From Novosphingobium sp. 28-62-57 (GTDB lineage Bacteria; Pseudomonadota; Alphaproteobacteria; Sphingomonadales; Sphingomonadaceae): a DNA stretch of 64,000 nt. The position numbers and the translations under genes were made by a program. The notes under the pieces are model-generated. The model was not told the DNA's origin and did not search any database. It saw only the letters and a program-made list of their open reading frames with translations. Positions 1-64,000 of the stretch are shown piece by piece; the first letter of the stretch is position 1; the number at the start of each line of letters is the position of its first letter. The stretch is from positions 1 to 64,000 of the forward strand of contig NCGO01000012.1 of the NCBI GenBank assembly GCA_002256985.1, in the 5' to 3' direction.

Positions 1-194
1 GTTGCTTGGACGGGCAACCAGCCCGCCCTGCACAACGCTCCTTGCCGAGATGCTTCCTGACGCAATCCCGGTGGTGCAACCTAACGTCATCTGGCTCTAA
101 CGCGTGTCGCGCTGATATGGAGTCCAGCGCTCAGCTTGTAGGTGGCCGGGTATGATCCGGCGTCTTTCAACATCGCCTCGGTTGGGCTGGCTCG
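1..194. other. Left-edge region without an assignable gene
   Basis: No gene is assigned here. Plus-strand frame 2 is open from the window edge to a TAA at 98-100 (about 32 codons), which could be the C-terminal tail of a gene entering from the left, but the residues match no family I recognise. Positions 101-194 show no ORF. A short GC stem (GCCGG/CCGGC around 146-162) lies just beyond the stop of the following minus-strand gene but has no U-tract. Confidence 0.25.
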
Positions 195-1043
195 TTAGAA
201 CCTTACCGAAATCCCGGCATAGATCTGCACATCAGGTGTTGCCTGATTGAGGCCGAGATTGGCGCCGATATCAAGCTGCAGATCGTCGTCGAGCAGATAG
301 CTCACCGCTGCGTCCGCCGAGTACTGGCGCACGGTTCCGGCCGGATCCCAGTTCTGCGAGGTCCACAGCTCGACTGCCATCGTCGTGCGGGGGCTGACGG
401 GGAAGGCAAGGTTGACCACGCCCTGAAACTCGACGTGGCGATCGTCGGGCGCAAGCGCATTGGCCAGCAGGTTAAGCTGGGGCACCAGCGACAGCGTGGC
501 CTTGCCGACCGGCGCTTGCACCGGGACGATCAGGCCACCTTCCCATTGGCCGTTGCCAATCCCAGCCTCGGCCGTTGGGGCCTTGAGGAAAGGGATCACG
601 GCGATTTGCGCCGCGGCATCGGGGCCAGAGAGGCGCTGTTTGAAACGCACGGTCAGGTCGCCCACGCCGGTCTGGCTCAGGGTCTGCCCGCCTGCCCGGG
701 TGCGGACATTGACCAGAGGGGCCAAGTTGATCTGGATGTCGCTATTGCGGCCAAGACCGTATTTCACGGTCGGGTTGGCATAGGCGAACGCATCGGTCCG
801 GGCAGGGCCACTGCTGATCCGGCTCCAGCTGAACAGGTCGGCTTCAACCTGCACACGGCCTTCGGGAACAGTGCAGGCAGCGTTACTCTTAGTGGGACGG
901 TCTGTGCAGATCGGGCCGGGATCAGGCGTGGTCTGGGCATTGCTGCTCTGGTTTGCGATCTCCTGCGCTTGCGCCGGGGCGGCCATCAGCACGAGGCTCC
1001 ATCCGGCTGCCAAGACCGCCAACTGCCTTGGTAATGCAATCAT
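195..1043 (-). CDS. MetA-pathway-of-phenol-degradation-like outer-membrane protein
   Basis: A 282-residue protein when started at ATG 1043, which follows an AAAGGA ribosome-binding site and opens a classic signal peptide (MIALPRQLAVLAAG... cleaved near AQA). Longer upstream starts are poor because they prepend about 60 atypical residues. The mature part is rich in alternating polar/aromatic strands (for example VKYGLGRNSDIQINL) and ends in a C-terminal phenylalanine, as expected for an outer-membrane beta-barrel. It resembles the Phenol_MetA_deg/transporter family, whose members are outer-membrane proteins of mostly unknown substrate. It lies 136 bp after the last gene of the chemotaxis operon on the same strand and could be read through from it. 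The family call is moderate; a transported substrate cannot be stated. Confidence 0.6.
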   Translation of the reverse strand: MIALPRQLAVLAAGWSLVLMAAPAQAQEIANQSSNAQTTPDPGPICTDRPTKSNAACTVPEGRVQVEADLFSWSRISSGPARTDAFAYANPTVKYGLGRNSDIQINLAPLVNVRTRAGGQTLSQTGVGDLTVRFKQRLSGPDAAAQIAVIPFLKAPTAEAGIGNGQWEGGLIVPVQAPVGKATLSLVPQLNLLANALAPDDRHVEFQGVVNLAFPVSPRTTMAVELWTSQNWDPAGTVRQYSADAAVSYLLDDDLQLDIGANLGLNQATPDVQIYAGISVRF

Positions 1044-1179
1044 CTTGCCGTCCTTTGGGTTGATGCGGTGTCCACCGGCAAAAGTGGTGAAGAGCCCACA
1101 TGGTTGACCGGCATCCGTTTGAAATTCCGAAGATTTGGGCGCGCAGTGCTGATGCCCTATGGTTCTGCAACACGATTGG

Positions 1180-2946
1180 TCAGAACAGTGCATCGGCAAA
1201 CAGCGCGTCGTCGTCATCGTCACTCGGCCCCTTGCCGCTTCCCTGCGTTGCTTCAGCCAGATTGCACAAGGGCGTTGCCCCTGCGAGCAGGAACTGGTCG
1301 TGGACCACGCGTTCGCTGACCATGGTGTAGCTGCGCCCCATGCGTTCCATGATCAGCCTGATGGGGTGTTCCGGCCGATCGGACAGAGGCGTATCCGGCC
1401 CCATTTCGGCGCGCAGCAGCGCGGCGATCTGATCGAGTTCCGCCCCGAGATCGAGGCTCAATTCCAGCTCATCCGTGGTCAATCGCAAGGCGCTGAGCAC
1501 GCCGCCTGCCATGTCTTGCGTCAAGCCAATCGCATGCTCGGTGCTTTGTGCCGCACTGCGGATCGCGCTGAGCGAATCGCCCAGCCCGCTCAGACTTTGG
1601 GTATCGCCATCATCGACATGGCCGCGGATTTCATCCGACAAATTCTGCAGCCGCACAGCCGCTTTGTTGATCGCCAGAATCGTCACGTCGAGCGTGCCTG
1701 ATTTGGTGCGAATTTCATCGGCAATCACTGCCACGGGGCGGCCGATCCGTTCGGCACGGCGGCAGCGCACACCGATGTTGAGCGCCATCAACTGCACTTC
1801 GAGCCGCAGATCGCTGAGCGCCGTCACCCGATCCGACAGCCCATCAAGTGTGCTCACGATAATGCCAAGCGTTTCGGCCACCTGGCTATCGGCCCGGCGG
1901 ATTTGCGCGATCATGGTGTCGGCTTCGGCAATCCCGCCTTCAAGACTGCGCAGGAACCCTTGACCCTCGTCGCCCTGGCTTCCTTTGCTGATGCTGACGA
2001 GACCGTCCGCCTCGCTGCCCAGACCGCGCAATGCGCCGATCAGGGCGCGGGTGTCGCAGCTGAACTGTTCACTGACTGCCGCCAGATGGGCCAGTAATAG
2101 CGCGATAATGTGATTGCGGGTGCTGATGCGATCATCCTCGCTCAACGCGGGGTCGCTGGTTCTGGCCTGAAGGTCCTCATAGCCGGCCTGCACATGTTCC
2201 AGCCATTGCCGGGCGATATCGCCCACCTGAATCGCCGCCAGCGCACCGGCGATGCCGCTCTGGATCGACCGCGCGATGGCCGCGGTTTGCTGCGCCACAT
2301 CGCCCAGCCGCGCCTGATGCTGGCGCAGCGCTTCGGCATCGCGTTCGAGCGCTTGCGGGACGTGGGGGACGATCCTGCGGCTTTCGTCATAGAGCAGCCG
2401 GTCATTCTGGATGACACTCCCAAGGCTGATCGTCAGCCGTTCGAGCCGCGCCTTGAGGTCGGTGACATCGCCTTCGCTGCGCGCAATCTGGTGAGACATG
2501 GTGTCGGCGAAATCGACAAAGGTTTCCTGCCCGCCCGCCGCAATCTTGACGTTGAAGCCATAGATATGCAGCTCCTTCATGGCTTTTTGCACATCATCAA
2601 GATGCGTCGCCAACTGCCGCAGCGTGCCGTTAATGGCAGCAACGGCTTGCGCGCGCTGATCGACATCGTCGCTGATCCGCATCAGGCGTTCAGCAGCGTG
2701 CGTAAGATTGGCAACCGCCTTGGCCCCGTTGCCGGTTTCGAAACTGCCAGCCGCATTCTGCAGGGCCTCGGCAATCGCGGTGGTCGATTCCACTGCCAGC
2801 GTCAGCGTGTTGCCCGCAGCAATGAAGCGCGATTCCATGCTCTGCGTAATGGTGGCGAGCCGCGTGGAGATAGCACCGGATGCGGTCTCATCCAGCGTGG
2901 TAGCCAGCGCTGCGGCCGTTTGCGCAATCGGCAGGGCCGCGCTCAC
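1180..2946 (-). CDS. Soluble MCP-like chemotaxis protein with degenerate signalling tip
   Basis: A 588-residue, almost entirely alpha-helical protein with heptad-like Ala/Leu/Asp patterning and no membrane segment or signal peptide. Residues about 386-413 read [12 protein letters not shown] then [12 protein letters not shown]. This aligns with the MCP signalling hairpin (canonical LLALNAAIEAARAG...GFAVVADEVR), but the E-A-A-R-A-G tip that contacts CheA/CheW is replaced by arginine-rich sequence. The C-terminus is an acidic run followed by ALFADALF. The start is GTG 2946, overlapping the cheB stop as GTGA, so translation is probably coupled. It is the last gene of the che operon. It may be a cytoplasmic receptor-like or scaffold protein; CheA control is doubtful given the altered tip. 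Confidence 0.6.
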
Positions 2947-4010
2947 CGGGCGGTCGCTTTCAGCAATTCGTGGGCGATCAGGTGCAGTGGCACAACCTTG
3001 TCAGCCGCGCCGCGCGCAATTGCTTCCTTGGGCATGCCGAACACCACGCTGCTGGCCTCGTCCTGAGCAAAAGTGCGCGCGCCGGCTTCTTTCATTTCGA
3101 GCAGGCCGCGCGCGCCATCATCGCCCATGCCGGTCATGATGATCCCCACGGCATTGGCCCCGGCGCACTGCGAGGCCGACCGGAACAGCACATCGACCGA
3201 GGGGCGGTGGCGCGACACCAGCGGCCCATCGCGCACCGAGACCAGATAGCGCGCGCCTTCGCGTTCAAGCATCGTGTGCTTGCCGCCCGGCGCAATCAGC
3301 ACGTGGCCGCGGATCACGCTGTCGCCGTTCTGGGCTTCCTTGACGGTGACCTCGCACAGGCCATCGAGGCGTTTGGCAAAGGAGCGGGTGAAATGTTCGG
3401 GCATATGCTGGACGATCACTATGCCCGGCGCATTGGCGGGCAGGCCCATCAGCACTTCGCGCAAGGCTTCTGTGCCGCCAGTTGAAGCGCCGATGCACAC
3501 CACCATCTCGGTGGTCCGGCTCATCGCGCGGATGGCGGGCAGCGCCGACACGGCGGGGCGGGAAGCGGCGATGGTCGCCGGGCTGCGCCGCGCGCCCCCA
3601 ACCCGCGCTTTGGCTGCGCCCTTGACCGTTTCGCGGATCATCATGCGGATTTCGGAAAGATGCTCGGCCACGCCTGCGCGCGGTTTGCAAATGATATCCA
3701 CTGCGCCGGCCTCCAGTGCCTGCATCAGCGTTTCTGAACCTTCCTCGGTCAGCGACGAGCACATCACCACCGGCACCGGGCATTGCTGCATGATCTTGCG
3801 CAGGAAGGTGATGCCGTCCATCCGCGGCATCTCCACATCCAGTGTGATGACGTCGGGCACCTGATCCTTGATATGGCGCGCCGCAGCGAAGGGGTCCGAT
3901 GCGGTGGCGACCACTTCGATCTCGGGGTCTTCCTCAAGAATCGTCTTGAGCGTCTGACGCACGCTGGCGCTGTCATCGATGATCATGACGCGGGTCTTGC
4001 CGTGGCTCAT
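2943..4010 (-). CDS. cheB: Chemotaxis response regulator protein-glutamate methylesterase CheB
   Basis: CheB demethylates receptor glutamyl methyl esters and deamidates glutamines, providing adaptation opposite to CheR. The 355-residue protein has an N-terminal receiver domain (acidic pair D12/D13, phospho-acceptor D58 in [11 protein letters not shown]) and a C-terminal methylesterase domain. The catalytic triad is visible: S176 in GASTGG, H202 in VQHMPEHF and D298 in MTGMGDDGA. The linker at about 130-165 is basic and alanine-rich. It lies 4 bp after cheR in the operon and its stop overlaps the next gene. Length and all active-site residues are as expected for a functional enzyme. Confidence 0.96.
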
Positions 4011-4014
4011 GGTT

Positions 4015-4875
4015 TCAGGCCTTCTTCATGAAAACGTTGCTGGCGACCTGTTCAAGCGCCCCGTCAAAATCGCCGAGCGATTCCGAGTGGCCCAGGATCA
4101 GGAAGCCGCCGGGGCGCAGCCGGTCAAACATCCGTCCGATCACCGCGCGCTGGATGTCGCGTTCGAAATAGATCAGCACGTTGCGGCACAGGATGATGTC
4201 GAGCGGCGCGCCGAGCGGGTAGTTGCGGTCCATCAGGTTCAGCTGGCCAAAGCCCACCTTGCGCCGCAGCGTGCCACAGATGCGCACCTCACCACGTCCC
4301 GCTTGCTTGGGTTCCAGCACATAGCGTCGGCGCAGTTCAGGCGGCACCGGAGCGACCTGTTCGGTGGGGTAGATCGCCCTGATCCCGGTGGCGAGCACGT
4401 TGGTGTCGATATCGGTGGCGATGATCTCGTAATCGGGCGCGCGATGGCGCTGGTAGAAATCGTCGCACACCATTGCCAGAGTGTAAGCCTCCGCCCCGGT
4501 CGAGGCGGCTGCGCTCCAGCAGCGAATGCGGGTGCGGCCATCGTCGCGGAAGCCCGGCAGGATGGTGCTGGCCAGATAATCGAAGTGCGCAGGCTCGCGG
4601 AAGAAGTCGGTCTTGTTGGTGGTAACCGCGTTGATGAGATTGCCCAGTTCCTCAGCACCTGCCGCACCGCTCAACAGATCGGCGCAGTAGTCGTCGATGC
4701 TGGCATGGCCGGTCACCATGATCCGGCGGCGCAACCGGCCTTCGAGCATGGTCTGCTTGGAGGCGGGCAGCTTGATCCCGACTTTGGTCGTGATCAGCGC
4801 TGCCAACGCCTTGAAATTGCGCGGGCTGATGCGGTCGAGATTGTCCGCCATGCGGCGGGCCTGAGCGCCTGTCAT
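4015..4875 (-). CDS. cheR: Chemotaxis protein methyltransferase CheR
   Basis: S-adenosylmethionine-dependent methylation of MCP glutamates. The ATG at 4875 ([13 protein letters not shown]) is preferred because it sits one base after the cheW stop; an upstream start would overlap cheW by about 65 bp and add an Arg-rich stretch. The 286-residue protein has the N-terminal helical CheR domain (about 1-85, [13 protein letters not shown]) and the SAM domain with [16 protein letters not shown], the acidic [11 protein letters not shown] motif and [12 protein letters not shown]. It ends in the typical [15 protein letters not shown]. It is transcribed between cheW and cheB and acts on the membrane MCP encoded two genes upstream. 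Confidence 0.95.
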
Positions 4876-4876
4876 A

Positions 4877-5362
4877 TCACGCCGCCGCCGCGATATCGCC
4901 CAGCAAGGCACTGGCCTCGCTGGTCGAAAAGATCCGCGCAATATCGACGATCACCACAAAGCCGCGCTCATCGCGGACCACGCCGGTGATATAGTCCGAA
5001 TTCCAGCGCACGCCGATATCGGGCGCGGCTTCGATCCGGGCGCTGGCGATGCTCGTCACGCTGAGCACCCGGTCGATCACCACGCCCAGTGTCAGCGCCC
5101 GGTCAGCCAGTGTCAGATCGAGGATCAGGATGCGCGTGGTCAGCGTCGGTGCCGCGTGGGGCAGGCCGAGGCGGAGCCGGAGGTCCACCGTCGGCACGCC
5201 GTTCCCACGCATATCGGTCAGGCCGAGGAAATAAGCCGGGCCACCGGGCACGTGGAAGGGTTCCTTGTAATCCAGGATTTCCCGCACCAGCGTGACCGGC
5301 ACCGCAAAGATTTCCTCGCCCAGACCGAACTGCACGACCTGGATTTCGTCCGCGCCGCTCAT
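4877..5362 (-). CDS. cheW: Chemotaxis coupling protein CheW (copy 1)
   Basis: A 161-residue single-domain CheW that links MCPs to CheA. It shows the usual beta-barrel signatures: [19 protein letters not shown], the [19 protein letters not shown] loop (consensus G-x-x-N-x-R-G) and a late [15 protein letters not shown]. The ATG at 5362 overlaps the mcp stop (ATGA), and cheR starts one base past its own stop, so mcp, cheW and cheR are probably translationally coupled. The operon carries a second cheW (7254-7778), perhaps dedicated to another receptor set. Confidence 0.93.
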
Positions 5363-7173
5363 GCAGCGCGTCCGAAATCGGCATCGTCCTCATCCATGCC
5401 GCCCATGGTCAGGTCGAGCGCAAAGCCGCGTGCACGGTCCTGCTGATCGGCGACCGAACCCGGCTTGGCCACAGGCTTGCGGGCGGGCTTGGCTACCGGC
5501 TTCGAGCGGACCGGGGCAGCCGCCTTGGCCTTGGGCTTGCCTGCCGCAGACTTGCACGCGCCATCGCTGCTGACCACGAAGAACGCCATCGCCTGCTGCA
5601 GTTCCTCGGCCTGCGATGCCAGTTCTTCCGAAGTCGCGCTGATCTGTTCAGACGCGCTGGCGTTCTGCTGCGTGACCTTGTCGAGCTGCTGGATCGCTTC
5701 GTTGATCTGCGCCACGCCGATGTCCTGTTCGCGGCAGGCAGCGCTGATTTCGGCGACCAGTTCGGCGGTGCGGCGGATATCGGGCACCAGCTTGCCGAGC
5801 ATTTCGCCCGCTTCGGCCGCTGCCGTCACAGTCTCGCCTGAGACGGCGACGATTTCCGCTGCTGCTGCTTCGCTGCGTTCCGCCAGCTTGCGCACTTCGG
5901 AGGCGACGACAGCAAAGCCCTTGCCATGTTCGCCGGCGCGGGCCGCTTCGACTGCCGCGTTGAGCGCGAGCAGATCGGTCTGGCGAGCGATTTCCTGCAC
6001 GATCCCGATCTTGGCAGCGATGGTGCGCATTGCGCCCACGGCCTTGTCCACCGCCACGCCCGACAGTTCGGCATCGCGCGAGGATTGCTTGGCGATCTTT
6101 TCGGTCTGGGCCGCGTTGTCGGCGTTCTGCTTGATGTTGGCGGCGATCTCTTCCATCGAGGCAGAGGCCTCTTCGGCAGCGGCGGCCTGTTCGCTTGCCC
6201 CGCCTGAGACCTGTTCGGCGCTGGCGGCCAGTTCCTCGCTGCCTGCCGACACGCTCTGCGCCGCGGCTGAGGCATCACCCACGACAGTGCGCAGCCGCTC
6301 GACCATGGTGATCAGTGACAGGCCCAGCTTGTCCTTGTCCGACAGGGCGGTGTGGTCCACCGTCAGATCACCCGCGGCGATCCGGTCAGCGAGGTCCGCC
6401 GACTTGCGCAGATTGACGGTCATGGCGTTGACCACGGTGACCAGATCCTTGATCTCGTCATTGCTGGTCACTTCAACCGTGTTGTCGAGATCGCCGACGG
6501 ACACGGCTTCGAGCGCCACGCTGACCTTCTTCAGCCCGCGCGAGACGGTGAGCGAAATCCAGACCGCTGCGACCAGACCGGCAATGATCGCGATGATGGT
6601 GAGGCCAATGAACAGAGTGCTGGCATCGCTGTACGTCTGATCAGCCGCTGCGCTGGCCGTATTGCCGCCATCGACATTGATCTTGACCAGGCCCAGCAGG
6701 TCGGCGGAGAAATCGTCATAGAGCGGCTTGCTCGCTTCGAGCACCTTGATCGCCTCGGCGGTCTGGTTTTCGCGCGACAGCTTGATGAAGACCTCGCTCT
6801 CAGCGAGGTACTTTTCGAACTTGCCGCTGAAGGTGTCGTACAGCTTCTGCTCCTCGTCCGAGGAAATTAGCTTCACGTAACGCGCGCGGTTGGTCTCGAT
6901 GTCTGTCAAGATTCCATCGATCACGCCTTCGGTCTTGCGCATCACTTCGGGATCAGTGCTGACCACGTGAACATACTGCGCAATCCGCAAGTCGGACGTC
7001 GCGGTGTTGATCCGGTGGATGCTGTCAATGCTCGGCATCCAGTTGGTCGAAAGCTCGGTCGTCTTTCCGTTGATTGACGACATCTGCATAATGCCGAACA
7101 CTCCGAGTATAGAGGTGATCAGCAGGATCAGGGCAAAGGCCCCGGCAAGTTTGGCCTTGATGGTCGCACGCAT
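5359..7173 (-). CDS. Methyl-accepting chemotaxis protein (transmembrane, 4-helix-bundle sensor)
   Basis: A 604-residue receptor with TM1 at about 8-30 ([18 protein letters not shown]), a mostly helical periplasmic domain of about 155 residues resembling the 4HB_MCP ligand domain, and TM2 at about 187-209. A HAMP linker follows (about 210-262), then a long signalling coiled coil with the canonical tip [20 protein letters not shown]. The tail beyond the signalling domain (about 550-604) is unusual: repeated Lys-Pro-Ala blocks and a final acidic segment [11 protein letters not shown] 7173 has an AAGGACA Shine-Dalgarno. The operon position suggests this is the main receptor for this CheA/CheW pair. 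The ligand is not predictable. Confidence 0.94.
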
Positions 7174-7253
7174 GGCGGTGTCCTTTTCTGCAAGCGGGAG
7201 GCACGGGCTTGCCTGCTAGCGATGGCTCGCCGCAGGCTTGGCCCGTCGCAGGT

Positions 7254-7778
7254 TCAATGGGTTGAGGGGGAGGTGGTGTTGGAAACGGAGGTTGAATTGC
7301 TGACAAAACTGCTGAAAATGGCGTCCAGATCGGGGAGGATCGTCACCCCGTCCTGCTGGCGCACGAATTCGCGGACATAGTCGCGCCGCCAGCGCACGCC
7401 GACGGCGGGCGGTTCGGAACTGTCGCCCTGATCGAGCGTGGCCACTTCGTGGACTTTGTCGGTGTAGAGCCCGATGGTGGTAAGCTCGCCATCAATCGCG
7501 GTTTCGATGACCACGATCCGGCTGTCGAGCGTGGCCTCCTCCACCGGCATGCCAAAGGCGATGCGCAGATCGGCGATCGGGATGATCTTGCCGCGGAAAT
7601 TGACCACGCTGTCCACCAGCGGGGCCGCACCGGGCACCCGCGTCTGGGGGAGCATGTCGAGAATTTCGCGGATCATCATCGCTTCCACGGCAAGCCGTTC
7701 CTCGCCGATGCTGAAGCTCAGCACTTCCAATTGCCCGGCATCATCCCAGGCGGTGTGTGTGGGGTTGGTCATGGTCAT
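7254..7778 (-). CDS. cheW: Chemotaxis coupling protein CheW (copy 2)
   Basis: A 174-residue CheW-domain protein with SFSIGEERLAVEAMMIREIL, VDSVVNFRGKIIPIADLR (CheW consensus NxRG) and a C-terminal DGVTILPDLDAIFSS, then a Ser/Asn/Thr-rich tail absent from copy 1. Its first codon overlaps the cheA stop by one base (TAATG); a second in-frame ATG two codons on could also serve. The 80-bp gap to mcp is the largest inside this operon. The protein should bridge CheA and the downstream receptor. Confidence 0.92.
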   Translation of the reverse strand: MTMTNPTHTAWDDAGQLEVLSFSIGEERLAVEAMMIREILDMLPQTRVPGAAPLVDSVVNFRGKIIPIADLRIAFGMPVEEATLDSRIVVIETAIDGELTTIGLYTDKVHEVATLDQGDSSEPPAVGVRWRRDYVREFVRQQDGVTILPDLDAIFSSFVSNSTSVSNTTSPSTH

Positions 7779-9823
7779 TATCCGGCGGCGCGCAGCCGCT
7801 CCTCCTGATGCTGGCCGAGCGCGACCAGTTGCGCGACATCAAGGATCAGCGCGACCCCGCCATCGCCCAGGATCGTCGCGCCCGAAAAGCTGGTAATCCC
7901 GCGATGCACGCCCGACATCGATTTGATCACGGTCTGGTGGCTGCCGATGATCTGATCGACCACCAGCCCGACGCGTTCTCCGCCCGTGGCGATCACCACG
8001 ATCTTCTGGAACTGATCGGGACGCGTGCCGGTAGCAAACAGCTCGCGCAGCCGCAGATAGGGCACCAACTGGTCGCGCAGCGTGATCATGCTGCGCCCGC
8101 GTGAGCGGAGATCATCTTCCAGCGACAGCTCGATGCATTCCTCGACCGCGGCCAGCGGGATCACGTAACGCGCATCTCCCACCCGCACCAGCAGGCCTTC
8201 GATGATCGCCAGCGTCAGCGGAATGCGCAGCGTGATGGTCGATCCCCGGCCTTCGTCGCTGATAATGTCAATCGCACCGCGCAGGCCTTCGATGGTGCGC
8301 TTGACCACGTCCATGCCCACCCCGCGACCCGACAGGTTGGTGACTTGCGCCGCAGTGGAAAAGCCGGGGGCGAAGATCAGGTGCAGCAATTCGCTGTCGG
8401 TCAGCGGCTGGCCGGGCTGGATCAGGCCATTGGCCTCGGCCTTGGCGCGCACCCGGGCGCGGTTGATGCCGCGGCCATCGTCGCGAATGGTGATCAGCAC
8501 CTCGCCGCCCGATTGTTCGGCCACCAGCTCGACCCGCCCCGTGGCAGGCTTGCCCGCCGCCGCGCGGTCTTCAGGCGTTTCCAGCCCATGGTCGCAGGCG
8601 TTGCGGATCAGATGGACGATGGGGTCGGCCAACCGTTCGGACACGGTCTTGTCCAGCTCGGTGCTCTCGCCTTCGGTGATCAGTTCGATAGTCTTGCCGG
8701 TCTCGCGCGCCAGATCATGAACCAGACGCCGAAAGCGCCCGAACAGCGACGAAATCGGCACCATGCGCAGCACCATGATGGTGTCGCGCAATTCGCTGGC
8801 CAGCCGCTCGATTTCCTCGGCGACCGAGCGCAGCGCCAGTTCGCCCGCCGTATCGTGAACACCGCCATGGGCCAGCTGGGCGAGGCGGCTCTGCACGATC
8901 ACCAGCTCACCCACGCGGTCCATCAGCACATCCAGCCGTTCTGCGGGCACGCGCACGCTTTCAGCCGCAGGCGTGGCAGCAGCACGGTTGCGGGCAGGTT
9001 CGCTCGTCGCGGCTGCTGCTGCCGCTGCTGCTGGTTCGGTGGCCGCAACAGAGCCAGTCACCGCTTCGGGCGCAGCCGATGCAGCGGCGGGTTCCGGTGT
9101 CAGCGGCGCAATGGTCAGTTCCATGTCGTCCATCACGAAGATGAACACATCCTCGATCTCGGCGCGGGACACATCGCCATGCAGTTCAACCTGCCAGCCG
9201 ATGTGGCACTGCCCCGGTTCGAGAGTGCCGAGCGGCGGTATCCGGTCCGTCAGCGCTGTCACCTGCGCCGCGCCAAGCGCGCGCAATTCATCCAGCAGCA
9301 ACAGCGGGTTGGTGCCGTTGACCAGTGTGTCAGGCGGCAGATAGAATGTGATGCGCCACCCCTCTGCGGCCTCCGCATCGCCATTGCGCAAAACGGCATC
9401 GTCTTGCGCCAGGTCCTGCGTTGCGTTTGCTGCAGCCTGTGCCTGCTCCCCCAGCGCCGCCTGAAGCCGCGCCAGGATTGCATCACCGGCTGCAGTAAGG
9501 GCGGGCGTATCGCAATCGTCGCCCAACAGGGCCTGCATGTGATCGAGCGCTGCCAGCACCACCGAGACCAGCTCCTGCGTCGCAGGCACCGAGCCCTTGC
9601 GCACCCGGTCAAATGCGGTCTCGCAGTGGTGGGTAAAGCCCGCCAGCGCATCAAAGCCGAACATCGCGCCCGAACCCTTCAGCGTGTGCAGCCCGCGAAA
9701 CACCGTGTCGATCAGCTCGCGGCTGCCCAGATCATGGGTGAGATCAAGCAGCGCCTGTTCCGTGACAGCCAGCAAATCGGCCGCCTCCAGCCGGAAGGCG
9801 GCAATCGGATCACCAACGCTCAT
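7778..9823 (-). CDS. cheA: Chemotaxis histidine kinase CheA
   Basis: Autophosphorylating kinase that donates phosphate to CheY and CheB. The start at ATG 9823 (MSVGDPIAAFRLEAADLL) overlaps the cheY stop as ATGA, giving 681 residues. Domains in order: HPt with H46 in GLHTLKGSGAMFGF; an intermediate region with a low-complexity Ala/Glu/Thr linker around 250-290; the dimerisation helices (MDRVGELVIVQSRLAQLA); the GHKL ATPase with N-box HLIRNACDHGLE, G1 DDGRGI and G2 GRGVGMDVVK; and a C-terminal CheW-like regulatory domain. All kinase motifs are intact. Confidence 0.96.
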   Translation of the reverse strand: MSVGDPIAAFRLEAADLLAVTEQALLDLTHDLGSRELIDTVFRGLHTLKGSGAMFGFDALAGFTHHCETAFDRVRKGSVPATQELVSVVLAALDHMQALLGDDCDTPALTAAGDAILARLQAALGEQAQAAANATQDLAQDDAVLRNGDAEAAEGWRITFYLPPDTLVNGTNPLLLLDELRALGAAQVTALTDRIPPLGTLEPGQCHIGWQVELHGDVSRAEIEDVFIFVMDDMELTIAPLTPEPAAASAAPEAVTGSVAATEPAAAAAAAATSEPARNRAAATPAAESVRVPAERLDVLMDRVGELVIVQSRLAQLAHGGVHDTAGELALRSVAEEIERLASELRDTIMVLRMVPISSLFGRFRRLVHDLARETGKTIELITEGESTELDKTVSERLADPIVHLIRNACDHGLETPEDRAAAGKPATGRVELVAEQSGGEVLITIRDDGRGINRARVRAKAEANGLIQPGQPLTDSELLHLIFAPGFSTAAQVTNLSGRGVGMDVVKRTIEGLRGAIDIISDEGRGSTITLRIPLTLAIIEGLLVRVGDARYVIPLAAVEECIELSLEDDLRSRGRSMITLRDQLVPYLRLRELFATGTRPDQFQKIVVIATGGERVGLVVDQIIGSHQTVIKSMSGVHRGITSFSGATILGDGGVALILDVAQLVALGQHQEERLRAAG

Positions 9824-10188
9824 CGGCCCAGCACCTTGGCGGCGATGCGCAGCAGCTGATCGGGTACGAAGGGCTTGACCAGCCACCCGGTCGCCCCGGC
9901 GGCGCGGGCCTCCTGCTTCATGCTTTCGTCTGATTCCGTGGTCAGGAACACGATTGGCGTGCCCAGCTGCACGGGCAGCTTGCGGATCTCGCGGATCATC
10001 TCCAGCCCGTTCATGTTGGGCATGTTGAGATCGGCGATGATCATGTCGAACTTGGCGGCACGGGCCTTGTTCAGCCCGTCGAGCCCGTCCACGGCCTCGG
10101 TCACGGCGTAACCCGCTCCGGACAACGCAATCTTGATGGCCATCCGCAAACTGGCGGAATCATCAACGGTAAGGATGGAAGCCGTCAC
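9820..10188 (-). CDS. cheY: CheY-type single-domain response regulator
   Basis: A 122-residue stand-alone receiver with the acidic pair D9/D10, phospho-acceptor D53 in IIADLNMPNMNG, the conserved Thr of FLTTES (about 83-84) and Lys at about 105 (WLVKPF). No output domain follows, so it should act by protein contact, classically with the flagellar switch. The GTG start at 10188 overlaps the stop of the STAS gene (GTGA) and its own stop overlaps cheA (ATGA), so it is probably translationally coupled on both sides. Confidence 0.93.
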   Translation of the reverse strand: MTASILTVDDSASLRMAIKIALSGAGYAVTEAVDGLDGLNKARAAKFDMIIADLNMPNMNGLEMIREIRKLPVQLGTPIVFLTTESDESMKQEARAAGATGWLVKPFVPDQLLRIAAKVLGR

Positions 10189-10496
10189 TGGGGGAGCACT
10201 CCTTGGAACCAGAAATCATCGTCAGATGGCGAAGCGCCCGGAGCAAAGCCGGCGCGCGTCAGAATGGCGGACAGGTGCGGATTGGCTGGCGCTGACAAGG
10301 CAACCTGCTTGCCCTGCGCCGCGGCATCGGTGCGCAGCGCATGGACCAGTTGCAGAAATGTCAGATCGATCGCCTCAAGCGCTGACGCATCAAGCGTCAC
10401 CACATCGTTTGCTCCAAGCATCTCCATCATTTGCTGATGAAGATCGGAGCAATTCTGAATGTTCGCCGATGGGCCGAGGGCAAGAACTTGGGGCAA
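10185..10496 (-). CDS. STAS-domain protein heading the che operon
   Basis: A 103-residue protein with a STAS (anti-sigma-factor-antagonist-like) fold pattern: VVTLDASALEAIDLTFLQL matches the V-x-L-D...D-x-x-x-L-Q-L strand-helix signature, with a Thr where SpoIIAA-type proteins carry the phosphorylated Ser/Thr. The start is TTG 10496, supported by AGGAG seven bases upstream. It is the first gene of the operon and overlaps cheY. STAS proteins occur in several chemotaxis-like operons, but the partner kinase or phosphatase is unknown here. Confidence 0.75.
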   Translation of the reverse strand: MPQVLALGPSANIQNCSDLHQQMMEMLGANDVVTLDASALEAIDLTFLQLVHALRTDAAAQGKQVALSAPANPHLSAILTRAGFAPGASPSDDDFWFQGVLPQ

Positions 10497-10847
10497 CTTT
10501 GATCTCCTGTGGCGCGTTGGAGATTTAAGCTGGCCCGCTGATGTTTTAGATAATCCGGCTATATGGTTTATTGGTAGTTACCGGCTTTACCTTGGGTTAA
10601 GGTTCGCCGACGGTTGCCACCGTGGCAATGGCAAGGCTCAGCCAGAAGAGCAGGCGGGCGTGCTGGACAAGCCATTGCGCCACGCGCGCCTCGATACTGG
10701 CCATGGTGCCGGGGCATCATCGTGCCAACAGGCGCGATTTCTGAACAGCACCTAGATGCACCTAGCTGCACCTAACTGCACCAAACGACCGTTTTTGCAG
10801 CTTAAATCGGTGCCAAAGCGGTTATGCCGTGACTGCAGATTGCAGCT
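10497..10847. other. Intergenic region upstream of the che operon
   Basis: About 350 bp without a credible gene; the short open frames on both strands have no ribosome-binding site and no recognisable protein. It must hold the che operon promoter (minus strand) and the 3' end of the preceding minus-strand transcript. Visible content: AT-rich sequence at about 10548-10575 that could carry a promoter, and a 10-bp tandem repeat listed separately. No confident -35/-10 or flagellar sigma-28 element could be assigned. Confidence 0.6.
10748..10787. repeat. 10-bp tandem direct repeat, four units (GCACCTAGAT type)
   Basis: Four consecutive 10-bp units beginning GCACCTA/GCACCAA: GCACCTAGAT, GCACCTAGCT, GCACCTAACT and GCACCAAACG. 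The period equals about one DNA helical turn, so the units would all face the same side of the helix. The array lies about 250 bp upstream of the first che gene and 60 bp beyond the end of the GNAT/nitrilase gene. It may be a multi-copy protein-binding site or a simple replication-slippage repeat. Confidence 0.7.
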
Positions 10848-12509
10848 TCATCCACCAGCGGGCAGGGGCCTGCCGATGGGGGCGGGGCGAGCGGCGTGGC
10901 GGCGCTTTTTCGGGTCCTCCCATTCGATCCGATAGAGGTCGAACCGCCGATCCGCCAGATTGCGCACCGATCCTTCAGCGCGCGCCCACGCGAGGTCAGC
11001 AAGGTTGACATCGCACACCGTGAGCGTCTCCACGTTCTCGCTGGCTTCGGCGGCGATGCCATCGCGGGCGAAGGGGAAATCACACGGGGTGAGGATGCAG
11101 CTTTGGGCGTATTGGATGTCCATATTGTGCACGTTGGGCAGATTGCCCACGTTGCCGCTCATCACCACAAAGCACTGGTTTTCAATGGCCCGCGCCTGGC
11201 AGCAATAGCGCACACGCAAGTAGCCCTGACGGCTGTCGGTGCAGAACGGGGTGAAGATGATGCGCGCGCCTTCATCGACCAGACGACGCGCCAGTTCGGG
11301 AAATTCGCTGTCATAACAGATGAGTACGCCGATGGGGCCGCAGTCGGTCGGGATCACGTCGATGCGGTCTCCGCCTTTGACGTTCCACCAATAGCGCTCG
11401 TCCGGGGTGGGGTGGATTTTCTCCTGTTCGTGGATCGAACCATCGCGCAGGCACACCATCGCCACGTTGTGAATGTCCCCATCGTCCATCCGCGTCGGGT
11501 GCGATCCGCCGATGATGTTGATGTTGAAACGCATCGCAAGGTCTGACAGCGCCTGCCGGATCTTGGGCGTATAGCGGCTGAGCGCTTCGATAGCCTCGGC
11601 CGGGGACAGCTGGCGCGCTTCGAAGGACAGCAACTGGAGCGTGAACATCTCGGGAAAGACTATGAAGTCTGCCTCGTAACTCGATGCAACATCGACGAAA
11701 TATTCAATATTCTGCATGAACTCATCATAGCTTTTCACCGCCCGCGCCTGAAGCTGGCAGGTGGCAAGGCGCACGCTTTCCACCCCACGCGGCACGCGCA
11801 GCTTTACCGGCTGGTCGCGGTCAACATAGGGGTTGCGCCAGACCATGTGCACCGCATAGCCCAGCGATGCAGCATCCTCGGGCAGATAGTGCGGGAGCAG
11901 GCCGATGGGCTGGAAGCCATTGGCCAGCTGGAAGCGGATCACCGGATCGTGGCGCTTGCTGGCCACCACTTCATCAAGATAGGCCTGCACATCAGGCGCC
12001 TTGCGCCGCAGCCGTGAAAGCCCCGGCATGCGGCCTCCGAAAGTGATCCCCGTCAGGTCCCGCTCTTCGGCAAGGGCGCGGCGTTCTTCATAGAGGCGGC
12101 GGCCGATGCGCGCCCCGCGCACCGAAGGATCGACAACCATTTCATACCCATAGAGCCAATCGCCGGTCGGATCATGGCGCGCGCCAAAGCCGTTGCCGGT
12201 GATCTCGTCCCAGGTGTGGGGTGACAGGGCCACTTCGCCTGCGATCTGCAAGGTGGCGCAATAGCCGACGATCTGGCCATCGAGCACGGCCACGAAGCAG
12301 CCTGCCGTGAAGTTGTTGATCTGGCCAGAGATTTGCCCGGAGGTATAAGTCTGTCCATCGCCATAGGCCCGGCGCACCAGCGAACTGATGCCGCGCACAT
12401 CGGCAATGCGCGCATTGCGCACTTCAAGGCGGGCCTTGCTTTCTGCCTTGCGCGGGGTTGCGGCGCGGCGGGGTTTCCTCGCTGTTGCAGGAGGCGTGGT
12501 ATCTGCCAT
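10848..12509 (-). CDS. GNAT N-acetyltransferase / carbon-nitrogen hydrolase fusion protein
   Basis: A 553-residue two-domain protein started at ATG 12509 (MADTTPP; GGAG upstream). A basic Ala/Arg-rich tail of about 30 residues leads into a GNAT acetyltransferase domain (about 30-230) with the acetyl-CoA loop VDPSVRGARIGRRLYEER. A nitrilase-superfamily domain follows (about 245-540) with the catalytic Glu-Lys-Cys set visible as FPEMF, EKIHPTPDE and LICYDSEFPE. This arrangement matches a known bifunctional family grouped with Rim1-like nitrilases whose substrate is not established; amidase or deaminated-glutathione-type chemistry is possible. It is divergent from the CHAT gene, with about 180 bp between the two starts. 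Confidence 0.88.
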   Translation of the reverse strand: MADTTPPATARKPRRAATPRKAESKARLEVRNARIADVRGISSLVRRAYGDGQTYTSGQISGQINNFTAGCFVAVLDGQIVGYCATLQIAGEVALSPHTWDEITGNGFGARHDPTGDWLYGYEMVVDPSVRGARIGRRLYEERRALAEERDLTGITFGGRMPGLSRLRRKAPDVQAYLDEVVASKRHDPVIRFQLANGFQPIGLLPHYLPEDAASLGYAVHMVWRNPYVDRDQPVKLRVPRGVESVRLATCQLQARAVKSYDEFMQNIEYFVDVASSYEADFIVFPEMFTLQLLSFEARQLSPAEAIEALSRYTPKIRQALSDLAMRFNINIIGGSHPTRMDDGDIHNVAMVCLRDGSIHEQEKIHPTPDERYWWNVKGGDRIDVIPTDCGPIGVLICYDSEFPELARRLVDEGARIIFTPFCTDSRQGYLRVRYCCQARAIENQCFVVMSGNVGNLPNVHNMDIQYAQSCILTPCDFPFARDGIAAEASENVETLTVCDVNLADLAWARAEGSVRNLADRRFDLYRIEWEDPKKRRHAARPAPIGRPLPAGG

Positions 12510-12691
12510 CGCGATAGTGCTCCGTGATTGCCGACGGCATGCCGGTTGCAGCCTGACTCTGGCTGGAAATGGTTGCTGTAGCAAGGCATTGCGGCTGGCA
12601 AAACAATGGCCGCAAAGACTCTGGCCTAAGCTTGCAAAACGTTTCAGGTATGGGGCTTCCGGGGGTGTGGATCAGACGGGGGCAAGGGGAT

Positions 12692-15619
12692 ATGTCGAAG
12701 ATCATCTGGGCAGCGGCGGTTTTGGCACTTATGCCAAACGCCTGTCTTGCCGCCGAACCGGAAAAGCCGGTGGCAGGCGTTCCCAGTTTGGCAGATGAGG
12801 TCAAGGCGCTGAAATCGGCTGATACGGCGGGCAAACCGGCCGAGGCGCTGGCGATGATCGACGCGGTGCTGGCGCGGGCGCGCAAGGCGAAGGGCATCGA
12901 TAGGCTCGACGTGATCTATGCCGAGGCGAGCCGGGCCAATGCGCTGTTCTGGCTGGACCGATACGATGAAGCGCTGGGCATCTATCATGGCCTTGAAGCC
13001 GAACTGGAGCGGGGCCAGTATCCGATGACGCCGGACCGGGCCGAACTGGTCAACAACATCGGCTCGCTCTATTCCTCGCTTGGCAAGCTGGACGAGGCAA
13101 CGCGCTATAAGCTGCGCGCGCTGACGCTGACGGAGCAGACGGCGGGCAAGGAAAGCATTGAATATGCCTCGGCGCTCTATGGTCTTGCGCTGATTGAATT
13201 CCGGCGCGGAGAGCCGCTGCAAGCGATGCCGCGGGTGCGCGAGGCGCTGCGGCTGGCGCGGGCGCATGCCACGCAATCGGGCAACGATCTGGAACAACCT
13301 GCCATCTTCGGGCTGAGCCTTGCGGCGCTGCTGATTCAGGCAGGCGATCCGGCCTCGTCTATCGGCCCGGCGCGCGAGGCGGCGGTGTGGGCGGAAACGA
13401 AGCTGGGCGAAGACCACCGTGTGACCATGGCGGCGCTGAGCCAGCTGGGCGCTTCGCTCAACGATTCAGGGCTTTATGGCCAAGCTATTCCGGTGATCCG
13501 GCGGACGCTAGATCTGCGGGCAAAGGCCTATCCGGAGGGACACCCGGACATCGCCTTTTCGCTCAGCGCGCTTGGCTTTGCGCTCGACAATTCGGGGCAC
13601 AAGGAGGAGGCACTGCCGTTTTATGAACGGGCGGCGGAGATCTTTGAGAAGAGCACCATCCGCAACAACCCCACGATTGCCGCCACCGCGATTGGCCAGT
13701 TGGCAAGGCTGGCGGCGTGGCGCGGCGACAAGGCGGGATCGCTGGTCCTGCGCGAGAAAGCGCTGCGTATCGGCCGGGAGCGTGCGACTTCGCCCGAGCA
13801 TCCTGACGTGATCTTTGCCGAAGTGAACCTTGCGCGCGAATACATCGGTGACAGGCGGTTTGACGAGGCTTTGCCACTGCTTTCCCATGCCAATGCGGCC
13901 TTCAAGGACCGCGCGCTCGATTCAAACGCCCGGCGGCTTGGCGGGTTGATCTTTGCCGAAGTTGTCGCGTCGGAAAAGGGCGATCATGCCGGCGCGATGG
14001 CGCGTTCGCGCGCGATTCTGGCCCCAGCGCGGGCACGGCTGCTGGATCGCGCCACGCCGCGTGCCGAAGTATCGCGGCTGGCAGAGCAGTATCATGGACT
14101 GTTTGTGCAGCATGCTCGCCTCGCCATGGCGGCAGGCGATGCGGCGCAGGCGTTTGAGGCGTTGCAGCTTGCCAATCTGGGCGATTTGCAAAGCGCGATG
14201 TCGAGCCTGGGTCTGCTGCGCACGGCGGACAGCCCCGAGGCGACCGAGGCGATCCGCCGCTATCAGGCGCTGGCCACCGATGGCGCGCGGTTGCGGCGCA
14301 CGCTCAATGCGCAAGTGGCCGCGGGCAAGGGCGATGGCGCGGACGAGATCAATCGCCAGCTTGCCGACATTGATGCCAAGTTGCGAGAGGAAGACGCGCG
14401 GCTTGCGGTGCTGATCCCCGGTTATTCGGTGCAGACAGCGGTGGAACCGGCAAGTCTTGCGGCCGCGCAAGCGGGCCTGGCCAAGGCGCAGGCGCTGATC
14501 CTTTATGGTCAGGACGAAGAGGGACTGGTGGTGCTGGCGGTGACGCCGGACACGGCGGTAGCGGCGACCACGGCCATTGCCCCACGACCGCTGCTCAATC
14601 TGCAAAAGCGCCTGCGTGGATCGATTGAAAGCGGGCTTCAAACCAATGGCAAAGCGGCCTTTGATCGTTCGGCGGCGTATGAATTGTATCTGGCGCTGTT
14701 TCCGCAGCCAATCCGCGAGGCGGTGAATACAGCGTCTGATCTGCGCATTCTGGCAACCGGGAGCCTTGCCGCGCTGCCTTTTTCGGCGCTGATCACGCAG
14801 GCACCGCAGGGGGATGATGATGCCGCAGACGCGCTGCGGCGCACGCGCTGGCTGGCCATGACACATGCAGTGTCGGTCCCGCTTGCAGCGGTGCCGCTGA
14901 CTGAGGGGCCACGTGGCAAAAAGGCGCGCAGTTTTGCTGGCATCGGCGCGCCTGTGCTGGGCGAACCGGTGCGACTGGCCACGCGCAATGCCAGCTTGCT
15001 TCGCTCGGGCGATACCAGCACCCGGGCCTTGCGCGAGCTGGCCAGCCTGCCCGGCGCGGCGGATGAATTGCGCAGCATGGCCAGCGCCTTTCCCGGGCAA
15101 TCGGCGCTGCTGATTGGCACGGATGCCACGGAGACGGCGGTGAAGGCCGCGCCGCTGCAGCAGGCCAGCGTGATTGCCTTTGCGACCCATGGGCTGGTGG
15201 GCGGGGCATTCCGCGATCTGGTGGAGCCTGCGCTGGTGCTGACCCCGCCCGATCAGGCGAGCGAGGGTGATGATGGGCTGCTGACGGCTTCGGAAATTGC
15301 CAAGCTGCGGCTTGATGCCGATTGGGTGATCCTTTCGGCCTGCGATACCAGTGCCGGAGACGGGGAAAGCGCGCCGACGTTTTCAGGGCTGGCCCGGTCG
15401 TTCATCGCGGCGGGCGCACGGTCGTTGCTGCTGTCACACTGGCCGGTGCGCGATGATGTGGCCAGCCGTCTGACACTCGATACGCTGAACGGGGCAGGGC
15501 GCGGATTGTCTCAGGCCGAGGCGCTGCGGCGGGCCCAGCTTGCCATTATTCGTGACCGCAAGCTCGCCGGGGCGGCGCATCCTGCCACCTGGGCACCGTT
15601 CGTGCTGGTGGGAAACTGA
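12692..15619 (+). CDS. Exported TPR-CHAT (caspase-like) protein
   Basis: A 975-residue protein started at ATG 12692 (AAGGGGA ribosome-binding site), opening a signal peptide MSKIIWAAAVLALMPNACLAA. Residues about 30-560 form tetratricopeptide-type helical repeats (for example LVNNIGSLYSSLGKLDEATRY, FSLSALGFALDNSGHKEEA). The C-terminal about 350 residues are a CHAT domain, a clan-CD caspase/separase-like fold. The expected His-Cys dyad is present: H833 in IAFATHGLVGG and C884 in VILSACDTSAGDG, followed by FIAAGARSLLLSHWPV. CHAT proteins are peptidases or peptidase-like scaffolds, and some act in defence, but this one is predicted to be exported. No obvious substrate or partner is encoded next to it. 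Confidence 0.88.
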   Translation: MSKIIWAAAVLALMPNACLAAEPEKPVAGVPSLADEVKALKSADTAGKPAEALAMIDAVLARARKAKGIDRLDVIYAEASRANALFWLDRYDEALGIYHGLEAELERGQYPMTPDRAELVNNIGSLYSSLGKLDEATRYKLRALTLTEQTAGKESIEYASALYGLALIEFRRGEPLQAMPRVREALRLARAHATQSGNDLEQPAIFGLSLAALLIQAGDPASSIGPAREAAVWAETKLGEDHRVTMAALSQLGASLNDSGLYGQAIPVIRRTLDLRAKAYPEGHPDIAFSLSALGFALDNSGHKEEALPFYERAAEIFEKSTIRNNPTIAATAIGQLARLAAWRGDKAGSLVLREKALRIGRERATSPEHPDVIFAEVNLAREYIGDRRFDEALPLLSHANAAFKDRALDSNARRLGGLIFAEVVASEKGDHAGAMARSRAILAPARARLLDRATPRAEVSRLAEQYHGLFVQHARLAMAAGDAAQAFEALQLANLGDLQSAMSSLGLLRTADSPEATEAIRRYQALATDGARLRRTLNAQVAAGKGDGADEINRQLADIDAKLREEDARLAVLIPGYSVQTAVEPASLAAAQAGLAKAQALILYGQDEEGLVVLAVTPDTAVAATTAIAPRPLLNLQKRLRGSIESGLQTNGKAAFDRSAAYELYLALFPQPIREAVNTASDLRILATGSLAALPFSALITQAPQGDDDAADALRRTRWLAMTHAVSVPLAAVPLTEGPRGKKARSFAGIGAPVLGEPVRLATRNASLLRSGDTSTRALRELASLPGAADELRSMASAFPGQSALLIGTDATETAVKAAPLQQASVIAFATHGLVGGAFRDLVEPALVLTPPDQASEGDDGLLTASEIAKLRLDADWVILSACDTSAGDGESAPTFSGLARSFIAAGARSLLLSHWPVRDDVASRLTLDTLNGAGRGLSQAEALRRAQLAIIRDRKLAGAAHPATWAPFVLVGN

Positions 15620-15640
15620 AGGGGCAAATCGCCGCTTCAG
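15616..15640. terminator. Bidirectional hairpin between convergent genes
   Basis: CTGAAG (15616-15621) pairs with CTTCAG (15635-15640) and an inner GGC/GCC pairs across an AAATC loop, with one internal G-G mismatch. It spans the stop codons of the CHAT gene (plus) and accA (minus), the usual place for a shared transcription end. There is no long U-run, so efficiency is uncertain. Confidence 0.4.
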
Positions 15641-16566
15641 AGTTCGCCAAGCTGCATGAAGAAGTTCCAGCGTTCGTTGCGCAACTCGTCAGCGCCGAGA
15701 GGGACCAGATCGTCCAGTTCGCTGCGCAGCGCCGTGCCGAGGCGGCGGATCGTTTCGGCGTGGTTGCGGTGTGCGCCGCCGACCGGTTCGTAAACAATGC
15801 GGTGGATGACGCCGAGTTGGAGCAGGTCGGAGGCGGTCATCTTCATCGCTTCGGCGGCATCGGGCGCACGTTCTGAACCGCGCCACAGGATCGAAGCGCA
15901 GCCTTCGGGTGAGATGACCGAATAGACTGCGTGTTCGAGCATTAGCACGCGGTTGGCCGCCGCCAGCGCCACTGCGCCGCCAGAACCGCCTTCGCCCACG
16001 ATCACCGCAATCAGCGGCACGCCCAGCGACAGGCACTTTTCGGTGCTGCGCGCGATGGCTTCGGCCTGCCCGCGCGCTTCGGCATCGACGCCGGGGAAGG
16101 CGCCCGGCGTATCGACCAATGTGATCACCGGCAGGCCGAAGCGGTCTGCCAGATCCATCAGCCGCATCGCCTTGCGATAGCCTTCGGGCCGGGCCATGCC
16201 GAAATTGTGGCGAAGGCGCGATGCGGTATCCTCGCCCTTGGCATGGCCGATGACGACGACCCGGCGTCCGCCCATTTGCGCAAAGCCGCCGATGATCGCC
16301 TGATCGTTGCCAAAGGTGCGGTCTCCACCCAAGGGCATGAAGTGATCGAACAGGCCTTCGACATAGTGCGCAAAGTGCGGGCGCGCCGGGTGCCGCGCCA
16401 CCTGCGTGCGCTGCCACGGGGTGAGACGGGCGTAGATATCGCCAAGCTGGCGATGCGCCCGCTCATCCAGCATGGCCGCCTCGGCTTCGCTCCCGCCGGA
16501 TTCACGCAGGGTGGCCGCGCTGCGGGTCAGCGCCTCTATCGGCTTTTCGAACGAGAGGTATTCCAT
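15637..16566 (-). CDS. accA: Acetyl-CoA carboxylase carboxyltransferase subunit alpha
   Basis: A 309-residue AccA, close to the usual about 315. With AccD it transfers CO2 from biotin-BCCP to acetyl-CoA, giving malonyl-CoA. Signatures: an N-terminal helical region (EALTRSAATLRESGGSE), FGMARPEGYRKAMRLMDLA, the PVITLVDTPGAFPGVDAE oxyanion/CoA motif, VIVGEGGSGGAVALAA and VYSVISPEGCASILWRG. It starts 13 bp after the stop of mcr, so it very probably shares the pcs-mcr transcript and supplies malonyl-CoA for Mcr. Whether it is also the housekeeping fatty-acid subunit depends on whether the genome holds another accA. AccB, AccC and AccD are not next to it. Confidence 0.95.
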   Translation of the reverse strand: MEYLSFEKPIEALTRSAATLRESGGSEAEAAMLDERAHRQLGDIYARLTPWQRTQVARHPARPHFAHYVEGLFDHFMPLGGDRTFGNDQAIIGGFAQMGGRRVVVIGHAKGEDTASRLRHNFGMARPEGYRKAMRLMDLADRFGLPVITLVDTPGAFPGVDAEARGQAEAIARSTEKCLSLGVPLIAVIVGEGGSGGAVALAAANRVLMLEHAVYSVISPEGCASILWRGSERAPDAAEAMKMTASDLLQLGVIHRIVYEPVGGAHRNHAETIRRLGTALRSELDDLVPLGADELRNERWNFFMQLGEL

Positions 16567-16579
16567 CAGGTGCCCATCT

Positions 16580-19500
16580 CTACACTGTCATCGACATGCC
16601 GCGATAGATGCGCGCGCGATAGCGGGAATCTTCGGCATCAGGCAGCGGCGTGCCGACCAGCAGGACCGCGCGGGCAAAGCGCTTCACCTCTTCCAGATGC
16701 TCGTCCAGGTCGCGCGGTTCTTCGGACCGGACGCGGCGGGTGAGGTTGATCTGGTTGACCGGGGCACCGTGGACCAGCCGCTCGTTCTCTACCGCCAAGG
16801 TGGCGGTGAAGGCGTGGAGCGTGGTCTTGATGAAGTTGGCCAGCGCAAAGGCCGGGCTCTTGTCGCCCATCGGCACATCGGGGGTGACCAGCACCAGCTG
16901 GCAATCGTCATAGAGCGAGGCCTTGCGCGATACGCGGAAGTGCGTGGTGAGATTATCGGCGACCAGTTGGCGGAACTCTTCAGGGCTCAGCAGGGCATCG
17001 GTGGCAAAGAGCTTGGTCGGCAGCGCCTGCAGCGGGGTGGAGACGATGGTCGTGGGGTGGCCCCATTGCACCAGCGCGCTGTCCATTGCGGCTTCGACAC
17101 CGCCATCGAGCAGCGCCATTTCCAGTGGTGCACCTTCAATGTCGGATAGCGCTTCCTTCAGCGCGGCAAACCCGGCCTCGGTGCTGGTCATGAAGACGAC
17201 GCGCGCCACGTGGCATTCGCTGATGAATTCGCGCGCGGTTTCGGCAAGGTAATCGGTCAAGTGTTCGCCGATGATCCACACGGTGCGCCCGCGCATCTGA
17301 TCGAGCCGCTCCTGCTTGGGGCTGCCGAACAGTTCGCGCTCGGTGGTGGAGCGTTCAACGCTGAGGCCGCCTGAGGGCATGAAGGTTTCGCCGCTGACCG
17401 CGCGGTCGGCAAGGAAGAACACGGTGGCCTGCGCCACGTCGGTCTCGGTCGGCATCTTGCCCAGCAACAGTTGCGAGAGCACGCCGGTGCCCACTTTCGC
17501 AGCCTCGTTGGCAATCTTTTCGGCGGGGAGGAACGGCGCGTCTTCGGGCGGGGTCTTGAGCAGCCAGTTGCCGTTGTCTTCGGGCGTATTGGGCCGCGCT
17601 GCCCATTCGGGGGAATCGAGGAAATAGCCCGCGTTGCGCAAGCGGCAGACCAGCTTTGCCGCGATATCGGGCGTCATCAGATAGCGGTCCCAGGTGCACA
17701 GGCCATCACCCTCACGCGCGCAGGCCAAGGCCAATTCACGCAATTCGCGCGGGTTGTTGGTATCGTGCGACATGCGCACGGTATCGTTGCGCGACAGGCG
17801 GCTGAGTAGCGCCTCGACCCGTACGCCGCGCCGCAGCGATTTGACGGCGGCGGCGTGGACCGCGTTGAGGCGCTTGTTGGCCAGGATGAGTTTGCCGCGC
17901 CGTTCGAACAGGCCGGGCTTGCCGCCTGTGCCTGCCAGACGGTCGCCATCGACGGGGCCGGGAGCGATAGCGTTGAATTGCACTTCGGGGCCCAGATAGC
18001 GGGACATCGATTCCACCATCGCGCGCTGGCCGGATTTGGACACGGCATAATCGGCGCGGTTGGGATAGGCGACGGCGAGGTTCTTTTGCCCGCCGAAATA
18101 GGACGAGACGTTGAGCACATAGCCCGATCCTTGGGCCTTCATCAGCGGCACGACGTGGTGCATCAGCACGAAGTTGGAGATCAGGTTGGCATCGAGCGTG
18201 TAGTTCCACGCATCCACGCTCATGTCGACGACCATCTCTTCAGCGCCCGCCACGCCTGCGTTGTTGATCAGGTAGTCGATCCGGCCGAAGGCCTTCATCG
18301 TGGCGTCAACGGCAGCCTTGAGGCTGTCGAGGTTGCTCACGTCCATGCCGGACATGGTCTGCACGCGGCGTTCGACCCCGGCAAAGCCGATGTCCTCCAG
18401 TTCGCTGACGATGCGCGCGCGCGCCACGGCCAGTTCGCTTTCGCGCCGGGCGACCATCATCACTTTGGCCCCGGCAAGGGCCAGCAGCCGCGCGACCTGG
18501 CCGCCGATGCCTGCCGAACCGCCGGTGATCAGCGCGACTTTGCCCAGATGCAGGCCGGTGATGTTCTCGCTGAACCCCGCCATCGCCTTGCGTGCACCGG
18601 TCGCCTCGCCAATGTTGCGCGGCACATAGAGGGTGACTTCGCCGATCTTGCTTTCCTTGATCAGCACACGTGCAGCATGGCCTGCAGCAAAGCGGGTGTT
18701 TTCAGCTTCGGCATTGGTGAAGCGGACGATCTGGTTGCCCCATTCCACCTGTCCGCGCCGCCCGTGCGCCACATCAATCTCGGATTCATCGCGCCACACG
18801 CGCACCAGTTGTTCAATCGCGGCGCGCAGCACGTTGGCATAGACGTTGTCCTTGCCGTCGCTGGCGTTGGACATGAAGATGAAGCGCGGGGCCTGCAGCA
18901 GCGCGCCGTGCCGCTTCCAGTAGCGGCTGAGCGTGCGGGCCAATGCCATCGCGCCGACCAGTTCGACATCCATGAATGCTTCGATGTCTTCGTCGGTGGC
19001 ATCGACCAGTTTTCCGGTGAATTCGCCCGGACCGTTGACCGGCAAGAAGATCGCACCGGTGATGGGCGCGTTGCTCTCGGTATAAGTCGCCAGCGCAGCT
19101 TCGATGGTGGCAGGTTCGCTGCGGTTGAAACGCACGATAGTGAGCGCATCGCCGATGGCTTCGGCCTTGGCTCGGGCTTGGGCGATGGCAACATCGGCTT
19201 GACGCGGCAGGCCGAGCAGCACCGATGCCCCGCAGGCGATCTGGATCTTGGCGATTTCCAGCGCCTCTTCCCAGCCATCGCCCGCCGCGATCAGCACGGC
19301 AAGGCCCGCGCCGTCCATCGACCGCATGGTGGGGCGGGCGAGGTAGGTTGCACGCTCTTCCTTGCGCACGGTCATGCCGTGGGTCACTTCGAAATCGTGG
19401 CCGTTGTAGGCGGCGGATTCATCGCTGCCGAGGAACACGCAGGTCTTGGCGATGTCATCGGGTACGGGGAAGGTCTTGGCCTTAGGCGCACCGCTGGTGC

Positions 19501-20293
19501 TGCGTTCGAGCGACATCATGTCGAAGAAGGTATTGGCGGTGGTGCCCGCTTCATCACCGCGCATCTTGTCCATTGTGGCAAATACGGTGCGGATACGCTC
19601 GCTCTCAATCGGGCCGGGGAAGACGAGATTGACGCGGATGCCCTTGGGGCCAAGTTCGAGCGACAATTCGCGCGACCACGCATTCATCGCCGCCTTGGGC
19701 ACGACATAGGCTGCGCGGGCGAAATAGGGGGTGCGCGAGAAGATCGTCGAGACGTTGATGATCGATCCGCCTTCGCCCATCACGCCAGCCGCGGTGCGGG
19801 CAAGGTTCCATGCCACGCCGAAGATGTTGCGCATGGCATCGGCGACGGTTTCGGTATCGGTCGAGCCCTTTTTCTGCAGCGCGGCGAGTTCATCGGCGCT
19901 GAAGGGAAGCTGCTCAATCGGCTGCTTGGGACCGGCAGAGCCAGCGTTGTTGACGAGGATATCGATCTTGCCGAAACGCTTTGCCACATCGGCAATACCA
20001 TCGCGCACCGATTGCGGATCGCCGCCATCGAGCACCACGGTGGCAAGGCGGCTGGCATCGACGCCGCTGGCTTCGCGCATGGCGGCAGCGGCAGCTTCGA
20101 GCCGTTCGGAGGTGCGCCCGGTCATCACCACGGTTGCGCCTTCGGCCAGATAGTGGCGCACGATATAGCCGCCGAGATTGCCTGCCGCACCGGTTACGAG
20201 CGCGATTTTGCCTGCCAGCCTGCCGGTGGCGGTGCTGATGGCCGAATCACCGGGCTTGGAATCGACAGTTGTGCTGGTCTTTGCCTTGGCCAT
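16580..20293 (-). CDS. mcr: Bifunctional malonyl-CoA reductase (malonyl-CoA to 3-hydroxypropionate)
   Basis: A 1237-residue protein (Chloroflexus aurantiacus Mcr is about 1220) started at ATG 20293 after GGGAGAG. It contains two short-chain-dehydrogenase halves. The N-terminal half has TGAAGNLG at 34-41, ILVNNAGSAGP and the catalytic Y-V-V-P-K. The C-terminal half has ALITGGSAGIGGQ, YLINNAGVAG, NVSSYFGGQ and Y-A-V-S-K. In the Chloroflexus enzyme the C half reduces malonyl-CoA to malonate semialdehyde and the N half reduces that to 3-hydroxypropionate with NADPH. Collinear Chloroflexus-like motifs run to the end (PTRLFATDALL-type region, ANFIKTTLHAFTATL, final RIYRGMSMTV), so it looks full length and intact. 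It follows pcs by 163 bp and precedes accA by 13 bp. Confidence 0.96.
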   Translation of the reverse strand: MAKAKTSTTVDSKPGDSAISTATGRLAGKIALVTGAAGNLGGYIVRHYLAEGATVVMTGRTSERLEAAAAAMREASGVDASRLATVVLDGGDPQSVRDGIADVAKRFGKIDILVNNAGSAGPKQPIEQLPFSADELAALQKKGSTDTETVADAMRNIFGVAWNLARTAAGVMGEGGSIINVSTIFSRTPYFARAAYVVPKAAMNAWSRELSLELGPKGIRVNLVFPGPIESERIRTVFATMDKMRGDEAGTTANTFFDMMSLERSTSGAPKAKTFPVPDDIAKTCVFLGSDESAAYNGHDFEVTHGMTVRKEERATYLARPTMRSMDGAGLAVLIAAGDGWEEALEIAKIQIACGASVLLGLPRQADVAIAQARAKAEAIGDALTIVRFNRSEPATIEAALATYTESNAPITGAIFLPVNGPGEFTGKLVDATDEDIEAFMDVELVGAMALARTLSRYWKRHGALLQAPRFIFMSNASDGKDNVYANVLRAAIEQLVRVWRDESEIDVAHGRRGQVEWGNQIVRFTNAEAENTRFAAGHAARVLIKESKIGEVTLYVPRNIGEATGARKAMAGFSENITGLHLGKVALITGGSAGIGGQVARLLALAGAKVMMVARRESELAVARARIVSELEDIGFAGVERRVQTMSGMDVSNLDSLKAAVDATMKAFGRIDYLINNAGVAGAEEMVVDMSVDAWNYTLDANLISNFVLMHHVVPLMKAQGSGYVLNVSSYFGGQKNLAVAYPNRADYAVSKSGQRAMVESMSRYLGPEVQFNAIAPGPVDGDRLAGTGGKPGLFERRGKLILANKRLNAVHAAAVKSLRRGVRVEALLSRLSRNDTVRMSHDTNNPRELRELALACAREGDGLCTWDRYLMTPDIAAKLVCRLRNAGYFLDSPEWAARPNTPEDNGNWLLKTPPEDAPFLPAEKIANEAAKVGTGVLSQLLLGKMPTETDVAQATVFFLADRAVSGETFMPSGGLSVERSTTERELFGSPKQERLDQMRGRTVWIIGEHLTDYLAETAREFISECHVARVVFMTSTEAGFAALKEALSDIEGAPLEMALLDGGVEAAMDSALVQWGHPTTIVSTPLQALPTKLFATDALLSPEEFRQLVADNLTTHFRVSRKASLYDDCQLVLVTPDVPMGDKSPAFALANFIKTTLHAFTATLAVENERLVHGAPVNQINLTRRVRSEEPRDLDEHLEEVKRFARAVLLVGTPLPDAEDSRYRARIYRGMSMTV

Positions 20294-20456
20294 GTCACTC
20301 TCCCACACATGCGCTGCAAGCGATGTTGCGCGCTTTTTCAATATTATGCCTGGGGAGGACAGCTTTGTAGCAAAGTGAACAGACGCCCGATGTTTGAGCC
20401 GGGTCGATCAATTCTTTGATGTTCGCCGTTTCCGGGCCATTTTGTCAAGCATGCAC

Positions 20457-23400
20457 TTACGTGTCGGATTCCTGTGTCACCGCCCACGCTTCCAGCAGCG
20501 CATCGCGGCTGCGCAGGCCCATGGCGGGCAGGGCGTGGTTGACGACATAGGTCGAGCCGGAATGGCGGTTGTCCCACATCGCTTGATGCGCCTCTGGCAG
20601 GCCTTCCCACGGCACAACCTCAGGCTCGGTCACTTCGAGCAGGCCCGCTGCGATCATGTCGTTCATGCGCGAAACTTCATAGGCATTGCACAAGTGCGTG
20701 CCTAGGATCGAGGCGGTCGGCATGAGGATCTTGCGCTGGCGGGTCCAGACTTGCGGCGCATAGAACGTAAAGCGCCCGCCGGTCAGGTCTTCGGAGAAGA
20801 CGACGCGGCCGGTGAACGGCTTCACCAGCGAGGTCGAGACGCCGAGCGTGTCCTGCCCCATGCGTTCGAACACGAGATCGGGGCTGCCGCGCGGATTGTC
20901 GGGCGAGCGCAGGATTTTGCCGACGGCTGCGCCGAACGGCTTCATCACGCGGTCTTGATAGTCGCGCACCGCCGCCTTGAAGACTTCGATATCGGCCTTG
21001 GCATCGGGAAGGCGCGGCATGGTATCGGGCCAGAGGAAGTTATCGCCCTCGCGCCGCCGGATCGCTTCAAGGCTGACGATGCCCTCGATGGCGTCTTCGA
21101 GGCCCAGCGATTGTAGGAATTCGCGCTGGCCGTCGGTGGTGGTGGCGACCACGCTGCGCGCGTTGAAGCGGCGGGCGGCTTCGATGATTTCTAGGCCCAT
21201 GTCGTCGAGCAGGTCGGTGGAGCCGGGGCCGTAGTAGATCAGCACCGCCTCGCCGCCGCGCAGCGCGGCGCGGCGCAGCATCTTTTCGGGGCTGGCCGCG
21301 CCGGACTTGCCCATGAAGCTGAAGTGATAGCCTGATGACGCGCCATAGAACGCCAAGGTGCCGTTTTCGGCGAGGAGCTGGAAGCTGCGCGGGAAGGCGG
21401 TCTCGCCCGCGTGGCTGACGACATAGTCGGCCAGCTTGCCGCCGTTGAGCGTCTTGTATTCTTCGATCAGCGGAGCGCCGGCGGCTTCCCAAGCGCGGGC
21501 CTCGGCGGCGTCTTCGGGAACCGTGGTGTAGAGATCGGCGAAGCGCGGGTCCTTGCGGTTGATCGCGCCGACGGCGCCTTGCTGGCCGGTGATGAACGCG
21601 GCGCGGTCCGGGCTGGAGACGAGGCCGGTGACTTGCAGGCCGGTGCGCACCGAGGAGCGCAGTGCGTCTAGCCCGGTGCCAGTGGCCGCGCCTTCGACGA
21701 ACAGCGTGCGGCCCGGGGCAATCTGCAGCGTTGTGAACAGGCAGCGCGAGATCGTGCCGAGATTGAGCACGTAGCTGCCCGCCTGTTCCAGCGTCAGGTT
21801 CGGCGGCACCGCGTGCATCTGCGGGGCCTGCACGGTGAGGAACTGCGCGTGGCTGCCCGTCTCCGTCTCGTAGCCCTGGATCGAGAAGCCCGCGTACATC
21901 GGATCGTTGCCGACTTGCGGGGACAGCAGATCGTTGGTGCCCGAATAGACCGTGACGAGATCGCCGACCTTTACGCGGCCATTGGCGCGGGTCTCGCTGC
22001 CGAGCGCGGCGACGAGCGCGATGCCGCCCGAACCGGTGATCTGGACGTCCTCTTCATGGGCATCGAACGGCGAGACCGGAATGCCCGTCAGCCCCCAGAT
22101 ATCGTTGAAGTTGACCTCGCTGGTGAGCATGTAGAGCAGCGCTTCGTTGGGCGCAGGCTCGGGCACTTTGACGATCAACTCGCGTTCGTGCGTGGCGGGC
22201 TGGCCAAACCGGGGCGCACCCGTATCGGGATCGCGCGCGATGCCGAAGGCGTACTGCCATTCCGGAATCGCGGTGACGCCGGGATAGAACGGCGCGCCGA
22301 CCGGGAGCAGATCGCCGCTGGCCTCAAGGGCCGCTCCGCGCGTCTCATGCTCGCTGTCGATCCACAGACCGTCGCGCCGCACCGGAAGCGGCGGGCTGAC
22401 TTTGTCCAAGAACTGGCGGATGCCGGTCTTGCCGCCTTCGGGATCGATGATCGCCTCGGCAAACAGCGCTGCCTCGCGCGCGAGGCCTGCAGCCATGCCC
22501 TGCGTCAGGCCCGTGCGCACCGCATCGAGCGCGCGTTCACCGGCCTTGCCGCGACCGGCCCAATCTAGCTGGCGGAGAATGCGCTGGAGGAAATCGTCCT
22601 GCATCACGCTGTCGAGATCGACCGTGGCGGGCTGTTCCCAGCTCTGCGTGGCGGCCTCGCGCGCGGCGAAGGCTTTGCCCAGTGTACTGGCCTCGCCATG
22701 CTTCACCCACTCGCGCACCAGCGCGTGGGCCTCGGCGAGCGCATCGTGGCTGCCATCGGCAAGCGCATCGACGAGGCCGATATCGGCGGCAGCGGCGGCA
22801 TCGATGCTGCGTCCGCCAAGGATCAGGTCGAGTGCATCGCGCAAGCCAGTTTCGCCGTGCCGGTCTGCCAGAAGGCGCGGCAGGCGCTGCGTGCCGCCGT
22901 AGCCGGGCAGCAGGCGCAGGCGGATTTCGGGCTGGCCGAAGCGCGCGGTGGGCTCCGCCACGCGGTAGTGGCAGGCGAGGGCGAATTCCATGCCGCCGCC
23001 GAGTGCCACGCCTTGCACCGCCGCGATGCATGGCTTGCCCATCGTTTCGATCTTGCGGAACGCGAGCTGCGCGTTGTTGGGCAGGACGAGCGCTTCTTCG
23101 TGGGAATGGATTTCCTCCAGCATCTGCCGGATATCCGCGCCCGCGACGAAGGATGACGTGCCTTGCCCGGTGAACACCACCGCGACGACATCGTCCTTGC
23201 GCGCCAGATGCTCGACCACGATCACCAGTTCGTCGATCGCGCGTTCGTTCAGCGCGTTGACCGGGGCGTTGGTGACGGTGACGGTTGCGACGCGCTTGCC
23301 GGGGGCTCCAATGGAATCCAGCGCATTGTATTGAATGAGGAAATAGCGGTAGCGCTCGAACAGCGATTGCTCTTCGGAGAGGCGCTGCTGGCGCTGCCAC

Positions 23401-25955
23401 GCGTCAATCGCGGTCTTTAGTTCGACAAGGCTTTCGGGGTTGCGCAAGGTAGTAACGTCACCCAGCTCGCCGCCCTCAACCAGCGCGCGGACCATGCGGC
23501 GCATGTATTTGCCCGAGCGGGTTTCGGGGAACTGGCTGACCTCGATAAAGTCTGCCGGAACCGCGACTGCGCCCTTTTCGGTGCGGACGAGATTGAACAG
23601 CCGCTGGCGGTCCTCCTCGGTGAGCTTGCGGCCAGCGACGGGCACCACGAAGGCGAGGGGGGTGAGCCCTTTTTCGCGGTGCGGCGCGCCGACGACGAGC
23701 ACATTGCCGACCGGTGAATCCGGATCGAGCGTCTTGTCGCGCAGCACTGCGCCTTCGATTTCCTCGGTGCCCATGCGGTGGCCCGAGACGTTGATCACAT
23801 CATCGCTGCGGCCATGGAACGAGAACGAGCCATCGTCATGCGCAATGGCGAAATCGCCCTGCGTATAGGCCCATGCGCCCTGCCAGCGGCCCCAATAGCC
23901 GCTTTCCCAGCGCCCGGCATCGCCCGTCCAGCCGCCAACCACGCTGCCGTTTTCGACGCGGAAATTCTCGACATCGCCCCAGATCGTGCGCGCGAGATAG
24001 GGGTAGGGGGCGGCGATGACGACTTCGCCCTTTTCGCCCGGCTCGGCGCGGCGCCAGGTGACGCCTTCGCTGCCGGTGCGGGCAAACTGCGCGGTGCCGG
24101 GGGTGGCATCCTCGTCTTCCACCCAGACCTCGCCGACAATCCACGGCAGCGGGAAGGCGTGGGCATCGGCCTTCAAGGGGAAATCGGCGTTGCCGTAGAA
24201 ATGGGTCCAGGCAATGCCGCCGTGCTCGGTCGCCCAGTAGCTGTTGATGTATTGCGGGGTCACGTGCTCCATGCCGAAGGCCTGCACGCTGGGGCTGGTC
24301 GGCTCGGCGCAGAATGTGGCGACGCGCAGGCTGCTCATGTCGTAGCGCTGAACATCCGCGAGGTTCGAGGGATCGGACATGATCGATTTCAGGAAGGTCA
24401 CGCCTGCCTTGAAGATCGTGATCTTGTGCCGCTCGATCATCGAAGCGAAGCGGCCCGCGTGGGGGAATACGGGGGAGCCTTCGAACACGACCGTGGTGAC
24501 GCGCGAGAGCAGTGCTGCGGAGATCTGATAGCTCTGCCCGGTGATCCAGCCCGGATCGGCCACGACAAAGATCGTGTCGCCCGGCCGCGCATCGAACGCG
24601 ACCTGCATCGATTGCGCGATGCCTGCGGTATAGCCGCCGTGGACGTGAACAATGCCCTTCGGCTTGCCGGTGGAGCCGGAGGTGTAGATGAAGAACAGCG
24701 GATAATCGGAATCGACCGGCAGCGGCTTTGATGAAGCCCAGATGGCGCGCACGAAATCGGCGTCCGGCAGCGCCAGCAGAGCTGCTTCGCTGGCCACATC
24801 GGCCTTGGCGAGGATCGTTTCCAGCGCCGCATCGGTGAGCTCGTGGCTCCAGCGGTCGCGCTCTTCGCGCCACACGATATCGGGCTGCGCGGTGTGGCGC
24901 ACCACGATTACGGTATCGACGCGCGGCGGAAGGGTGACGAGGCTGGAGGCGATGGCAAGGCGCACCCGCGCGGCATCACTGGATGCGATACGGCCCGCTT
25001 CGCCCAGTTTGATCAGCGCACGGCCCACGCCGCGCATCACATCGGAGCGTTCGACGGTGACTTCACCCGCCAGCGTTTCGGCCACGGTTTCGTTGATTAC
25101 GGCAGCATCGGCGGGATCAAGCCCCAAGTCGATTCCGGCCAATACGGTTAGCGCGGTGGAGACCGGCACATAGTTGTCGAGCGCGGGATCGGTGTAGGCG
25201 GTCTTGAACGCGGCGACTTGCGCGCTGCGGTAGCTACCATCTGACGTGACGATCACGCGCGCGCCAGCGTCGGCAATGCGGTCTGACAGCGTCTTGTCGC
25301 TGAAGCCCCCGAACACCGCCGTGTAGACAATGCCAAGGCGCTTGGCCGCTTCGGACCAGAAAATCTGCGGCACGATGCTTGGCATGTTCAGCGCGATGCG
25401 ATCACCTGCCTTGAGGCCAAGGCCTTCGAGCGCGACGGCGCACTTGGCGACTTCGAGCAGCATCCGCTTGCGCGAGACGGAGAAGGTATCGACCGGCGCG
25501 CCGCGCCCGCCGTCTGCCGCCATGTCCCAGCGGTCGCCCTCGAAGATCAGCGCGGCTTCATCGCCGTGGCCGGCCAGCACGTGGCGGTCGATCTCGTTGA
25601 ATGCGGCATTGGTGCGTCCGCCGGTGAACCAGCGCCAGTGCGGCGGGTTGGAGGCGTCAAACGCAGTGGTCCACGGTGCGAAGTCTGCCGGGACATCGGC
25701 GGTAACGGGCGCGCCGGTTATGGCATCCCAGCCGGACCATGTGCCAGCACTATCGCGGGTCAGCCATGCGCCTGCCGTGCCTTGGTCGGCGACGAACCAG
25801 TGTATGCGCTCTGCCGCGATGTTCGCGTGGAACGCTCCGGGGTTTTCAAGCACGGCGGCCCGCATCGCTGCCCAATCGGCGCGCGTGCGAACGGGGTTTA
25901 CGCTGGCGACAGGTGTTGCGCCACGTGCTGCTGTGGACAGGCCAGCTGCTGCCAT
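20457..25955 (-). CDS. pcs: Trifunctional propionyl-CoA synthase (3-hydroxypropionate to propionyl-CoA)
   Basis: A 1832-residue multidomain enzyme (Chloroflexus Pcs is about 1822). Domain 1, acyl-CoA synthetase (about 1-860): the AMP-binding P-loop FFIYTSGSTGKPKGIVHVHGG, GRSDDVINVSGHRMG and catalytic K816 in TRSGKYMRR. Domain 2, enoyl-CoA hydratase (about 880-1200): GTSSFVAGADIRQ, GVALGGGMEFALACHY and FGQPEIRLRLLPGYGGTQ, with both crotonase glutamates present. Domain 3, an MDR-type enoyl-CoA reductase (about 1270-1832): NEALLYMLTSEVNFNDIWG and LFVEGAATGTG. It activates 3-hydroxypropionate to its CoA ester, dehydrates it to acryloyl-CoA and reduces that to propionyl-CoA inside one protein. ATG 25955 has a GGGAGGG ribosome-binding site. 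Homologues are known in Erythrobacter-type sphingomonads. Confidence 0.96.
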   Translation of the reverse strand: MAAAGLSTAARGATPVASVNPVRTRADWAAMRAAVLENPGAFHANIAAERIHWFVADQGTAGAWLTRDSAGTWSGWDAITGAPVTADVPADFAPWTTAFDASNPPHWRWFTGGRTNAAFNEIDRHVLAGHGDEAALIFEGDRWDMAADGGRGAPVDTFSVSRKRMLLEVAKCAVALEGLGLKAGDRIALNMPSIVPQIFWSEAAKRLGIVYTAVFGGFSDKTLSDRIADAGARVIVTSDGSYRSAQVAAFKTAYTDPALDNYVPVSTALTVLAGIDLGLDPADAAVINETVAETLAGEVTVERSDVMRGVGRALIKLGEAGRIASSDAARVRLAIASSLVTLPPRVDTVIVVRHTAQPDIVWREERDRWSHELTDAALETILAKADVASEAALLALPDADFVRAIWASSKPLPVDSDYPLFFIYTSGSTGKPKGIVHVHGGYTAGIAQSMQVAFDARPGDTIFVVADPGWITGQSYQISAALLSRVTTVVFEGSPVFPHAGRFASMIERHKITIFKAGVTFLKSIMSDPSNLADVQRYDMSSLRVATFCAEPTSPSVQAFGMEHVTPQYINSYWATEHGGIAWTHFYGNADFPLKADAHAFPLPWIVGEVWVEDEDATPGTAQFARTGSEGVTWRRAEPGEKGEVVIAAPYPYLARTIWGDVENFRVENGSVVGGWTGDAGRWESGYWGRWQGAWAYTQGDFAIAHDDGSFSFHGRSDDVINVSGHRMGTEEIEGAVLRDKTLDPDSPVGNVLVVGAPHREKGLTPLAFVVPVAGRKLTEEDRQRLFNLVRTEKGAVAVPADFIEVSQFPETRSGKYMRRMVRALVEGGELGDVTTLRNPESLVELKTAIDAWQRQQRLSEEQSLFERYRYFLIQYNALDSIGAPGKRVATVTVTNAPVNALNERAIDELVIVVEHLARKDDVVAVVFTGQGTSSFVAGADIRQMLEEIHSHEEALVLPNNAQLAFRKIETMGKPCIAAVQGVALGGGMEFALACHYRVAEPTARFGQPEIRLRLLPGYGGTQRLPRLLADRHGETGLRDALDLILGGRSIDAAAAADIGLVDALADGSHDALAEAHALVREWVKHGEASTLGKAFAAREAATQSWEQPATVDLDSVMQDDFLQRILRQLDWAGRGKAGERALDAVRTGLTQGMAAGLAREAALFAEAIIDPEGGKTGIRQFLDKVSPPLPVRRDGLWIDSEHETRGAALEASGDLLPVGAPFYPGVTAIPEWQYAFGIARDPDTGAPRFGQPATHERELIVKVPEPAPNEALLYMLTSEVNFNDIWGLTGIPVSPFDAHEEDVQITGSGGIALVAALGSETRANGRVKVGDLVTVYSGTNDLLSPQVGNDPMYAGFSIQGYETETGSHAQFLTVQAPQMHAVPPNLTLEQAGSYVLNLGTISRCLFTTLQIAPGRTLFVEGAATGTGLDALRSSVRTGLQVTGLVSSPDRAAFITGQQGAVGAINRKDPRFADLYTTVPEDAAEARAWEAAGAPLIEEYKTLNGGKLADYVVSHAGETAFPRSFQLLAENGTLAFYGASSGYHFSFMGKSGAASPEKMLRRAALRGGEAVLIYYGPGSTDLLDDMGLEIIEAARRFNARSVVATTTDGQREFLQSLGLEDAIEGIVSLEAIRRREGDNFLWPDTMPRLPDAKADIEVFKAAVRDYQDRVMKPFGAAVGKILRSPDNPRGSPDLVFERMGQDTLGVSTSLVKPFTGRVVFSEDLTGGRFTFYAPQVWTRQRKILMPTASILGTHLCNAYEVSRMNDMIAAGLLEVTEPEVVPWEGLPEAHQAMWDNRHSGSTYVVNHALPAMGLRSRDALLEAWAVTQESDT

Positions 25956-26117
25956 CGAATCGCCCTCCCTGTGTTTTTATTTCGGGGAGTGAGCCTGAAC
26001 AATTCGGTCTTGGCAATACGCCCGTGGGACAAGCTTTCTGGCAATTCATGTTAGGAAGGCGCGGCTGTTGGGCCGGTTTTCCTTGTTTTCCTTTGTCTGC
26101 AACGTCTAGGACAGGCT

Positions 26118-26148
26118 TTGACGGGGACAGCCACGCAAACTCCATAAT
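26118..26148 (+). promoter_or_regulatory. Candidate promoter for the mrp operon
   Basis: TTGACG (26118-26123) and CATAAT (26143-26148) are separated by 19 bp, slightly longer than the 17-18 optimum, and lie 30 bp before the mrpA start. They sit in the 222-bp region shared with the divergent pcs gene. Assignment is by eye only. Confidence 0.3.
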
Positions 26149-26177
26149 TTAAAGCGCAGGAGCATCAGGGCCAGACA

Positions 26178-29027
26178 ATGGCACTCCAACTGACCCTTTA
26201 TCTGCTTGTGTTGCTCCCTTTCTTTGCCGCTTTGCTGATCGCAATGGTCAGTGCAAAGGGTTTGGCTTGGCATAGCGGTCTGGCTGCTGCGGGCAGTGCA
26301 GTCGGGCTTGTTATCGTGCTGGTCTTGGCCGGGCGCGTGCTTGATGGCGAGGTGTTGGCGGTATCGGCACCTTGGGTGCCTGCGCTAGGGCTTGATTTTG
26401 CGCTGATGCTCGATCCGCTGGGGCTGCTGTTTGCCCTGATGATCCTTGGCATCGGTTTGCTGGTGGTAATCTTCGGGCACTTTTACCTTGCCCCGACCGA
26501 GGCGACGGGGCGGTTCTTTGCCAGCCTGATGCTGTTTCAGGGGGCGATGCTGGGCATTGTCATTTCCGGCAACATCCTGCTTCTGCTGGTGTTCTGGGAA
26601 CTGACCAGTCTGTCATCGTTCCTGCTGATCGGCTTTTGGAAGCACAAGGCCGAGGCGCGGCAGGGCGCGCGCATGGCGCTGGCGGTGACGGGCGGCGGCG
26701 GGCTGGTGCTGATTGCGGGCATGGTGCTGCTGGGCACGCTGGCCGGATCGTTTGATCTGATGACCATTTTGCAGCGCGGTGATCTTGTGCAGGCGTCAGC
26801 GCTTTATCCGGTGATGCTGATCCTGATTCTGATTGGCTGCTTCACCAAGTCGGCGCAGTTTCCGTTCCATTTCTGGTTGCCGCACGCGATGGCTGCGCCA
26901 ACGCCGGTGAGTGCTTATCTGCATTCGGCCACGATGGTGAAGGCGGGCGTGTTCCTGCTGGCGCGGCTGTGGCCGGTGCTTTCGGGGACCGAGCTATATA
27001 CCATCATCGTCAGCGGGACTGGGCTTATCACCATGTTGTTCGGCGCTTGGGTGGCATTGTTCCGGCATGATCTGAAGAGCATTCTGGCCTATTCCACGAT
27101 CAGCCAGCTGGGCCTGCTGGTGATGCTGCTGGGCTTTTCGATCAAGCTGGCGGCTGTCGGCGCGGTGCTGCACATCATCAATCACGCCGCGTTCAAGGCG
27201 GCGCTGTTCATGTCGGCGGGGATTGTCGATCACGAAACGGGCACGCGCGATATCCGCAAGTTGGGCGGGCTTGTCAAAGCCATGCCGATCACGGCGCTGG
27301 TTGCCACCTTGGCCGCAGCGTCGATGGCAGGACTTCCGCCCTTTGGGGGCTTCATTTCGAAAGAGATGATGCTGGACGAAACGCTGCATATCGCCCTGTT
27401 CGGGCTGCCATGGCTGGTGCCGTTGGTAGCAACGGTGGCGGCCACCTTGTCGGTCGCCTATTCGCTGCGGTTTGCGATTCACCTGTTCTTCGGCGAGCCG
27501 CGCGATGTGCAGGTTCATGCCAAAGCGCATGATCCGGGGGCGGGCATGTGGGCATCGCCAGCGTTTCTGGTGGTGCTGGCGGTGCTGCTGGGCCTGATCC
27601 CGATGGCGCTGGCAGGGCCGCTCGTTTCCGCTGCGGCAGGTGCGGTGCTGGGCGAGGTGGCACCGCCGCTGGGGCTGGCGTTGTGGCATGGGATCAACCC
27701 GGCGCTGGGAATGAGCGTGGCTGCTGTAGTGGCCGGCACACTGCTGCTGTGGCAACACGCACCGCTGCTGCGCGCTTATCAGAGCGTGCGCCACCTTGAT
27801 GCCAAGGTCCTGTTCGAACGCGTGATGGCGTTTGCCGACAAGCGTGTGCGCAAGTTGATCGTGGCGCTGCACAGGCCATCGCTGCAACGCATGTTGCTTG
27901 CCGCCTTCGCGGTGGTTGTTGCGCTGTTTATCGAAGGAGCAATGGACGGTGGCGGAAGCCTGACCGGTCCGCGCGTCGGCCAACCCGCTTCGGTGGTGGC
28001 AGTGATCGCTTGGGGGCTGCTGATCGCGGCCACGATTGCGGTGGTGCTGGCCCAGCGCCAGCGGTTTCTGGTGCTGGTCTATGTCAGCGTGATCGGCTTG
28101 GTCATCGCTTTGGCGTTCGTCCACCTTTCGGCCCCCGATCTGGCTTTGACGCAGATTTCGGTCGAGGTGGTCACGATCCTGCTGCTGTTGCTGGCGCTGA
28201 ACCTCCTGCCCAAGACGCCGCCGCAATTGTCGAGCAAGGGCAGGCGTTTGCGCGATGGCATGCTGGCGTTGGCAGGTGGATTGGGCGTGGGCGGCGCGGC
28301 CTGGGCGATGCTGACGCGCAATGCCAATGATCCGATATCGGCCTATCACATCGCCAACAGCTACACCGGCGGAGGCGGGACCAATATCGTCAACGTCACG
28401 CTGGTCGATTTCCGCGGCTTTGACACGCTTGGCGAGATTATCGTGCTGGGGATTGCGGGCCTTGCCATCTATGCCCTGCTCGATACGGCAACGCGGGGTG
28501 CAGCCGGGGCGCGGCTGGGAACGTGGCAGGAGGACATGCCGCATTCGCCCGAACGCCACCCGGTGATGTTCGTAATGGCCACGCGCATCCTGCTGCCGCT
28601 GGTGCTGGCGGTGGGGATCTACATCTTCCTGCGCGGCCATAACGAGCCTGGCGGCGGCTTCATCGCGGCACTGGTGATCGCGATTGCGTTCCTGCTGCAA
28701 TATCTGGCCTCAGGCTTTGACTGGACCGATGCGCGCCGCAAGGTGGGGGAGCATTTGCTGATCGGGTCCGGGGTTCTGGTGGCGCTGGCAACGGGGCTGG
28801 GATCACTGGTGTTCGGTGCCAATTTCCTGACCAGTGCGTTCGGCTATTTCGATATTCCGCTTGTGGGCGAGGTGGAACTGGCAACTGCCATGCTGTTTGA
28901 CATCGGCGTGCTGGCGGTGGTGTTTGGTGCGGTCATGATGGCGCTGGCGCAGCTTAGCCAGATTGCCCAACGGGCTGCGCGCGCCCATGCTGCCAGCCTT
29001 GCCGCGCAGCAGGAGGAGGGCCAATGA
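26178..29027 (+). CDS. mrpA: Mrp/Pha cation:proton antiporter subunit A fused to subunit B
   Basis: A 949-residue membrane protein. Residues about 1-770 are a NuoL-like MrpA proton channel with many helices and the conserved block [31 protein letters not shown], plus the MrpA-specific C-terminal helices ([20 protein letters not shown]). Residues about 790-940 are an MrpB/MnhB domain ([25 protein letters not shown]). The A-B fusion is typical of alphaproteobacterial Pha systems. With subunits C-G it forms a multi-subunit Na+(K+)/H+ antiporter used for pH and ion homeostasis. It is the first gene of the operon; mrpC overlaps its stop (ATGA). Confidence 0.95.
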
Positions 29028-29404
29028 CCCTCGAATTTCTGGTCGCCAGCGCCATTGGCGTTTTGGTGGCGGGCGGCATCTATCTTTCGCTGCGGGCGCG
29101 GACGTTTCAGGTTGTACTGGGGCTTACGCTGTTTTCCTATGCGGTGAACCTGTTCCTCTTTGCGTCCGGGCGCTTGACGATTGATCGTCCGCCAATCCTG
29201 CAAAAGGGTGTTACCGACTATGCCGATCCTTTGCCGCAGGCGCTTGTCCTGACGGCCATCGTGATCACTTTCGGGATGACGGCGCTGGCAGTGGTGCTCT
29301 CTCTGCGCAGCTTTCTGGAAACCGGCAGCGATCAGGTTGATGGCAACGAATGTGCTGGCGATCAGGATGATTGCTCAGACGTGACCGCAGAGCCGCACGG
29401 ATGA
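29024..29404 (+). CDS. mrpC: Mrp antiporter subunit C (NuoK-like)
   Basis: A 126-residue NuoK-like subunit with three transmembrane helices: FLVASAIGVLVAGGIYLSL, VVLGLTLFSYAVNLFLFA (with the conserved G-L-x-L-x-x-x-x-x-N-L element) and LVLTAIVITFGMTALAVVLS. The ILQKGVTDYADPLPQALVLTAI segment is highly typical of MrpC. The polar C-terminal tail is Asp/Glu/Cys-rich. It overlaps mrpA and mrpD by ATGA junctions. Confidence 0.93.
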   Translation: MTLEFLVASAIGVLVAGGIYLSLRARTFQVVLGLTLFSYAVNLFLFASGRLTIDRPPILQKGVTDYADPLPQALVLTAIVITFGMTALAVVLSLRSFLETGSDQVDGNECAGDQDDCSDVTAEPHG

Positions 29405-30918
29405 GTGCTGCATCGCACCTGGCCATCGCGCCCATCGTGATCCCCGCACTAGCGGCACCGATTGCGCTGCTGGTCATGCGCCGAAGGCGGTGGCTGGGCG
29501 TCGGCATCGGTTTTGCGTCCTGTCTGGCAATGCTGGCTGCGGCGTTAATTCTGCTCGTTGCTGCCGGGGACGGCACGATCCGCACATATGAATTGGGTGA
29601 ATGGCCTGCGCCGTTCGGCATTGTGCTGGTGGTTGACCGGCTTTCGGCCATCATGCTGACTTTGGCGGCCAGTCTGTCGCTGATTGCCCTAACCCACGCA
29701 GTTATCACGCGGGCCGACCGCAAGGGCTGGCACTTTCACTCGCTGTTCCAGTTTCAGATGATGGGCCTGAACGGCGCATTCCTGACCGGCGACTTGTTCA
29801 ACCTCTTCGTGTTTTTCGAAGTGCTGCTGATCGCCTCTTATGGTCTGATGCTGCACGGGCAGGGGCCTGCGCGGCTGAAGGCGGGTGTGCAGTATGTGAT
29901 CGTCAATATCGTCGGCTCTTCGCTGTTCCTGATTGCGCTCGGCCTGCTCTATGCGTTGACGGGCACGCTCAACATGGCGGACATGGGCCTGCGGGTGGCA
30001 GCGATTGCGCCCGATGATCAGAGTCTGTTGCGCGTTGCGGCGCTGCTGCTGTCCAGTGTCTTTGCGCTGAAAGCGGCGATTGTGCCGCTGCACCTTTGGT
30101 TGCCGCGCACGTATGCGGTTTCCTCGCCAGCGGTTGCGGCGCTGTTTGCGATCATGACCAAAGTGGGCGTCTATGCTATGATCCGCGTGATCCCGCAAGT
30201 CTTTGGCGATGACGCAGGCGCTGCGGCGTGGGTGCCTGCGCCCTATCTGCTGCCTGCCGCGATAGTGACCGCCATTGTGGGCTTTGCCGGGGTGTTCGTG
30301 GCCCGCGAACTGTCGGAACAGGCGGCATATGCCGTGATCGGGTCCACCGGCACCCTGATGATCGCCGTGGCCGGATGGCAGCAGGACACGCTGGGCGCTG
30401 CAATTTATTACCTCGTCCATTCGACCTTTGCCGGGGCGGCGCTGTTTCTGGTGGCCGATATCGTGGCCCGCCGCCGCGCGAGCTATGCGGACCGGGCCGT
30501 GCCCGGGCCCATGTTCCAGCAAAGGCAATTGCTTGCCCTGCTGTTCATGGGTGCGGCCATCGCGGCGACGGGCTTGCCGCCGCTGTCGGGCTTTATTGGC
30601 AAGCTGTTGATCCTGCGCTCTGTCACCGATGTGGCGGGCTGGGGTTGGGCATGGGGTGCGATTTTGGGCACGACCCTGATCGGTGTGATCGGCTTTGCCC
30701 GCACGGGTAGCGCGATTTTCTGGAAGGAAGCAGAGGCTTCTGCCGGTTACCAGCCGCCGCCTGTTTCGAGCGCCGATCTGACCGCGCCGATCATGGCGTT
30801 GGCGCTGCTTGCTGGCCTGTCTGCCGGAGCGGGGCCGGTTACCGATTATGGCACGGCAGCAGCAGAGCAGGTGCTTGATCGTGCCGCCACCGCCCGCGCC
30901 GTTCTGGGAGGACGCTGA
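29401..30918 (+). CDS. mrpD: Mrp antiporter subunit D (NuoM/N-like)
   Basis: A 505-residue NuoN-like proton-translocating subunit. ATG 29401 overlaps the mrpC stop and is preferred to an upstream in-frame start that would overlap mrpC further. Motifs: FQMMGLNGAFLTGDLFNLFVFFEVLLIASYGL, KAAIVPLHLWLPRTYAVSSPAVAALF and LPPLSGFIGKLLIL. It has about 14 hydrophobic segments. It partners MrpA in ion translocation. Confidence 0.95.
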   Translation: MSAASHLAIAPIVIPALAAPIALLVMRRRRWLGVGIGFASCLAMLAAALILLVAAGDGTIRTYELGEWPAPFGIVLVVDRLSAIMLTLAASLSLIALTHAVITRADRKGWHFHSLFQFQMMGLNGAFLTGDLFNLFVFFEVLLIASYGLMLHGQGPARLKAGVQYVIVNIVGSSLFLIALGLLYALTGTLNMADMGLRVAAIAPDDQSLLRVAALLLSSVFALKAAIVPLHLWLPRTYAVSSPAVAALFAIMTKVGVYAMIRVIPQVFGDDAGAAAWVPAPYLLPAAIVTAIVGFAGVFVARELSEQAAYAVIGSTGTLMIAVAGWQQDTLGAAIYYLVHSTFAGAALFLVADIVARRRASYADRAVPGPMFQQRQLLALLFMGAAIAATGLPPLSGFIGKLLILRSVTDVAGWGWAWGAILGTTLIGVIGFARTGSAIFWKEAEASAGYQPPPVSSADLTAPIMALALLAGLSAGAGPVTDYGTAAAEQVLDRAATARAVLGGR

Positions 30919-30919
30919 C

Positions 30920-31405
30920 ATGCGCCGCCTGATCCCGCATCCCGGCCTGTCGGTCCTGCTGGTCATCGTCTGGCTGCTGATGGCCAATGCGATTACCGCA
31001 GGCGGATTGCTGATGGGCATCGTGATCGGCATTCTGCTGCCGCTGTTTACCGCGCCGTTTTGGCCGGGTCGGCCCTCGGTCAATTATAGCGCTGGGCTTG
31101 CCTTCATCGCGCTGGTCCTGTGGGACATTATCGTGGCCAACTTCGAAGTGGCCGCGATTATCCTGTTCCGCCGCAATCGCGATCTGCGGCCTGCGTGGCT
31201 GACCATCCCGCTGGAGCTGGATACGCCCGAGGCCATCACCGTGCTGGCCGGGACCATCAGCCTGACGCCGGGCACAGTATCGGCAGACGTCTCATCGTGC
31301 GGCAATTTCCTGCTGGTCCACGCCCTTCACGCGCCCGATCCCGCAAGCGAGATTGCGCGGATCAAGTCGCGATATGAAGCCCGCCTGAAAGGGGTCTTCA
31401 AATGA
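30920..31405 (+). CDS. mrpE: Mrp antiporter subunit E
   Basis: A 161-residue MrpE. ATG 30920 (MRRLIPHPGLSVLLVIVW) follows GGGAGGACGC and lies one base past the mrpD stop. Two hydrophobic segments near the N-terminus are followed by the conserved cytosolic part: LDTPEAITVLAGTISLTPGT, VDVS-type strand and HALHAPD. It is required for full Mrp activity in characterised systems. The mrpF start overlaps its stop. Confidence 0.93.
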   Translation: MRRLIPHPGLSVLLVIVWLLMANAITAGGLLMGIVIGILLPLFTAPFWPGRPSVNYSAGLAFIALVLWDIIVANFEVAAIILFRRNRDLRPAWLTIPLELDTPEAITVLAGTISLTPGTVSADVSSCGNFLLVHALHAPDPASEIARIKSRYEARLKGVFK

Positions 31406-31671
31406 TCGAATATGCTGTTGGCTATGCCTTCGTCTGTCTGGCGCTGGCCTTGTGCTGCAACGTGTGGCGATTGCTGAAGGGGCCGACCATTGGCGACCGG
31501 ATCGTGGCGCTCGACACGATGGTCATCAACGTGATCGCCGTGATCGTCCTGATCGGCATCGCCACCGCACGCGGCACTTATTACGAGGCGGCGCTGATCC
31601 TGGCCATGGTGGGCTTCATCAGCACGGTCGCTTACTGCAAGTTCCTGCTGCGCGGGGACATTGTGGAATGA
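31402..31671 (+). CDS. mrpF: Mrp antiporter subunit F
   Basis: An 89-residue, three-helix MrpF with the hallmark RLLKGPTIGDRIVALDTMVIN loop between helices 1 and 2, and a hydrophobic C-terminal pair ending GFISTVAYCKFLLRG. It overlaps mrpE and mrpG by ATGA junctions. Confidence 0.93.
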   Translation: MIEYAVGYAFVCLALALCCNVWRLLKGPTIGDRIVALDTMVINVIAVIVLIGIATARGTYYEAALILAMVGFISTVAYCKFLLRGDIVE

Positions 31672-32096
31672 GTGTGCTCAATTCCCTTGCCGATTTGGCC
31701 ATCAGCGCAATGATCGTGATCGGGGCCACTTTCGCGCTGATCGGCAGTTGGGGCATGGTCAGATTGCCCACGCTGATGGAGCGCCTGCACGGGCCGACCA
31801 AGGCAACGACGCTGGGTCTTGGCGGGATGCTGGTGGGGTCGATCCTGTTCTTTCATCTGGCCGAAGGCACGTGGGCGCTGCATGAACTGCTGATATCGCT
31901 GTTCCTGTTCATCACCGCGCCGATCTCGGCCAACATGATCGCCAAAGTGCATCTGCACCAGTTGCGGGTGAAGCCGGAGAATGGCGTGCTTGATCCCGTC
32001 GGTCCTGCTGGTCAGCCGCCCGTTCCATCGGCGGGCAGCAATTGGGCGACATATGAAGCGCCACACGCGGCGTCAGCCGCAGCCACTTCGGAATAG
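31668..32096 (+). CDS. mrpG: Mrp antiporter subunit G
   Basis: A 142-residue MrpG started at ATG 31668. Motifs: GATFALIGSWGMVRLPTLMERLHGPTKATTLG, then LFLFITAPISANMIAK, defining three helices. A Pro/Ala/Ser-rich tail of about 35 residues exceeds the usual C-terminus and looks disordered. It is the last gene of the operon and converges on katG. Confidence 0.93.
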   Translation: MSVLNSLADLAISAMIVIGATFALIGSWGMVRLPTLMERLHGPTKATTLGLGGMLVGSILFFHLAEGTWALHELLISLFLFITAPISANMIAKVHLHQLRVKPENGVLDPVGPAGQPPVPSAGSNWATYEAPHAASAAATSE

Positions 32097-32100
32097 CCAA

Positions 32101-32122
32101 CCCCGGGATTGTCACCCCGGGG
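32101..32122. terminator. GC hairpin between mrpG and katG ends
   Basis: CCCCGGG (32101-32107) pairs with CCCGGGG (32116-32122) around an 8-nt loop in the 47-bp gap between convergent mrpG and katG. It has no U-tract, so it is a candidate bidirectional terminator only. Confidence 0.4.
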
Positions 32123-32143
32123 CTGGAGCATTCAGATTACGTC

Positions 32144-34354
<2,211 letters not shown>

Positions 34355-34400
34355 CTATGCCCATGGTGTAGCGCGCGTTTAATAATCGACCTAGTGGATA

Positions 34401-34411
34401 ATAACGGTTAT
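34401..34411. promoter_or_regulatory. Palindrome ATAAC-G-GTTAT upstream of katG
   Basis: An 11-bp palindrome with one central base lies in AT-rich DNA 65 bp upstream of the katG start. Its position and A/T-rich half-sites fit a peroxide-responsive regulator or a promoter element, but it does not clearly match the OxyR consensus. Confidence 0.3.
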
Positions 34412-34714
34412 AAAAATCGCTTCTCACGATAACAACGAACAGTGGCGCGGGAAACCAAAGCGCAGGTCCTGTTTTGAGGGCGGTCTTTTTCCAGGTTGCG
34501 AGCAGGATACACCGCTGATCATCGCGCCTTTGCCCAAGGGCTTTTGTGGCTGATCCGGGTCCAACGGCACAAACTTGCCGGTGTCATATCCATTTCACAA
34601 TAATCGTTCGTCCACGCTTGCCCTTTCAACGCAAGATTCGCTTTTCGAAGCATAGGCTCAACCCATAACAAAAAAGACGCAGGACGGCTCAGACGCTGGT
34701 TTCGCTTGATGGCG

Positions 34715-34731
34715 ATGTGATAATGTTACAT
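34715..34731. promoter_or_regulatory. Imperfect palindrome ATGTGATAATGTTACAT before the TonB receptor
   Basis: A 17-bp imperfect inverted repeat (arms ATGT/ACAT, core containing GATAAT) ends 16 bp upstream of ATG 34748. The GATAAT core is reminiscent of iron-responsive Fur-type sites, and iron control would be normal for this receptor family, but the match is partial. Confidence 0.3.
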
Positions 34732-34747
34732 GGCGCAGGCGGGATCG

Positions 34748-36958
34748 ATGAAACGCATCACGAACAGGGGTAAAGTGGCGATGATCAAAATGTCCGCAAT
34801 GAAAGCCGCGCTGGCAATCGGCGTAGCGATGGGAACGATGCCGATGGCAGCCTTGGCGCAAAGCGCTGCGGCTGATGGTGATGAAGCGCAGACGGCAGAA
34901 GAAATGGTCGTCGTCGGTCAGCGCCAGCAGTATCGCGGCGATGTGCCGCTTTCGGCGATCCCGCAGAGCGTGTCGGTCATCGATGCCAAGACGCTGCAGA
35001 ACCTCAACATCACCCGGCTCGATACCGCGCTTGATCTTTCCAGCGGCGTCGCCCGTCAGAACAATTTCGGCGGTCTGTTTGATGGCTTTGCCATTCGCGG
35101 CTTTGCCGGGGACGAAAACTTTGCCGGCGGCGTGCTGGTCAATGGTTTCAATGCCGGTCGCGGCTATGGCGGCCCGCGCGATGCATCCAACATCGAAAAG
35201 ATCGAAATCCTCAAAGGCCCGAACGGCGCAGTCTTTGGCCGGGGTGAGCCGGGCGGCACGATCAGCATCATCACGAAGAAGGCCAAGGTCGGTGAGACTT
35301 TCGGCAGCTTTGCGGTGCAGGGCGGCAGCTGGAACACCTTCCGCGTAGAAGCCGACTATAACCTTTCCCTCAGCGATACCGTGGCGATCCGTGTGAACGG
35401 GGCAGCGCAAGATGGCGACAGCTTCCGCGATGTGGTGCGGCAGACGCTGTACACCGCCAATCCTTCCATCGTGTTCACGCCGAGCAAGGACACCAGCATC
35501 TCCTACGAGCTGGAGTTCATGAACAATCGCGTGCCCTTTGACCGTGGCACGATTGCGGTGAACGGCCAACTTGGCGTGGTTGACCGGTCGACTTTCTTTG
35601 GCGAGCCGGGTGACGGGCGCATGGAAGTGAATGTGCTGGGCCATCAGGTGCAGTTCCAGCAAAAGCTGGGCGGAAACTGGTACTTCCTGGCGGGCCTCAG
35701 CTATCGCGAGACCGAGTTCAAAGGCTTTTCGAGCGAACCCGAACTTGATCCGATCGGCACCAACCGCCGCCAGACGCTGGGCAAGCCGGGTAACTTCCTT
35801 GCCCGCCAGCGCCGCTCACGCGATTACAGCACCGACAATCTGGTCGTGCGCGGCGAAATTTCGGGGAACCTCTATACTGGTGGGATCAAGCACCACGTGC
35901 TGGTTGGGGCAGACTGGGACCGGTTCCGGATCGACCTGCTGCAGCTTCGTGGCCGTCCGGTAAACTACACGACTGGCGCACCGATAACGGCAGCAAACTA
36001 TGCCGTCGATATCTTCAACCCGGTTTATGGCCAGACCCTCGCTTTGGGCGCTGCCCCGTTGACCAACACCTTTGAAACGCAAAAGGCTTGGGGCATCTAT
36101 TTCCAGGATCAGATTGACCTTACCGACCGGCTGAAGCTGCGTGTTGGCGGGCGCTATGACAACTTCAACCAGACGGTGCTGAACCGCGCCAACAACCGCA
36201 CCACCATTGTCAAACAGAAGCAGTTCAGCCCAACGGGCGGCGTGCTGTTTGAAATCAACGATGATCTTTCGATCTTCGGCGGTTACGGCGAGGGGTATCG
36301 CCCCAACAGCGGCGTGGATGCTGCCAGCAATCCCTTCCCGGCTGAATTGAGCAAGTCCTACGAAGTGGGCCTGCGTCTGGGTGAGCCGGGCGGCCCGATC
36401 AGCGGGTCTATCGCAGCCTTCACGATGACCAAGAACAACATTCTGACCGCCGATCCCAATCCGGCCAACGCCGGGTTCTCGATTGCCGGTGGGGCTGCGC
36501 GGTCTCGCGGGATTGAACTGGATTTCAACGCCAATCTGCCCGGCGACATCATGGTCATCGCCACTTACGCCTATCTTGATGCCAACTGGACCACGCAGGC
36601 AGGCGACAAGGATTTCGGTCTGACGATCAATCCCGGTGACCGACTGATCAACATTCCGGCGCACGCGGCGAACCTCATTGCCAGCAAAGGCTTCATGATC
36701 GGCGAGCGGCGTTTCACGCTGGGCGGCGGGATCAACTATGTGGGCAAGCGGCTGGGTGAGACCGGTTCGACCTTTGAACTGCCGGGCTATGTCGTGGCCC
36801 GTCTGATGGCCAGCTTTGAACCGTCCGATGGGGTCAAGTTGACGGCGGACGTCACCAACCTGTTCGACAAGCAGTTCTACACCGCCTCCTATGCGCGTCT
36901 GTGGGTTGCGCCGGGGGCACCGCGTGCCTTCAACGTGCGGGCGACTTTCTCGTTCTGA
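34748..36958 (+). CDS. TonB-dependent (siderophore-type) outer-membrane receptor
   Basis: About 736 residues; starts at 34748 and 34781 are both possible, and both lead into a signal peptide ending near MAALAQSA. A TonB-box-like EEMVVVG precedes the plug domain (GDVPLSAIPQSVSVIDAKTL, FAIRGFAG, IEILKGPNGAVFGRGEPGGTISIITKKA), followed by a long 22-strand barrel and a C-terminal ATFSF. The plug is of the FhuA/FhuE-like siderophore-receptor type. Such receptors also import other large ligands, and this one stands directly upstream of a catabolic cluster, though a strong terminator separates the transcripts. The ligand is unknown. Confidence 0.93.
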   Translation: MKRITNRGKVAMIKMSAMKAALAIGVAMGTMPMAALAQSAAADGDEAQTAEEMVVVGQRQQYRGDVPLSAIPQSVSVIDAKTLQNLNITRLDTALDLSSGVARQNNFGGLFDGFAIRGFAGDENFAGGVLVNGFNAGRGYGGPRDASNIEKIEILKGPNGAVFGRGEPGGTISIITKKAKVGETFGSFAVQGGSWNTFRVEADYNLSLSDTVAIRVNGAAQDGDSFRDVVRQTLYTANPSIVFTPSKDTSISYELEFMNNRVPFDRGTIAVNGQLGVVDRSTFFGEPGDGRMEVNVLGHQVQFQQKLGGNWYFLAGLSYRETEFKGFSSEPELDPIGTNRRQTLGKPGNFLARQRRSRDYSTDNLVVRGEISGNLYTGGIKHHVLVGADWDRFRIDLLQLRGRPVNYTTGAPITAANYAVDIFNPVYGQTLALGAAPLTNTFETQKAWGIYFQDQIDLTDRLKLRVGGRYDNFNQTVLNRANNRTTIVKQKQFSPTGGVLFEINDDLSIFGGYGEGYRPNSGVDAASNPFPAELSKSYEVGLRLGEPGGPISGSIAAFTMTKNNILTADPNPANAGFSIAGGAARSRGIELDFNANLPGDIMVIATYAYLDANWTTQAGDKDFGLTINPGDRLINIPAHAANLIASKGFMIGERRFTLGGGINYVGKRLGETGSTFELPGYVVARLMASFEPSDGVKLTADVTNLFDKQFYTASYARLWVAPGAPRAFNVRATFSF

Positions 36959-36974
36959 TCAATTGACCTGATGC

Positions 36975-37010
36975 GGGGCAGGCAGGGGAACCTGTCTGCC
37001 CCTTTGTTTG
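36975..37010 (+). terminator. Rho-independent terminator after the TonB receptor
   Basis: A 12-bp GC-rich stem, GGGGCAGGCAGG (36975-36986) with CCTGTCTGCCCC (36991-37002), has one G-T wobble and a GGAA tetraloop. It is followed directly by TTTGTTTG. Stem length, stable tetraloop and U-rich tail make it the clearest terminator in the window. Confidence 0.85.
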
Positions 37011-37052
37011 AGCGCGATTGACAGGTTCGGGCAGGATAGGGACGCTGGGCAG

Positions 37053-37982
37053 ATGACATTTCTTTACCACGGGATGGAAGCGCGCGGGGCGGTCTGGGCC
37101 GAAATCTTTGCAACGCGTGTGCCGCAACTGCCGTTTCGGCGCTGGGGCATCGATGCGGTTGACCCGGCCACGGTGAAATACCTTGCCGCATGGATTGCAC
37201 CTGCCGATTTCATCGCGCAGTTCCCCAATCTTGAGGTGCTGTTCAGCGTCGGCGCCGGGATTGATCAGTTGCCGCTGGCCGCCCTGCCACCGCAAGTGCG
37301 GGTCGTGCGCATGGTGGAACAAGGCATCATTACCGGCATGGCCGAATATGTCGCCATGGCCTGCCTTGCGCTGCACCGCGATCTGCCGTTTTTCATCACC
37401 GAACAGCGTGCAGGACGCTGGTCCTACCGCCACACCCGGCTGGCTGCGGAAACGCGCATCGGCATCATGGGGCTTGGTGAACTGGGCAAGGCGGCGCTGG
37501 AAATGCTAAAGCCGCTGGGCTTTGCGCTATCGGGCTGGAGCCGCAGTGCGCACGAGATCCCCGGCGTCGAATGCTTTGCCGGGGCGGCTGGCTTTGACGC
37601 CTTTCTGGCACAGGCAAACATCTTCGTATGCCTTTTGCCGTTGACCGAGCAGACACGCGGCATTCTATGCCGTGATACCTTTGCCAAGATGCCATCGGGC
37701 AGTGCCGTGATCAATGCCGGGCGCGGCGGGCATCTGGTGGCCGACGATCTGATCGCCATGCTCGATTCCGGCCATTTGCGCGCGGCCATGCTTGATGTGA
37801 CAGAGCCTGAACCGCTGCCGGATGGGCATCCATTCTACTGCCATCCCGCCATATTTCTGACCCCGCACGTTGCTGCGGAAACCCGCCACACCACGGCGGG
37901 CGGAGTGCTGGCAGACAATGTCTTGCGGCTGCTCGCAGGTGATCCGTTGCTGGGCGAGGTGGACCGGACTCGCGGCTATTGA
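37053..37982 (+). CDS. D-2-hydroxyacid dehydrogenase, glyoxylate/hydroxypyruvate reductase A type
   Basis: A 309-residue NAD(P)-dependent 2-hydroxyacid dehydrogenase; ATG 37053 is preferred to a TTG at 37008 that lies within the terminator tail. The Rossmann motif is GIMGLGELGKAALEML; catalytic residues are Arg in VINAGRGGHLV, Glu in VTEPEPLPDGHP and His in LTPHVAAETRH. Overall it most resembles GhrA (glyoxylate and hydroxypyruvate reduction). As the first gene beyond the terminator it could belong to the downstream catabolic set and remove glyoxylate or another 2-oxoacid made there. Confidence 0.85.
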   Translation: MTFLYHGMEARGAVWAEIFATRVPQLPFRRWGIDAVDPATVKYLAAWIAPADFIAQFPNLEVLFSVGAGIDQLPLAALPPQVRVVRMVEQGIITGMAEYVAMACLALHRDLPFFITEQRAGRWSYRHTRLAAETRIGIMGLGELGKAALEMLKPLGFALSGWSRSAHEIPGVECFAGAAGFDAFLAQANIFVCLLPLTEQTRGILCRDTFAKMPSGSAVINAGRGGHLVADDLIAMLDSGHLRAAMLDVTEPEPLPDGHPFYCHPAIFLTPHVAAETRHTTAGGVLADNVLRLLAGDPLLGEVDRTRGY

Positions 37983-38143
37983 ACTGCGGCACTTTGTGCT
38001 GTGACATGCGCGAAAAGAAGTGGATGGAGGCTCTGCAAGAACGTGAACGGATGCAATTTCTGCTTCGCAAGTGGTGATCTTCAAGCGTTGCCAATTGCTG
38101 TCCGGCCAGGTCGGAAGCTTCAGATAGGGATGGATTGAACGCC

Positions 38144-38818
38144 ATGAGCACCGCTGTTTTCACCCCCAAGTTCATCAGTTTCGATTGCTATGGCACGCTA
38201 ACGCGCTTCCGCATGACCGAGATGGCAACCGCGTTCTACGCTGATCGTCTTCCTGCCGAAGCATTGCCAGAATTCTGCAAGGACTGGAGTGCCTACCGCC
38301 TTGATGAAGTGCTCGGCGCGTGGAAGCCTTATCGCGATGTCATCGCCAATTCGCTTGAGCGTTGTTCAAAGAAGTGGGGTGTGGAGTTCCGCGAGGCGGA
38401 GGCTGATGCAGTATATGAAGCCGTTCCCACTTGGGGTCCGCATGAGGATGTACCCGGCGGCCTTTCCAAAATCTGCGACAAGATCCCGCTGGTGATCCTG
38501 TCCAATGCGATGAACAGCCAGATCATGGACAACGTGGGCATGCTCGGCGCGACTTTCCACCGGGTCTATACCGCGCAAAGCGCGCAGGCTTACAAGCCGC
38601 GTATGCAGGCCTTTGAATATATGTTCGATCAGCTGGGCATGGGGCCTGAAGTCGGCATGCATGTCTCGTCCAGCTTCCGCTATGATCAGAACACGGCGAC
38701 CGATCTGGGCTTTGGCTGCCGGGTATTCATCGGGCGCGGGCATGAGCCTTCGAACGCGAACTATCGCGATGTCGAAATCCCGCACATCGGCGCGCTGCCA
38801 GCCGTGGTGGGCCTCTGA
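38144..38818 (+). CDS. HAD-superfamily hydrolase of the haloacid-dehalogenase type II group
   Basis: A 224-residue HAD enzyme with nucleophile D14 in ISFDCYGTLTRF, motif II Ser in LVILSNAMNSQ, motif III Lys in AYKPRMQAFEY and a late acidic SSSFRYDQ. The group contains L-2-haloacid dehalogenases, but compared with L-DEX the substrate-site residues equivalent to Tyr157 and Asn177 read Phe, so dehalogenase activity is doubtful and another 2-substituted acid or phosphate ester may be the substrate. Its stop overlaps the start of the ABC binding-protein gene (TGATG), tying it to the transport operon. Confidence 0.75.
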   Translation: MSTAVFTPKFISFDCYGTLTRFRMTEMATAFYADRLPAEALPEFCKDWSAYRLDEVLGAWKPYRDVIANSLERCSKKWGVEFREAEADAVYEAVPTWGPHEDVPGGLSKICDKIPLVILSNAMNSQIMDNVGMLGATFHRVYTAQSAQAYKPRMQAFEYMFDQLGMGPEVGMHVSSSFRYDQNTATDLGFGCRVFIGRGHEPSNANYRDVEIPHIGALPAVVGL

Positions 38819-40335
38819 TGCTGTCACGCCGCGGCCTGCTTGGCGGATTGGCAGCAGGAGCCGTATTGGCTCCGGCTGACCAGCTGATTGGCAAGCCGCG
38901 GGTTGGCGGACGCATTCGCGTTGCGGGGATCGTGGCGTCCACCGCGGATACGATTGATCCGGCCAAGGGCGGCAACTCCAGCGACTACATGCGGCTGTTC
39001 CTGCTGTACAGCGGGCTGACGCAATACGACGGTGCCCTGCGCGCGCAGCCCGGGCTGGCCGAAGCGATCGAGACGGATGACAACATTGTCTGGACCATCC
39101 GTCTGCGGCGCGGCGTGCAGTTCCACAATGGCAAGACGCTTAGCGCTGATGATGTTGTCTATTCGCTTTTGCGACATAAAGATCCGGCAGTAGGCTCAAA
39201 GGTCAAGGCGGTTGCCGAGCAATTTGCGAGCGCGCGCCGGGTTGGGCCGCTGGAGGTCGAACTGCGCCTTACCGGGCCCAATCCCGACATTCCAATCATC
39301 CTGGCGCAAGCGCAGTTTGTCATCGTCGAAAATGGGCGTCGCGATTTCAGTGTGGCTAACGGCACCGGCCCATTCGTTCTCAAATCCTTTGCGCCGGGCA
39401 TCCGCACGGTGGTGCGGCGCAATCCCAATTACTGGAAGCCGGGCAAACCCTATCTGGATGAGATCGAGCTGATCGCTATTCCTGATGAGCTTTCCCGGGT
39501 GAATGCGCTGCTATCGGGCGATGTGCAGATGGTGATCTCGGTCAGTCCGGGATCGGTCAAGCGCGTGAAGGCCTCGTCCTCGCACCTGATCATGGAAACC
39601 AAGTCCGGCCTCTACACCGATCTGGTGATGCGACAGGATCACCCGCTCACCGGCAATCCTGATTTCGTGCTGGGGATGAAGCATCTGCTTGATCGTGATC
39701 TGATCAAGCGCGCGCTGTTCCGTGGCTATGCGACGATTGCCAACGACCAACCGATTTCGCCGCTGGACCCCTATTACAATCCCGGAATTCCGCAGCGGGC
39801 CTTTGATCCTGAAAAGGCCAAGTTCTATCTGAAGCGCTCAGGATTGCTGGGCACGCGGCTGCCGGTCTATGTCTCGCCTGCGGCAACCCAGTCGGTGGAC
39901 ATGGGCTCGATCCTGCAAGAGCATGCCGCGCAGATCGGGTTGAAGTTGGCAGTGAACCGCGTGCCCAGTGATGGGTACTGGTCCACGCATTGGATGCGCC
40001 ATCCGCTGACGTTTGGAAACATCAACCAGCGGCCGACGACCGACCTGATGTTCAGCCTGTTCTTCCAGTCCAAAGCGACCGAGAACGAAGCCGCGTGGAA
40101 GAACAGCAAGTTTGACCGGATGCTGATCGAAGCCCGCCAGACGCGCGATGAAAGCGTGCGCAAGGCCATTTATGGCGAGATGCAGTGGATGATCCACCGG
40201 ACCGGCGGCATCGGCATCCCGGTCTTCATAAGCCTGCTTGATGGCTATGATCGCCGCGTTCGCGGGCTTCAGCCGGTCCCGCTGGGTGGCTTGATGGGCT
40301 ATACTTTTGGCGAACACGTGTGGTTAGACGCATGA
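38818..40335 (+). CDS. Peptide/nickel-type ABC transporter substrate-binding protein
   Basis: A 505-residue family-5 extracellular solute-binding protein (DppA/OppA fold). The N-terminus MLSRRGLLGGLAAGAVLA is a twin-arginine signal, so it is probably exported folded by Tat. Family features: GVQFHNGKTLSADDVVYSL, NGTGPFVLKSF, RRNPNYWKPGKPYLDEIEL and the late DPEKAKFYLKRSGL. It is the first gene of a complete importer and its stop overlaps the first permease gene. The ligand is probably a peptide, opine-like or N-acylated amino compound, to judge from the downstream enzymes (inference). Confidence 0.92.
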   Translation: MLSRRGLLGGLAAGAVLAPADQLIGKPRVGGRIRVAGIVASTADTIDPAKGGNSSDYMRLFLLYSGLTQYDGALRAQPGLAEAIETDDNIVWTIRLRRGVQFHNGKTLSADDVVYSLLRHKDPAVGSKVKAVAEQFASARRVGPLEVELRLTGPNPDIPIILAQAQFVIVENGRRDFSVANGTGPFVLKSFAPGIRTVVRRNPNYWKPGKPYLDEIELIAIPDELSRVNALLSGDVQMVISVSPGSVKRVKASSSHLIMETKSGLYTDLVMRQDHPLTGNPDFVLGMKHLLDRDLIKRALFRGYATIANDQPISPLDPYYNPGIPQRAFDPEKAKFYLKRSGLLGTRLPVYVSPAATQSVDMGSILQEHAAQIGLKLAVNRVPSDGYWSTHWMRHPLTFGNINQRPTTDLMFSLFFQSKATENEAAWKNSKFDRMLIEARQTRDESVRKAIYGEMQWMIHRTGGIGIPVFISLLDGYDRRVRGLQPVPLGGLMGYTFGEHVWLDA

Positions 40336-41312
40336 GCGGCGCAGCTTCCGCCTCGGCGTGGCGCGGACCGGCCAAGCTTGTGCTCAAGCGCACCGGGTTG
40401 GCGCTCGTCACGCTTGTGCTCGTTTCGGCTGTCATCTTCACGATCAGCGGCCTGCTGCCCGGCGATGCTGCGCAGGAATTGCTGGGGCAGGGGGCAACGC
40501 CTGAACAGATTGCAGCGCTGCGTCAGGAAATGGGCCTCGATCGGCCAGCAGTCGTCCGCTATTTCGAATGGTTGCGCGGCATTGCGCTGGGCGATCCGGG
40601 ACAGTCACTGGTGGCAAACAAGCCAGTGGCCGAGATCATATCGGAACGGCTGCCCAATACGTTGACGCTGGCCGGGCTGACCACGCTGTTTTCGGTGCCT
40701 ATCGCCTTTCTCATCGGCATTGCATCTGCAGTGTCCAGAGGGAAAGGCACAGACCGGGCGCTCAACATCGCGACACTGGCCATGGTTGCCCTGCCCGAAT
40801 TTCTGGTGGCGACGATCGCGGTGCTGGTGTTTTCGGTAAAGCTGCTGTGGCTGCCATCGATCACGATCGTTCCGCAAGACCCGACGCTGTGGGAATTCCT
40901 GCGCGCTTATGCCATGCCGGTGATGGTGCTGGGCGTGGGCGTGATCGCGCAACTGGGCCGGATGATCCGGGCCGCAATCATTGCCGAGCTTGACCGTCCC
41001 TATGTGGAAATGGCGCGGCTCAAGGGCGTGTCGCAACGCCGCCTGATCTTCCGCCACGTATTGCCAAATGCGGTCGGCCCCATCGTCAATGCCATGGCGC
41101 TCAGCCTGTCCTACTTGTTTGGAGGCGCAATCATCGTGGAGACTATTTTCAGCTATCCCGGCCTTGCCAGCCTGATGGTGAATGCTGTCACCTCGCGCGA
41201 TATGCCGTTGTTGCAGGCCTGTGCCATGCTGTTTTGCGCAACCTATCTGCTGCTGGTGCTGATTGCCGATACGGTGGCAATCCTCGCCAATCCAAGGCTG
41301 CGACAGGGATGA
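40332..41312 (+). CDS. ABC transporter permease (DppB-like)
   Basis: A 326-residue inner-membrane permease. ATG 40332 overlaps the binding-protein stop. It has the DppB-type N-terminal block VTLVLVSAVIFTISGLLPGDAA and LRQEMGLDRPAVVRYFEWL, and the EAA loop YVEMARLKGVSQRRLIFRHVLPNA, which docks the ATPase. It has six hydrophobic segments and forms the heterodimeric channel with the next gene product. Confidence 0.93.
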   Translation: MSGAASASAWRGPAKLVLKRTGLALVTLVLVSAVIFTISGLLPGDAAQELLGQGATPEQIAALRQEMGLDRPAVVRYFEWLRGIALGDPGQSLVANKPVAEIISERLPNTLTLAGLTTLFSVPIAFLIGIASAVSRGKGTDRALNIATLAMVALPEFLVATIAVLVFSVKLLWLPSITIVPQDPTLWEFLRAYAMPVMVLGVGVIAQLGRMIRAAIIAELDRPYVEMARLKGVSQRRLIFRHVLPNAVGPIVNAMALSLSYLFGGAIIVETIFSYPGLASLMVNAVTSRDMPLLQACAMLFCATYLLLVLIADTVAILANPRLRQG

Positions 41313-42136
41313 CGGTTTCTGGCATCCTTCGTGCGACACGGGCTTTGCCGCTGTCTGGAAAGATCGGCCTGGCGCTGGTGCTGTTCTGGATCGTGATTGC
41401 GATTGTCGGGCCTTTCATTGCGCCCTATCCGCCCGGCTCCTTCGCCAATGAGGAAGTCTTTGCCGGGGCGAGCAGTCAGTTCTGGCTGGGCAGCGATTTT
41501 CTGGGGCGCGATGTGCTCAGCCGCCTGCTTTCGGGCGCACGCTTTACCGTGGGCCTGTCTGCCCTTGCCGTCGCGATTGCAGCCAGCATCGGGACGGGAA
41601 TTGCACTGACCGCAGCAGTAGGTCCGCGCTGGGTGGACGAATTGCTCTCGCGTTCGATGGACACGCTGATTTCCATTCCCAGCAAGATCTTTGCGCTGGT
41701 GCTGGTCGCAGCGTTCGGCTCTTCGCTGGTGCTGCTGACGCTGATTATCGCCATCACCTATGTGCCCGGCAATTTCCGCATCGCGCGTTCGCTGGCGGTC
41801 GGCCTGGCCCAACTTGATTTCGTGGAAGTGGCGCGTGCCCGGGGCGAGGGGCGGCTCTATCTGGCCTTGAGCGAAGTCCTGCCCAACATGATCCGCCCGC
41901 TCTTTGCCGATATCGGTTTGCGCTTCGTGTTCATTGTGCTGCTGCTGTCGGGCCTCAGCTTTCTGGGGCTGGGCCTGCAGCCACCTGACGCCGATCTCGG
42001 CTCATTGGTCCGGGAAAACACCTCGGGCCTTGCCGAAGGCGCGCTGGCGATCATGGCTCCGGCCGCAGCGATTGCGAGCCTTACGGTCGGCGTCAACCTG
42101 CTGATCGATGCTGCCACCCAAGGCAAAGTGCAGTGA
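41309..42136 (+). CDS. ABC transporter permease (DppC-like)
   Basis: A 275-residue permease. ATG 41309 overlaps the previous stop (ATGA); an earlier in-frame start would run about 75 bp into the upstream gene. DppC features: FIAPYPP, FWLGSDFLGRDVLSRLLSGAR, the EAA loop FVEVARARGEGRLYLALSEVLPN and the near-C-terminal FLGLGLQPPDADLGSLV. It is a partner of the DppB-like permease. Confidence 0.93.
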   Translation: MTVSGILRATRALPLSGKIGLALVLFWIVIAIVGPFIAPYPPGSFANEEVFAGASSQFWLGSDFLGRDVLSRLLSGARFTVGLSALAVAIAASIGTGIALTAAVGPRWVDELLSRSMDTLISIPSKIFALVLVAAFGSSLVLLTLIIAITYVPGNFRIARSLAVGLAQLDFVEVARARGEGRLYLALSEVLPNMIRPLFADIGLRFVFIVLLLSGLSFLGLGLQPPDADLGSLVRENTSGLAEGALAIMAPAAAIASLTVGVNLLIDAATQGKVQ

Positions 42137-43938
42137 TGCCGGCCCCGCACGTCGTCGTCCGCAATCTGGCTGTCACGGTCCGCAGTTCCGATGGCGCACC
42201 CTTGCGCATTGTCGATGATGTCTCGTTCAATATTCAGCGCGGTGATGTGCTTGCGCTGATCGGGGAATCCGGTTCGGGCAAGACGACGATTGCTCTGGCG
42301 CTGATGGGCTATGCCCGCAGCGGCGCGCAGATCAGCGGGCAGATTGAGGTCGGCAGTGCTGCGTTTGATGGCAAAGCGGGTGCAGACCTTGCGGCGCAAC
42401 GCGGGCATCGCATTACCTATGTTGCGCAAAGCGCCGCTGCAGCATTCAACCCATCGCGCCGGTTGATCGAACAGGTGATTGAACCGGCCCTGATCCACGG
42501 CACAGCGACCAGCGCCGAGGCGCGCGCGCATGCTGTGGAACTGTTCGCAGCGCTTGCCCTTCCCAATCCGGAAACCATCGGCAACCGCTATCCGCACGAG
42601 CTTTCCGGCGGACAGTTGCAGCGCCTGATGGCGGCGATGGCGCTGATTACCCGGCCCGAACTGGTGATCTTTGATGAGCCGACCACGGCGCTCGACGTGA
42701 CCACGCAAGTCGAAGTGCTGCAAGCCTTTCGCAAGGTGGTGCGCGAACAAGGTGCAACCGGGGTCTATGTCTCGCACGATCTTGCCGTGGTGGCGCAGAT
42801 GGCGGACCAGATCCTCGTGCTCAACCGCGGCAAAGTGCGCGAACAGAACGCTGTGCGGGTGGTGCTCGAAACGCCGGAAGACGATTACACCAAAACCCTG
42901 CTCGCAGCCGCGCGACCTGTGGTCAAAGCCGCCCTGCCTGTTGCCGCAGTGAGCAAGCCGCTGCTGTCCATCGATGGCATCTGTGCTGGCTATGGGCCGG
43001 TGGATCGGCAGGGCCGCGCCGCGCATCCTGTGCTGACAGATGTTACCTTACAAATCGGGCGCGGGGCTGCAGTCGGTGTGATCGGGGAGTCCGGTTCGGG
43101 CAAATCCACCGTGGCGCGGGTTGTCGCTGGCCTGCTGGCTCCCACGGCGGGGACGGTGTCGCTGGATGGTCAGCCCCTTGGGGCATCAGTAAAGGACCGT
43201 TCGCGTGAGGAACTGCGGCGGATCCAGATCGTGTTCCAGAATGCGGACATTGCGCTCAATCCTGCGCACAGTGTGGGTGATATCCTTGGGAGGGTGCTCC
43301 GCTTTTATCACGGCATGCAAGGCCATCAGGCACAGGCGCGTGTGGCGGAATTGCTCGACCTGATCCGTTTGCCCGCAGGCATTGCCGATCGCCGCTGCAG
43401 CGAGCTGTCAGGCGGCCAGAAACAGCGCGTAAACCTTGCGCGCGCACTTGCGGCTGAGCCCGATCTGATCCTGTGCGATGAGGTGACCTCGGCGCTCGAT
43501 ACTGTGGTGCGCGAGGCTATTCTGGAGCTGCTAGCCGAACTGCGGCGCGATCTTGGCGTGGCCTATCTGTTCATCAGCCACGATATCGCCACTGTTCAGG
43601 CACTCTGCGATGAGATCGTGGTGCTGTATAAAGGCACCCGCGTGGAAAGCGGCGCGCGCGATGCCTATGCCGCGCCGCCATTCCACCCCTACACCGATCT
43701 GCTGATTTCGTCGGTGCCGGAACTGCGGACCGATTGGCTTTCAGAAGTGGCTGCAAAGCACGGCGCACCCTTTGCGCATCGTCCGGAAAGTGCCGACTTG
43801 TGCCGCTTTCTGCCGCGTTGCCCGGTCGCAGTGGCAGGACAATGTGACGTTACGCTGCCGCCGCTGCGCATGATGGCAGCGGGCAATGCGGTGCTCTGCC
43901 ACCGCACCGAAGCGGAACTTGCAAGGGATCACATGTGA
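42136..43938 (+). CDS. Fused dual-ATPase subunit of the peptide-type ABC importer (DppD-DppF)
   Basis: A 600-residue protein carrying two ABC ATPase domains in one chain. Domain 1 has Walker A GESGSGKTTIAL, signature LSGGQLQRL and Walker B LVIFDEPTTALD. Domain 2 has Walker A GESGSGKSTVAR, signature LSGGQKQRV and LILCDEVTSALD. A C-terminal cysteine-containing oligopeptide-transporter motif (LCRFLPRCPVA...CDV) may bind an Fe-S cluster, as in DppD/F proteins. The start is ATG 42136 (GTG 42133 is possible), overlapping the permease stop. The next gene begins inside its stop codon (GTGA). Confidence 0.92.
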   Translation: MPAPHVVVRNLAVTVRSSDGAPLRIVDDVSFNIQRGDVLALIGESGSGKTTIALALMGYARSGAQISGQIEVGSAAFDGKAGADLAAQRGHRITYVAQSAAAAFNPSRRLIEQVIEPALIHGTATSAEARAHAVELFAALALPNPETIGNRYPHELSGGQLQRLMAAMALITRPELVIFDEPTTALDVTTQVEVLQAFRKVVREQGATGVYVSHDLAVVAQMADQILVLNRGKVREQNAVRVVLETPEDDYTKTLLAAARPVVKAALPVAAVSKPLLSIDGICAGYGPVDRQGRAAHPVLTDVTLQIGRGAAVGVIGESGSGKSTVARVVAGLLAPTAGTVSLDGQPLGASVKDRSREELRRIQIVFQNADIALNPAHSVGDILGRVLRFYHGMQGHQAQARVAELLDLIRLPAGIADRRCSELSGGQKQRVNLARALAAEPDLILCDEVTSALDTVVREAILELLAELRRDLGVAYLFISHDIATVQALCDEIVVLYKGTRVESGARDAYAAPPFHPYTDLLISSVPELRTDWLSEVAAKHGAPFAHRPESADLCRFLPRCPVAVAGQCDVTLPPLRMMAAGNAVLCHRTEAELARDHM

Positions 43939-44864
43939 AGTTCATTTCCGAAGAAGAATCCGCAGCGCTCATCTCGCATGAAATGGCGTTCGAGGCGGCT
44001 CGCGAAGCGCTTGTCGCCGTGGTGCAGGATGCTGTGCTGTTTCCCGCTGTGCTGGCTCACGGCTCTTCGCCAGCGAACCGGTTTTCGATCAAGTCTGCTT
44101 CCACCGGCACCTTTGCCGGGCTGAAGGTCGGGTCATTCTGGCCGGGCAATCCCGATCTTGGCCTGCCACGACACAATTCGGTGATCCTGCTGTTTGATCA
44201 AAGCATTGGCCGGGTTGAGTGGGTAATTGAGGCGGGCAAGGTCAATGCCTATCGTACGGCTGCTGCCGATGCCGTGGCGACAGATGCTCTGGCGCGCCAG
44301 GATGCCTCCATGCTGGCCATTTTCGGCGCGGGCAATCAGGCGTTGTTTGAATGCATCGCCATCGCTCGCACGCGGCCGATCACACAGGTGCTCGTTGTTG
44401 CGCGCGAAAAGGCCAAGGGCGATGCCTTTGTCGCCGCGCTGCGCAACGAAGGTCTGAACGCCCAGCAATCCGCCGCGCAAGAAGCATGTGAGCAGGCAGA
44501 CATCGTAGTGACCGCCACCCCGGCGCGTGCACCGTTGTTTTCCGCCGACTGGATACGTCCCGGCACGCACGTGGCCAGCATGGGTTCCGATGCCGCCGGA
44601 AAGCAGGAATTGCCACCCGAACTGTTCGATAGTGCCGCCCTGTTCTGCGATTATCCGGCACAGGCCGTGGTCATGGGCGACCTTCAGCACTTCACCGGCG
44701 ACCGTACGCGGATCGTGGCGCTTGGCGATGTGCTGCTGGGCCGGGCCGAAGGGCGCGTATCGTCTGACCAGATTACCGTGTTCGACAGCTCCGGCATTGC
44801 GCTGCAGGACCTGACGATTGCACGCAAACTGATTTCAGCCTTTGAAGGGACGACCAAGCCATGA
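43935..44864 (+). CDS. Ornithine cyclodeaminase / mu-crystallin family NAD(P)-dependent enzyme
   Basis: A 309-residue protein from GTG 43935 (AAGGGA upstream, GTGA overlap with the ATPase). Features: KVNAYRTAAADAVATDALA, the Rossmann motif LAIFGAGNQALFECIA and the family block HVASMGSDAAGKQELPPELF. The family includes ornithine cyclodeaminase, archaeal alanine dehydrogenase, ketimine reductases and the iminosuccinate reductase of the beta-hydroxyaspartate cycle. Sequence alone does not choose between them. Position between an importer and amine oxidases suggests cyclodeamination or reduction of an imine derived from the imported substrate. Confidence 0.85.
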   Translation: MKFISEEESAALISHEMAFEAAREALVAVVQDAVLFPAVLAHGSSPANRFSIKSASTGTFAGLKVGSFWPGNPDLGLPRHNSVILLFDQSIGRVEWVIEAGKVNAYRTAAADAVATDALARQDASMLAIFGAGNQALFECIAIARTRPITQVLVVAREKAKGDAFVAALRNEGLNAQQSAAQEACEQADIVVTATPARAPLFSADWIRPGTHVASMGSDAAGKQELPPELFDSAALFCDYPAQAVVMGDLQHFTGDRTRIVALGDVLLGRAEGRVSSDQITVFDSSGIALQDLTIARKLISAFEGTTKP

Positions 44865-45571
44865 CCACACTACGCGAACACACGGTTGCCGCTGTGGTTG
44901 ATATTCGGGCCTATGCGGCAGGGACGGCACCAGCCACAGACTGGTTTGCAGGCCGCGCGGCACCGGCATTTGCGGATGACAAGGCGGTCATCTGCGCCTT
45001 CGCGCTGCGCGGGGAAGGGCAGGTTGCAGCCTTGCCGACCGATGAGTTCGTGCTGGTTCTTGCAGGAACGCTTGAGATTGAAAGCGCTGGCACAACCATC
45101 GTGCTGGGCCCTGATGAATCGGCGGCCATTCCTTTCGGCGCGGATTTCGTCTGGCGCGCGTCAGATGACATGCTTGCCGTGGTCTACGCTGCGCCCACCG
45201 ATCAGCCGGGCAACACTGCGGCCCCCATCAAGATTGACACCATGGCCCCGCTCAATCCGTCAAATCCTCCAGCGTTGGAAAATCTGCTGGGCGAAGTGCC
45301 CACCTGCCGCGGCTTTTCTGATTACGTGTCTGCCAATGCGGAATTCTGTGCCGGGACGTGGGATTCCACGCCCTATCATCGGCGGCAGATTCCCTACCGT
45401 CAGGTCGAATTGATGCTGTTGCTGGCAGGCAAGGTGACTTTCACTGACGCGCACGCCAGCGTGACCTTTGCGGCGGGGGACGTCTGCATGTTCGTGCGCG
45501 GCGATGGCTGCGCCTGGCTCAGCGAGGAATATGTGAAGAAGGTCTTCGCCACCCAGCGCCCGTTGGCGTGA
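44861..45571 (+). CDS. Bicupin protein (DUF861/EutQ-like cupins)
   Basis: A 236-residue protein with two cupin folds: one around 55-110 (DEFVLVLAGTLEIES, LGPDESAAIPFGADFVW) and one around 185-230 (QVELMLLLAGKVTFTD, FAAGDVCMFVRGDGCAWLSEEYVKKVF). Cupin_3/DUF861 proteins commonly sit beside amine oxidases, aldehyde dehydrogenases and aminotransferases, as here, but most have no defined reaction. Metal-binding His residues are sparse, so it may be a binding or isomerase-type cupin. It overlaps both the preceding gene and a possible small gene after it. Confidence 0.8.
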   Translation: MTTLREHTVAAVVDIRAYAAGTAPATDWFAGRAAPAFADDKAVICAFALRGEGQVAALPTDEFVLVLAGTLEIESAGTTIVLGPDESAAIPFGADFVWRASDDMLAVVYAAPTDQPGNTAAPIKIDTMAPLNPSNPPALENLLGEVPTCRGFSDYVSANAEFCAGTWDSTPYHRRQIPYRQVELMLLLAGKVTFTDAHASVTFAAGDVCMFVRGDGCAWLSEEYVKKVFATQRPLA

Positions 45572-45777
45572 AGATCGAAGCTTTTACAGCAGATGATGCC
45601 GCACGCCCGCCCATCGGAACATGCAGCCCGGCAGAATATAGCGCCGCAATTCATCAGTGCCGCATGACCGATACGCCGCCTTTGCACTTTCGGAAGAACT
45701 TGCCACCCGAAAACCGCGTATTCTTTTACGTGCACATCGTTGGCCCGCAGCCACTTGATCCAGGGAGTCTTTGCTGA
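45568..45777 (+). CDS. Possible small gene, 69 aa, wedged between cupin and GNAT genes
   Basis: An open frame from GTG 45568, overlapping the cupin stop as GTGA and ending immediately before the GNAT ATG at 45778. It encodes 69 residues (starts MKIEAFTADDAARPP, ends PQPLDPGSLC) with no recognised domain, signal or membrane segment. The seamless fit with its neighbours supports a real coupled gene; lack of family resemblance and an ordinary start context argue for caution. It could instead be untranslated leader for the GNAT gene. Confidence 0.4.
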   Translation: MKIEAFTADDAARPPIGTCSPAEYSAAIHQCRMTDTPPLHFRKNLPPENRVFFYVHIVGPQPLDPGSLC

Positions 45778-46635
45778 ATGTTGGGGTCCACTGCCAAAGA
45801 TGCCGGTGATGACGTGATTGCGCTCAGGCCGGATCATCTCGAACAGGCGCATGGGCTTTCGCAGGCATTGGTCTGGCCCTATCGTCTCGAAGATTGGGCC
45901 TTCGCACTCAATCTGGGACATGGGTTTGCGGTTGAAGCGGCTGGGCGACTGGTCGGCACGGCCTTGTGGTGGCCCTATGGCGATAGTTTTGCGACCATCG
46001 GGATGATCATCGTCTCGCCCGATGCGCAGCGGCAAGGGATCGGCAGACGGTTGATGGCAGCCCTGCTGGCCGATGCAGCGGGGCGGCGGATGACGCTGAT
46101 CTCTACGAAAGACGGCGAACCACTTTACACGCAACTCGGCTTCAAGCCCTTCGGCATTGTGACCCAGCATCAGGCCATTCTGGCCAAAGTGCCGCCGATT
46201 AACTCTGCTGTGCCAGTGCGGGCAGCGCGGCCTGAGGATCACGCCGCGATTGCCGCAGTCGATGAACGCGCCAGCGGCATGGACCGGACAAGGCTGCTCA
46301 ATGCGCTGTTCGCCATTGCTGATGTGGTCGTGGTTGAGCGCGAGGGCGAGGTCCTTGGCTATGGTTGTGTGCGCCGCTGGGGACGCGGTGTGGTGATCGG
46401 ACCGGTCATTGCCCGCGACCAGACCGACGCCCGTGCCATCATCGCCACGCTTGCCTCCGGGCATGAAGGCGGGTTCGTGCGGATCGATGTTACCGAGGCC
46501 TGTGGCCTTGCCCCCTGGCTCGTAGAGATCGGCCTGCCGCAGGTTGACCGGGTGTCGGCAATGGCACTGGGGGAGCCTCCGCAGGCCCAGCCGGGCGCTG
46601 TCCTCTTCGCTTTGTCAAACCAGTCACTCGGTTGA
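45778..46635 (+). CDS. Double-domain GNAT acetyltransferase (copy 1)
   Basis: A 285-residue protein with an N-terminal GNAT domain (about 15-140: IIVSPDAQRQGIGRRLMAALL as the acetyl-CoA loop, YTQLGFKPFG near its end) and a C-terminal domain of the Acetyltransf_18/GNAT-like type (about 150-280). It ends GLPQVDRVSAMALG...VLFALSNQSLG. The same size, order and closing motif recur in the gene at 52147-53004, so the two are paralogues within one cluster. The substrate is unknown; N-acetylation of a toxic amine or amino-acid intermediate would fit. AGGGAG lies upstream of ATG 45778. Confidence 0.85.
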   Translation: MLGSTAKDAGDDVIALRPDHLEQAHGLSQALVWPYRLEDWAFALNLGHGFAVEAAGRLVGTALWWPYGDSFATIGMIIVSPDAQRQGIGRRLMAALLADAAGRRMTLISTKDGEPLYTQLGFKPFGIVTQHQAILAKVPPINSAVPVRAARPEDHAAIAAVDERASGMDRTRLLNALFAIADVVVVEREGEVLGYGCVRRWGRGVVIGPVIARDQTDARAIIATLASGHEGGFVRIDVTEACGLAPWLVEIGLPQVDRVSAMALGEPPQAQPGAVLFALSNQSLG

Positions 46636-46666
46636 ATTCCAAGATGATTTTTCCAGCAGGTAGACC

Positions 46667-47854
46667 ATGATGCAATCCGCCGCACTTGCCGCCGAAACCC
46701 TTTCTGCAGCCTCACTGGAGACTGTGGAGACACCGGCGCTCGCTCTTGATCTGGCAAAAGTCGATCGGAACATCACGCGTTTGCGCAGCCGTCTGGCCCA
46801 GCTTGGCGTGGCCTTTCGTCCGCATGTGAAGACGTCCAAATCACTCGACGTTGCGCGGCGTCTGTTCCCGGAAGGCACAGGTCCGATCACGGTGTCGACC
46901 TTGGCCGAGGCGGAATACTTCGCCGATGGTGGTTTCTCCGACATCACTTACGCTGTGGGGTTGAGCCTCGACAAAATTGACCGCGCGCGTCAACTCGCCG
47001 CGCAGGGCCTGCGCTTGTCCGTGCTGATCGATACGGTTGAACAGGCCCACGCGCTGGCCGAAGCGGCGCGTGATGGTGGGGCCATGCCTGCGGTGCTGAT
47101 CGAGATCGATTGCGATGGGCACCGTGGCGGCGTGCTGCCTGATGATCCGGCGCTGTTGGTCATCGCCGATATGCTGGCGCAGGGTGGGGTGAACCTTGAA
47201 GGCGTGCTCACGCATGCCGGGGAATCCTACAATGCGCGCGGCGGTGATGGCCTGCCCGAAGCGGCAGAAGGAGAGCGCGCGGCTGCAGTTGCGGCTGCGC
47301 AAATGCTCCGCGCCGCAGGCCATGCCGCGCCGGTTGTCAGCGTGGGATCAACGCCGACGGCCCATTTCGCGCGCGACCTTACCGGCGTTACCGAAGTGCG
47401 CGCAGGCGTTTTCACGTTTTTCGATCTGGTCATGCACGGCATCGGCGTGTGTGAGGTAGACGACATCGCCGTGTCGGTTGTGGCCACGGTGATCGGCCAC
47501 CGCCCGGAAAAGGGCTGGATCCTCACTGATGGCGGATGGATGGCCATGTCACGCGACCGGGGCACGCAGCGGCATCCGGTCGATCAGGGATATGGCCTTG
47601 TCTGCGACATTGACGGCAATCCCTTTGGCGATGTGATCGTTGAAGATGCAAGCCAGGAACATGGGATCATCAAGGTCCGGCCCGGCAGTGATGGCACCTT
47701 GCCCGAGCTGCCGATTGGCGCGCGCGTGCGCATCCTGCCCAATCATGCCTGTGCCACATGTGCGCAGCACGAGGTTTACAATGTCGTGGACGGGAGCGCC
47801 ACCGGGCAGGGCCGCGTCATCACGGCGCAATGGCCACGCATGCGCGGGTGGTGA
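46667..47854 (+). CDS. PLP-dependent D-serine dehydratase / D-threonine aldolase family enzyme
   Basis: A 395-residue fold-type III PLP enzyme (alanine-racemase-like N-terminal barrel plus D-serine-dehydratase-like C-terminal domain). The Schiff-base lysine is K55 in FRPHVKTSKS; the phosphate-binding region includes VSVGSTPTA. The metal-binding element is H360-A-C362 in LPNHACATC. In this family His-x-Cys is the zinc site of eukaryote-type D-serine dehydratase, whereas D-threonine and beta-hydroxyaspartate aldolases use His-x-Asp, so dehydratase-like chemistry on a D-3-hydroxy amino acid is favoured (inference). It opens the next part of the cluster, 31 bp after the GNAT gene. Confidence 0.85.
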   Translation: MMQSAALAAETLSAASLETVETPALALDLAKVDRNITRLRSRLAQLGVAFRPHVKTSKSLDVARRLFPEGTGPITVSTLAEAEYFADGGFSDITYAVGLSLDKIDRARQLAAQGLRLSVLIDTVEQAHALAEAARDGGAMPAVLIEIDCDGHRGGVLPDDPALLVIADMLAQGGVNLEGVLTHAGESYNARGGDGLPEAAEGERAAAVAAAQMLRAAGHAAPVVSVGSTPTAHFARDLTGVTEVRAGVFTFFDLVMHGIGVCEVDDIAVSVVATVIGHRPEKGWILTDGGWMAMSRDRGTQRHPVDQGYGLVCDIDGNPFGDVIVEDASQEHGIIKVRPGSDGTLPELPIGARVRILPNHACATCAQHEVYNVVDGSATGQGRVITAQWPRMRGW

Positions 47855-47900
47855 GCAGGCTCGACAATTCACGGCCCCCGGCGCGGGCGGAGAAACCGAC

Positions 47901-49178
47901 ATGAAGATGATGTCCTACTGGCTTGATACCGCACCGCCGTTTGCCTCTGCGTCGCCCGACGGCCCGGAAGGTGCGGTCGATGTTGCCGTGGTCGGCGCAG
48001 GCTTCACCGGCCTTTGCGCAGCGCTCGCCTTGGCCAAGAAGGGGGCCAAAGTCGTCGTGCTTGAAGCAGACCGTGTGGCTGGCGCGGCTTCGGGCCGCAA
48101 CGGCGGCATGTGCAACAATGGCTTTGCGCAGGACTATGGCGGCATGGTCGAACGGTTCGGGATGGAACGCGCGAACTTGTTCTACAAGGCGTTCGATGCA
48201 GGGGTAGACAAGGTTGAAGCGATTGTTGCCGAAGAGGGCATCGATTGCCACTTCGCGCGCGTGGGCAAACTGAAAGTAGCGGCAAAGCCCGAGCACTTTG
48301 ACAAGATCATGCGCTCGCAGGATTTGCTGGCCCGCAACATCGATCCCGAAACGCGGCTGGTGCAGCCCGCTGACCTGCCGTCTGAAATCGGGTCTGACCG
48401 GTTTTATGGCGGGATGATCTATGGAAAAAGCGCCAACATGCACATGGGCATGTATGGCCATGGTCTGGCCGAGGCGGTGGTGCGCCATGGCGGCAAAGTC
48501 TATCAGAACAATCCGGTCACGGCCATGCGCCGGGTCGCTGGCGGGCATGAATTGCAAACTCCGCATGGCACAGTGAAGGCCAATCAGGTGCTGCTGGCCA
48601 CCGGCACGTCGGCCTATGGTCCGCTGGGCTGGTTCCGCCGCCGGATCGTGCCGGTAGGCGCTTATCTGATTGCCACCGAACCGCTTCCACTCGAAGTGCT
48701 GGACCGGTTGACCCCGCGCCGCCGCAACACGGTCGATACCCGAAACTTCGTCAGCTATTTCCGCACCACGCCGGATAACCGCATCCTTTTTGGCGGACGC
48801 GCGCGCTTTTCCAGCCGCAGCGATCCGGCCGCCGATGCCAAGAGCGGGGCCATCCTGCAAAAGTCGATGGCCTATTTCTTCCCCGAACTGGCCGATGTGC
48901 GGATCGATTATTGCTGGGGCGGTATGGTGGACATGACTAGCGATCGTCTGCCGCGCGCTGGCGAAAAGGACGGTGTGTTCTACTCGATGGGCTACAGCGG
49001 CCACGGAACGCACATGGCTACATACATGGGCGGGGTCATGGCCGAAGTGCTTGACGGCAGGGCCGATCTCAATCCGTGGCGGGATTTCGATTGGCCTGCA
49101 ATCCCGGGCTATTTCGGCAAGCCATGGTTCCTGCCGTTCGTCGGCGCATACTACAAGTACAAGGACATGGTGGGATGA
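47901..49178 (+). CDS. FAD-dependent amine/amino-acid oxidoreductase (PuuB/DAO-like)
   Basis: A 425-residue protein from ATG 47901 (GGAG eight bases upstream). It has the Rossmann FAD motif DVAVVGAGFTGLCAALAL, then GAASGRNGGMCNNG as in gamma-glutamylputrescine oxidase-like proteins, and a C-terminal FAD-binding YSMGYSGHGTHMATYMGGVMAE. It should oxidise a C-N bond to an imine, releasing an aldehyde and amine. Its stop overlaps the next aldehyde dehydrogenase (ATGA), a pairing that fits sequential amine to aldehyde to acid oxidation, as in putrescine-type pathways. Confidence 0.88.
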   Translation: MKMMSYWLDTAPPFASASPDGPEGAVDVAVVGAGFTGLCAALALAKKGAKVVVLEADRVAGAASGRNGGMCNNGFAQDYGGMVERFGMERANLFYKAFDAGVDKVEAIVAEEGIDCHFARVGKLKVAAKPEHFDKIMRSQDLLARNIDPETRLVQPADLPSEIGSDRFYGGMIYGKSANMHMGMYGHGLAEAVVRHGGKVYQNNPVTAMRRVAGGHELQTPHGTVKANQVLLATGTSAYGPLGWFRRRIVPVGAYLIATEPLPLEVLDRLTPRRRNTVDTRNFVSYFRTTPDNRILFGGRARFSSRSDPAADAKSGAILQKSMAYFFPELADVRIDYCWGGMVDMTSDRLPRAGEKDGVFYSMGYSGHGTHMATYMGGVMAEVLDGRADLNPWRDFDWPAIPGYFGKPWFLPFVGAYYKYKDMVG

Positions 49179-50635
49179 CAGGCGCTCTCGCCCAAGGCTT
49201 GCCGCAGGCAGTCGGCCATGCCGGGGATGCCTATGTCGGCGGGCAGTGGGTGCCCGTATCCGGTTCGGAACGACTGTCGGTTATCAATCCCGCCAATGGC
49301 GCATTGGTGGCCGAACTCACCGGGGGCACGGCGGCGGACCTTGATCGTGCGGTCGCAGCTGCGCGCGCGGCTTTCCCGGCTTTTGCGGCATCGCCAGTGG
49401 CCGAACGGCTTGCCCTGCTGGAGCGGATCCATGCCCTGATCCTTGAACGGGCAGAGCCGTTGGCACAGGTGCTGGTGCGGGAAATGGGCGCGGCCATCAC
49501 CCACGCCCGCACCGCGCACGTGCCCTTCGCCGCAGCGCATGTGCAGGCCGCGATTGACGTCTTGCGCGATTACCAATTTCTGACGATGCGCGGCACCACC
49601 GCCATCGTGCGCGAACCGATTGGTGTGGCGGGCCTGATCACGCCCTGGAACTGGCCGCTTTACCAGATCACCGCCAAAGTCGCCCCGGCACTGGCGGCAG
49701 GCTGCACTGTGGTGCTCAAACCCAGCGAGCTTTCGCCGCTCAGCGCGCTGATGTTCGCGCAAATCGTTCACGATGCAGGCGCGCCCGCTGGCGTGTTCAA
49801 CCTTGTCAACGGCACCGGCAGTGAAGTGGGTGCAGGCATGGCGGCGCACCCCGATATCGACATGATCTCGATCACCGGGTCCAACCGCGCAGGCGTGCTG
49901 GTGGCGCAGGGCGCTGCGCCCACGGTCAAGCGGGTAACGCAGGAACTGGGCGGAAAATCGCCGAATCTGATGCTGCCCGATGCCGATTTTGACCGGGTCG
50001 TGCCGCTGGGCTTGATGGCCGCATTCCGCAATGTGGGCCAATCGTGCAGTGCGCCGACAAGGATGATCGTGCCGCGCGCGCGTCTGGCGCAAGTGGAGGC
50101 ACTGGCCCGGCAAACGGTGGAGTCCATCATCGTGGGCAACCCGGCTAATGAAGCGACGACACTTGGCCCCATCGCCAACCGCGCGCAGTTTCGGCGTGTG
50201 CAAGCGATGATTTTGGTAGGCCTTGAGGAAGGCGCAAGGCTGGTTTGCGGCGGCTTGGGAAGCCCTGAAGGCCTTTCAGACGGCCTCTACGTGCACCCGA
50301 CCGTGTTCTCCGACGTGTCGAGCGCCATGCGCATCGCGCAGGAGGAAATTTTCGGGCCGGTGCTGGCGATCATTCCTTATGACACTGTCGATGAAGCGGT
50401 GGCCATTGCCAATGACACCGTGTTCGGCCTTGGCGGACATGTGCAGGGCCGCGATCTTGCGCAGGCCCGCGAAGTGGCGTTGCGCATTCGCACCGGGCAA
50501 GTGCACATCAATTACCCGGCGTGGGACGCCCATGCCCCTTTCGGCGGCTACAAACGGTCCGGTAATGGCCGCGAATACGGCGCTTTCGGCTTTGAGGAAT
50601 ACCTTGAAGTCAAAGCGATCCTTGGTTTTGCCTAA
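49175..50635 (+). CDS. NAD(P)-dependent aldehyde dehydrogenase (copy 1)
   Basis: A 486-residue ALDH started at ATG 49175, overlapping the oxidase stop. Catalytic C291 lies in NVGQSCSAPTRM and general-base E257 in QELGGKSPN; the cofactor-binding LITPWNWPLYQITAKVAPALAAG and C-terminal PFGGYKRSGNGREYG are intact. It probably oxidises the aldehyde produced by the coupled FAD enzyme. The aldehyde cannot be specified. Confidence 0.92.
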   Translation: MTGALAQGLPQAVGHAGDAYVGGQWVPVSGSERLSVINPANGALVAELTGGTAADLDRAVAAARAAFPAFAASPVAERLALLERIHALILERAEPLAQVLVREMGAAITHARTAHVPFAAAHVQAAIDVLRDYQFLTMRGTTAIVREPIGVAGLITPWNWPLYQITAKVAPALAAGCTVVLKPSELSPLSALMFAQIVHDAGAPAGVFNLVNGTGSEVGAGMAAHPDIDMISITGSNRAGVLVAQGAAPTVKRVTQELGGKSPNLMLPDADFDRVVPLGLMAAFRNVGQSCSAPTRMIVPRARLAQVEALARQTVESIIVGNPANEATTLGPIANRAQFRRVQAMILVGLEEGARLVCGGLGSPEGLSDGLYVHPTVFSDVSSAMRIAQEEIFGPVLAIIPYDTVDEAVAIANDTVFGLGGHVQGRDLAQAREVALRIRTGQVHINYPAWDAHAPFGGYKRSGNGREYGAFGFEEYLEVKAILGFA

Positions 50636-50662
50636 GTATCGAATTCACTGGAGAAGTTTCCA

Positions 50663-51988
50663 ATGCCTGCGCCTCTTGCCTATGTGAATTCAACGCCAGT
50701 TCTGCCCGAGCAAGCCGATGTCGTGGTGATCGGCGGCGGCGTGATTGGCAGCTTCACCGCCTACTATCTCGCTCAGCGGGGCCTGAAAGTCGCGCTTGTC
50801 GAAAAGGGCGTGGTTGGCGGCGAACAATCGAGCCGCAACTGGGGCTGGTGCCGCCAGCAGAACCGCGATGAGCGCGAATTGCCACTGGCCACCAAGGCGC
50901 TCGATTTGTGGGAACAGTTCGGCATTGAGAGCGGGCAGGAAACCGGCTTTCGCCGCTGCGGCCTGTTCTATGTCAGCAATGATGAATCCGAGCTCGCCAC
51001 TTGGGCGAAGTGGGGTGAATATGCCCGCTCCATCGGTGTGAAAACGCGGATGCTGAACAGCCAGGAAGCGACCGAGAAGGGCAGTTTTACCCGGCAGGTG
51101 TGGAAGGGCGGCGTGCATTCGCAGATGGACGGTATCGCTGATCCGGCGATTGCTGTCCCCGCCGTAGCGCGAGCGCTACAGGCGCTGGGCGGCACTGTCC
51201 ATCAGGCCTGCGCCGCGCGCGGGATTGAGACCACCGGCGGCGCGGTCAGCGGCGTGGTGACCGAGCGCGGCACGATCCGCACCAAGCTGGTCATCCACGC
51301 GGGCGGGGCCTGGGCATCTTCGTTCATGAACCAGTTGGGCGTGCGGTTTCCGCAAGCCACCGTGCGCCAGTCGATCCTGGCCGTGGGCACCGGGCACATG
51401 AGCCTGCCCGATGCCTTCTATGGCGATTCCATGTCGATCACGCGCCGTGGTGATGGCTCCCACGCGCTGGCCTATAGCGGGCGGGCCAAGGTCGATCCCA
51501 CGATGCAGTTCCTGCGGTTTCAGAAGCAGTTCCTGCCAATGTTCAAGCAGCGCTGGAGCAAGGTTTCGCCGGGTGGCTTGCAAGGCTTGCGCTCGGGCCA
51601 CGAAACGCTCTCGCGCTGGCGGCTGGACCAACCGACCCCGATGGAGGCGCAGCGCATCTTGGACCCGGTGCCTGATGCAAAGACTCTTCGCCTGACGGTG
51701 GAGCGCGTGTCAAAACTGATCCCGGCTGTGGCAACCGCACCGATCGTGGGCAAGTGGGCTGGATTTGTGGACAGCACGCCTGATGGCGTTCCCGTGATTG
51801 GCGAAATTCCAGCCCTCCCGGGATTCATCCTGGCAGCAGGCTTCAGCGGTCATGGCTTTGGTATCGGGCCGGGGGCGGGCCATCTGGTGGCCGATATCGC
51901 CACCGGACAGGAGCCCATCGTTGATCCGCGCCCCTACCGCTTGTCCCGCTTTGATCGGGGTGCAGAAATTGACGTTTCGGAGTTTTAG
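50663..51988 (+). CDS. FAD-dependent oxidoreductase (DadA/glycine-oxidase-like DAO family, copy 2)
   Basis: A 441-residue DAO-family flavoprotein: FAD motif VVVIGGGVIGSFTAYYLAQRG, GEQSSRNWGWCRQQNRDE just after it, and a C-terminal IPALPGFILAAGFSGHGFGIGPGAGHLVAD. It differs clearly from the first oxidase (GRNGGM replaced by SRNWGWCRQ), so the two probably act on different C-N bonds. Candidate substrates are N-substituted glycines or D-amino acids (inference). It starts 27 bp after the first aldehyde dehydrogenase and is followed by a 158-bp gap with an inverted repeat. Confidence 0.88.
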   Translation: MPAPLAYVNSTPVLPEQADVVVIGGGVIGSFTAYYLAQRGLKVALVEKGVVGGEQSSRNWGWCRQQNRDERELPLATKALDLWEQFGIESGQETGFRRCGLFYVSNDESELATWAKWGEYARSIGVKTRMLNSQEATEKGSFTRQVWKGGVHSQMDGIADPAIAVPAVARALQALGGTVHQACAARGIETTGGAVSGVVTERGTIRTKLVIHAGGAWASSFMNQLGVRFPQATVRQSILAVGTGHMSLPDAFYGDSMSITRRGDGSHALAYSGRAKVDPTMQFLRFQKQFLPMFKQRWSKVSPGGLQGLRSGHETLSRWRLDQPTPMEAQRILDPVPDAKTLRLTVERVSKLIPAVATAPIVGKWAGFVDSTPDGVPVIGEIPALPGFILAAGFSGHGFGIGPGAGHLVADIATGQEPIVDPRPYRLSRFDRGAEIDVSEF

Positions 51989-52029
51989 AGCAGCACATTG
52001 GACGGCAGCTTTGCGCGTAAAGGATTCGC

Positions 52030-52047
52030 GATATTGTTCCAAATATC
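52030..52047. promoter_or_regulatory. Inverted repeat GATATT-N6-AATATC, candidate operator
   Basis: A perfect 6-bp inverted repeat around a 6-bp spacer (GTTCCA) lies in the 158-bp gap between the second FAD oxidase and the second GNAT gene, 99 bp before ATG 52147. It is AT-rich within GC-rich DNA. It could be the operator of an internal promoter for the GNAT-ALDH-dehydrogenase segment, or a weak attenuator hairpin. The Lrp/AsnC protein encoded at 58477 is one possible binder. Confidence 0.4.
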
Positions 52048-52146
52048 ACGGATAACCGGCACCTTCTTTTGAAAGCTGGCGCATAGCACAAGATAGGGCA
52101 GACCCGGCAAGTTGGTCTGGAAACGTCTCAATGGCGGGAGCATCGG

Positions 52147-53004
52147 ATGGCAGTTCAGGACGTGGTGCAAATCGTGATGCGGGACATGACCGGTGCTGAT
52201 ATTGCCGCGGTTGCAGATCTGTGTTTCGAACAGCAATGGCCTCACCGCGAGGAGGACCTGCAGACGCTCCTGTCTATCGGAAGCGGGCTTGTCGCAGAAA
52301 TTGACGGCCGAATTGTCGGCACGATCATGGCTTGGCGTTTCGGAGAGACTTTTGCGACATTGGGTGTCGTCATCGTGGCGGTGGCGCATCAGGGACGGGG
52401 CCTTGGCCGCCAATTGGCCAGCGCAATGATCGAGCGTTTGGGCGACCGGACCGTGCTGCTGAATGCGACTGAGGAAGGTCGCCCGCTATACAGCAGGTTG
52501 GGCTTTGCCGAAATTGATACGATCTGTCAGCATCAGGCGCTGGCACCGGGTCAAACGCTGGTGCCCTTGCGCGCCGGAGAGCGGGTCCGACCAATGGGTG
52601 CGGCAGATGCCGAAGCGCTTGCAGCGCTTTACAATTCGGCCACGGGCATGGATCGCCGGATCCTGCTGGAAACCGTGTTGGCCGAAGGCAGTACAGTTGT
52701 TCTATGCCACGAGCATGAGCAAAAAGGCTTTGCCGTGTTGCGCCGGTTCGGGCGTGGCTGGGTTATCGGTCCAGTGGTCGCGCCCGATGTCACCGGTGCC
52801 AAGGCGCTCATTGCGCACTGGCTTGGCATGCAGTCAGGCAGTTTTTGCCGCATTGATGTGCCAGAGGCGAGCAGGCTGGGAACGTGGCTTGAGGATATTG
52901 GTATGCCACAAGTTGATCGTGTGACCCGCATGGCACGCGGGACAGCGCCTGTTCCCGGCGATGCCGCCAAAGTTTTCGCTCTTGCCGCCCAAGCGTTAGG
53001 TTGA
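52147..53004 (+). CDS. Double-domain GNAT acetyltransferase (copy 2)
   Basis: A 285-residue paralogue of the 45778-46635 product: the same length, the acetyl-CoA loop VIVAVAHQGRGLGRQLASAM, the Y-x-x-LGF segment ending domain 1, and the same closing pattern IGMPQVDRVTRMARG...VFALAAQALG. The second domain carries YNSATGMDRRILLETVL, matching DERASGMDRTRLLNALF in copy 1. It lies three bases before the second aldehyde dehydrogenase. Two copies in one cluster suggest that an acetylated or acyl-amino intermediate is central to the pathway, or a self-protective role (inference). Confidence 0.85.
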   Translation: MAVQDVVQIVMRDMTGADIAAVADLCFEQQWPHREEDLQTLLSIGSGLVAEIDGRIVGTIMAWRFGETFATLGVVIVAVAHQGRGLGRQLASAMIERLGDRTVLLNATEEGRPLYSRLGFAEIDTICQHQALAPGQTLVPLRAGERVRPMGAADAEALAALYNSATGMDRRILLETVLAEGSTVVLCHEHEQKGFAVLRRFGRGWVIGPVVAPDVTGAKALIAHWLGMQSGSFCRIDVPEASRLGTWLEDIGMPQVDRVTRMARGTAPVPGDAAKVFALAAQALG

Positions 53005-53007
53005 ACC

Positions 53008-54462
53008 ATGCTCACTCTCAATGATCCCACCCTGCTGCTGCAGGCCGCGCTGATCGATGGCGAATGGATCGCCTCGGGCCTTCCCAGCCTTGCGGTGACC
53101 AACCCTGCCACCGGCGAAGTTGTTGGTACGGTGCCCGAATGTGGCACTGGGGAAACCGAAGCTGCCATTGCCGCAGCGCAGGCTTCGTGGCCCGATTGGC
53201 GCCGCCGAACCGCCGGTGAACGGGCCGCTCTGCTGGAAGCTTGGCACGCGCTGGTCCTTGCCAACCTCGATGATCTGGCCCGTATCATGACTGCCGAACA
53301 GGGCAAGCCACTGGCCGAGGCGCAGGGGGAAATCCGCTATGCTGCCACGTTCATCAAATGGTTTGCCGAAGAAGGCCGCCGCGTCGGCGGGCGCAACGTC
53401 CCATCGCCTGAGCGCGACCGGCGTATCATCGTGATGACCGAGCCGGTTGGCGTTTCGGCGGCAATCACGCCGTGGAATTTTCCGGCGGCGATGATCACCC
53501 GCAAATGCGCGCCAGCCCTTGCCGCAGGGTGCCCCGTGGTGATCAAGCCGTCCGATCTCACTCCGTTTACCGCGCTGGCGCTGATTGAGCTGGCTATGCG
53601 TGCAGGCTTTCCCAAAGGCACGATCAACCTGTTGACCGGAATGCCGCAAGACATTGGCGCAGCGATCACGGCTAGCCCGATTGTGCGCAAGCTGTCATTC
53701 ACCGGCTCCACTCGCATTGGCGCGCTGCTGATGCGGCAAAGCGCGGACACGATCAAACGGCTGTCGCTGGAATTGGGCGGCAATGCGCCGCTGATCGTGT
53801 TTGACGATGCCGATCTGGATCTGGCGGTAAAGGCCACGATGGCCAGCAAGTTCCGCAACGCCGGCCAAACCTGCGTCTGCGCCAATCGCATTCTTGTGCA
53901 TGCGCCGATCTATGATGATTTTGCGTCGCGTCTGGGTGCTGCGGTTGAGGCGCTGAATGTCGGCGACGGCATGGACCCTGCGGCAACCACCGGCCCGCTG
54001 ATCAATCGCGCGGCGGTGGACAAGGTTTCGGCCCATGTCGAAGATGCGCTGAGCAAGGGGGGCAAGGTCTTGTCGCGCGGGCAGGGGCGCGAGGGCGATA
54101 ACTTCCTGCGCCCGCTGATTATTGGTGATGCCAGCCCCGACATGCGGCTGGCCTCTGAAGAAACTTTCGGCCCGCTTGCCCCGCTGTTCCGTTTCGAAAC
54201 TGAGGATGAGGCAATCGCACTGGCCAACGATACGCCCTATGGCCTGGCCAGCTATTTCTACACCTCCGGGCTGGACCGCGCTTTCCGCGTGGCCGAGGCT
54301 CTGGAAGCGGGCATGGTGGCGCTCAACACCGGCTCCATCGCCATGGAAATGGCCCCGTTCGGCGGGATCAAGCAATCGGGCCTCGGGCGCGAGGGCGGAT
54401 CGCTCGGCATCGAGGAATATCTGGAAACCAAGGCCTTTCACATCGGTGGCCTGAAGATTTGA
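53008..54462 (+). CDS. Aldehyde dehydrogenase, succinate-semialdehyde dehydrogenase-like (copy 2)
   Basis: A 484-residue GabD-type ALDH with C289 in NAGQTCVCANRI and E255 in LELGGNAPL; ITPWNFPAAMITRKCAPALAAGCPVVIKPS and the C-terminal MEMAPFGGIKQSGLGREGG are as in GabD. The extra Cys two residues after the nucleophile is also typical of GabD. It would oxidise succinate semialdehyde or a similar omega-carboxy aldehyde, matching the omega-aminotransferase encoded later in the cluster. Confidence 0.92.
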   Translation: MLTLNDPTLLLQAALIDGEWIASGLPSLAVTNPATGEVVGTVPECGTGETEAAIAAAQASWPDWRRRTAGERAALLEAWHALVLANLDDLARIMTAEQGKPLAEAQGEIRYAATFIKWFAEEGRRVGGRNVPSPERDRRIIVMTEPVGVSAAITPWNFPAAMITRKCAPALAAGCPVVIKPSDLTPFTALALIELAMRAGFPKGTINLLTGMPQDIGAAITASPIVRKLSFTGSTRIGALLMRQSADTIKRLSLELGGNAPLIVFDDADLDLAVKATMASKFRNAGQTCVCANRILVHAPIYDDFASRLGAAVEALNVGDGMDPAATTGPLINRAAVDKVSAHVEDALSKGGKVLSRGQGREGDNFLRPLIIGDASPDMRLASEETFGPLAPLFRFETEDEAIALANDTPYGLASYFYTSGLDRAFRVAEALEAGMVALNTGSIAMEMAPFGGIKQSGLGREGGSLGIEEYLETKAFHIGGLKI

Positions 54463-54473
54463 AAGCGGCCAGC

Positions 54474-55553
54474 ATGACCAGCAACACCCGCAAGCATACC
54501 ATCGCGGTCATCCCCGGCGATGGCATTGGCAAGGAAGTCATGCCCGAAGGCATGCGCGTGCTGGAAAAAGCAGCGGCGCTTTTTGGCTTTGAGATTGAGC
54601 AGAAGTGGCACGATTTCGCCTGCTGCGATTACTATGCCCGCCACGGCAAGATGATGCCCGACAACTGGAAGGAAGAGATCGGCCGCCCTGATGCGATCTT
54701 CTTCGGTGCGGTCGGCTGGCCCGATGTGGTGCCCGATCATATATCGCTGTGGGGTTCGCTGCTGCAATTCCGCCGCGAATACGATCAGTACGTGAACTTG
54801 CGCCCCGTTCGGTTGATGCCCGGCGTGCCTTGCCCGCTGTCCGGGCGCGAGCCGGGCGATATCGATTTCTGGGTTGTGCGGGAGAACACCGAGGGCGAAT
54901 ATTCGTCAGTCGGCGGTATCATGTTCCCCGGCACAGAGCGTGAGATCGTTATTCAGGAAACGGTGATGACGCGCATCGGGGTTGATCGCGTGCTGCGCTA
55001 TGCCTTCGATCTGGCCCAATCCCGCCCGCGCAAGCACCTGACCAGCGCCACAAAGTCCAACGGTATTGCCATCACCATGCCTTATTGGGACCAGCGCGTC
55101 GAAGCCATGGGTGCCGAATATCCCGAAGTACGGCACGACAAATACCACATCGATATCCTGACCGCGCAGTTTGTGTTGAACCCGGATCGGTTCGATGTGG
55201 TCGTCGGTTCTAACCTGTTCGGCGATATTTTGTCAGACCTCGGACCTGCCTGCACTGGCACGATCGGCGTTGCGCCATCGGGCAATATCAACCCGGAAGG
55301 CACGCATCCCTCGCTGTTCGAACCGGTCCACGGTTCCGCGCCCGACATTGCCGGGCAGAATATCGCCAACCCGGTCGGCCAGATCTGGTCGGCCGCGATG
55401 ATGCTGGAACATCTTGGCGAGGCAGAAGCTGCTGCAGCTATCATGCGCGCAGTCGAAGCCGTGCTGGCAACGCCCTCGGCACGTACGCGCGATCTGAAAG
55501 GGGCTGCCAGCACCATCGATTGTGGCAAAGCAATTGCTGAAGCGCTGGGTTGA
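54474..55553 (+). CDS. Tartrate / D-malate dehydrogenase-type beta-decarboxylating dehydrogenase
   Basis: A 359-residue member of the isocitrate/isopropylmalate dehydrogenase family: AVIPGDGIGKEVMPEG at the N-terminus, LRPVRLMPGVPCPL in the substrate arm, VVRENTEGEYSS, the metal-binding DRFDVVVGSNLFGDILSD and PVHGSAPDIAGQNIANP. The LMPGV and ENTEGEYSSVGG spacing is that of tartrate dehydrogenase/decarboxylase and D-malate dehydrogenase rather than LeuB. It oxidises D-malate or tartrate to pyruvate or related products. ATG 54474 was chosen; a TTG at 54459 overlapping the ALDH stop is possible. Confidence 0.9.
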   Translation: MTSNTRKHTIAVIPGDGIGKEVMPEGMRVLEKAAALFGFEIEQKWHDFACCDYYARHGKMMPDNWKEEIGRPDAIFFGAVGWPDVVPDHISLWGSLLQFRREYDQYVNLRPVRLMPGVPCPLSGREPGDIDFWVVRENTEGEYSSVGGIMFPGTEREIVIQETVMTRIGVDRVLRYAFDLAQSRPRKHLTSATKSNGIAITMPYWDQRVEAMGAEYPEVRHDKYHIDILTAQFVLNPDRFDVVVGSNLFGDILSDLGPACTGTIGVAPSGNINPEGTHPSLFEPVHGSAPDIAGQNIANPVGQIWSAAMMLEHLGEAEAAAAIMRAVEAVLATPSARTRDLKGAASTIDCGKAIAEALG

Positions 55554-55719
55554 AGTAGCGGATCGGTTCAGGTGGGATGACGCAAGCAACGGCACAATCG
55601 TTCGACTTAGCGGCAAAGTTTGGTCGAATGTGTCACTTCCGCCATGATCTAGTTGTTCGATAATCCGGATTGTGGGGCAGGATCATAAAGTCCGACGAAA
55701 AACAGGAGCAGGTGGGAAT

Positions 55720-56925
55720 ATGGCAAGCAGCGTAACAGCGCCTCTTGGATCGGTGGGAGTTCCTGCGGCACCCACTCCTGTCACAGAGGTCCATGCCCGA
55801 CTTGCCAATATCGATGCCCTGCGCGGCTTCGTGATGGTGCTGATGCTGCTCGATCACTTGCGTGAAACGTGGTTCGTCAACTATCCGGTCACCGATCCGA
55901 TCAACGCAGCCACGATCATTCCCGCCATCGGCTTTGCCCGGTTCGCAGTCAGTTTCTGCGCGCCCATCTTCGTCGCGCTAACGGGCCTTGGCGTCTATTT
56001 GTTCAGCACCAACCACACGGTTGAAGAGACCACCGAATACCTGCTGAAGCGCGGCTTGCTGCTGATCGCGATTGAACTGGTTTATCTGTCGCCGCTCTAT
56101 TGGGGGATCGTGCCGCAGCCAACATTCTGGCTGCAAGTGATCTGGTGCATCGGCATCTGCATGATCGCGCTGTCCCTGCTGATGCGTCTGCCGCGGGCGG
56201 CGCTGATCGCGCTCGGGCTGGGGCTGGTTTGCTTCCACAACCTGCTCGATCCGATTGTTCTGACAAAGGACGATTCCCTCCATGCCGTATGGGCTTTGCT
56301 GCACCAGCGCGACGCCATCGAACTGCCGCTGGGCTTCCTTGCGCGGACGACCTATCCGGTTCTGCCCTGGCTGGGCGTGATCTCGCTCGGCTTTGGCATT
56401 GGCCCATGGTTTACCAGTGCCATTGAGCCACAGGTGCGGGAGCGGCGTTTGTTGCTGCTCGGCTTCGGCATGATCGCAGCGTTCGTGCTGCTGCGCCTGC
56501 TGAACGTCTATGGCGATAAGCCCTGGTTCGTGGTTGAGGGTGATCCGGTGCGCACCGTCATCAGCTTCATCTCGATGACCAAATACCCGCCTTCGCTGCT
56601 GTTCCTGTTGCCCACATTGGGGGGAGGGGCACTTTTGCTGGTCCTGTTCGAACGGATCAATTCATCGCGGCTGATTGCGGCACTGGCCATCTTTGGCGGT
56701 GCGCCGATGTTTTTCTATCTGCTGCATCTGACGGTGCTGCGCATCCTCTACCACAGCGCGCTGGCCATCTTCGGGCCAAACAACGGCACGACTTACATGT
56801 TCGATAGCTACAATTGGGTGCTGGTGTGGTTTGTCGGCATGATCATTCCGCTGTACTATCCGACCGTATGGTACGCGCGTCTGAAGCGCCGCCGCCGTGA
56901 CATCACCTGGCTCAAGTACTTCTGA
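55720..56925 (+). CDS. Membrane acyltransferase, DUF1624/HGSNAT-like
   Basis: A 401-residue polytopic inner-membrane protein started at ATG 55720 (CAGGAG upstream), with about 10 hydrophobic helices. The N-terminal signature LANIDALRGFVMVLMLLDHLRETWF is that of the DUF1624 / heparan-alpha-glucosaminide N-acetyltransferase-like family, in which a conserved Asp-Arg-His set in the first helices is thought to handle acetyl-CoA. Its role in this cluster is not clear; it may be an independent gene, as gaps on both sides exceed 130 bp and no enzyme gene overlaps it. Confidence 0.8.
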   Translation: MASSVTAPLGSVGVPAAPTPVTEVHARLANIDALRGFVMVLMLLDHLRETWFVNYPVTDPINAATIIPAIGFARFAVSFCAPIFVALTGLGVYLFSTNHTVEETTEYLLKRGLLLIAIELVYLSPLYWGIVPQPTFWLQVIWCIGICMIALSLLMRLPRAALIALGLGLVCFHNLLDPIVLTKDDSLHAVWALLHQRDAIELPLGFLARTTYPVLPWLGVISLGFGIGPWFTSAIEPQVRERRLLLLGFGMIAAFVLLRLLNVYGDKPWFVVEGDPVRTVISFISMTKYPPSLLFLLPTLGGGALLLVLFERINSSRLIAALAIFGGAPMFFYLLHLTVLRILYHSALAIFGPNNGTTYMFDSYNWVLVWFVGMIIPLYYPTVWYARLKRRRRDITWLKYF

Positions 56926-57061
56926 GGGTTTGCCGCGGCATAAAATGCTGCGCCTGCCTGCCTGAAAGACCCCGGCTGGGCCATTCATTCTCAAATTCGG
57001 CCAAACCCGCTCTTGTGGCGGGCTTAGGCTCACGGCATTGTTCCCCAATGGACGAAACGCA

Positions 57062-58462
57062 ATGAACGCCCCTGCTGCTGCTCTGACCAACCGTTCGCTG
57101 GTGGATATTGACCGGGATCACCTGATCCATTCGGTCACCTCGTTTAGGGGGCATGAACAGCACGGCGCGGTCGTGCTGGAATCAGGGCAGGGCATGTGGC
57201 TGACCGATGCCGATGGCAACCGCCTGCTCGATGCCTTTGCGGGCCTGTGGTGCGTCAATGTGGGCTATGGTCAGGAATCGATTGTCGAAGCCGCGGCGGC
57301 CCAGATGCGCAAGCTTCCCTATGCCACCGGCTATTTCCACTTCGCCAGCGAACCGGTGATCCGTTTGGCCGGAGAGCTTACCGCCGCCGCGCCCGATGGG
57401 CTTGATCATGTGTTCTTCACGCAAGGCGGCTCGGACGCAGTGGATAGCGCGATCCGGTATATAACGCATTACTGGAACGCGGCTGGAAAGCCTGAAAAGA
57501 AGCACTTCATCGCGCTGGAATGGGGCTACCATGGCTCCAGCAGCCTTGGTGCGGGGCTGACTGCGCTGGGCAATTTCCATCGCAACTTCGATCTGCCGCG
57601 CCCGTGGCAGCACCACATCGCCTCGCCCTATCCCTATCGCCATCCGCAGGGACACGATGATGCCGCCGTGATCGCCTCTACCGTGGCCGCGCTTGAGGCG
57701 AAAGTGGCTGAGGTGGGGGCTGATAATGTCGCGGCTTTCTGTTGCGAGCCAATCCAGGGCTCGGGCGGGGTGATCGTCCCGCCGCGCGGCTGGCTCAAGG
57801 CGCTGCGCGAAGCCTGCACGCGGCTGGGCATCCTGATGCTGGTTGATGAAGTGATCACCGGTTTCGGCCGCACCGGCCCGCTGTTCGCCTGCCTTGATGA
57901 AGGTGTCTCGCCCGATTTCATGACCACGGCAAAGGGCTTGACCGCAGGCTATGTGCCGATGGGCGCGATGTTTATGGCCGATCATGTCTATCAGACCATT
58001 GCCGATGCTGCGCCCGCATCTCTGCCCATCGGGCATGGCCAGACCTATTCGGGACACCCCGTTGCCGCAGCCGTGGCGCTTGAAGTCCTGCGGCTCTATC
58101 GCGAACGTGGCCTGATCGAAAACGGCCGCAAGTCGGGTGAACGGTTGGCCGAACGCATGGAAGCGCTGCGTGCGCATCCGCTGGTCGGCGATGTGCGCTA
58201 TCGCGGCATGCTGGGCGCCATCGAACTCACGCCGAACAAGGCGACCAAGGCGATTTTCGATCCCGCGCTCGATATTGGCGGTCGGCTGTCAAAGCTGACT
58301 TATGGCAACGGCGTGATCGTGCGCTGCTTTGCCAATGCCGTGCTTGGCTTTGCACCGGCGCTGTGCTGCACGCTGGAAGAAATGGACATGATCTTCGACC
58401 GTGTCGAGCGCGCGCTTGACCAGTTGCTCGAACAACCCGACATTCGCGCCGCCATTGCCTGA
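57062..58462 (+). CDS. Class III (omega-amino acid) PLP aminotransferase
   Basis: A 466-residue fold-type I aminotransferase of subgroup III. The PLP lysine is K291 in TTAKGLTAGYVPMG; the cofactor-binding VDEVITGFGRTG and substrate-side CEPIQGSGGVIVPP are present, and the N-terminal LLDAFAGLWCVNVGYG is typical of omega-amino acid:pyruvate transaminases. It would transfer the terminal amine of a beta/gamma-amino acid or diamine to pyruvate or another oxoacid, yielding an aldehyde for the GabD-like dehydrogenase. It is followed 14 bp later by an Lrp/AsnC regulator. ATG 57062 is the likely start. Confidence 0.93.
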   Translation: MNAPAAALTNRSLVDIDRDHLIHSVTSFRGHEQHGAVVLESGQGMWLTDADGNRLLDAFAGLWCVNVGYGQESIVEAAAAQMRKLPYATGYFHFASEPVIRLAGELTAAAPDGLDHVFFTQGGSDAVDSAIRYITHYWNAAGKPEKKHFIALEWGYHGSSSLGAGLTALGNFHRNFDLPRPWQHHIASPYPYRHPQGHDDAAVIASTVAALEAKVAEVGADNVAAFCCEPIQGSGGVIVPPRGWLKALREACTRLGILMLVDEVITGFGRTGPLFACLDEGVSPDFMTTAKGLTAGYVPMGAMFMADHVYQTIADAAPASLPIGHGQTYSGHPVAAAVALEVLRLYRERGLIENGRKSGERLAERMEALRAHPLVGDVRYRGMLGAIELTPNKATKAIFDPALDIGGRLSKLTYGNGVIVRCFANAVLGFAPALCCTLEEMDMIFDRVERALDQLLEQPDIRAAIA

Positions 58463-58476
58463 GGGGAGGCCTGACC

Positions 58477-58974
58477 ATGCTGCCTGGACCCAAGCTTGAC
58501 CGGATCGATCTGCGGATTCTTGCCAGGCTTCAGCAGGAAGGGCGCATCACCAATGTCGAACTGGCCGATGCTGTGGGCCTTTCACCCAGCCCGTGCCTGA
58601 CGCGGGTCAAACGGCTGGAAAAGGCGGGCTACATCACCGGATATGGCGCGCATGTGAACCTTGGCAAGCTTGGCGAGTTCCTGACGGTTTTCACCGAAGT
58701 CACGCTGAGCGAACACCGCCGGGGCGATTTCAGCCGGTTTGAAAGCCGGATCGTGCGGATTGATGAAATCGTCGAATGCCATCTGGTGTCGGGCGGCTAT
58801 GACTATCTGCTCAAATTCGTGGCGCGCGGCGTTTCGCACTATCAGTCGATCATCGAAGGCATGCTGGAAAGCGATTACGGCATCGAAAAGTACTTTAGCT
58901 ACATCGTGATCAAATCCCCGTTCATCAAGCATCACTTGCCGATCCAGAACCTTTTCGGCCAGACGCACGATTGA
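58477..58974 (+). CDS. Lrp/AsnC-family transcriptional regulator
   Basis: A 165-residue regulator. An N-terminal winged helix-turn-helix (LDRIDLRILARLQQEGRITNVELADAVGLSPSPCLTRVKRLEKAG) is followed by a C-terminal RAM ligand-binding domain (FLTVFTEVTLSEHRRGDF, VSGGYDYLLKFVARGVSHY). Such proteins bind an amino acid and control its uptake and breakdown genes, so it is the best candidate for the local regulator, responding to the pathway substrate or an amino-acid product (inference). A strong GGGGAGG precedes the ATG. Confidence 0.94.
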   Translation: MLPGPKLDRIDLRILARLQQEGRITNVELADAVGLSPSPCLTRVKRLEKAGYITGYGAHVNLGKLGEFLTVFTEVTLSEHRRGDFSRFESRIVRIDEIVECHLVSGGYDYLLKFVARGVSHYQSIIEGMLESDYGIEKYFSYIVIKSPFIKHHLPIQNLFGQTHD

Positions 58975-58988
58975 GGCTGACGGCAGAT

Positions 58989-60137
58989 ATGACCAACCTT
59001 GCCGACCTCGTGCCCGATCTTGTCGCACTGCGCCGCGACATTCATCAGCATCCCGAACTGGGCTTTTGCGAACATCGCACCGCCGCGCGGATTGCCAAGG
59101 AACTTCGCGCGCTGGGCATTGAAGTGCATGAGGGCATCGGCAAAACTGGCCTTGTCGGCGTGCTCAAGGGCAGGCGTGAAGGCACCCGCACTCTGGGCTT
59201 GCGCGCTGACATGGACGCGCTGCCCATCCATGAGGCCACCAATTTGCCCTGGGCCAGCCAGACCCCGGGCACGTTCCACGGCTGCGGCCATGATGGCCAC
59301 GTTGCCATGCTGCTCGGCGCGGCGCGTGTGCTGGCGGCTGATCCCGATTTTGCAGGTACGCTGAATTTCATTTTCCAGCCCGCCGAAGAGGGGCAGGGCG
59401 GCGCGCATGTGATGATCGAGGAAGGCCTGTTCAACCGCTTTCCCTGTGACCGCGTCTATGCGCTGCACAACTGGCCGGGCTTGCCCGCAGGCACCATCAG
59501 CACCCGCCCCGGCGCGATAATGGGCGCAGCCGACAAGTTTCGCATCACGCTGACGGGTAAGGGCGGCCACGCGGCTATCCCGCAAGACAGTCCCGATGCA
59601 ATCCTCGCCGCCGCGAGCCTTGTCCAGCAGCTCAACACGATCGTATCGCGCGCCGTGCCTCCGCATGCGGCTGCGGTCCTCTCGATCACGCAGATCCACG
59701 GCGGCCATTCCCACAATGTCATCCCGGCCGAAGTCATGGTGGCAGGCACGGTCCGCACTTTTGATCCCGCCGTGCAGGACCGTATCGAGGCCCGGATGCG
59801 CGCGATGCTCCAGGGCATCGAAGCCGCGTTCGAAGTCTCCGCCACGCTCGATTACGACCGCTATTATCCCGCCACGATCAACGATCCTCAGGCCGCTGCC
59901 GATGCACTTGCGGTGGCTGCCACAGTGGCCCACGCCGAACTTGCGCCGGAACCTGCGGCCACGTCGGAAGACTTTTCGTTCATGCTCCAGCAGCGCCCCG
60001 GCGCCTATATCTGGCTGGGGCAGGGTACGGCGGAGCACGCCGCGCCGCTCCATAATCCGCAATACGATTTCAACGATACCGTTCTGGAAACCGGCGTGCG
60101 CCTTCACGTTGCTCTGGCAAGGCACTGGCTGAGGTAG
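58989..60137 (+). CDS. M20-family amidohydrolase (hippurate hydrolase / N-acyl-amino-acid deacylase type)
   Basis: A 382-residue M20D metallo-amidohydrolase with metal ligands visible as Asp in LRADMDALPIHE, Cys-His in HGCGHDGHVAML, Glu in QPAEEGQGGAHVM, His in ALHNWPG and a late His in PLHNPQYDFNDT; a dimerisation domain inserts at about 175-290 (GGHAAIPQDSPDAI). Members hydrolyse the amide of N-acyl or N-aroyl amino acids. It closes the plus-strand cluster and could release the free amino acid that feeds the oxidases and aminotransferase. ATG 58989 (GAGG upstream) is preferred to a TTG overlapping the regulator's stop. Confidence 0.9.
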   Translation: MTNLADLVPDLVALRRDIHQHPELGFCEHRTAARIAKELRALGIEVHEGIGKTGLVGVLKGRREGTRTLGLRADMDALPIHEATNLPWASQTPGTFHGCGHDGHVAMLLGAARVLAADPDFAGTLNFIFQPAEEGQGGAHVMIEEGLFNRFPCDRVYALHNWPGLPAGTISTRPGAIMGAADKFRITLTGKGGHAAIPQDSPDAILAAASLVQQLNTIVSRAVPPHAAAVLSITQIHGGHSHNVIPAEVMVAGTVRTFDPAVQDRIEARMRAMLQGIEAAFEVSATLDYDRYYPATINDPQAAADALAVAATVAHAELAPEPAATSEDFSFMLQQRPGAYIWLGQGTAEHAAPLHNPQYDFNDTVLETGVRLHVALARHWLR

Positions 60138-60150
60138 ACACGCTTTCCGG

Positions 60151-61230
60151 TTAGGCCTTTGTGCCAAAGGCTGCATGTAGGCCGGATTTCCATGCCTTGG
60201 TGAATTCGCGAGAGACCCGCGCTGCGGGCGCAACGAAATCGAAGGCGTGATAGGCTCCGGGCGTTACGTGGAGATCGGTGGGAACACCGGCTGCGTCAAG
60301 GCGGCGGGCGAACTCCACGTCTTCGTCTACGAACAGATCGAGAGTGCCCACACCGATAAACGTGGGCGGCAGGCCCGCGAGATTGCCGACCCGTGCAGGC
60401 ACGCTGCCATCGGGCACAATGGACGAGCCTGCGGGTGTGCCAAGAAACGATGTCCAGCCAAACCGGTTTGCCTCGGCCGACCAGCCGATCGTGCCGATAT
60501 GCGGCGGTGCTGAGCGGGTTGATCCGGTGCGATCATCAAGCATCGGGTAGAGCATCACGAGGCGGCACGGCTTGATCTGCCCTTTGTCCCGCGCCATCAG
60601 CGCGACCATGGCCGCAAGACCACCGCCAGCGCTTTCGCCCATGATCGCAATACGCGTGGGATCGATGCCAAGCTGGCTTGCGTTTTTGACCATCCATTCC
60701 AGCGCGGCATAGTTATCAAGCACTGGGCCAGGGAAGGGCGTTTCCGGTGACAGCCGGTAGTCGACATTGACCACCACCGCGTCGAACTCTGCTGCCAGCG
60801 TCTGGCTGAATGCGGTAGAATTCCGCGCCCGGCCTGAAACCATGCCGCCGCCGTGGATGTGCAGGATGGCGGGGCGGGGGCGGCTCGAACGTTTGGCGCC
60901 AATCACTTCGATCGGCACGGGTGGAACGCCAGAAGAGGCTGGCACGATCTGCATCAGCACGCCGGGGGCTGGCGCCATCAGCACCGGCGGCGGTACCCAG
61001 CCCGTGCGCATGGCGGGCAAAGTCGCAATGCTGGGGGCAGGCATGGGTTGCTTGAGCATCTCGCGCGCCGCTATGCGCAGTTCAGGATCGACCAGCTTTA
61101 GCGGATCTGCGGTTTCCCTTGCGCTCGCGGTGCTTGCGGGTTCACCTAGCGCGAAGCCGACGCCCGCAGCCATGGCGGTTGCCCCCATGCCGATGATGCC
61201 GAAACCCATCATTCTGCGACTGATCTGCAC
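60151..61230 (-). CDS. Exported alpha/beta hydrolase, HSL-type esterase
   Basis: A 359-residue hormone-sensitive-lipase-type esterase with oxyanion motif LHIHGGGMVSG, nucleophile in MGESAGGGLA, acid in the LDLFVDEDVEFA region and catalytic His in GAYHAFD. The N-terminus MQISRRMMGFGIIGMGATAMAAGVGFALG contains paired arginines before a hydrophobic stretch, so a Tat or Sec signal (or anchor) is likely and the enzyme is probably periplasmic. It lies 29 bp after the HAD phosphatase on the same strand and may be co-transcribed with the carboxylase genes. The ester substrate is unknown. Confidence 0.88.
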   Translation of the reverse strand: MQISRRMMGFGIIGMGATAMAAGVGFALGEPASTASARETADPLKLVDPELRIAAREMLKQPMPAPSIATLPAMRTGWVPPPVLMAPAPGVLMQIVPASSGVPPVPIEVIGAKRSSRPRPAILHIHGGGMVSGRARNSTAFSQTLAAEFDAVVVNVDYRLSPETPFPGPVLDNYAALEWMVKNASQLGIDPTRIAIMGESAGGGLAAMVALMARDKGQIKPCRLVMLYPMLDDRTGSTRSAPPHIGTIGWSAEANRFGWTSFLGTPAGSSIVPDGSVPARVGNLAGLPPTFIGVGTLDLFVDEDVEFARRLDAAGVPTDLHVTPGAYHAFDFVAPAARVSREFTKAWKSGLHAAFGTKA

Positions 61231-61259
61231 GGTTTTCTCCGCTAGGAAGAGGCTCCTTC

Positions 61260-62105
61260 TCAGCCCACCACTTCAAGCAGCTTTTGCAGATCGTCAAGCA
61301 GCACTGTTGGGGTATCGCGCGGGGGCAAATCGGTTCCTCTTCCCATGACGCCTGTGGCAAGGCCGATGGACTGCGCCCCCGCATCGTAGGCCATCCGCAT
61401 TTCGAGTGCGGGATCATCGCCCACTACGACCACTTGCGAAGATGCCGACTTGGGCAGGCCCATGATGGTCAGCGCGGTTTCAAAAGCTTCTTTTGACGGT
61501 TTGCCCAGAATGCGTGGGCGCTTGCGGGTCATCGCCGTCAGCATCGCGTTGATCGGAAAGCTGGCACCGATGGCCAGCCCGTTTTCGGTGGCAAAGAACG
61601 GCACGTTGCTGGCCGTGACCAGCCGAGCCCCCTTCCACAGAGAATCACATCCCGCTTCCAAGGCGTTGAAATCAAACTCGCGGAACCACCCGGTATAGAC
61701 CGCTTCCACGCCTTCGGCAGCTTCTGACGGGCCGATCACGTCGAGCCCGGCATCGATCAGCGGCGCGGCACAGCCCGCATTGCCCAGCACGCGCACTTTG
61801 CTGATACCCTGTTTTGACAGCCAGACCGCAGCGGACGATGAAGGGGTGAGCATCTGCCGGTCTTCCACCGGGAAACCTGCATTGCGCAGCGACGCCGCAT
61901 AGGCTGCAGGCGGCTTGGCCGTGCCATTGGTGAAAACCACGAATGGCGTGCCCGCGGCCTTCAGCGCTTCAAGCGTCGCCACTGCATGCGGCAGAGCGCG
62001 GTGCCCGCCGCTTTTGGAATCACCCAAGGCAATCGTGCCGTCCATGTCGAAGATGAAGCCAGCGGCATCCTTCAGTCTTGCGGCGAATTCCGGGGAAATG
62101 GTCAA
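61260..62105 (-). CDS. HAD-IIA (NagD/phosphoglycolate phosphatase-like) hydrolase, TTG start
   Basis: A 281-residue HAD phosphatase: nucleophile block FIFDMDGTIALGDS, motif II in FVVFTNGT, late Lys in ILGKPSKEAFETAL and motif IV VVVVGDDPALEMRMA with a large type IIA cap. No ATG lies near the proper N-terminus; TTG 62105 (MTISPEF) has GGAG seven bases upstream and overlaps the stop of the carboxyltransferase gene as TTGA, so translational coupling is likely. The family includes phosphoglycolate and sugar-phosphate phosphatases. Linkage to the carboxylase is unexplained. Confidence 0.85.
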   Translation of the reverse strand: MTISPEFAARLKDAAGFIFDMDGTIALGDSKSGGHRALPHAVATLEALKAAGTPFVVFTNGTAKPPAAYAASLRNAGFPVEDRQMLTPSSSAAVWLSKQGISKVRVLGNAGCAAPLIDAGLDVIGPSEAAEGVEAVYTGWFREFDFNALEAGCDSLWKGARLVTASNVPFFATENGLAIGASFPINAMLTAMTRKRPRILGKPSKEAFETALTIMGLPKSASSQVVVVGDDPALEMRMAYDAGAQSIGLATGVMGRGTDLPPRDTPTVLLDDLQKLLEVVG

Positions 62106-63574
62106 AGCGATGCTCCGGCATGAAGGGCAAGACGAAAGCCATTGCGCTCGATCACCAGATCGCGCGCATCGGGTTTGGCCGCGAGTTTGCGCAGCAGTGA
62201 AAGGATCGGCGCGGCCTGCGGCGAATATGTCGCGCGCGAACGCCCGGCGGCCAGCATCGCATCGACCTGCTCGCCCGGCATGACCGCGCGCAGCAGGAAT
62301 TCCTCGTCTGGCAGATGGGTGCCAAACTGGCGGCGCAGATCGGCCAGCGCCGGGAACATCGGCTCGTTTTCCAGCTCGCGCGAACGCGGGCGGTCCATGA
62401 TCGTGGCGAGCACTTGCGGATCGACCGGTGAGGTCGGCTTGCCGAATTTGCCCATGCAATAGCGGATCACCTGATCCGAAACTTGTGCATAGCGGCGGTC
62501 CCCTATCACGTTGAACAGCGCCTGCGTCATGACCATCTGCGGGAAAGGCGTGACCATGATCGGGAAGCCCAGATCGGCGCGGACCTGCCCGGTTTCGGCG
62601 ATCACGGCGTCCATCCGGTCGGCCAGCCCCAGCTCTTCCAACTGGCGCGCGATGGTGGTCATCACCCCGCCCGCAATCTGATGCCGCAGGAAGCTGGCGT
62701 CGAAGTTTTGCGGCATACCCGGAGGTAGCCCCTCTGCCAGCGCGACCTGCTGCCAGTAGGTGGTGAGCCGTTTCAGCGCGGCCTTGTCCACGCCGACCTC
62801 AAAGCCCGCTTCCTCAAGGTTGGCGACCATGCGGTTAGCCTCGGGCAGCGAGGACCCATCGCCACCGGGACCAACGCCGACGTGGATGGCAGATATGCCA
62901 AGCTTTGCCGCCTCAAGGCTGGCCATCATGCCAAGGCCGACGGTGGTGTGGGCGTGGATCTCCAGCGGGCGGTCGCCGATCACGGCCTTGACCGCCGGAA
63001 CCAGCGTGCGCGCGCGGTCTACCGAAAGCAGGCCCGCCGGGTCCTTGATATAGAACAGGTCGATATGTGGGCTTTGCCCCACGGCGCGGGCGAAATCGGC
63101 GTAGAACTGGTCCGTGTGGATTTCCGACAGGGTGAAAGTGAGCGCCGCCATAACCTCGGCATTGCCCTCTTGCTTCACCAGTTTGGCCGCTTCGATCACC
63201 GCGGGCACTTCATGCATCGGATCGAGCAGGACGAACCTGCCCACGCCGTTCACCTGCAGCGCGCGATATACGAGGCGCATGAATTCAGGATCGGCCTGTT
63301 GCCACGCGATGAAGCGCAGGCCGGTGGTGATGAACTGCAGCGGCGTGGTCGGCATCGCCGAAGCCATCCTGCGCAACCGCTCCCACGGGTTGTTGCGGAA
63401 ATAGCGGACGGCAACGGCCATGTGGCTGGATGAGGTGAAGTCTATGGCGCGAAAGCCGCAGGCTTCGGTCAGCGCAGCGGCCTGCAGCATGTGGGCGGTA
63501 TTGAGGCCGGTGGCACCCCACAGGCTCTGATTCCCATCGCGCATGGTAACATCGACGAGGCGGATCTGCGTCAT
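62102..63574 (-). CDS. Biotin-dependent carboxylase carboxyltransferase (pyruvate carboxylase / oxaloacetate decarboxylase-like)
   Basis: A 490-residue TIM-barrel carboxyltransferase of the PYC/OadA type. Metal-site features: RLVDVTMRDGNQSLW (canonical enzymes have RDAHQS, so His is replaced by Asn), the lysine in LFYIKDPAGLL that is carboxylated in pyruvate carboxylase, and His pair in EIHAHTTVGLG. The C-terminal part resembles the PYC_OADA domain (PFPQMVMTQALFNVIG...RYCMGKFGKPTSPVDP). No biotinyl (AMKM-type) domain is present at the C-terminus. ATG 63574 overlaps the biotin carboxylase stop, indicating a two-subunit enzyme. The acceptor substrate, probably a 2-oxoacid, is uncertain. Confidence 0.82.
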   Translation of the reverse strand: MTQIRLVDVTMRDGNQSLWGATGLNTAHMLQAAALTEACGFRAIDFTSSSHMAVAVRYFRNNPWERLRRMASAMPTTPLQFITTGLRFIAWQQADPEFMRLVYRALQVNGVGRFVLLDPMHEVPAVIEAAKLVKQEGNAEVMAALTFTLSEIHTDQFYADFARAVGQSPHIDLFYIKDPAGLLSVDRARTLVPAVKAVIGDRPLEIHAHTTVGLGMMASLEAAKLGISAIHVGVGPGGDGSSLPEANRMVANLEEAGFEVGVDKAALKRLTTYWQQVALAEGLPPGMPQNFDASFLRHQIAGGVMTTIARQLEELGLADRMDAVIAETGQVRADLGFPIMVTPFPQMVMTQALFNVIGDRRYAQVSDQVIRYCMGKFGKPTSPVDPQVLATIMDRPRSRELENEPMFPALADLRRQFGTHLPDEEFLLRAVMPGEQVDAMLAAGRSRATYSPQAAPILSLLRKLAAKPDARDLVIERNGFRLALHAGASL

Positions 63575-64000
63575 TGGGCAAGTCCTGCAAGGAAGCCGGT
63601 GTCAACACCGCCCGCAATGAAGCGCGGGTCGGCCACGATGCGGCGATGAAGCGGGGCGGTGGTGGGCAGGCCTTCGATGTGCAGCGATTCCAGCGCCTTG
63701 CTGAGCCGGTCCACGGCCTCTTCGCGCGTGGGGGCATGAACGATCAGCTTGCCCATCAGCGAATCGTAAAAAGGCGGAACCTCGCCGTTCTGGCCGATGT
63801 GGGTGTCCACGCGCACGCCTTCGCCAGCCGGCCAAGCCGCGCGCGTGGCACGGCCCGGTGTGGGGCGGAAATCGGCGCTGGCGTCCTCGGCATTGATGCG
63901 CACTTCGATGGCGTGGCCGGTCGGGCGGATCATCGCCTGCGTCAGGCTCAGTGGCTTGCCCATCGCGACGAGCAATTGCTGCTCAACCAGATCGACCCCG
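63571..64000 (-). CDS. Biotin carboxylase subunit, C-terminal part (5' end beyond the window)
   Basis: The frame is open to the window edge and reads, from that edge, GVDLVEQQLLVAMGKPLSL then GHAIEVRINAEDASADFRPTPG, the conserved C-terminal region of AccC-type biotin carboxylases (consensus TGVDLV..Q and GHAIE.RINAEDP). About 143 codons are visible. It ends right after the biotin carboxylase C-domain without a biotinyl domain. The gene is truncated only by the window limit, not broken. It should carboxylate biotin on a separate carrier for the adjacent carboxyltransferase. Confidence 0.9.
   Translation of the reverse strand, partial: GVDLVEQQLLVAMGKPLSLTQAMIRPTGHAIEVRINAEDASADFRPTPGRATRAAWPAGEGVRVDTHIGQNGEVPPFYDSLMGKLIVHAPTREEAVDRLSKALESLHIEGLPTTAPLHRRIVADPRFIAGGVDTGFLAGLAQ

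Follow-up and report, generated by a model that had tools for sequence, protein, structure and literature searches.

Introduction

The first arm of the 3-hydroxypropionate bi-cycle of Chloroflexus aurantiacus consists of the acetyl-CoA carboxylase (Acc), Mcr and Pcs reactions. In that organism the corresponding genes are scattered, with accA-accD at Caur_1647-1648, mcr at 2614 and pcs at 0613, and they are accompanied by the second cycle (PMC3150298). In Roseiflexus RS-1, the apparent operon RoseRS_3199-3203 holds acetyl-CoA carboxylase, mcr and pcs, and its transcripts rise by day (PMC5459899). Both Mcr and Pcs in Alphaproteobacteria and CO2 co-assimilation in an aerobic phototroph are already described in two reports (PMC9802188, PMC10674011). 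For Porphyrobacter ULC335, one of them states that the bicycle genes are up by day and proposes co-assimilation (PMC10674011).

Here we analysed a 64,000-nucleotide stretch of DNA from a Novosphingobium genome (the window), in which pcs, mcr and an accA gene lie together. The first-arm reactions are the same as those of Chloroflexus, but here the three genes sit in one cluster, and the hydratase of the second cycle has no more than a partial match. As in Roseiflexus RS-1, carboxylase, Mcr and Pcs genes stand together; that organism differs in its five locus tags, complete bi-cycle and other phylum, whereas only accA is linked here. Among the closest counterparts are the Erythrobacter NAP1 and Porphyrobacter-type pcs and mcr of aerobic phototrophs with a partial route, which specify the same fused enzymes. 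The cassette described here includes a second accA, whereas at 21 of 29 family mcr loci, which may or may not include those genera, accA is unmatched in the 1.5 kb following mcr. We propose, with a probability of about 0.7, that pcs-mcr-accA makes propionyl-CoA from acetyl-CoA and bicarbonate for CO2 co-assimilation, and that its AccA (AccA2) keeps malonyl-CoA in step. The co-assimilation part is the reading already given for the Porphyrobacter-type route in PMC10674011. The pathway itself is not new; the accA story is what the present searches add.

Three intact genes encode predicted enzymes of one route

Three neighbouring, co-directional minus-strand frames run uninterrupted at 15637-16566 (309 aa), 16580-20341 (1253 aa when opened at a TTG) and 20457-25955 (1832 aa). 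All three genes are intact, full-length and under purifying selection. Compared with nine relatives of the genus, dN/dS was 0.08-0.22 for accA, 0.08-0.18 for mcr (eight of the nine, G165 being left out for an upstream stop) and 0.07-0.15 for pcs (G130 being partial). The integrity and conservation of the trio are confirmed to be far beyond chance. Thirteen nucleotides separate the mcr stop from accA, and 163 nt separate the pcs stop from the mcr ATG; the first junction is tight, while the 163-nt gap carries a conserved element of its own. A joint transcript of all three genes, the operon of the earlier note, is putative.

The pcs gene (20457..25955, minus strand) encodes 1832 aa that match the solved structure 6eqo over residues 28-1831 with 2940 bits. 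Pfam places AMP-binding, ECH_1 and ADH_zinc_N domains in it, for a ligase, a crotonase-type hydratase and an MDR reductase. In the translation we read YTSGSTGKPKG and GKYMRR in the ligase and GGGMEFA and FGQPEI in the hydratase, which we take to be their key residues. With three domains and key residues in a single chain, Pcs is a close homologue of 6eqo and a predicted trifunctional propionyl-CoA synthase.

ATG 20293 is a more plausible mcr start than TTG 20341 of the open reading frame list, because GGGAGAG precedes the ATG in this sequence and GGAGAGTGACATGGCCAAGGCAAAG is invariant across seven aligned loci. The gene thus spans 16580..20293 on the minus strand and encodes 1237 aa. Mcr scored 1250 bits against 6k8s and 1118 bits against 8hi4 (residues 39-1253), and it shares 48% identity with the chains of 8hi4 and 8hjw across 891-892 aligned residues. 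Its two fused SDR halves carry, as read from the translation, YVVPK and YAVSK, presumably their key residues. Given the two halves and the full-length homology to characterised Mcr, the protein is a close homologue of the solved enzymes 6k8s/6k8v and 8hi4 and a predicted bifunctional malonyl-CoA reductase. We take 6eqo and 6k8s/6k8v, the best solved relatives of Pcs and Mcr, to be Erythrobacter NAP1 or Porphyrobacter-type enzymes.

The third gene, accA2 (15637..16566, minus strand), encodes a carboxyltransferase alpha subunit of acetyl-CoA carboxylase that exceeds the equivalog cut-offs of TIGR00513 (372.8 versus 319.3 bits) and PRK05724 (431.1 versus 357). Equivalog scores, PDB homology, Pfam domains and dN/dS together uphold the gene identities and completeness given in the earlier note, and homology to solved Mcr and Pcs also supports its predicted direction from acetyl-CoA to propionyl-CoA.

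AccA2 is most likely an inherited part of the cassette

The search for a second accA, suggested earlier, found one at G000:C1:700033-700986, which makes the cassette gene the second copy. AccA2 belongs to the same family as this housekeeping AccA and has the same length, and the two are about 66% identical. The GEGGSGGA and ISPEGCASILW motifs occur in all 24 cassette and all 14 housekeeping AccA proteins compared, yet 14 positions hold a different conserved residue in the two groups (in at least 22 of 24 and at least 13 of 14, respectively). In the AccA tree, a 100/100 branch separates the 24 cassette proteins, which come from three or more genera plus Aerophototrophica of another family, from the 14 housekeeping proteins of the genus.

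We considered whether AccA2 might be a recent redundant duplicate that came to lie beside mcr in this lineage and has no special role. The shared family, identity and core motifs would fit such an origin, and the outgroup-rooted tree draws the cassette clade within the housekeeping copies of the genus, on unstarred branches. Against it, the cassette proteins form one clade common to other genera and to Aerophototrophica, and accA2 is under purifying selection and has stayed next to mcr throughout the genus; we regard a recent duplicate as very unlikely. A tree that holds the housekeeping AccA together was not rejected (AU test, p 0.348), and the cassette AccA may have arisen either inside or outside the housekeeping AccA of the genus. 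From these sequences, AccA2 is most likely an inherited cassette part rather than a duplicate made in this genome.

A whole-genome Carboxyl_trans search gave one AccD-like match, a 283-aa frame at L198:2019-2870 that, going by its Pfam match, is a probable AccD. Since the genome has only this match, AccA2 would share AccD. The idea of a dedicated carboxylase supply holds to the extent that a second, cassette-borne subunit exists, but it does not extend beyond this one subunit. AccA2 could also be a subunit of a carboxylase for another acyl-CoA.

Two layouts of the cassette among relatives

Among the 18 Mcr genomes of the genus, accA directly follows mcr in 17, two of these loci being cut by a contig end, and the contig of G180 holds only part of mcr. 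The noted tie of accA to mcr is therefore conserved. Gaps between mcr and accA range from about -4 to 63 nt across loci. Elsewhere in the family, accA follows mcr at 8 of 29 loci, and the arrangement also occurs in Aerophototrophica. At the other 21 family loci, the 1.5 kb that follow mcr contain no accA match, so Mcr and Pcs do not require an adjacent accA there. Two layouts thus exist in the family, pcs-mcr and pcs-mcr-accA. On a Mcr tree of 47 loci and two outgroup chains, accA presence needs two changes (one on starred branches), compared with 16 in shuffles. No Mcr match was found among 72,556 plasmid records. Separately, a scan with a generic dehydrogenase pattern, left out of these counts, gave a full-length Mcr in 2 of 80 loci among the matches listed (L054 and L055).

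The position of pcs bears on another explanation, in which Pcs assimilates or detoxifies environmental 3-hydroxypropionate or acrylate and Mcr and AccA2 are secondary. 3-Hydroxypropionate is a substrate of Pcs-type enzymes, and one report describes its activation in vitro by the Erythrobacter NAP1 Pcs ligase domain (PMC11599936). However, pcs adjoins the gene for a fused, full-length Mcr in 16 of the 18 genomes of the genus and at 28 of the 29 loci from the family. The exceptions are contig ends or pieces outside the data; within the genus they are the G180 contig end and the G135 piece with the mcr start. In addition, accA2 represents the carboxylation step before Mcr, needless for a scavenger. 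Such use as the main role seems rather improbable.

Host genome and fate of propionyl-CoA

pufL and pufM are present as two full Photo_RC matches (G000:C3:142009-143672), and the host, as known from its genes, encodes a photosynthetic reaction centre. Within the genus, 14 of the 18 genomes with Mcr (this one included) carry reaction-centre genes, versus 21 of 177 others (Fisher p 5e-9). A phylogenetic pairing test on a housekeeping accA tree of 74 genomes, including 14 of the 18 Mcr genomes, gave five independent pairs, 1.7 the same way versus 0.4 the other way, with a median p of 1. The raw link is lost in this test, and we rejected the association as functional evidence, attributing it to shared ancestry.

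The propionyl-CoA cluster sought after the earlier note is there; its pccA-like frame is open and its epimerase scores above the cut-off, but pccB and mcm are frame-broken in the assembly: they lack 35 bp and 61 bp, respectively, compared with two relatives, where assembly error is possible. The search for mesaconyl-C1-CoA hydratase (mch) found no full-length PF19315 match in the genome; the single match is partial (positions 20-155 of the 353 in the model; 53.2 bits, cut-off 26.5) and lies in a 152-aa MaoC-like protein. That protein adjoins a second acyl-CoA carboxylase. Because mch is only partly matched and pccB and mcm are out of frame, the bi-cycle is probably open, and a closed bi-cycle is unlikely.

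These data speak to the suggestion that the module is mainly a redox sink that burns NADPH in the light, with propionyl-CoA excreted or stored. The reaction-centre genes here and in the genus, and the apparently broken pccB and mcm, agree with it; the phototrophy link, however, depends on ancestry, and propionyl-CoA appears usable in those other Mcr genomes, 12 out of 17, in which the mutase match is full-length and uninterrupted. We consider a sink unlikely as the main function, though worth keeping in mind. A stand-in for a missing glyoxylate shunt during acetate assimilation, a need that a propionyl-CoA route would meet, is hardly credible: G000:C9 encodes a predicted isocitrate lyase of 531 aa that scores 1061.5 bits against the equivalog model NF005074 (cut-off 446), and we rejected a missing shunt as the driver for this genome. 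Matches to the isocitrate lyase Pfam family, mostly partial, occur in 191 of 195 genus genomes and, among Mcr genomes, are missing only in G165 and G179.

Proposed route and its meaning

It is a safe inference from the encoded proteins that the predicted route leads from acetyl-CoA and bicarbonate through malonyl-CoA and 3-hydroxypropionate to propionyl-CoA. AccA2, with the shared AccD and the cell's AccB and AccC, would form malonyl-CoA. By homology to characterised relatives, Mcr would then reduce malonyl-CoA to 3-hydroxypropionate, and Pcs would activate, dehydrate and reduce this to propionyl-CoA. Mcr would consume two NADPH, and Pcs would consume ATP and one NADPH. The purpose is most likely CO2 co-assimilation while the cell grows on substrates that yield acetate, and disposal of NADPH would be a side benefit; autotrophy is disfavoured because the bi-cycle appears not to close.

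Malonyl-CoA is also the precursor of fatty acids, which poses a supply problem for the route, and AccA2 most likely matches malonyl-CoA supply to Mcr and Pcs. More tentatively, AccA2 and the housekeeping AccA may compete for the single AccD, giving two carboxylase isoforms, a subunit-exchange switch and a transferable pcs-mcr-accA add-on, which we think possible but lean against. In that model, one carboxylase would serve fatty acids and the other feed Mcr, and the recipients of the add-on would be heterotrophic phototrophs. If AccA2 is dedicated, the cell could raise its malonyl-CoA supply while leaving lipid synthesis undisturbed. AccA2 would then be a natural one-gene link between acetyl-CoA carboxylation and the Mcr and Pcs steps, and it would offer a genetically simple test of CO2 carbon gain in aerobic anoxygenic phototrophs.

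Noncoding elements around the cassette

In the pcs-mcr spacer, the motif GCTG(T/C)CCTCCCCAGGC (20348..20363, minus strand) is found in this locus and 12 other loci of the genus, with variants in L148 and L149. It is absent from L018, L020, L021 and L055 and from the other family loci with the spacer read, some of them with long spacers. We rejected an RNA structure hiding the mcr start: an alignment fold pairs the motif with the mcr ribosome site, but single folds disagree. Fold z-scores of the spacer range from -2.77 to +1.00 and leave a common RNA fold unsupported, and Rfam gave no match within the window at gathering thresholds.

Upstream of pcs, a scan for the sigma-70 consensus gave no promoter-like site. 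A conserved element, TTGCCA-N17-CTCNNT, lies about 60 nt upstream of pcs at 25988..26016 on the minus strand, with one match in the window versus 0.09 expected. Ten of the 18 genus loci were examined; G130 begins inside pcs, and the element is present in eight of the nine that reach upstream of pcs (G175 being without it), 49-61 nt before the start. It occurs nowhere else on both strands of the ten loci (454,092 bases counted), a count made in the very sequences from which the pattern was derived. Its conserved position suggests a candidate promoter.

Gene content and expected function of the cassette

The earlier note had described three genes on one strand, and the ORFs place all of them, full-length and co-directional, at the position it gave, on the minus strand, with each gene name backed by family and structure searches. 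The propionyl-CoA synthase gene pcs (20457-25955) is a full-length ORF whose product matches structure 6eqo over nearly its whole length, and mcr, for bifunctional malonyl-CoA reductase (16580-20293 from an ATG start; the ORF list starts at TTG 20341), matches 6k8s, 6k8v, 8hi4 and 8hjw. The carboxyltransferase alpha subunit gene accA (15637-16566) scores above curated equivalog cut-offs. Compared with nine relatives, the cassette genes gave dN/dS values of 0.07-0.22, Mcr versus genome G165 being excluded for an upstream stop. The genome (4.10 Mb, 39 contigs with the window as contig 4, completeness rating 100%) also contains pufL and pufM. Judged from sequence, the cassette makes up a real and functional-looking first arm of the 3-hydroxypropionate route, and its host has photosynthetic reaction-centre genes.

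Such a first-arm cassette is already known in kind, and the single conserved extra accA is the variant feature. PMC9802188 cites Mcr and Pcs for Alpha- and Gammaproteobacteria. A carboxylase gene linked to mcr and pcs has precedent in Roseiflexus RS-1, for which PMC5459899 describes an apparent operon that combines acetyl-CoA carboxylase genes with those of Mcr and Pcs, its transcripts being up by day; the passage leaves the carboxylase subunits unspecified, whereas here the gene is accA. No report tying accA to pcs-mcr in Alphaproteobacteria was found in passages of PMC3150298 and PMC5459899, in a search that covered mostly open-access literature.

Distribution and origin of the cassette accA

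True Mcr, whole or partial, occurs in 18 of 195 genus genomes (identity 78-92%) and in 39 of 397 sampled family genomes, our own counted, across 13 of 96 genera; none was found among 72,556 plasmid records. Of these 18 genus genomes, 16 have pcs ahead of mcr (the G180 contig ends, and the G135 piece holding the mcr start lies outside those read), and 17 have accA after mcr (two of them cut by a contig end); the G180 contig carries only mcr. Elsewhere in the family, loci were read for 29 of the 38 other Mcr genomes, each with flanks of 1.5 kb. In 28 of these mcr comes after pcs (locus L159 stops at a contig end), and in 8 it is followed by an accA match. All three genes are present in Aerophototrophica crusticola (L055), 70-78% identical, and a gammaproteobacterial MAG (L054) has pcs-mcr with no accA match anywhere in its 23.7 kb.

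As the earlier note had proposed checking, a second accA exists elsewhere in the genome (contig C1, 700033-700986), and a housekeeping-type copy is present in at least 14 of the 18 Mcr genomes among the matches listed. Since all 24 cassette AccA sequences, including that of Aerophototrophica, are split by a 100/100 branch from 14 housekeeping copies, all from the genus, the cassette AccA is one inherited lineage. Rooted on a single distant outgroup, itself one of three long-branched rows, the cassette clade falls within the housekeeping copies. Because the branches there are unstarred and a constrained tree holding the housekeeping copies together was not rejected (AU p 0.348), a start as a sphingomonad housekeeping gene is just one possibility. 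On the Mcr tree, made by a quick method without bootstrap, accA presence takes two changes, one of them forced. The Aerophototrophica cassette is placed amid sphingomonad cassettes (one branch at 98, others at 82-87), which suggests that the cassette moved between families.

Metabolic context in the genome

Of the propionyl-CoA carboxylase and methylmalonyl-CoA mutase sought at the earlier note's suggestion, a cluster was indeed found on contig C23 (pccB, thiolase, methylmalonyl-CoA epimerase, mcm, an O-acetylhomoserine enzyme and pccA), but pccB and mcm are frame-broken in the assembly. Compared with both G018 and G061, two relatives, pccB (C23:51933-53337; locus L145) lacks 35 bp and mcm (C23:55213-56681; same locus) lacks 61 bp, each out of frame. 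Among 27 genomes checked for the mutase (18 with Mcr, 9 without), ours is the only one in which it is broken across two frames of a single contig. In the 17 other Mcr genomes, the mutase match is uninterrupted and full-length in 12, partial or across two contigs in three (G184, G164, G168) and absent in two incomplete genomes (G130, G180). The two lesions, both in this one short pathway, could be either local assembly errors or a true loss of the succinyl-CoA route in this strain; as they stand, the frame breaks count against the simple carbon-gain story.

A single AccD-like match lies on contig C3, a 283-aa ORF named from its Pfam match. Isocitrate lyase scores over its equivalog cut-off, and C1 also has a second acyl-CoA carboxylase together with an acyl-CoA dehydrogenase, which probably serves leucine degradation.

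Candidate control elements and neighbouring genes

Ten loci were examined for the pattern TTGCCA-N17-CTC. Nine of them extend far enough upstream of pcs, and 8 of these carry it 49-61 nt before the gene; it occurs at no other place in the 10 loci. These counts are descriptive because the pattern was derived from the same sequences. The pcs-mcr spacer holds a conserved element, GCTG(T/C)CCTCCCCAGGC (GCTGYCCTCCCCAGGC; 20348-20363, minus strand), found in 13 genus loci (our own and 12 others). L148 and L149 carry variants of it, and it is absent from the remaining loci read. RNA folding gives no support for a shared hairpin there.

Convergent with accA is a gene for a large TPR plus CHAT-domain protein (12569-15619, plus strand). 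Divergent from pcs is an MrpA-type monovalent cation/proton antiporter gene (26178-31405, plus strand), followed by ORFs that, by position only, resemble the remaining Mrp operon. Chemotaxis genes for CheB, a methyl-accepting protein and a CheA-like kinase occupy 2943-9886 on the minus strand. The plus-strand region 38818-58462 encodes a peptide ABC transporter, an ornithine cyclodeaminase-family protein (top NCBIfam match BhcD, under its cut-off), a D-serine dehydratase/alanine racemase-type protein, two aldehyde dehydrogenases, an FAD oxidoreductase, tartrate dehydrogenase and a class III aminotransferase, perhaps a catabolic cluster for amino-acid-derived compounds.
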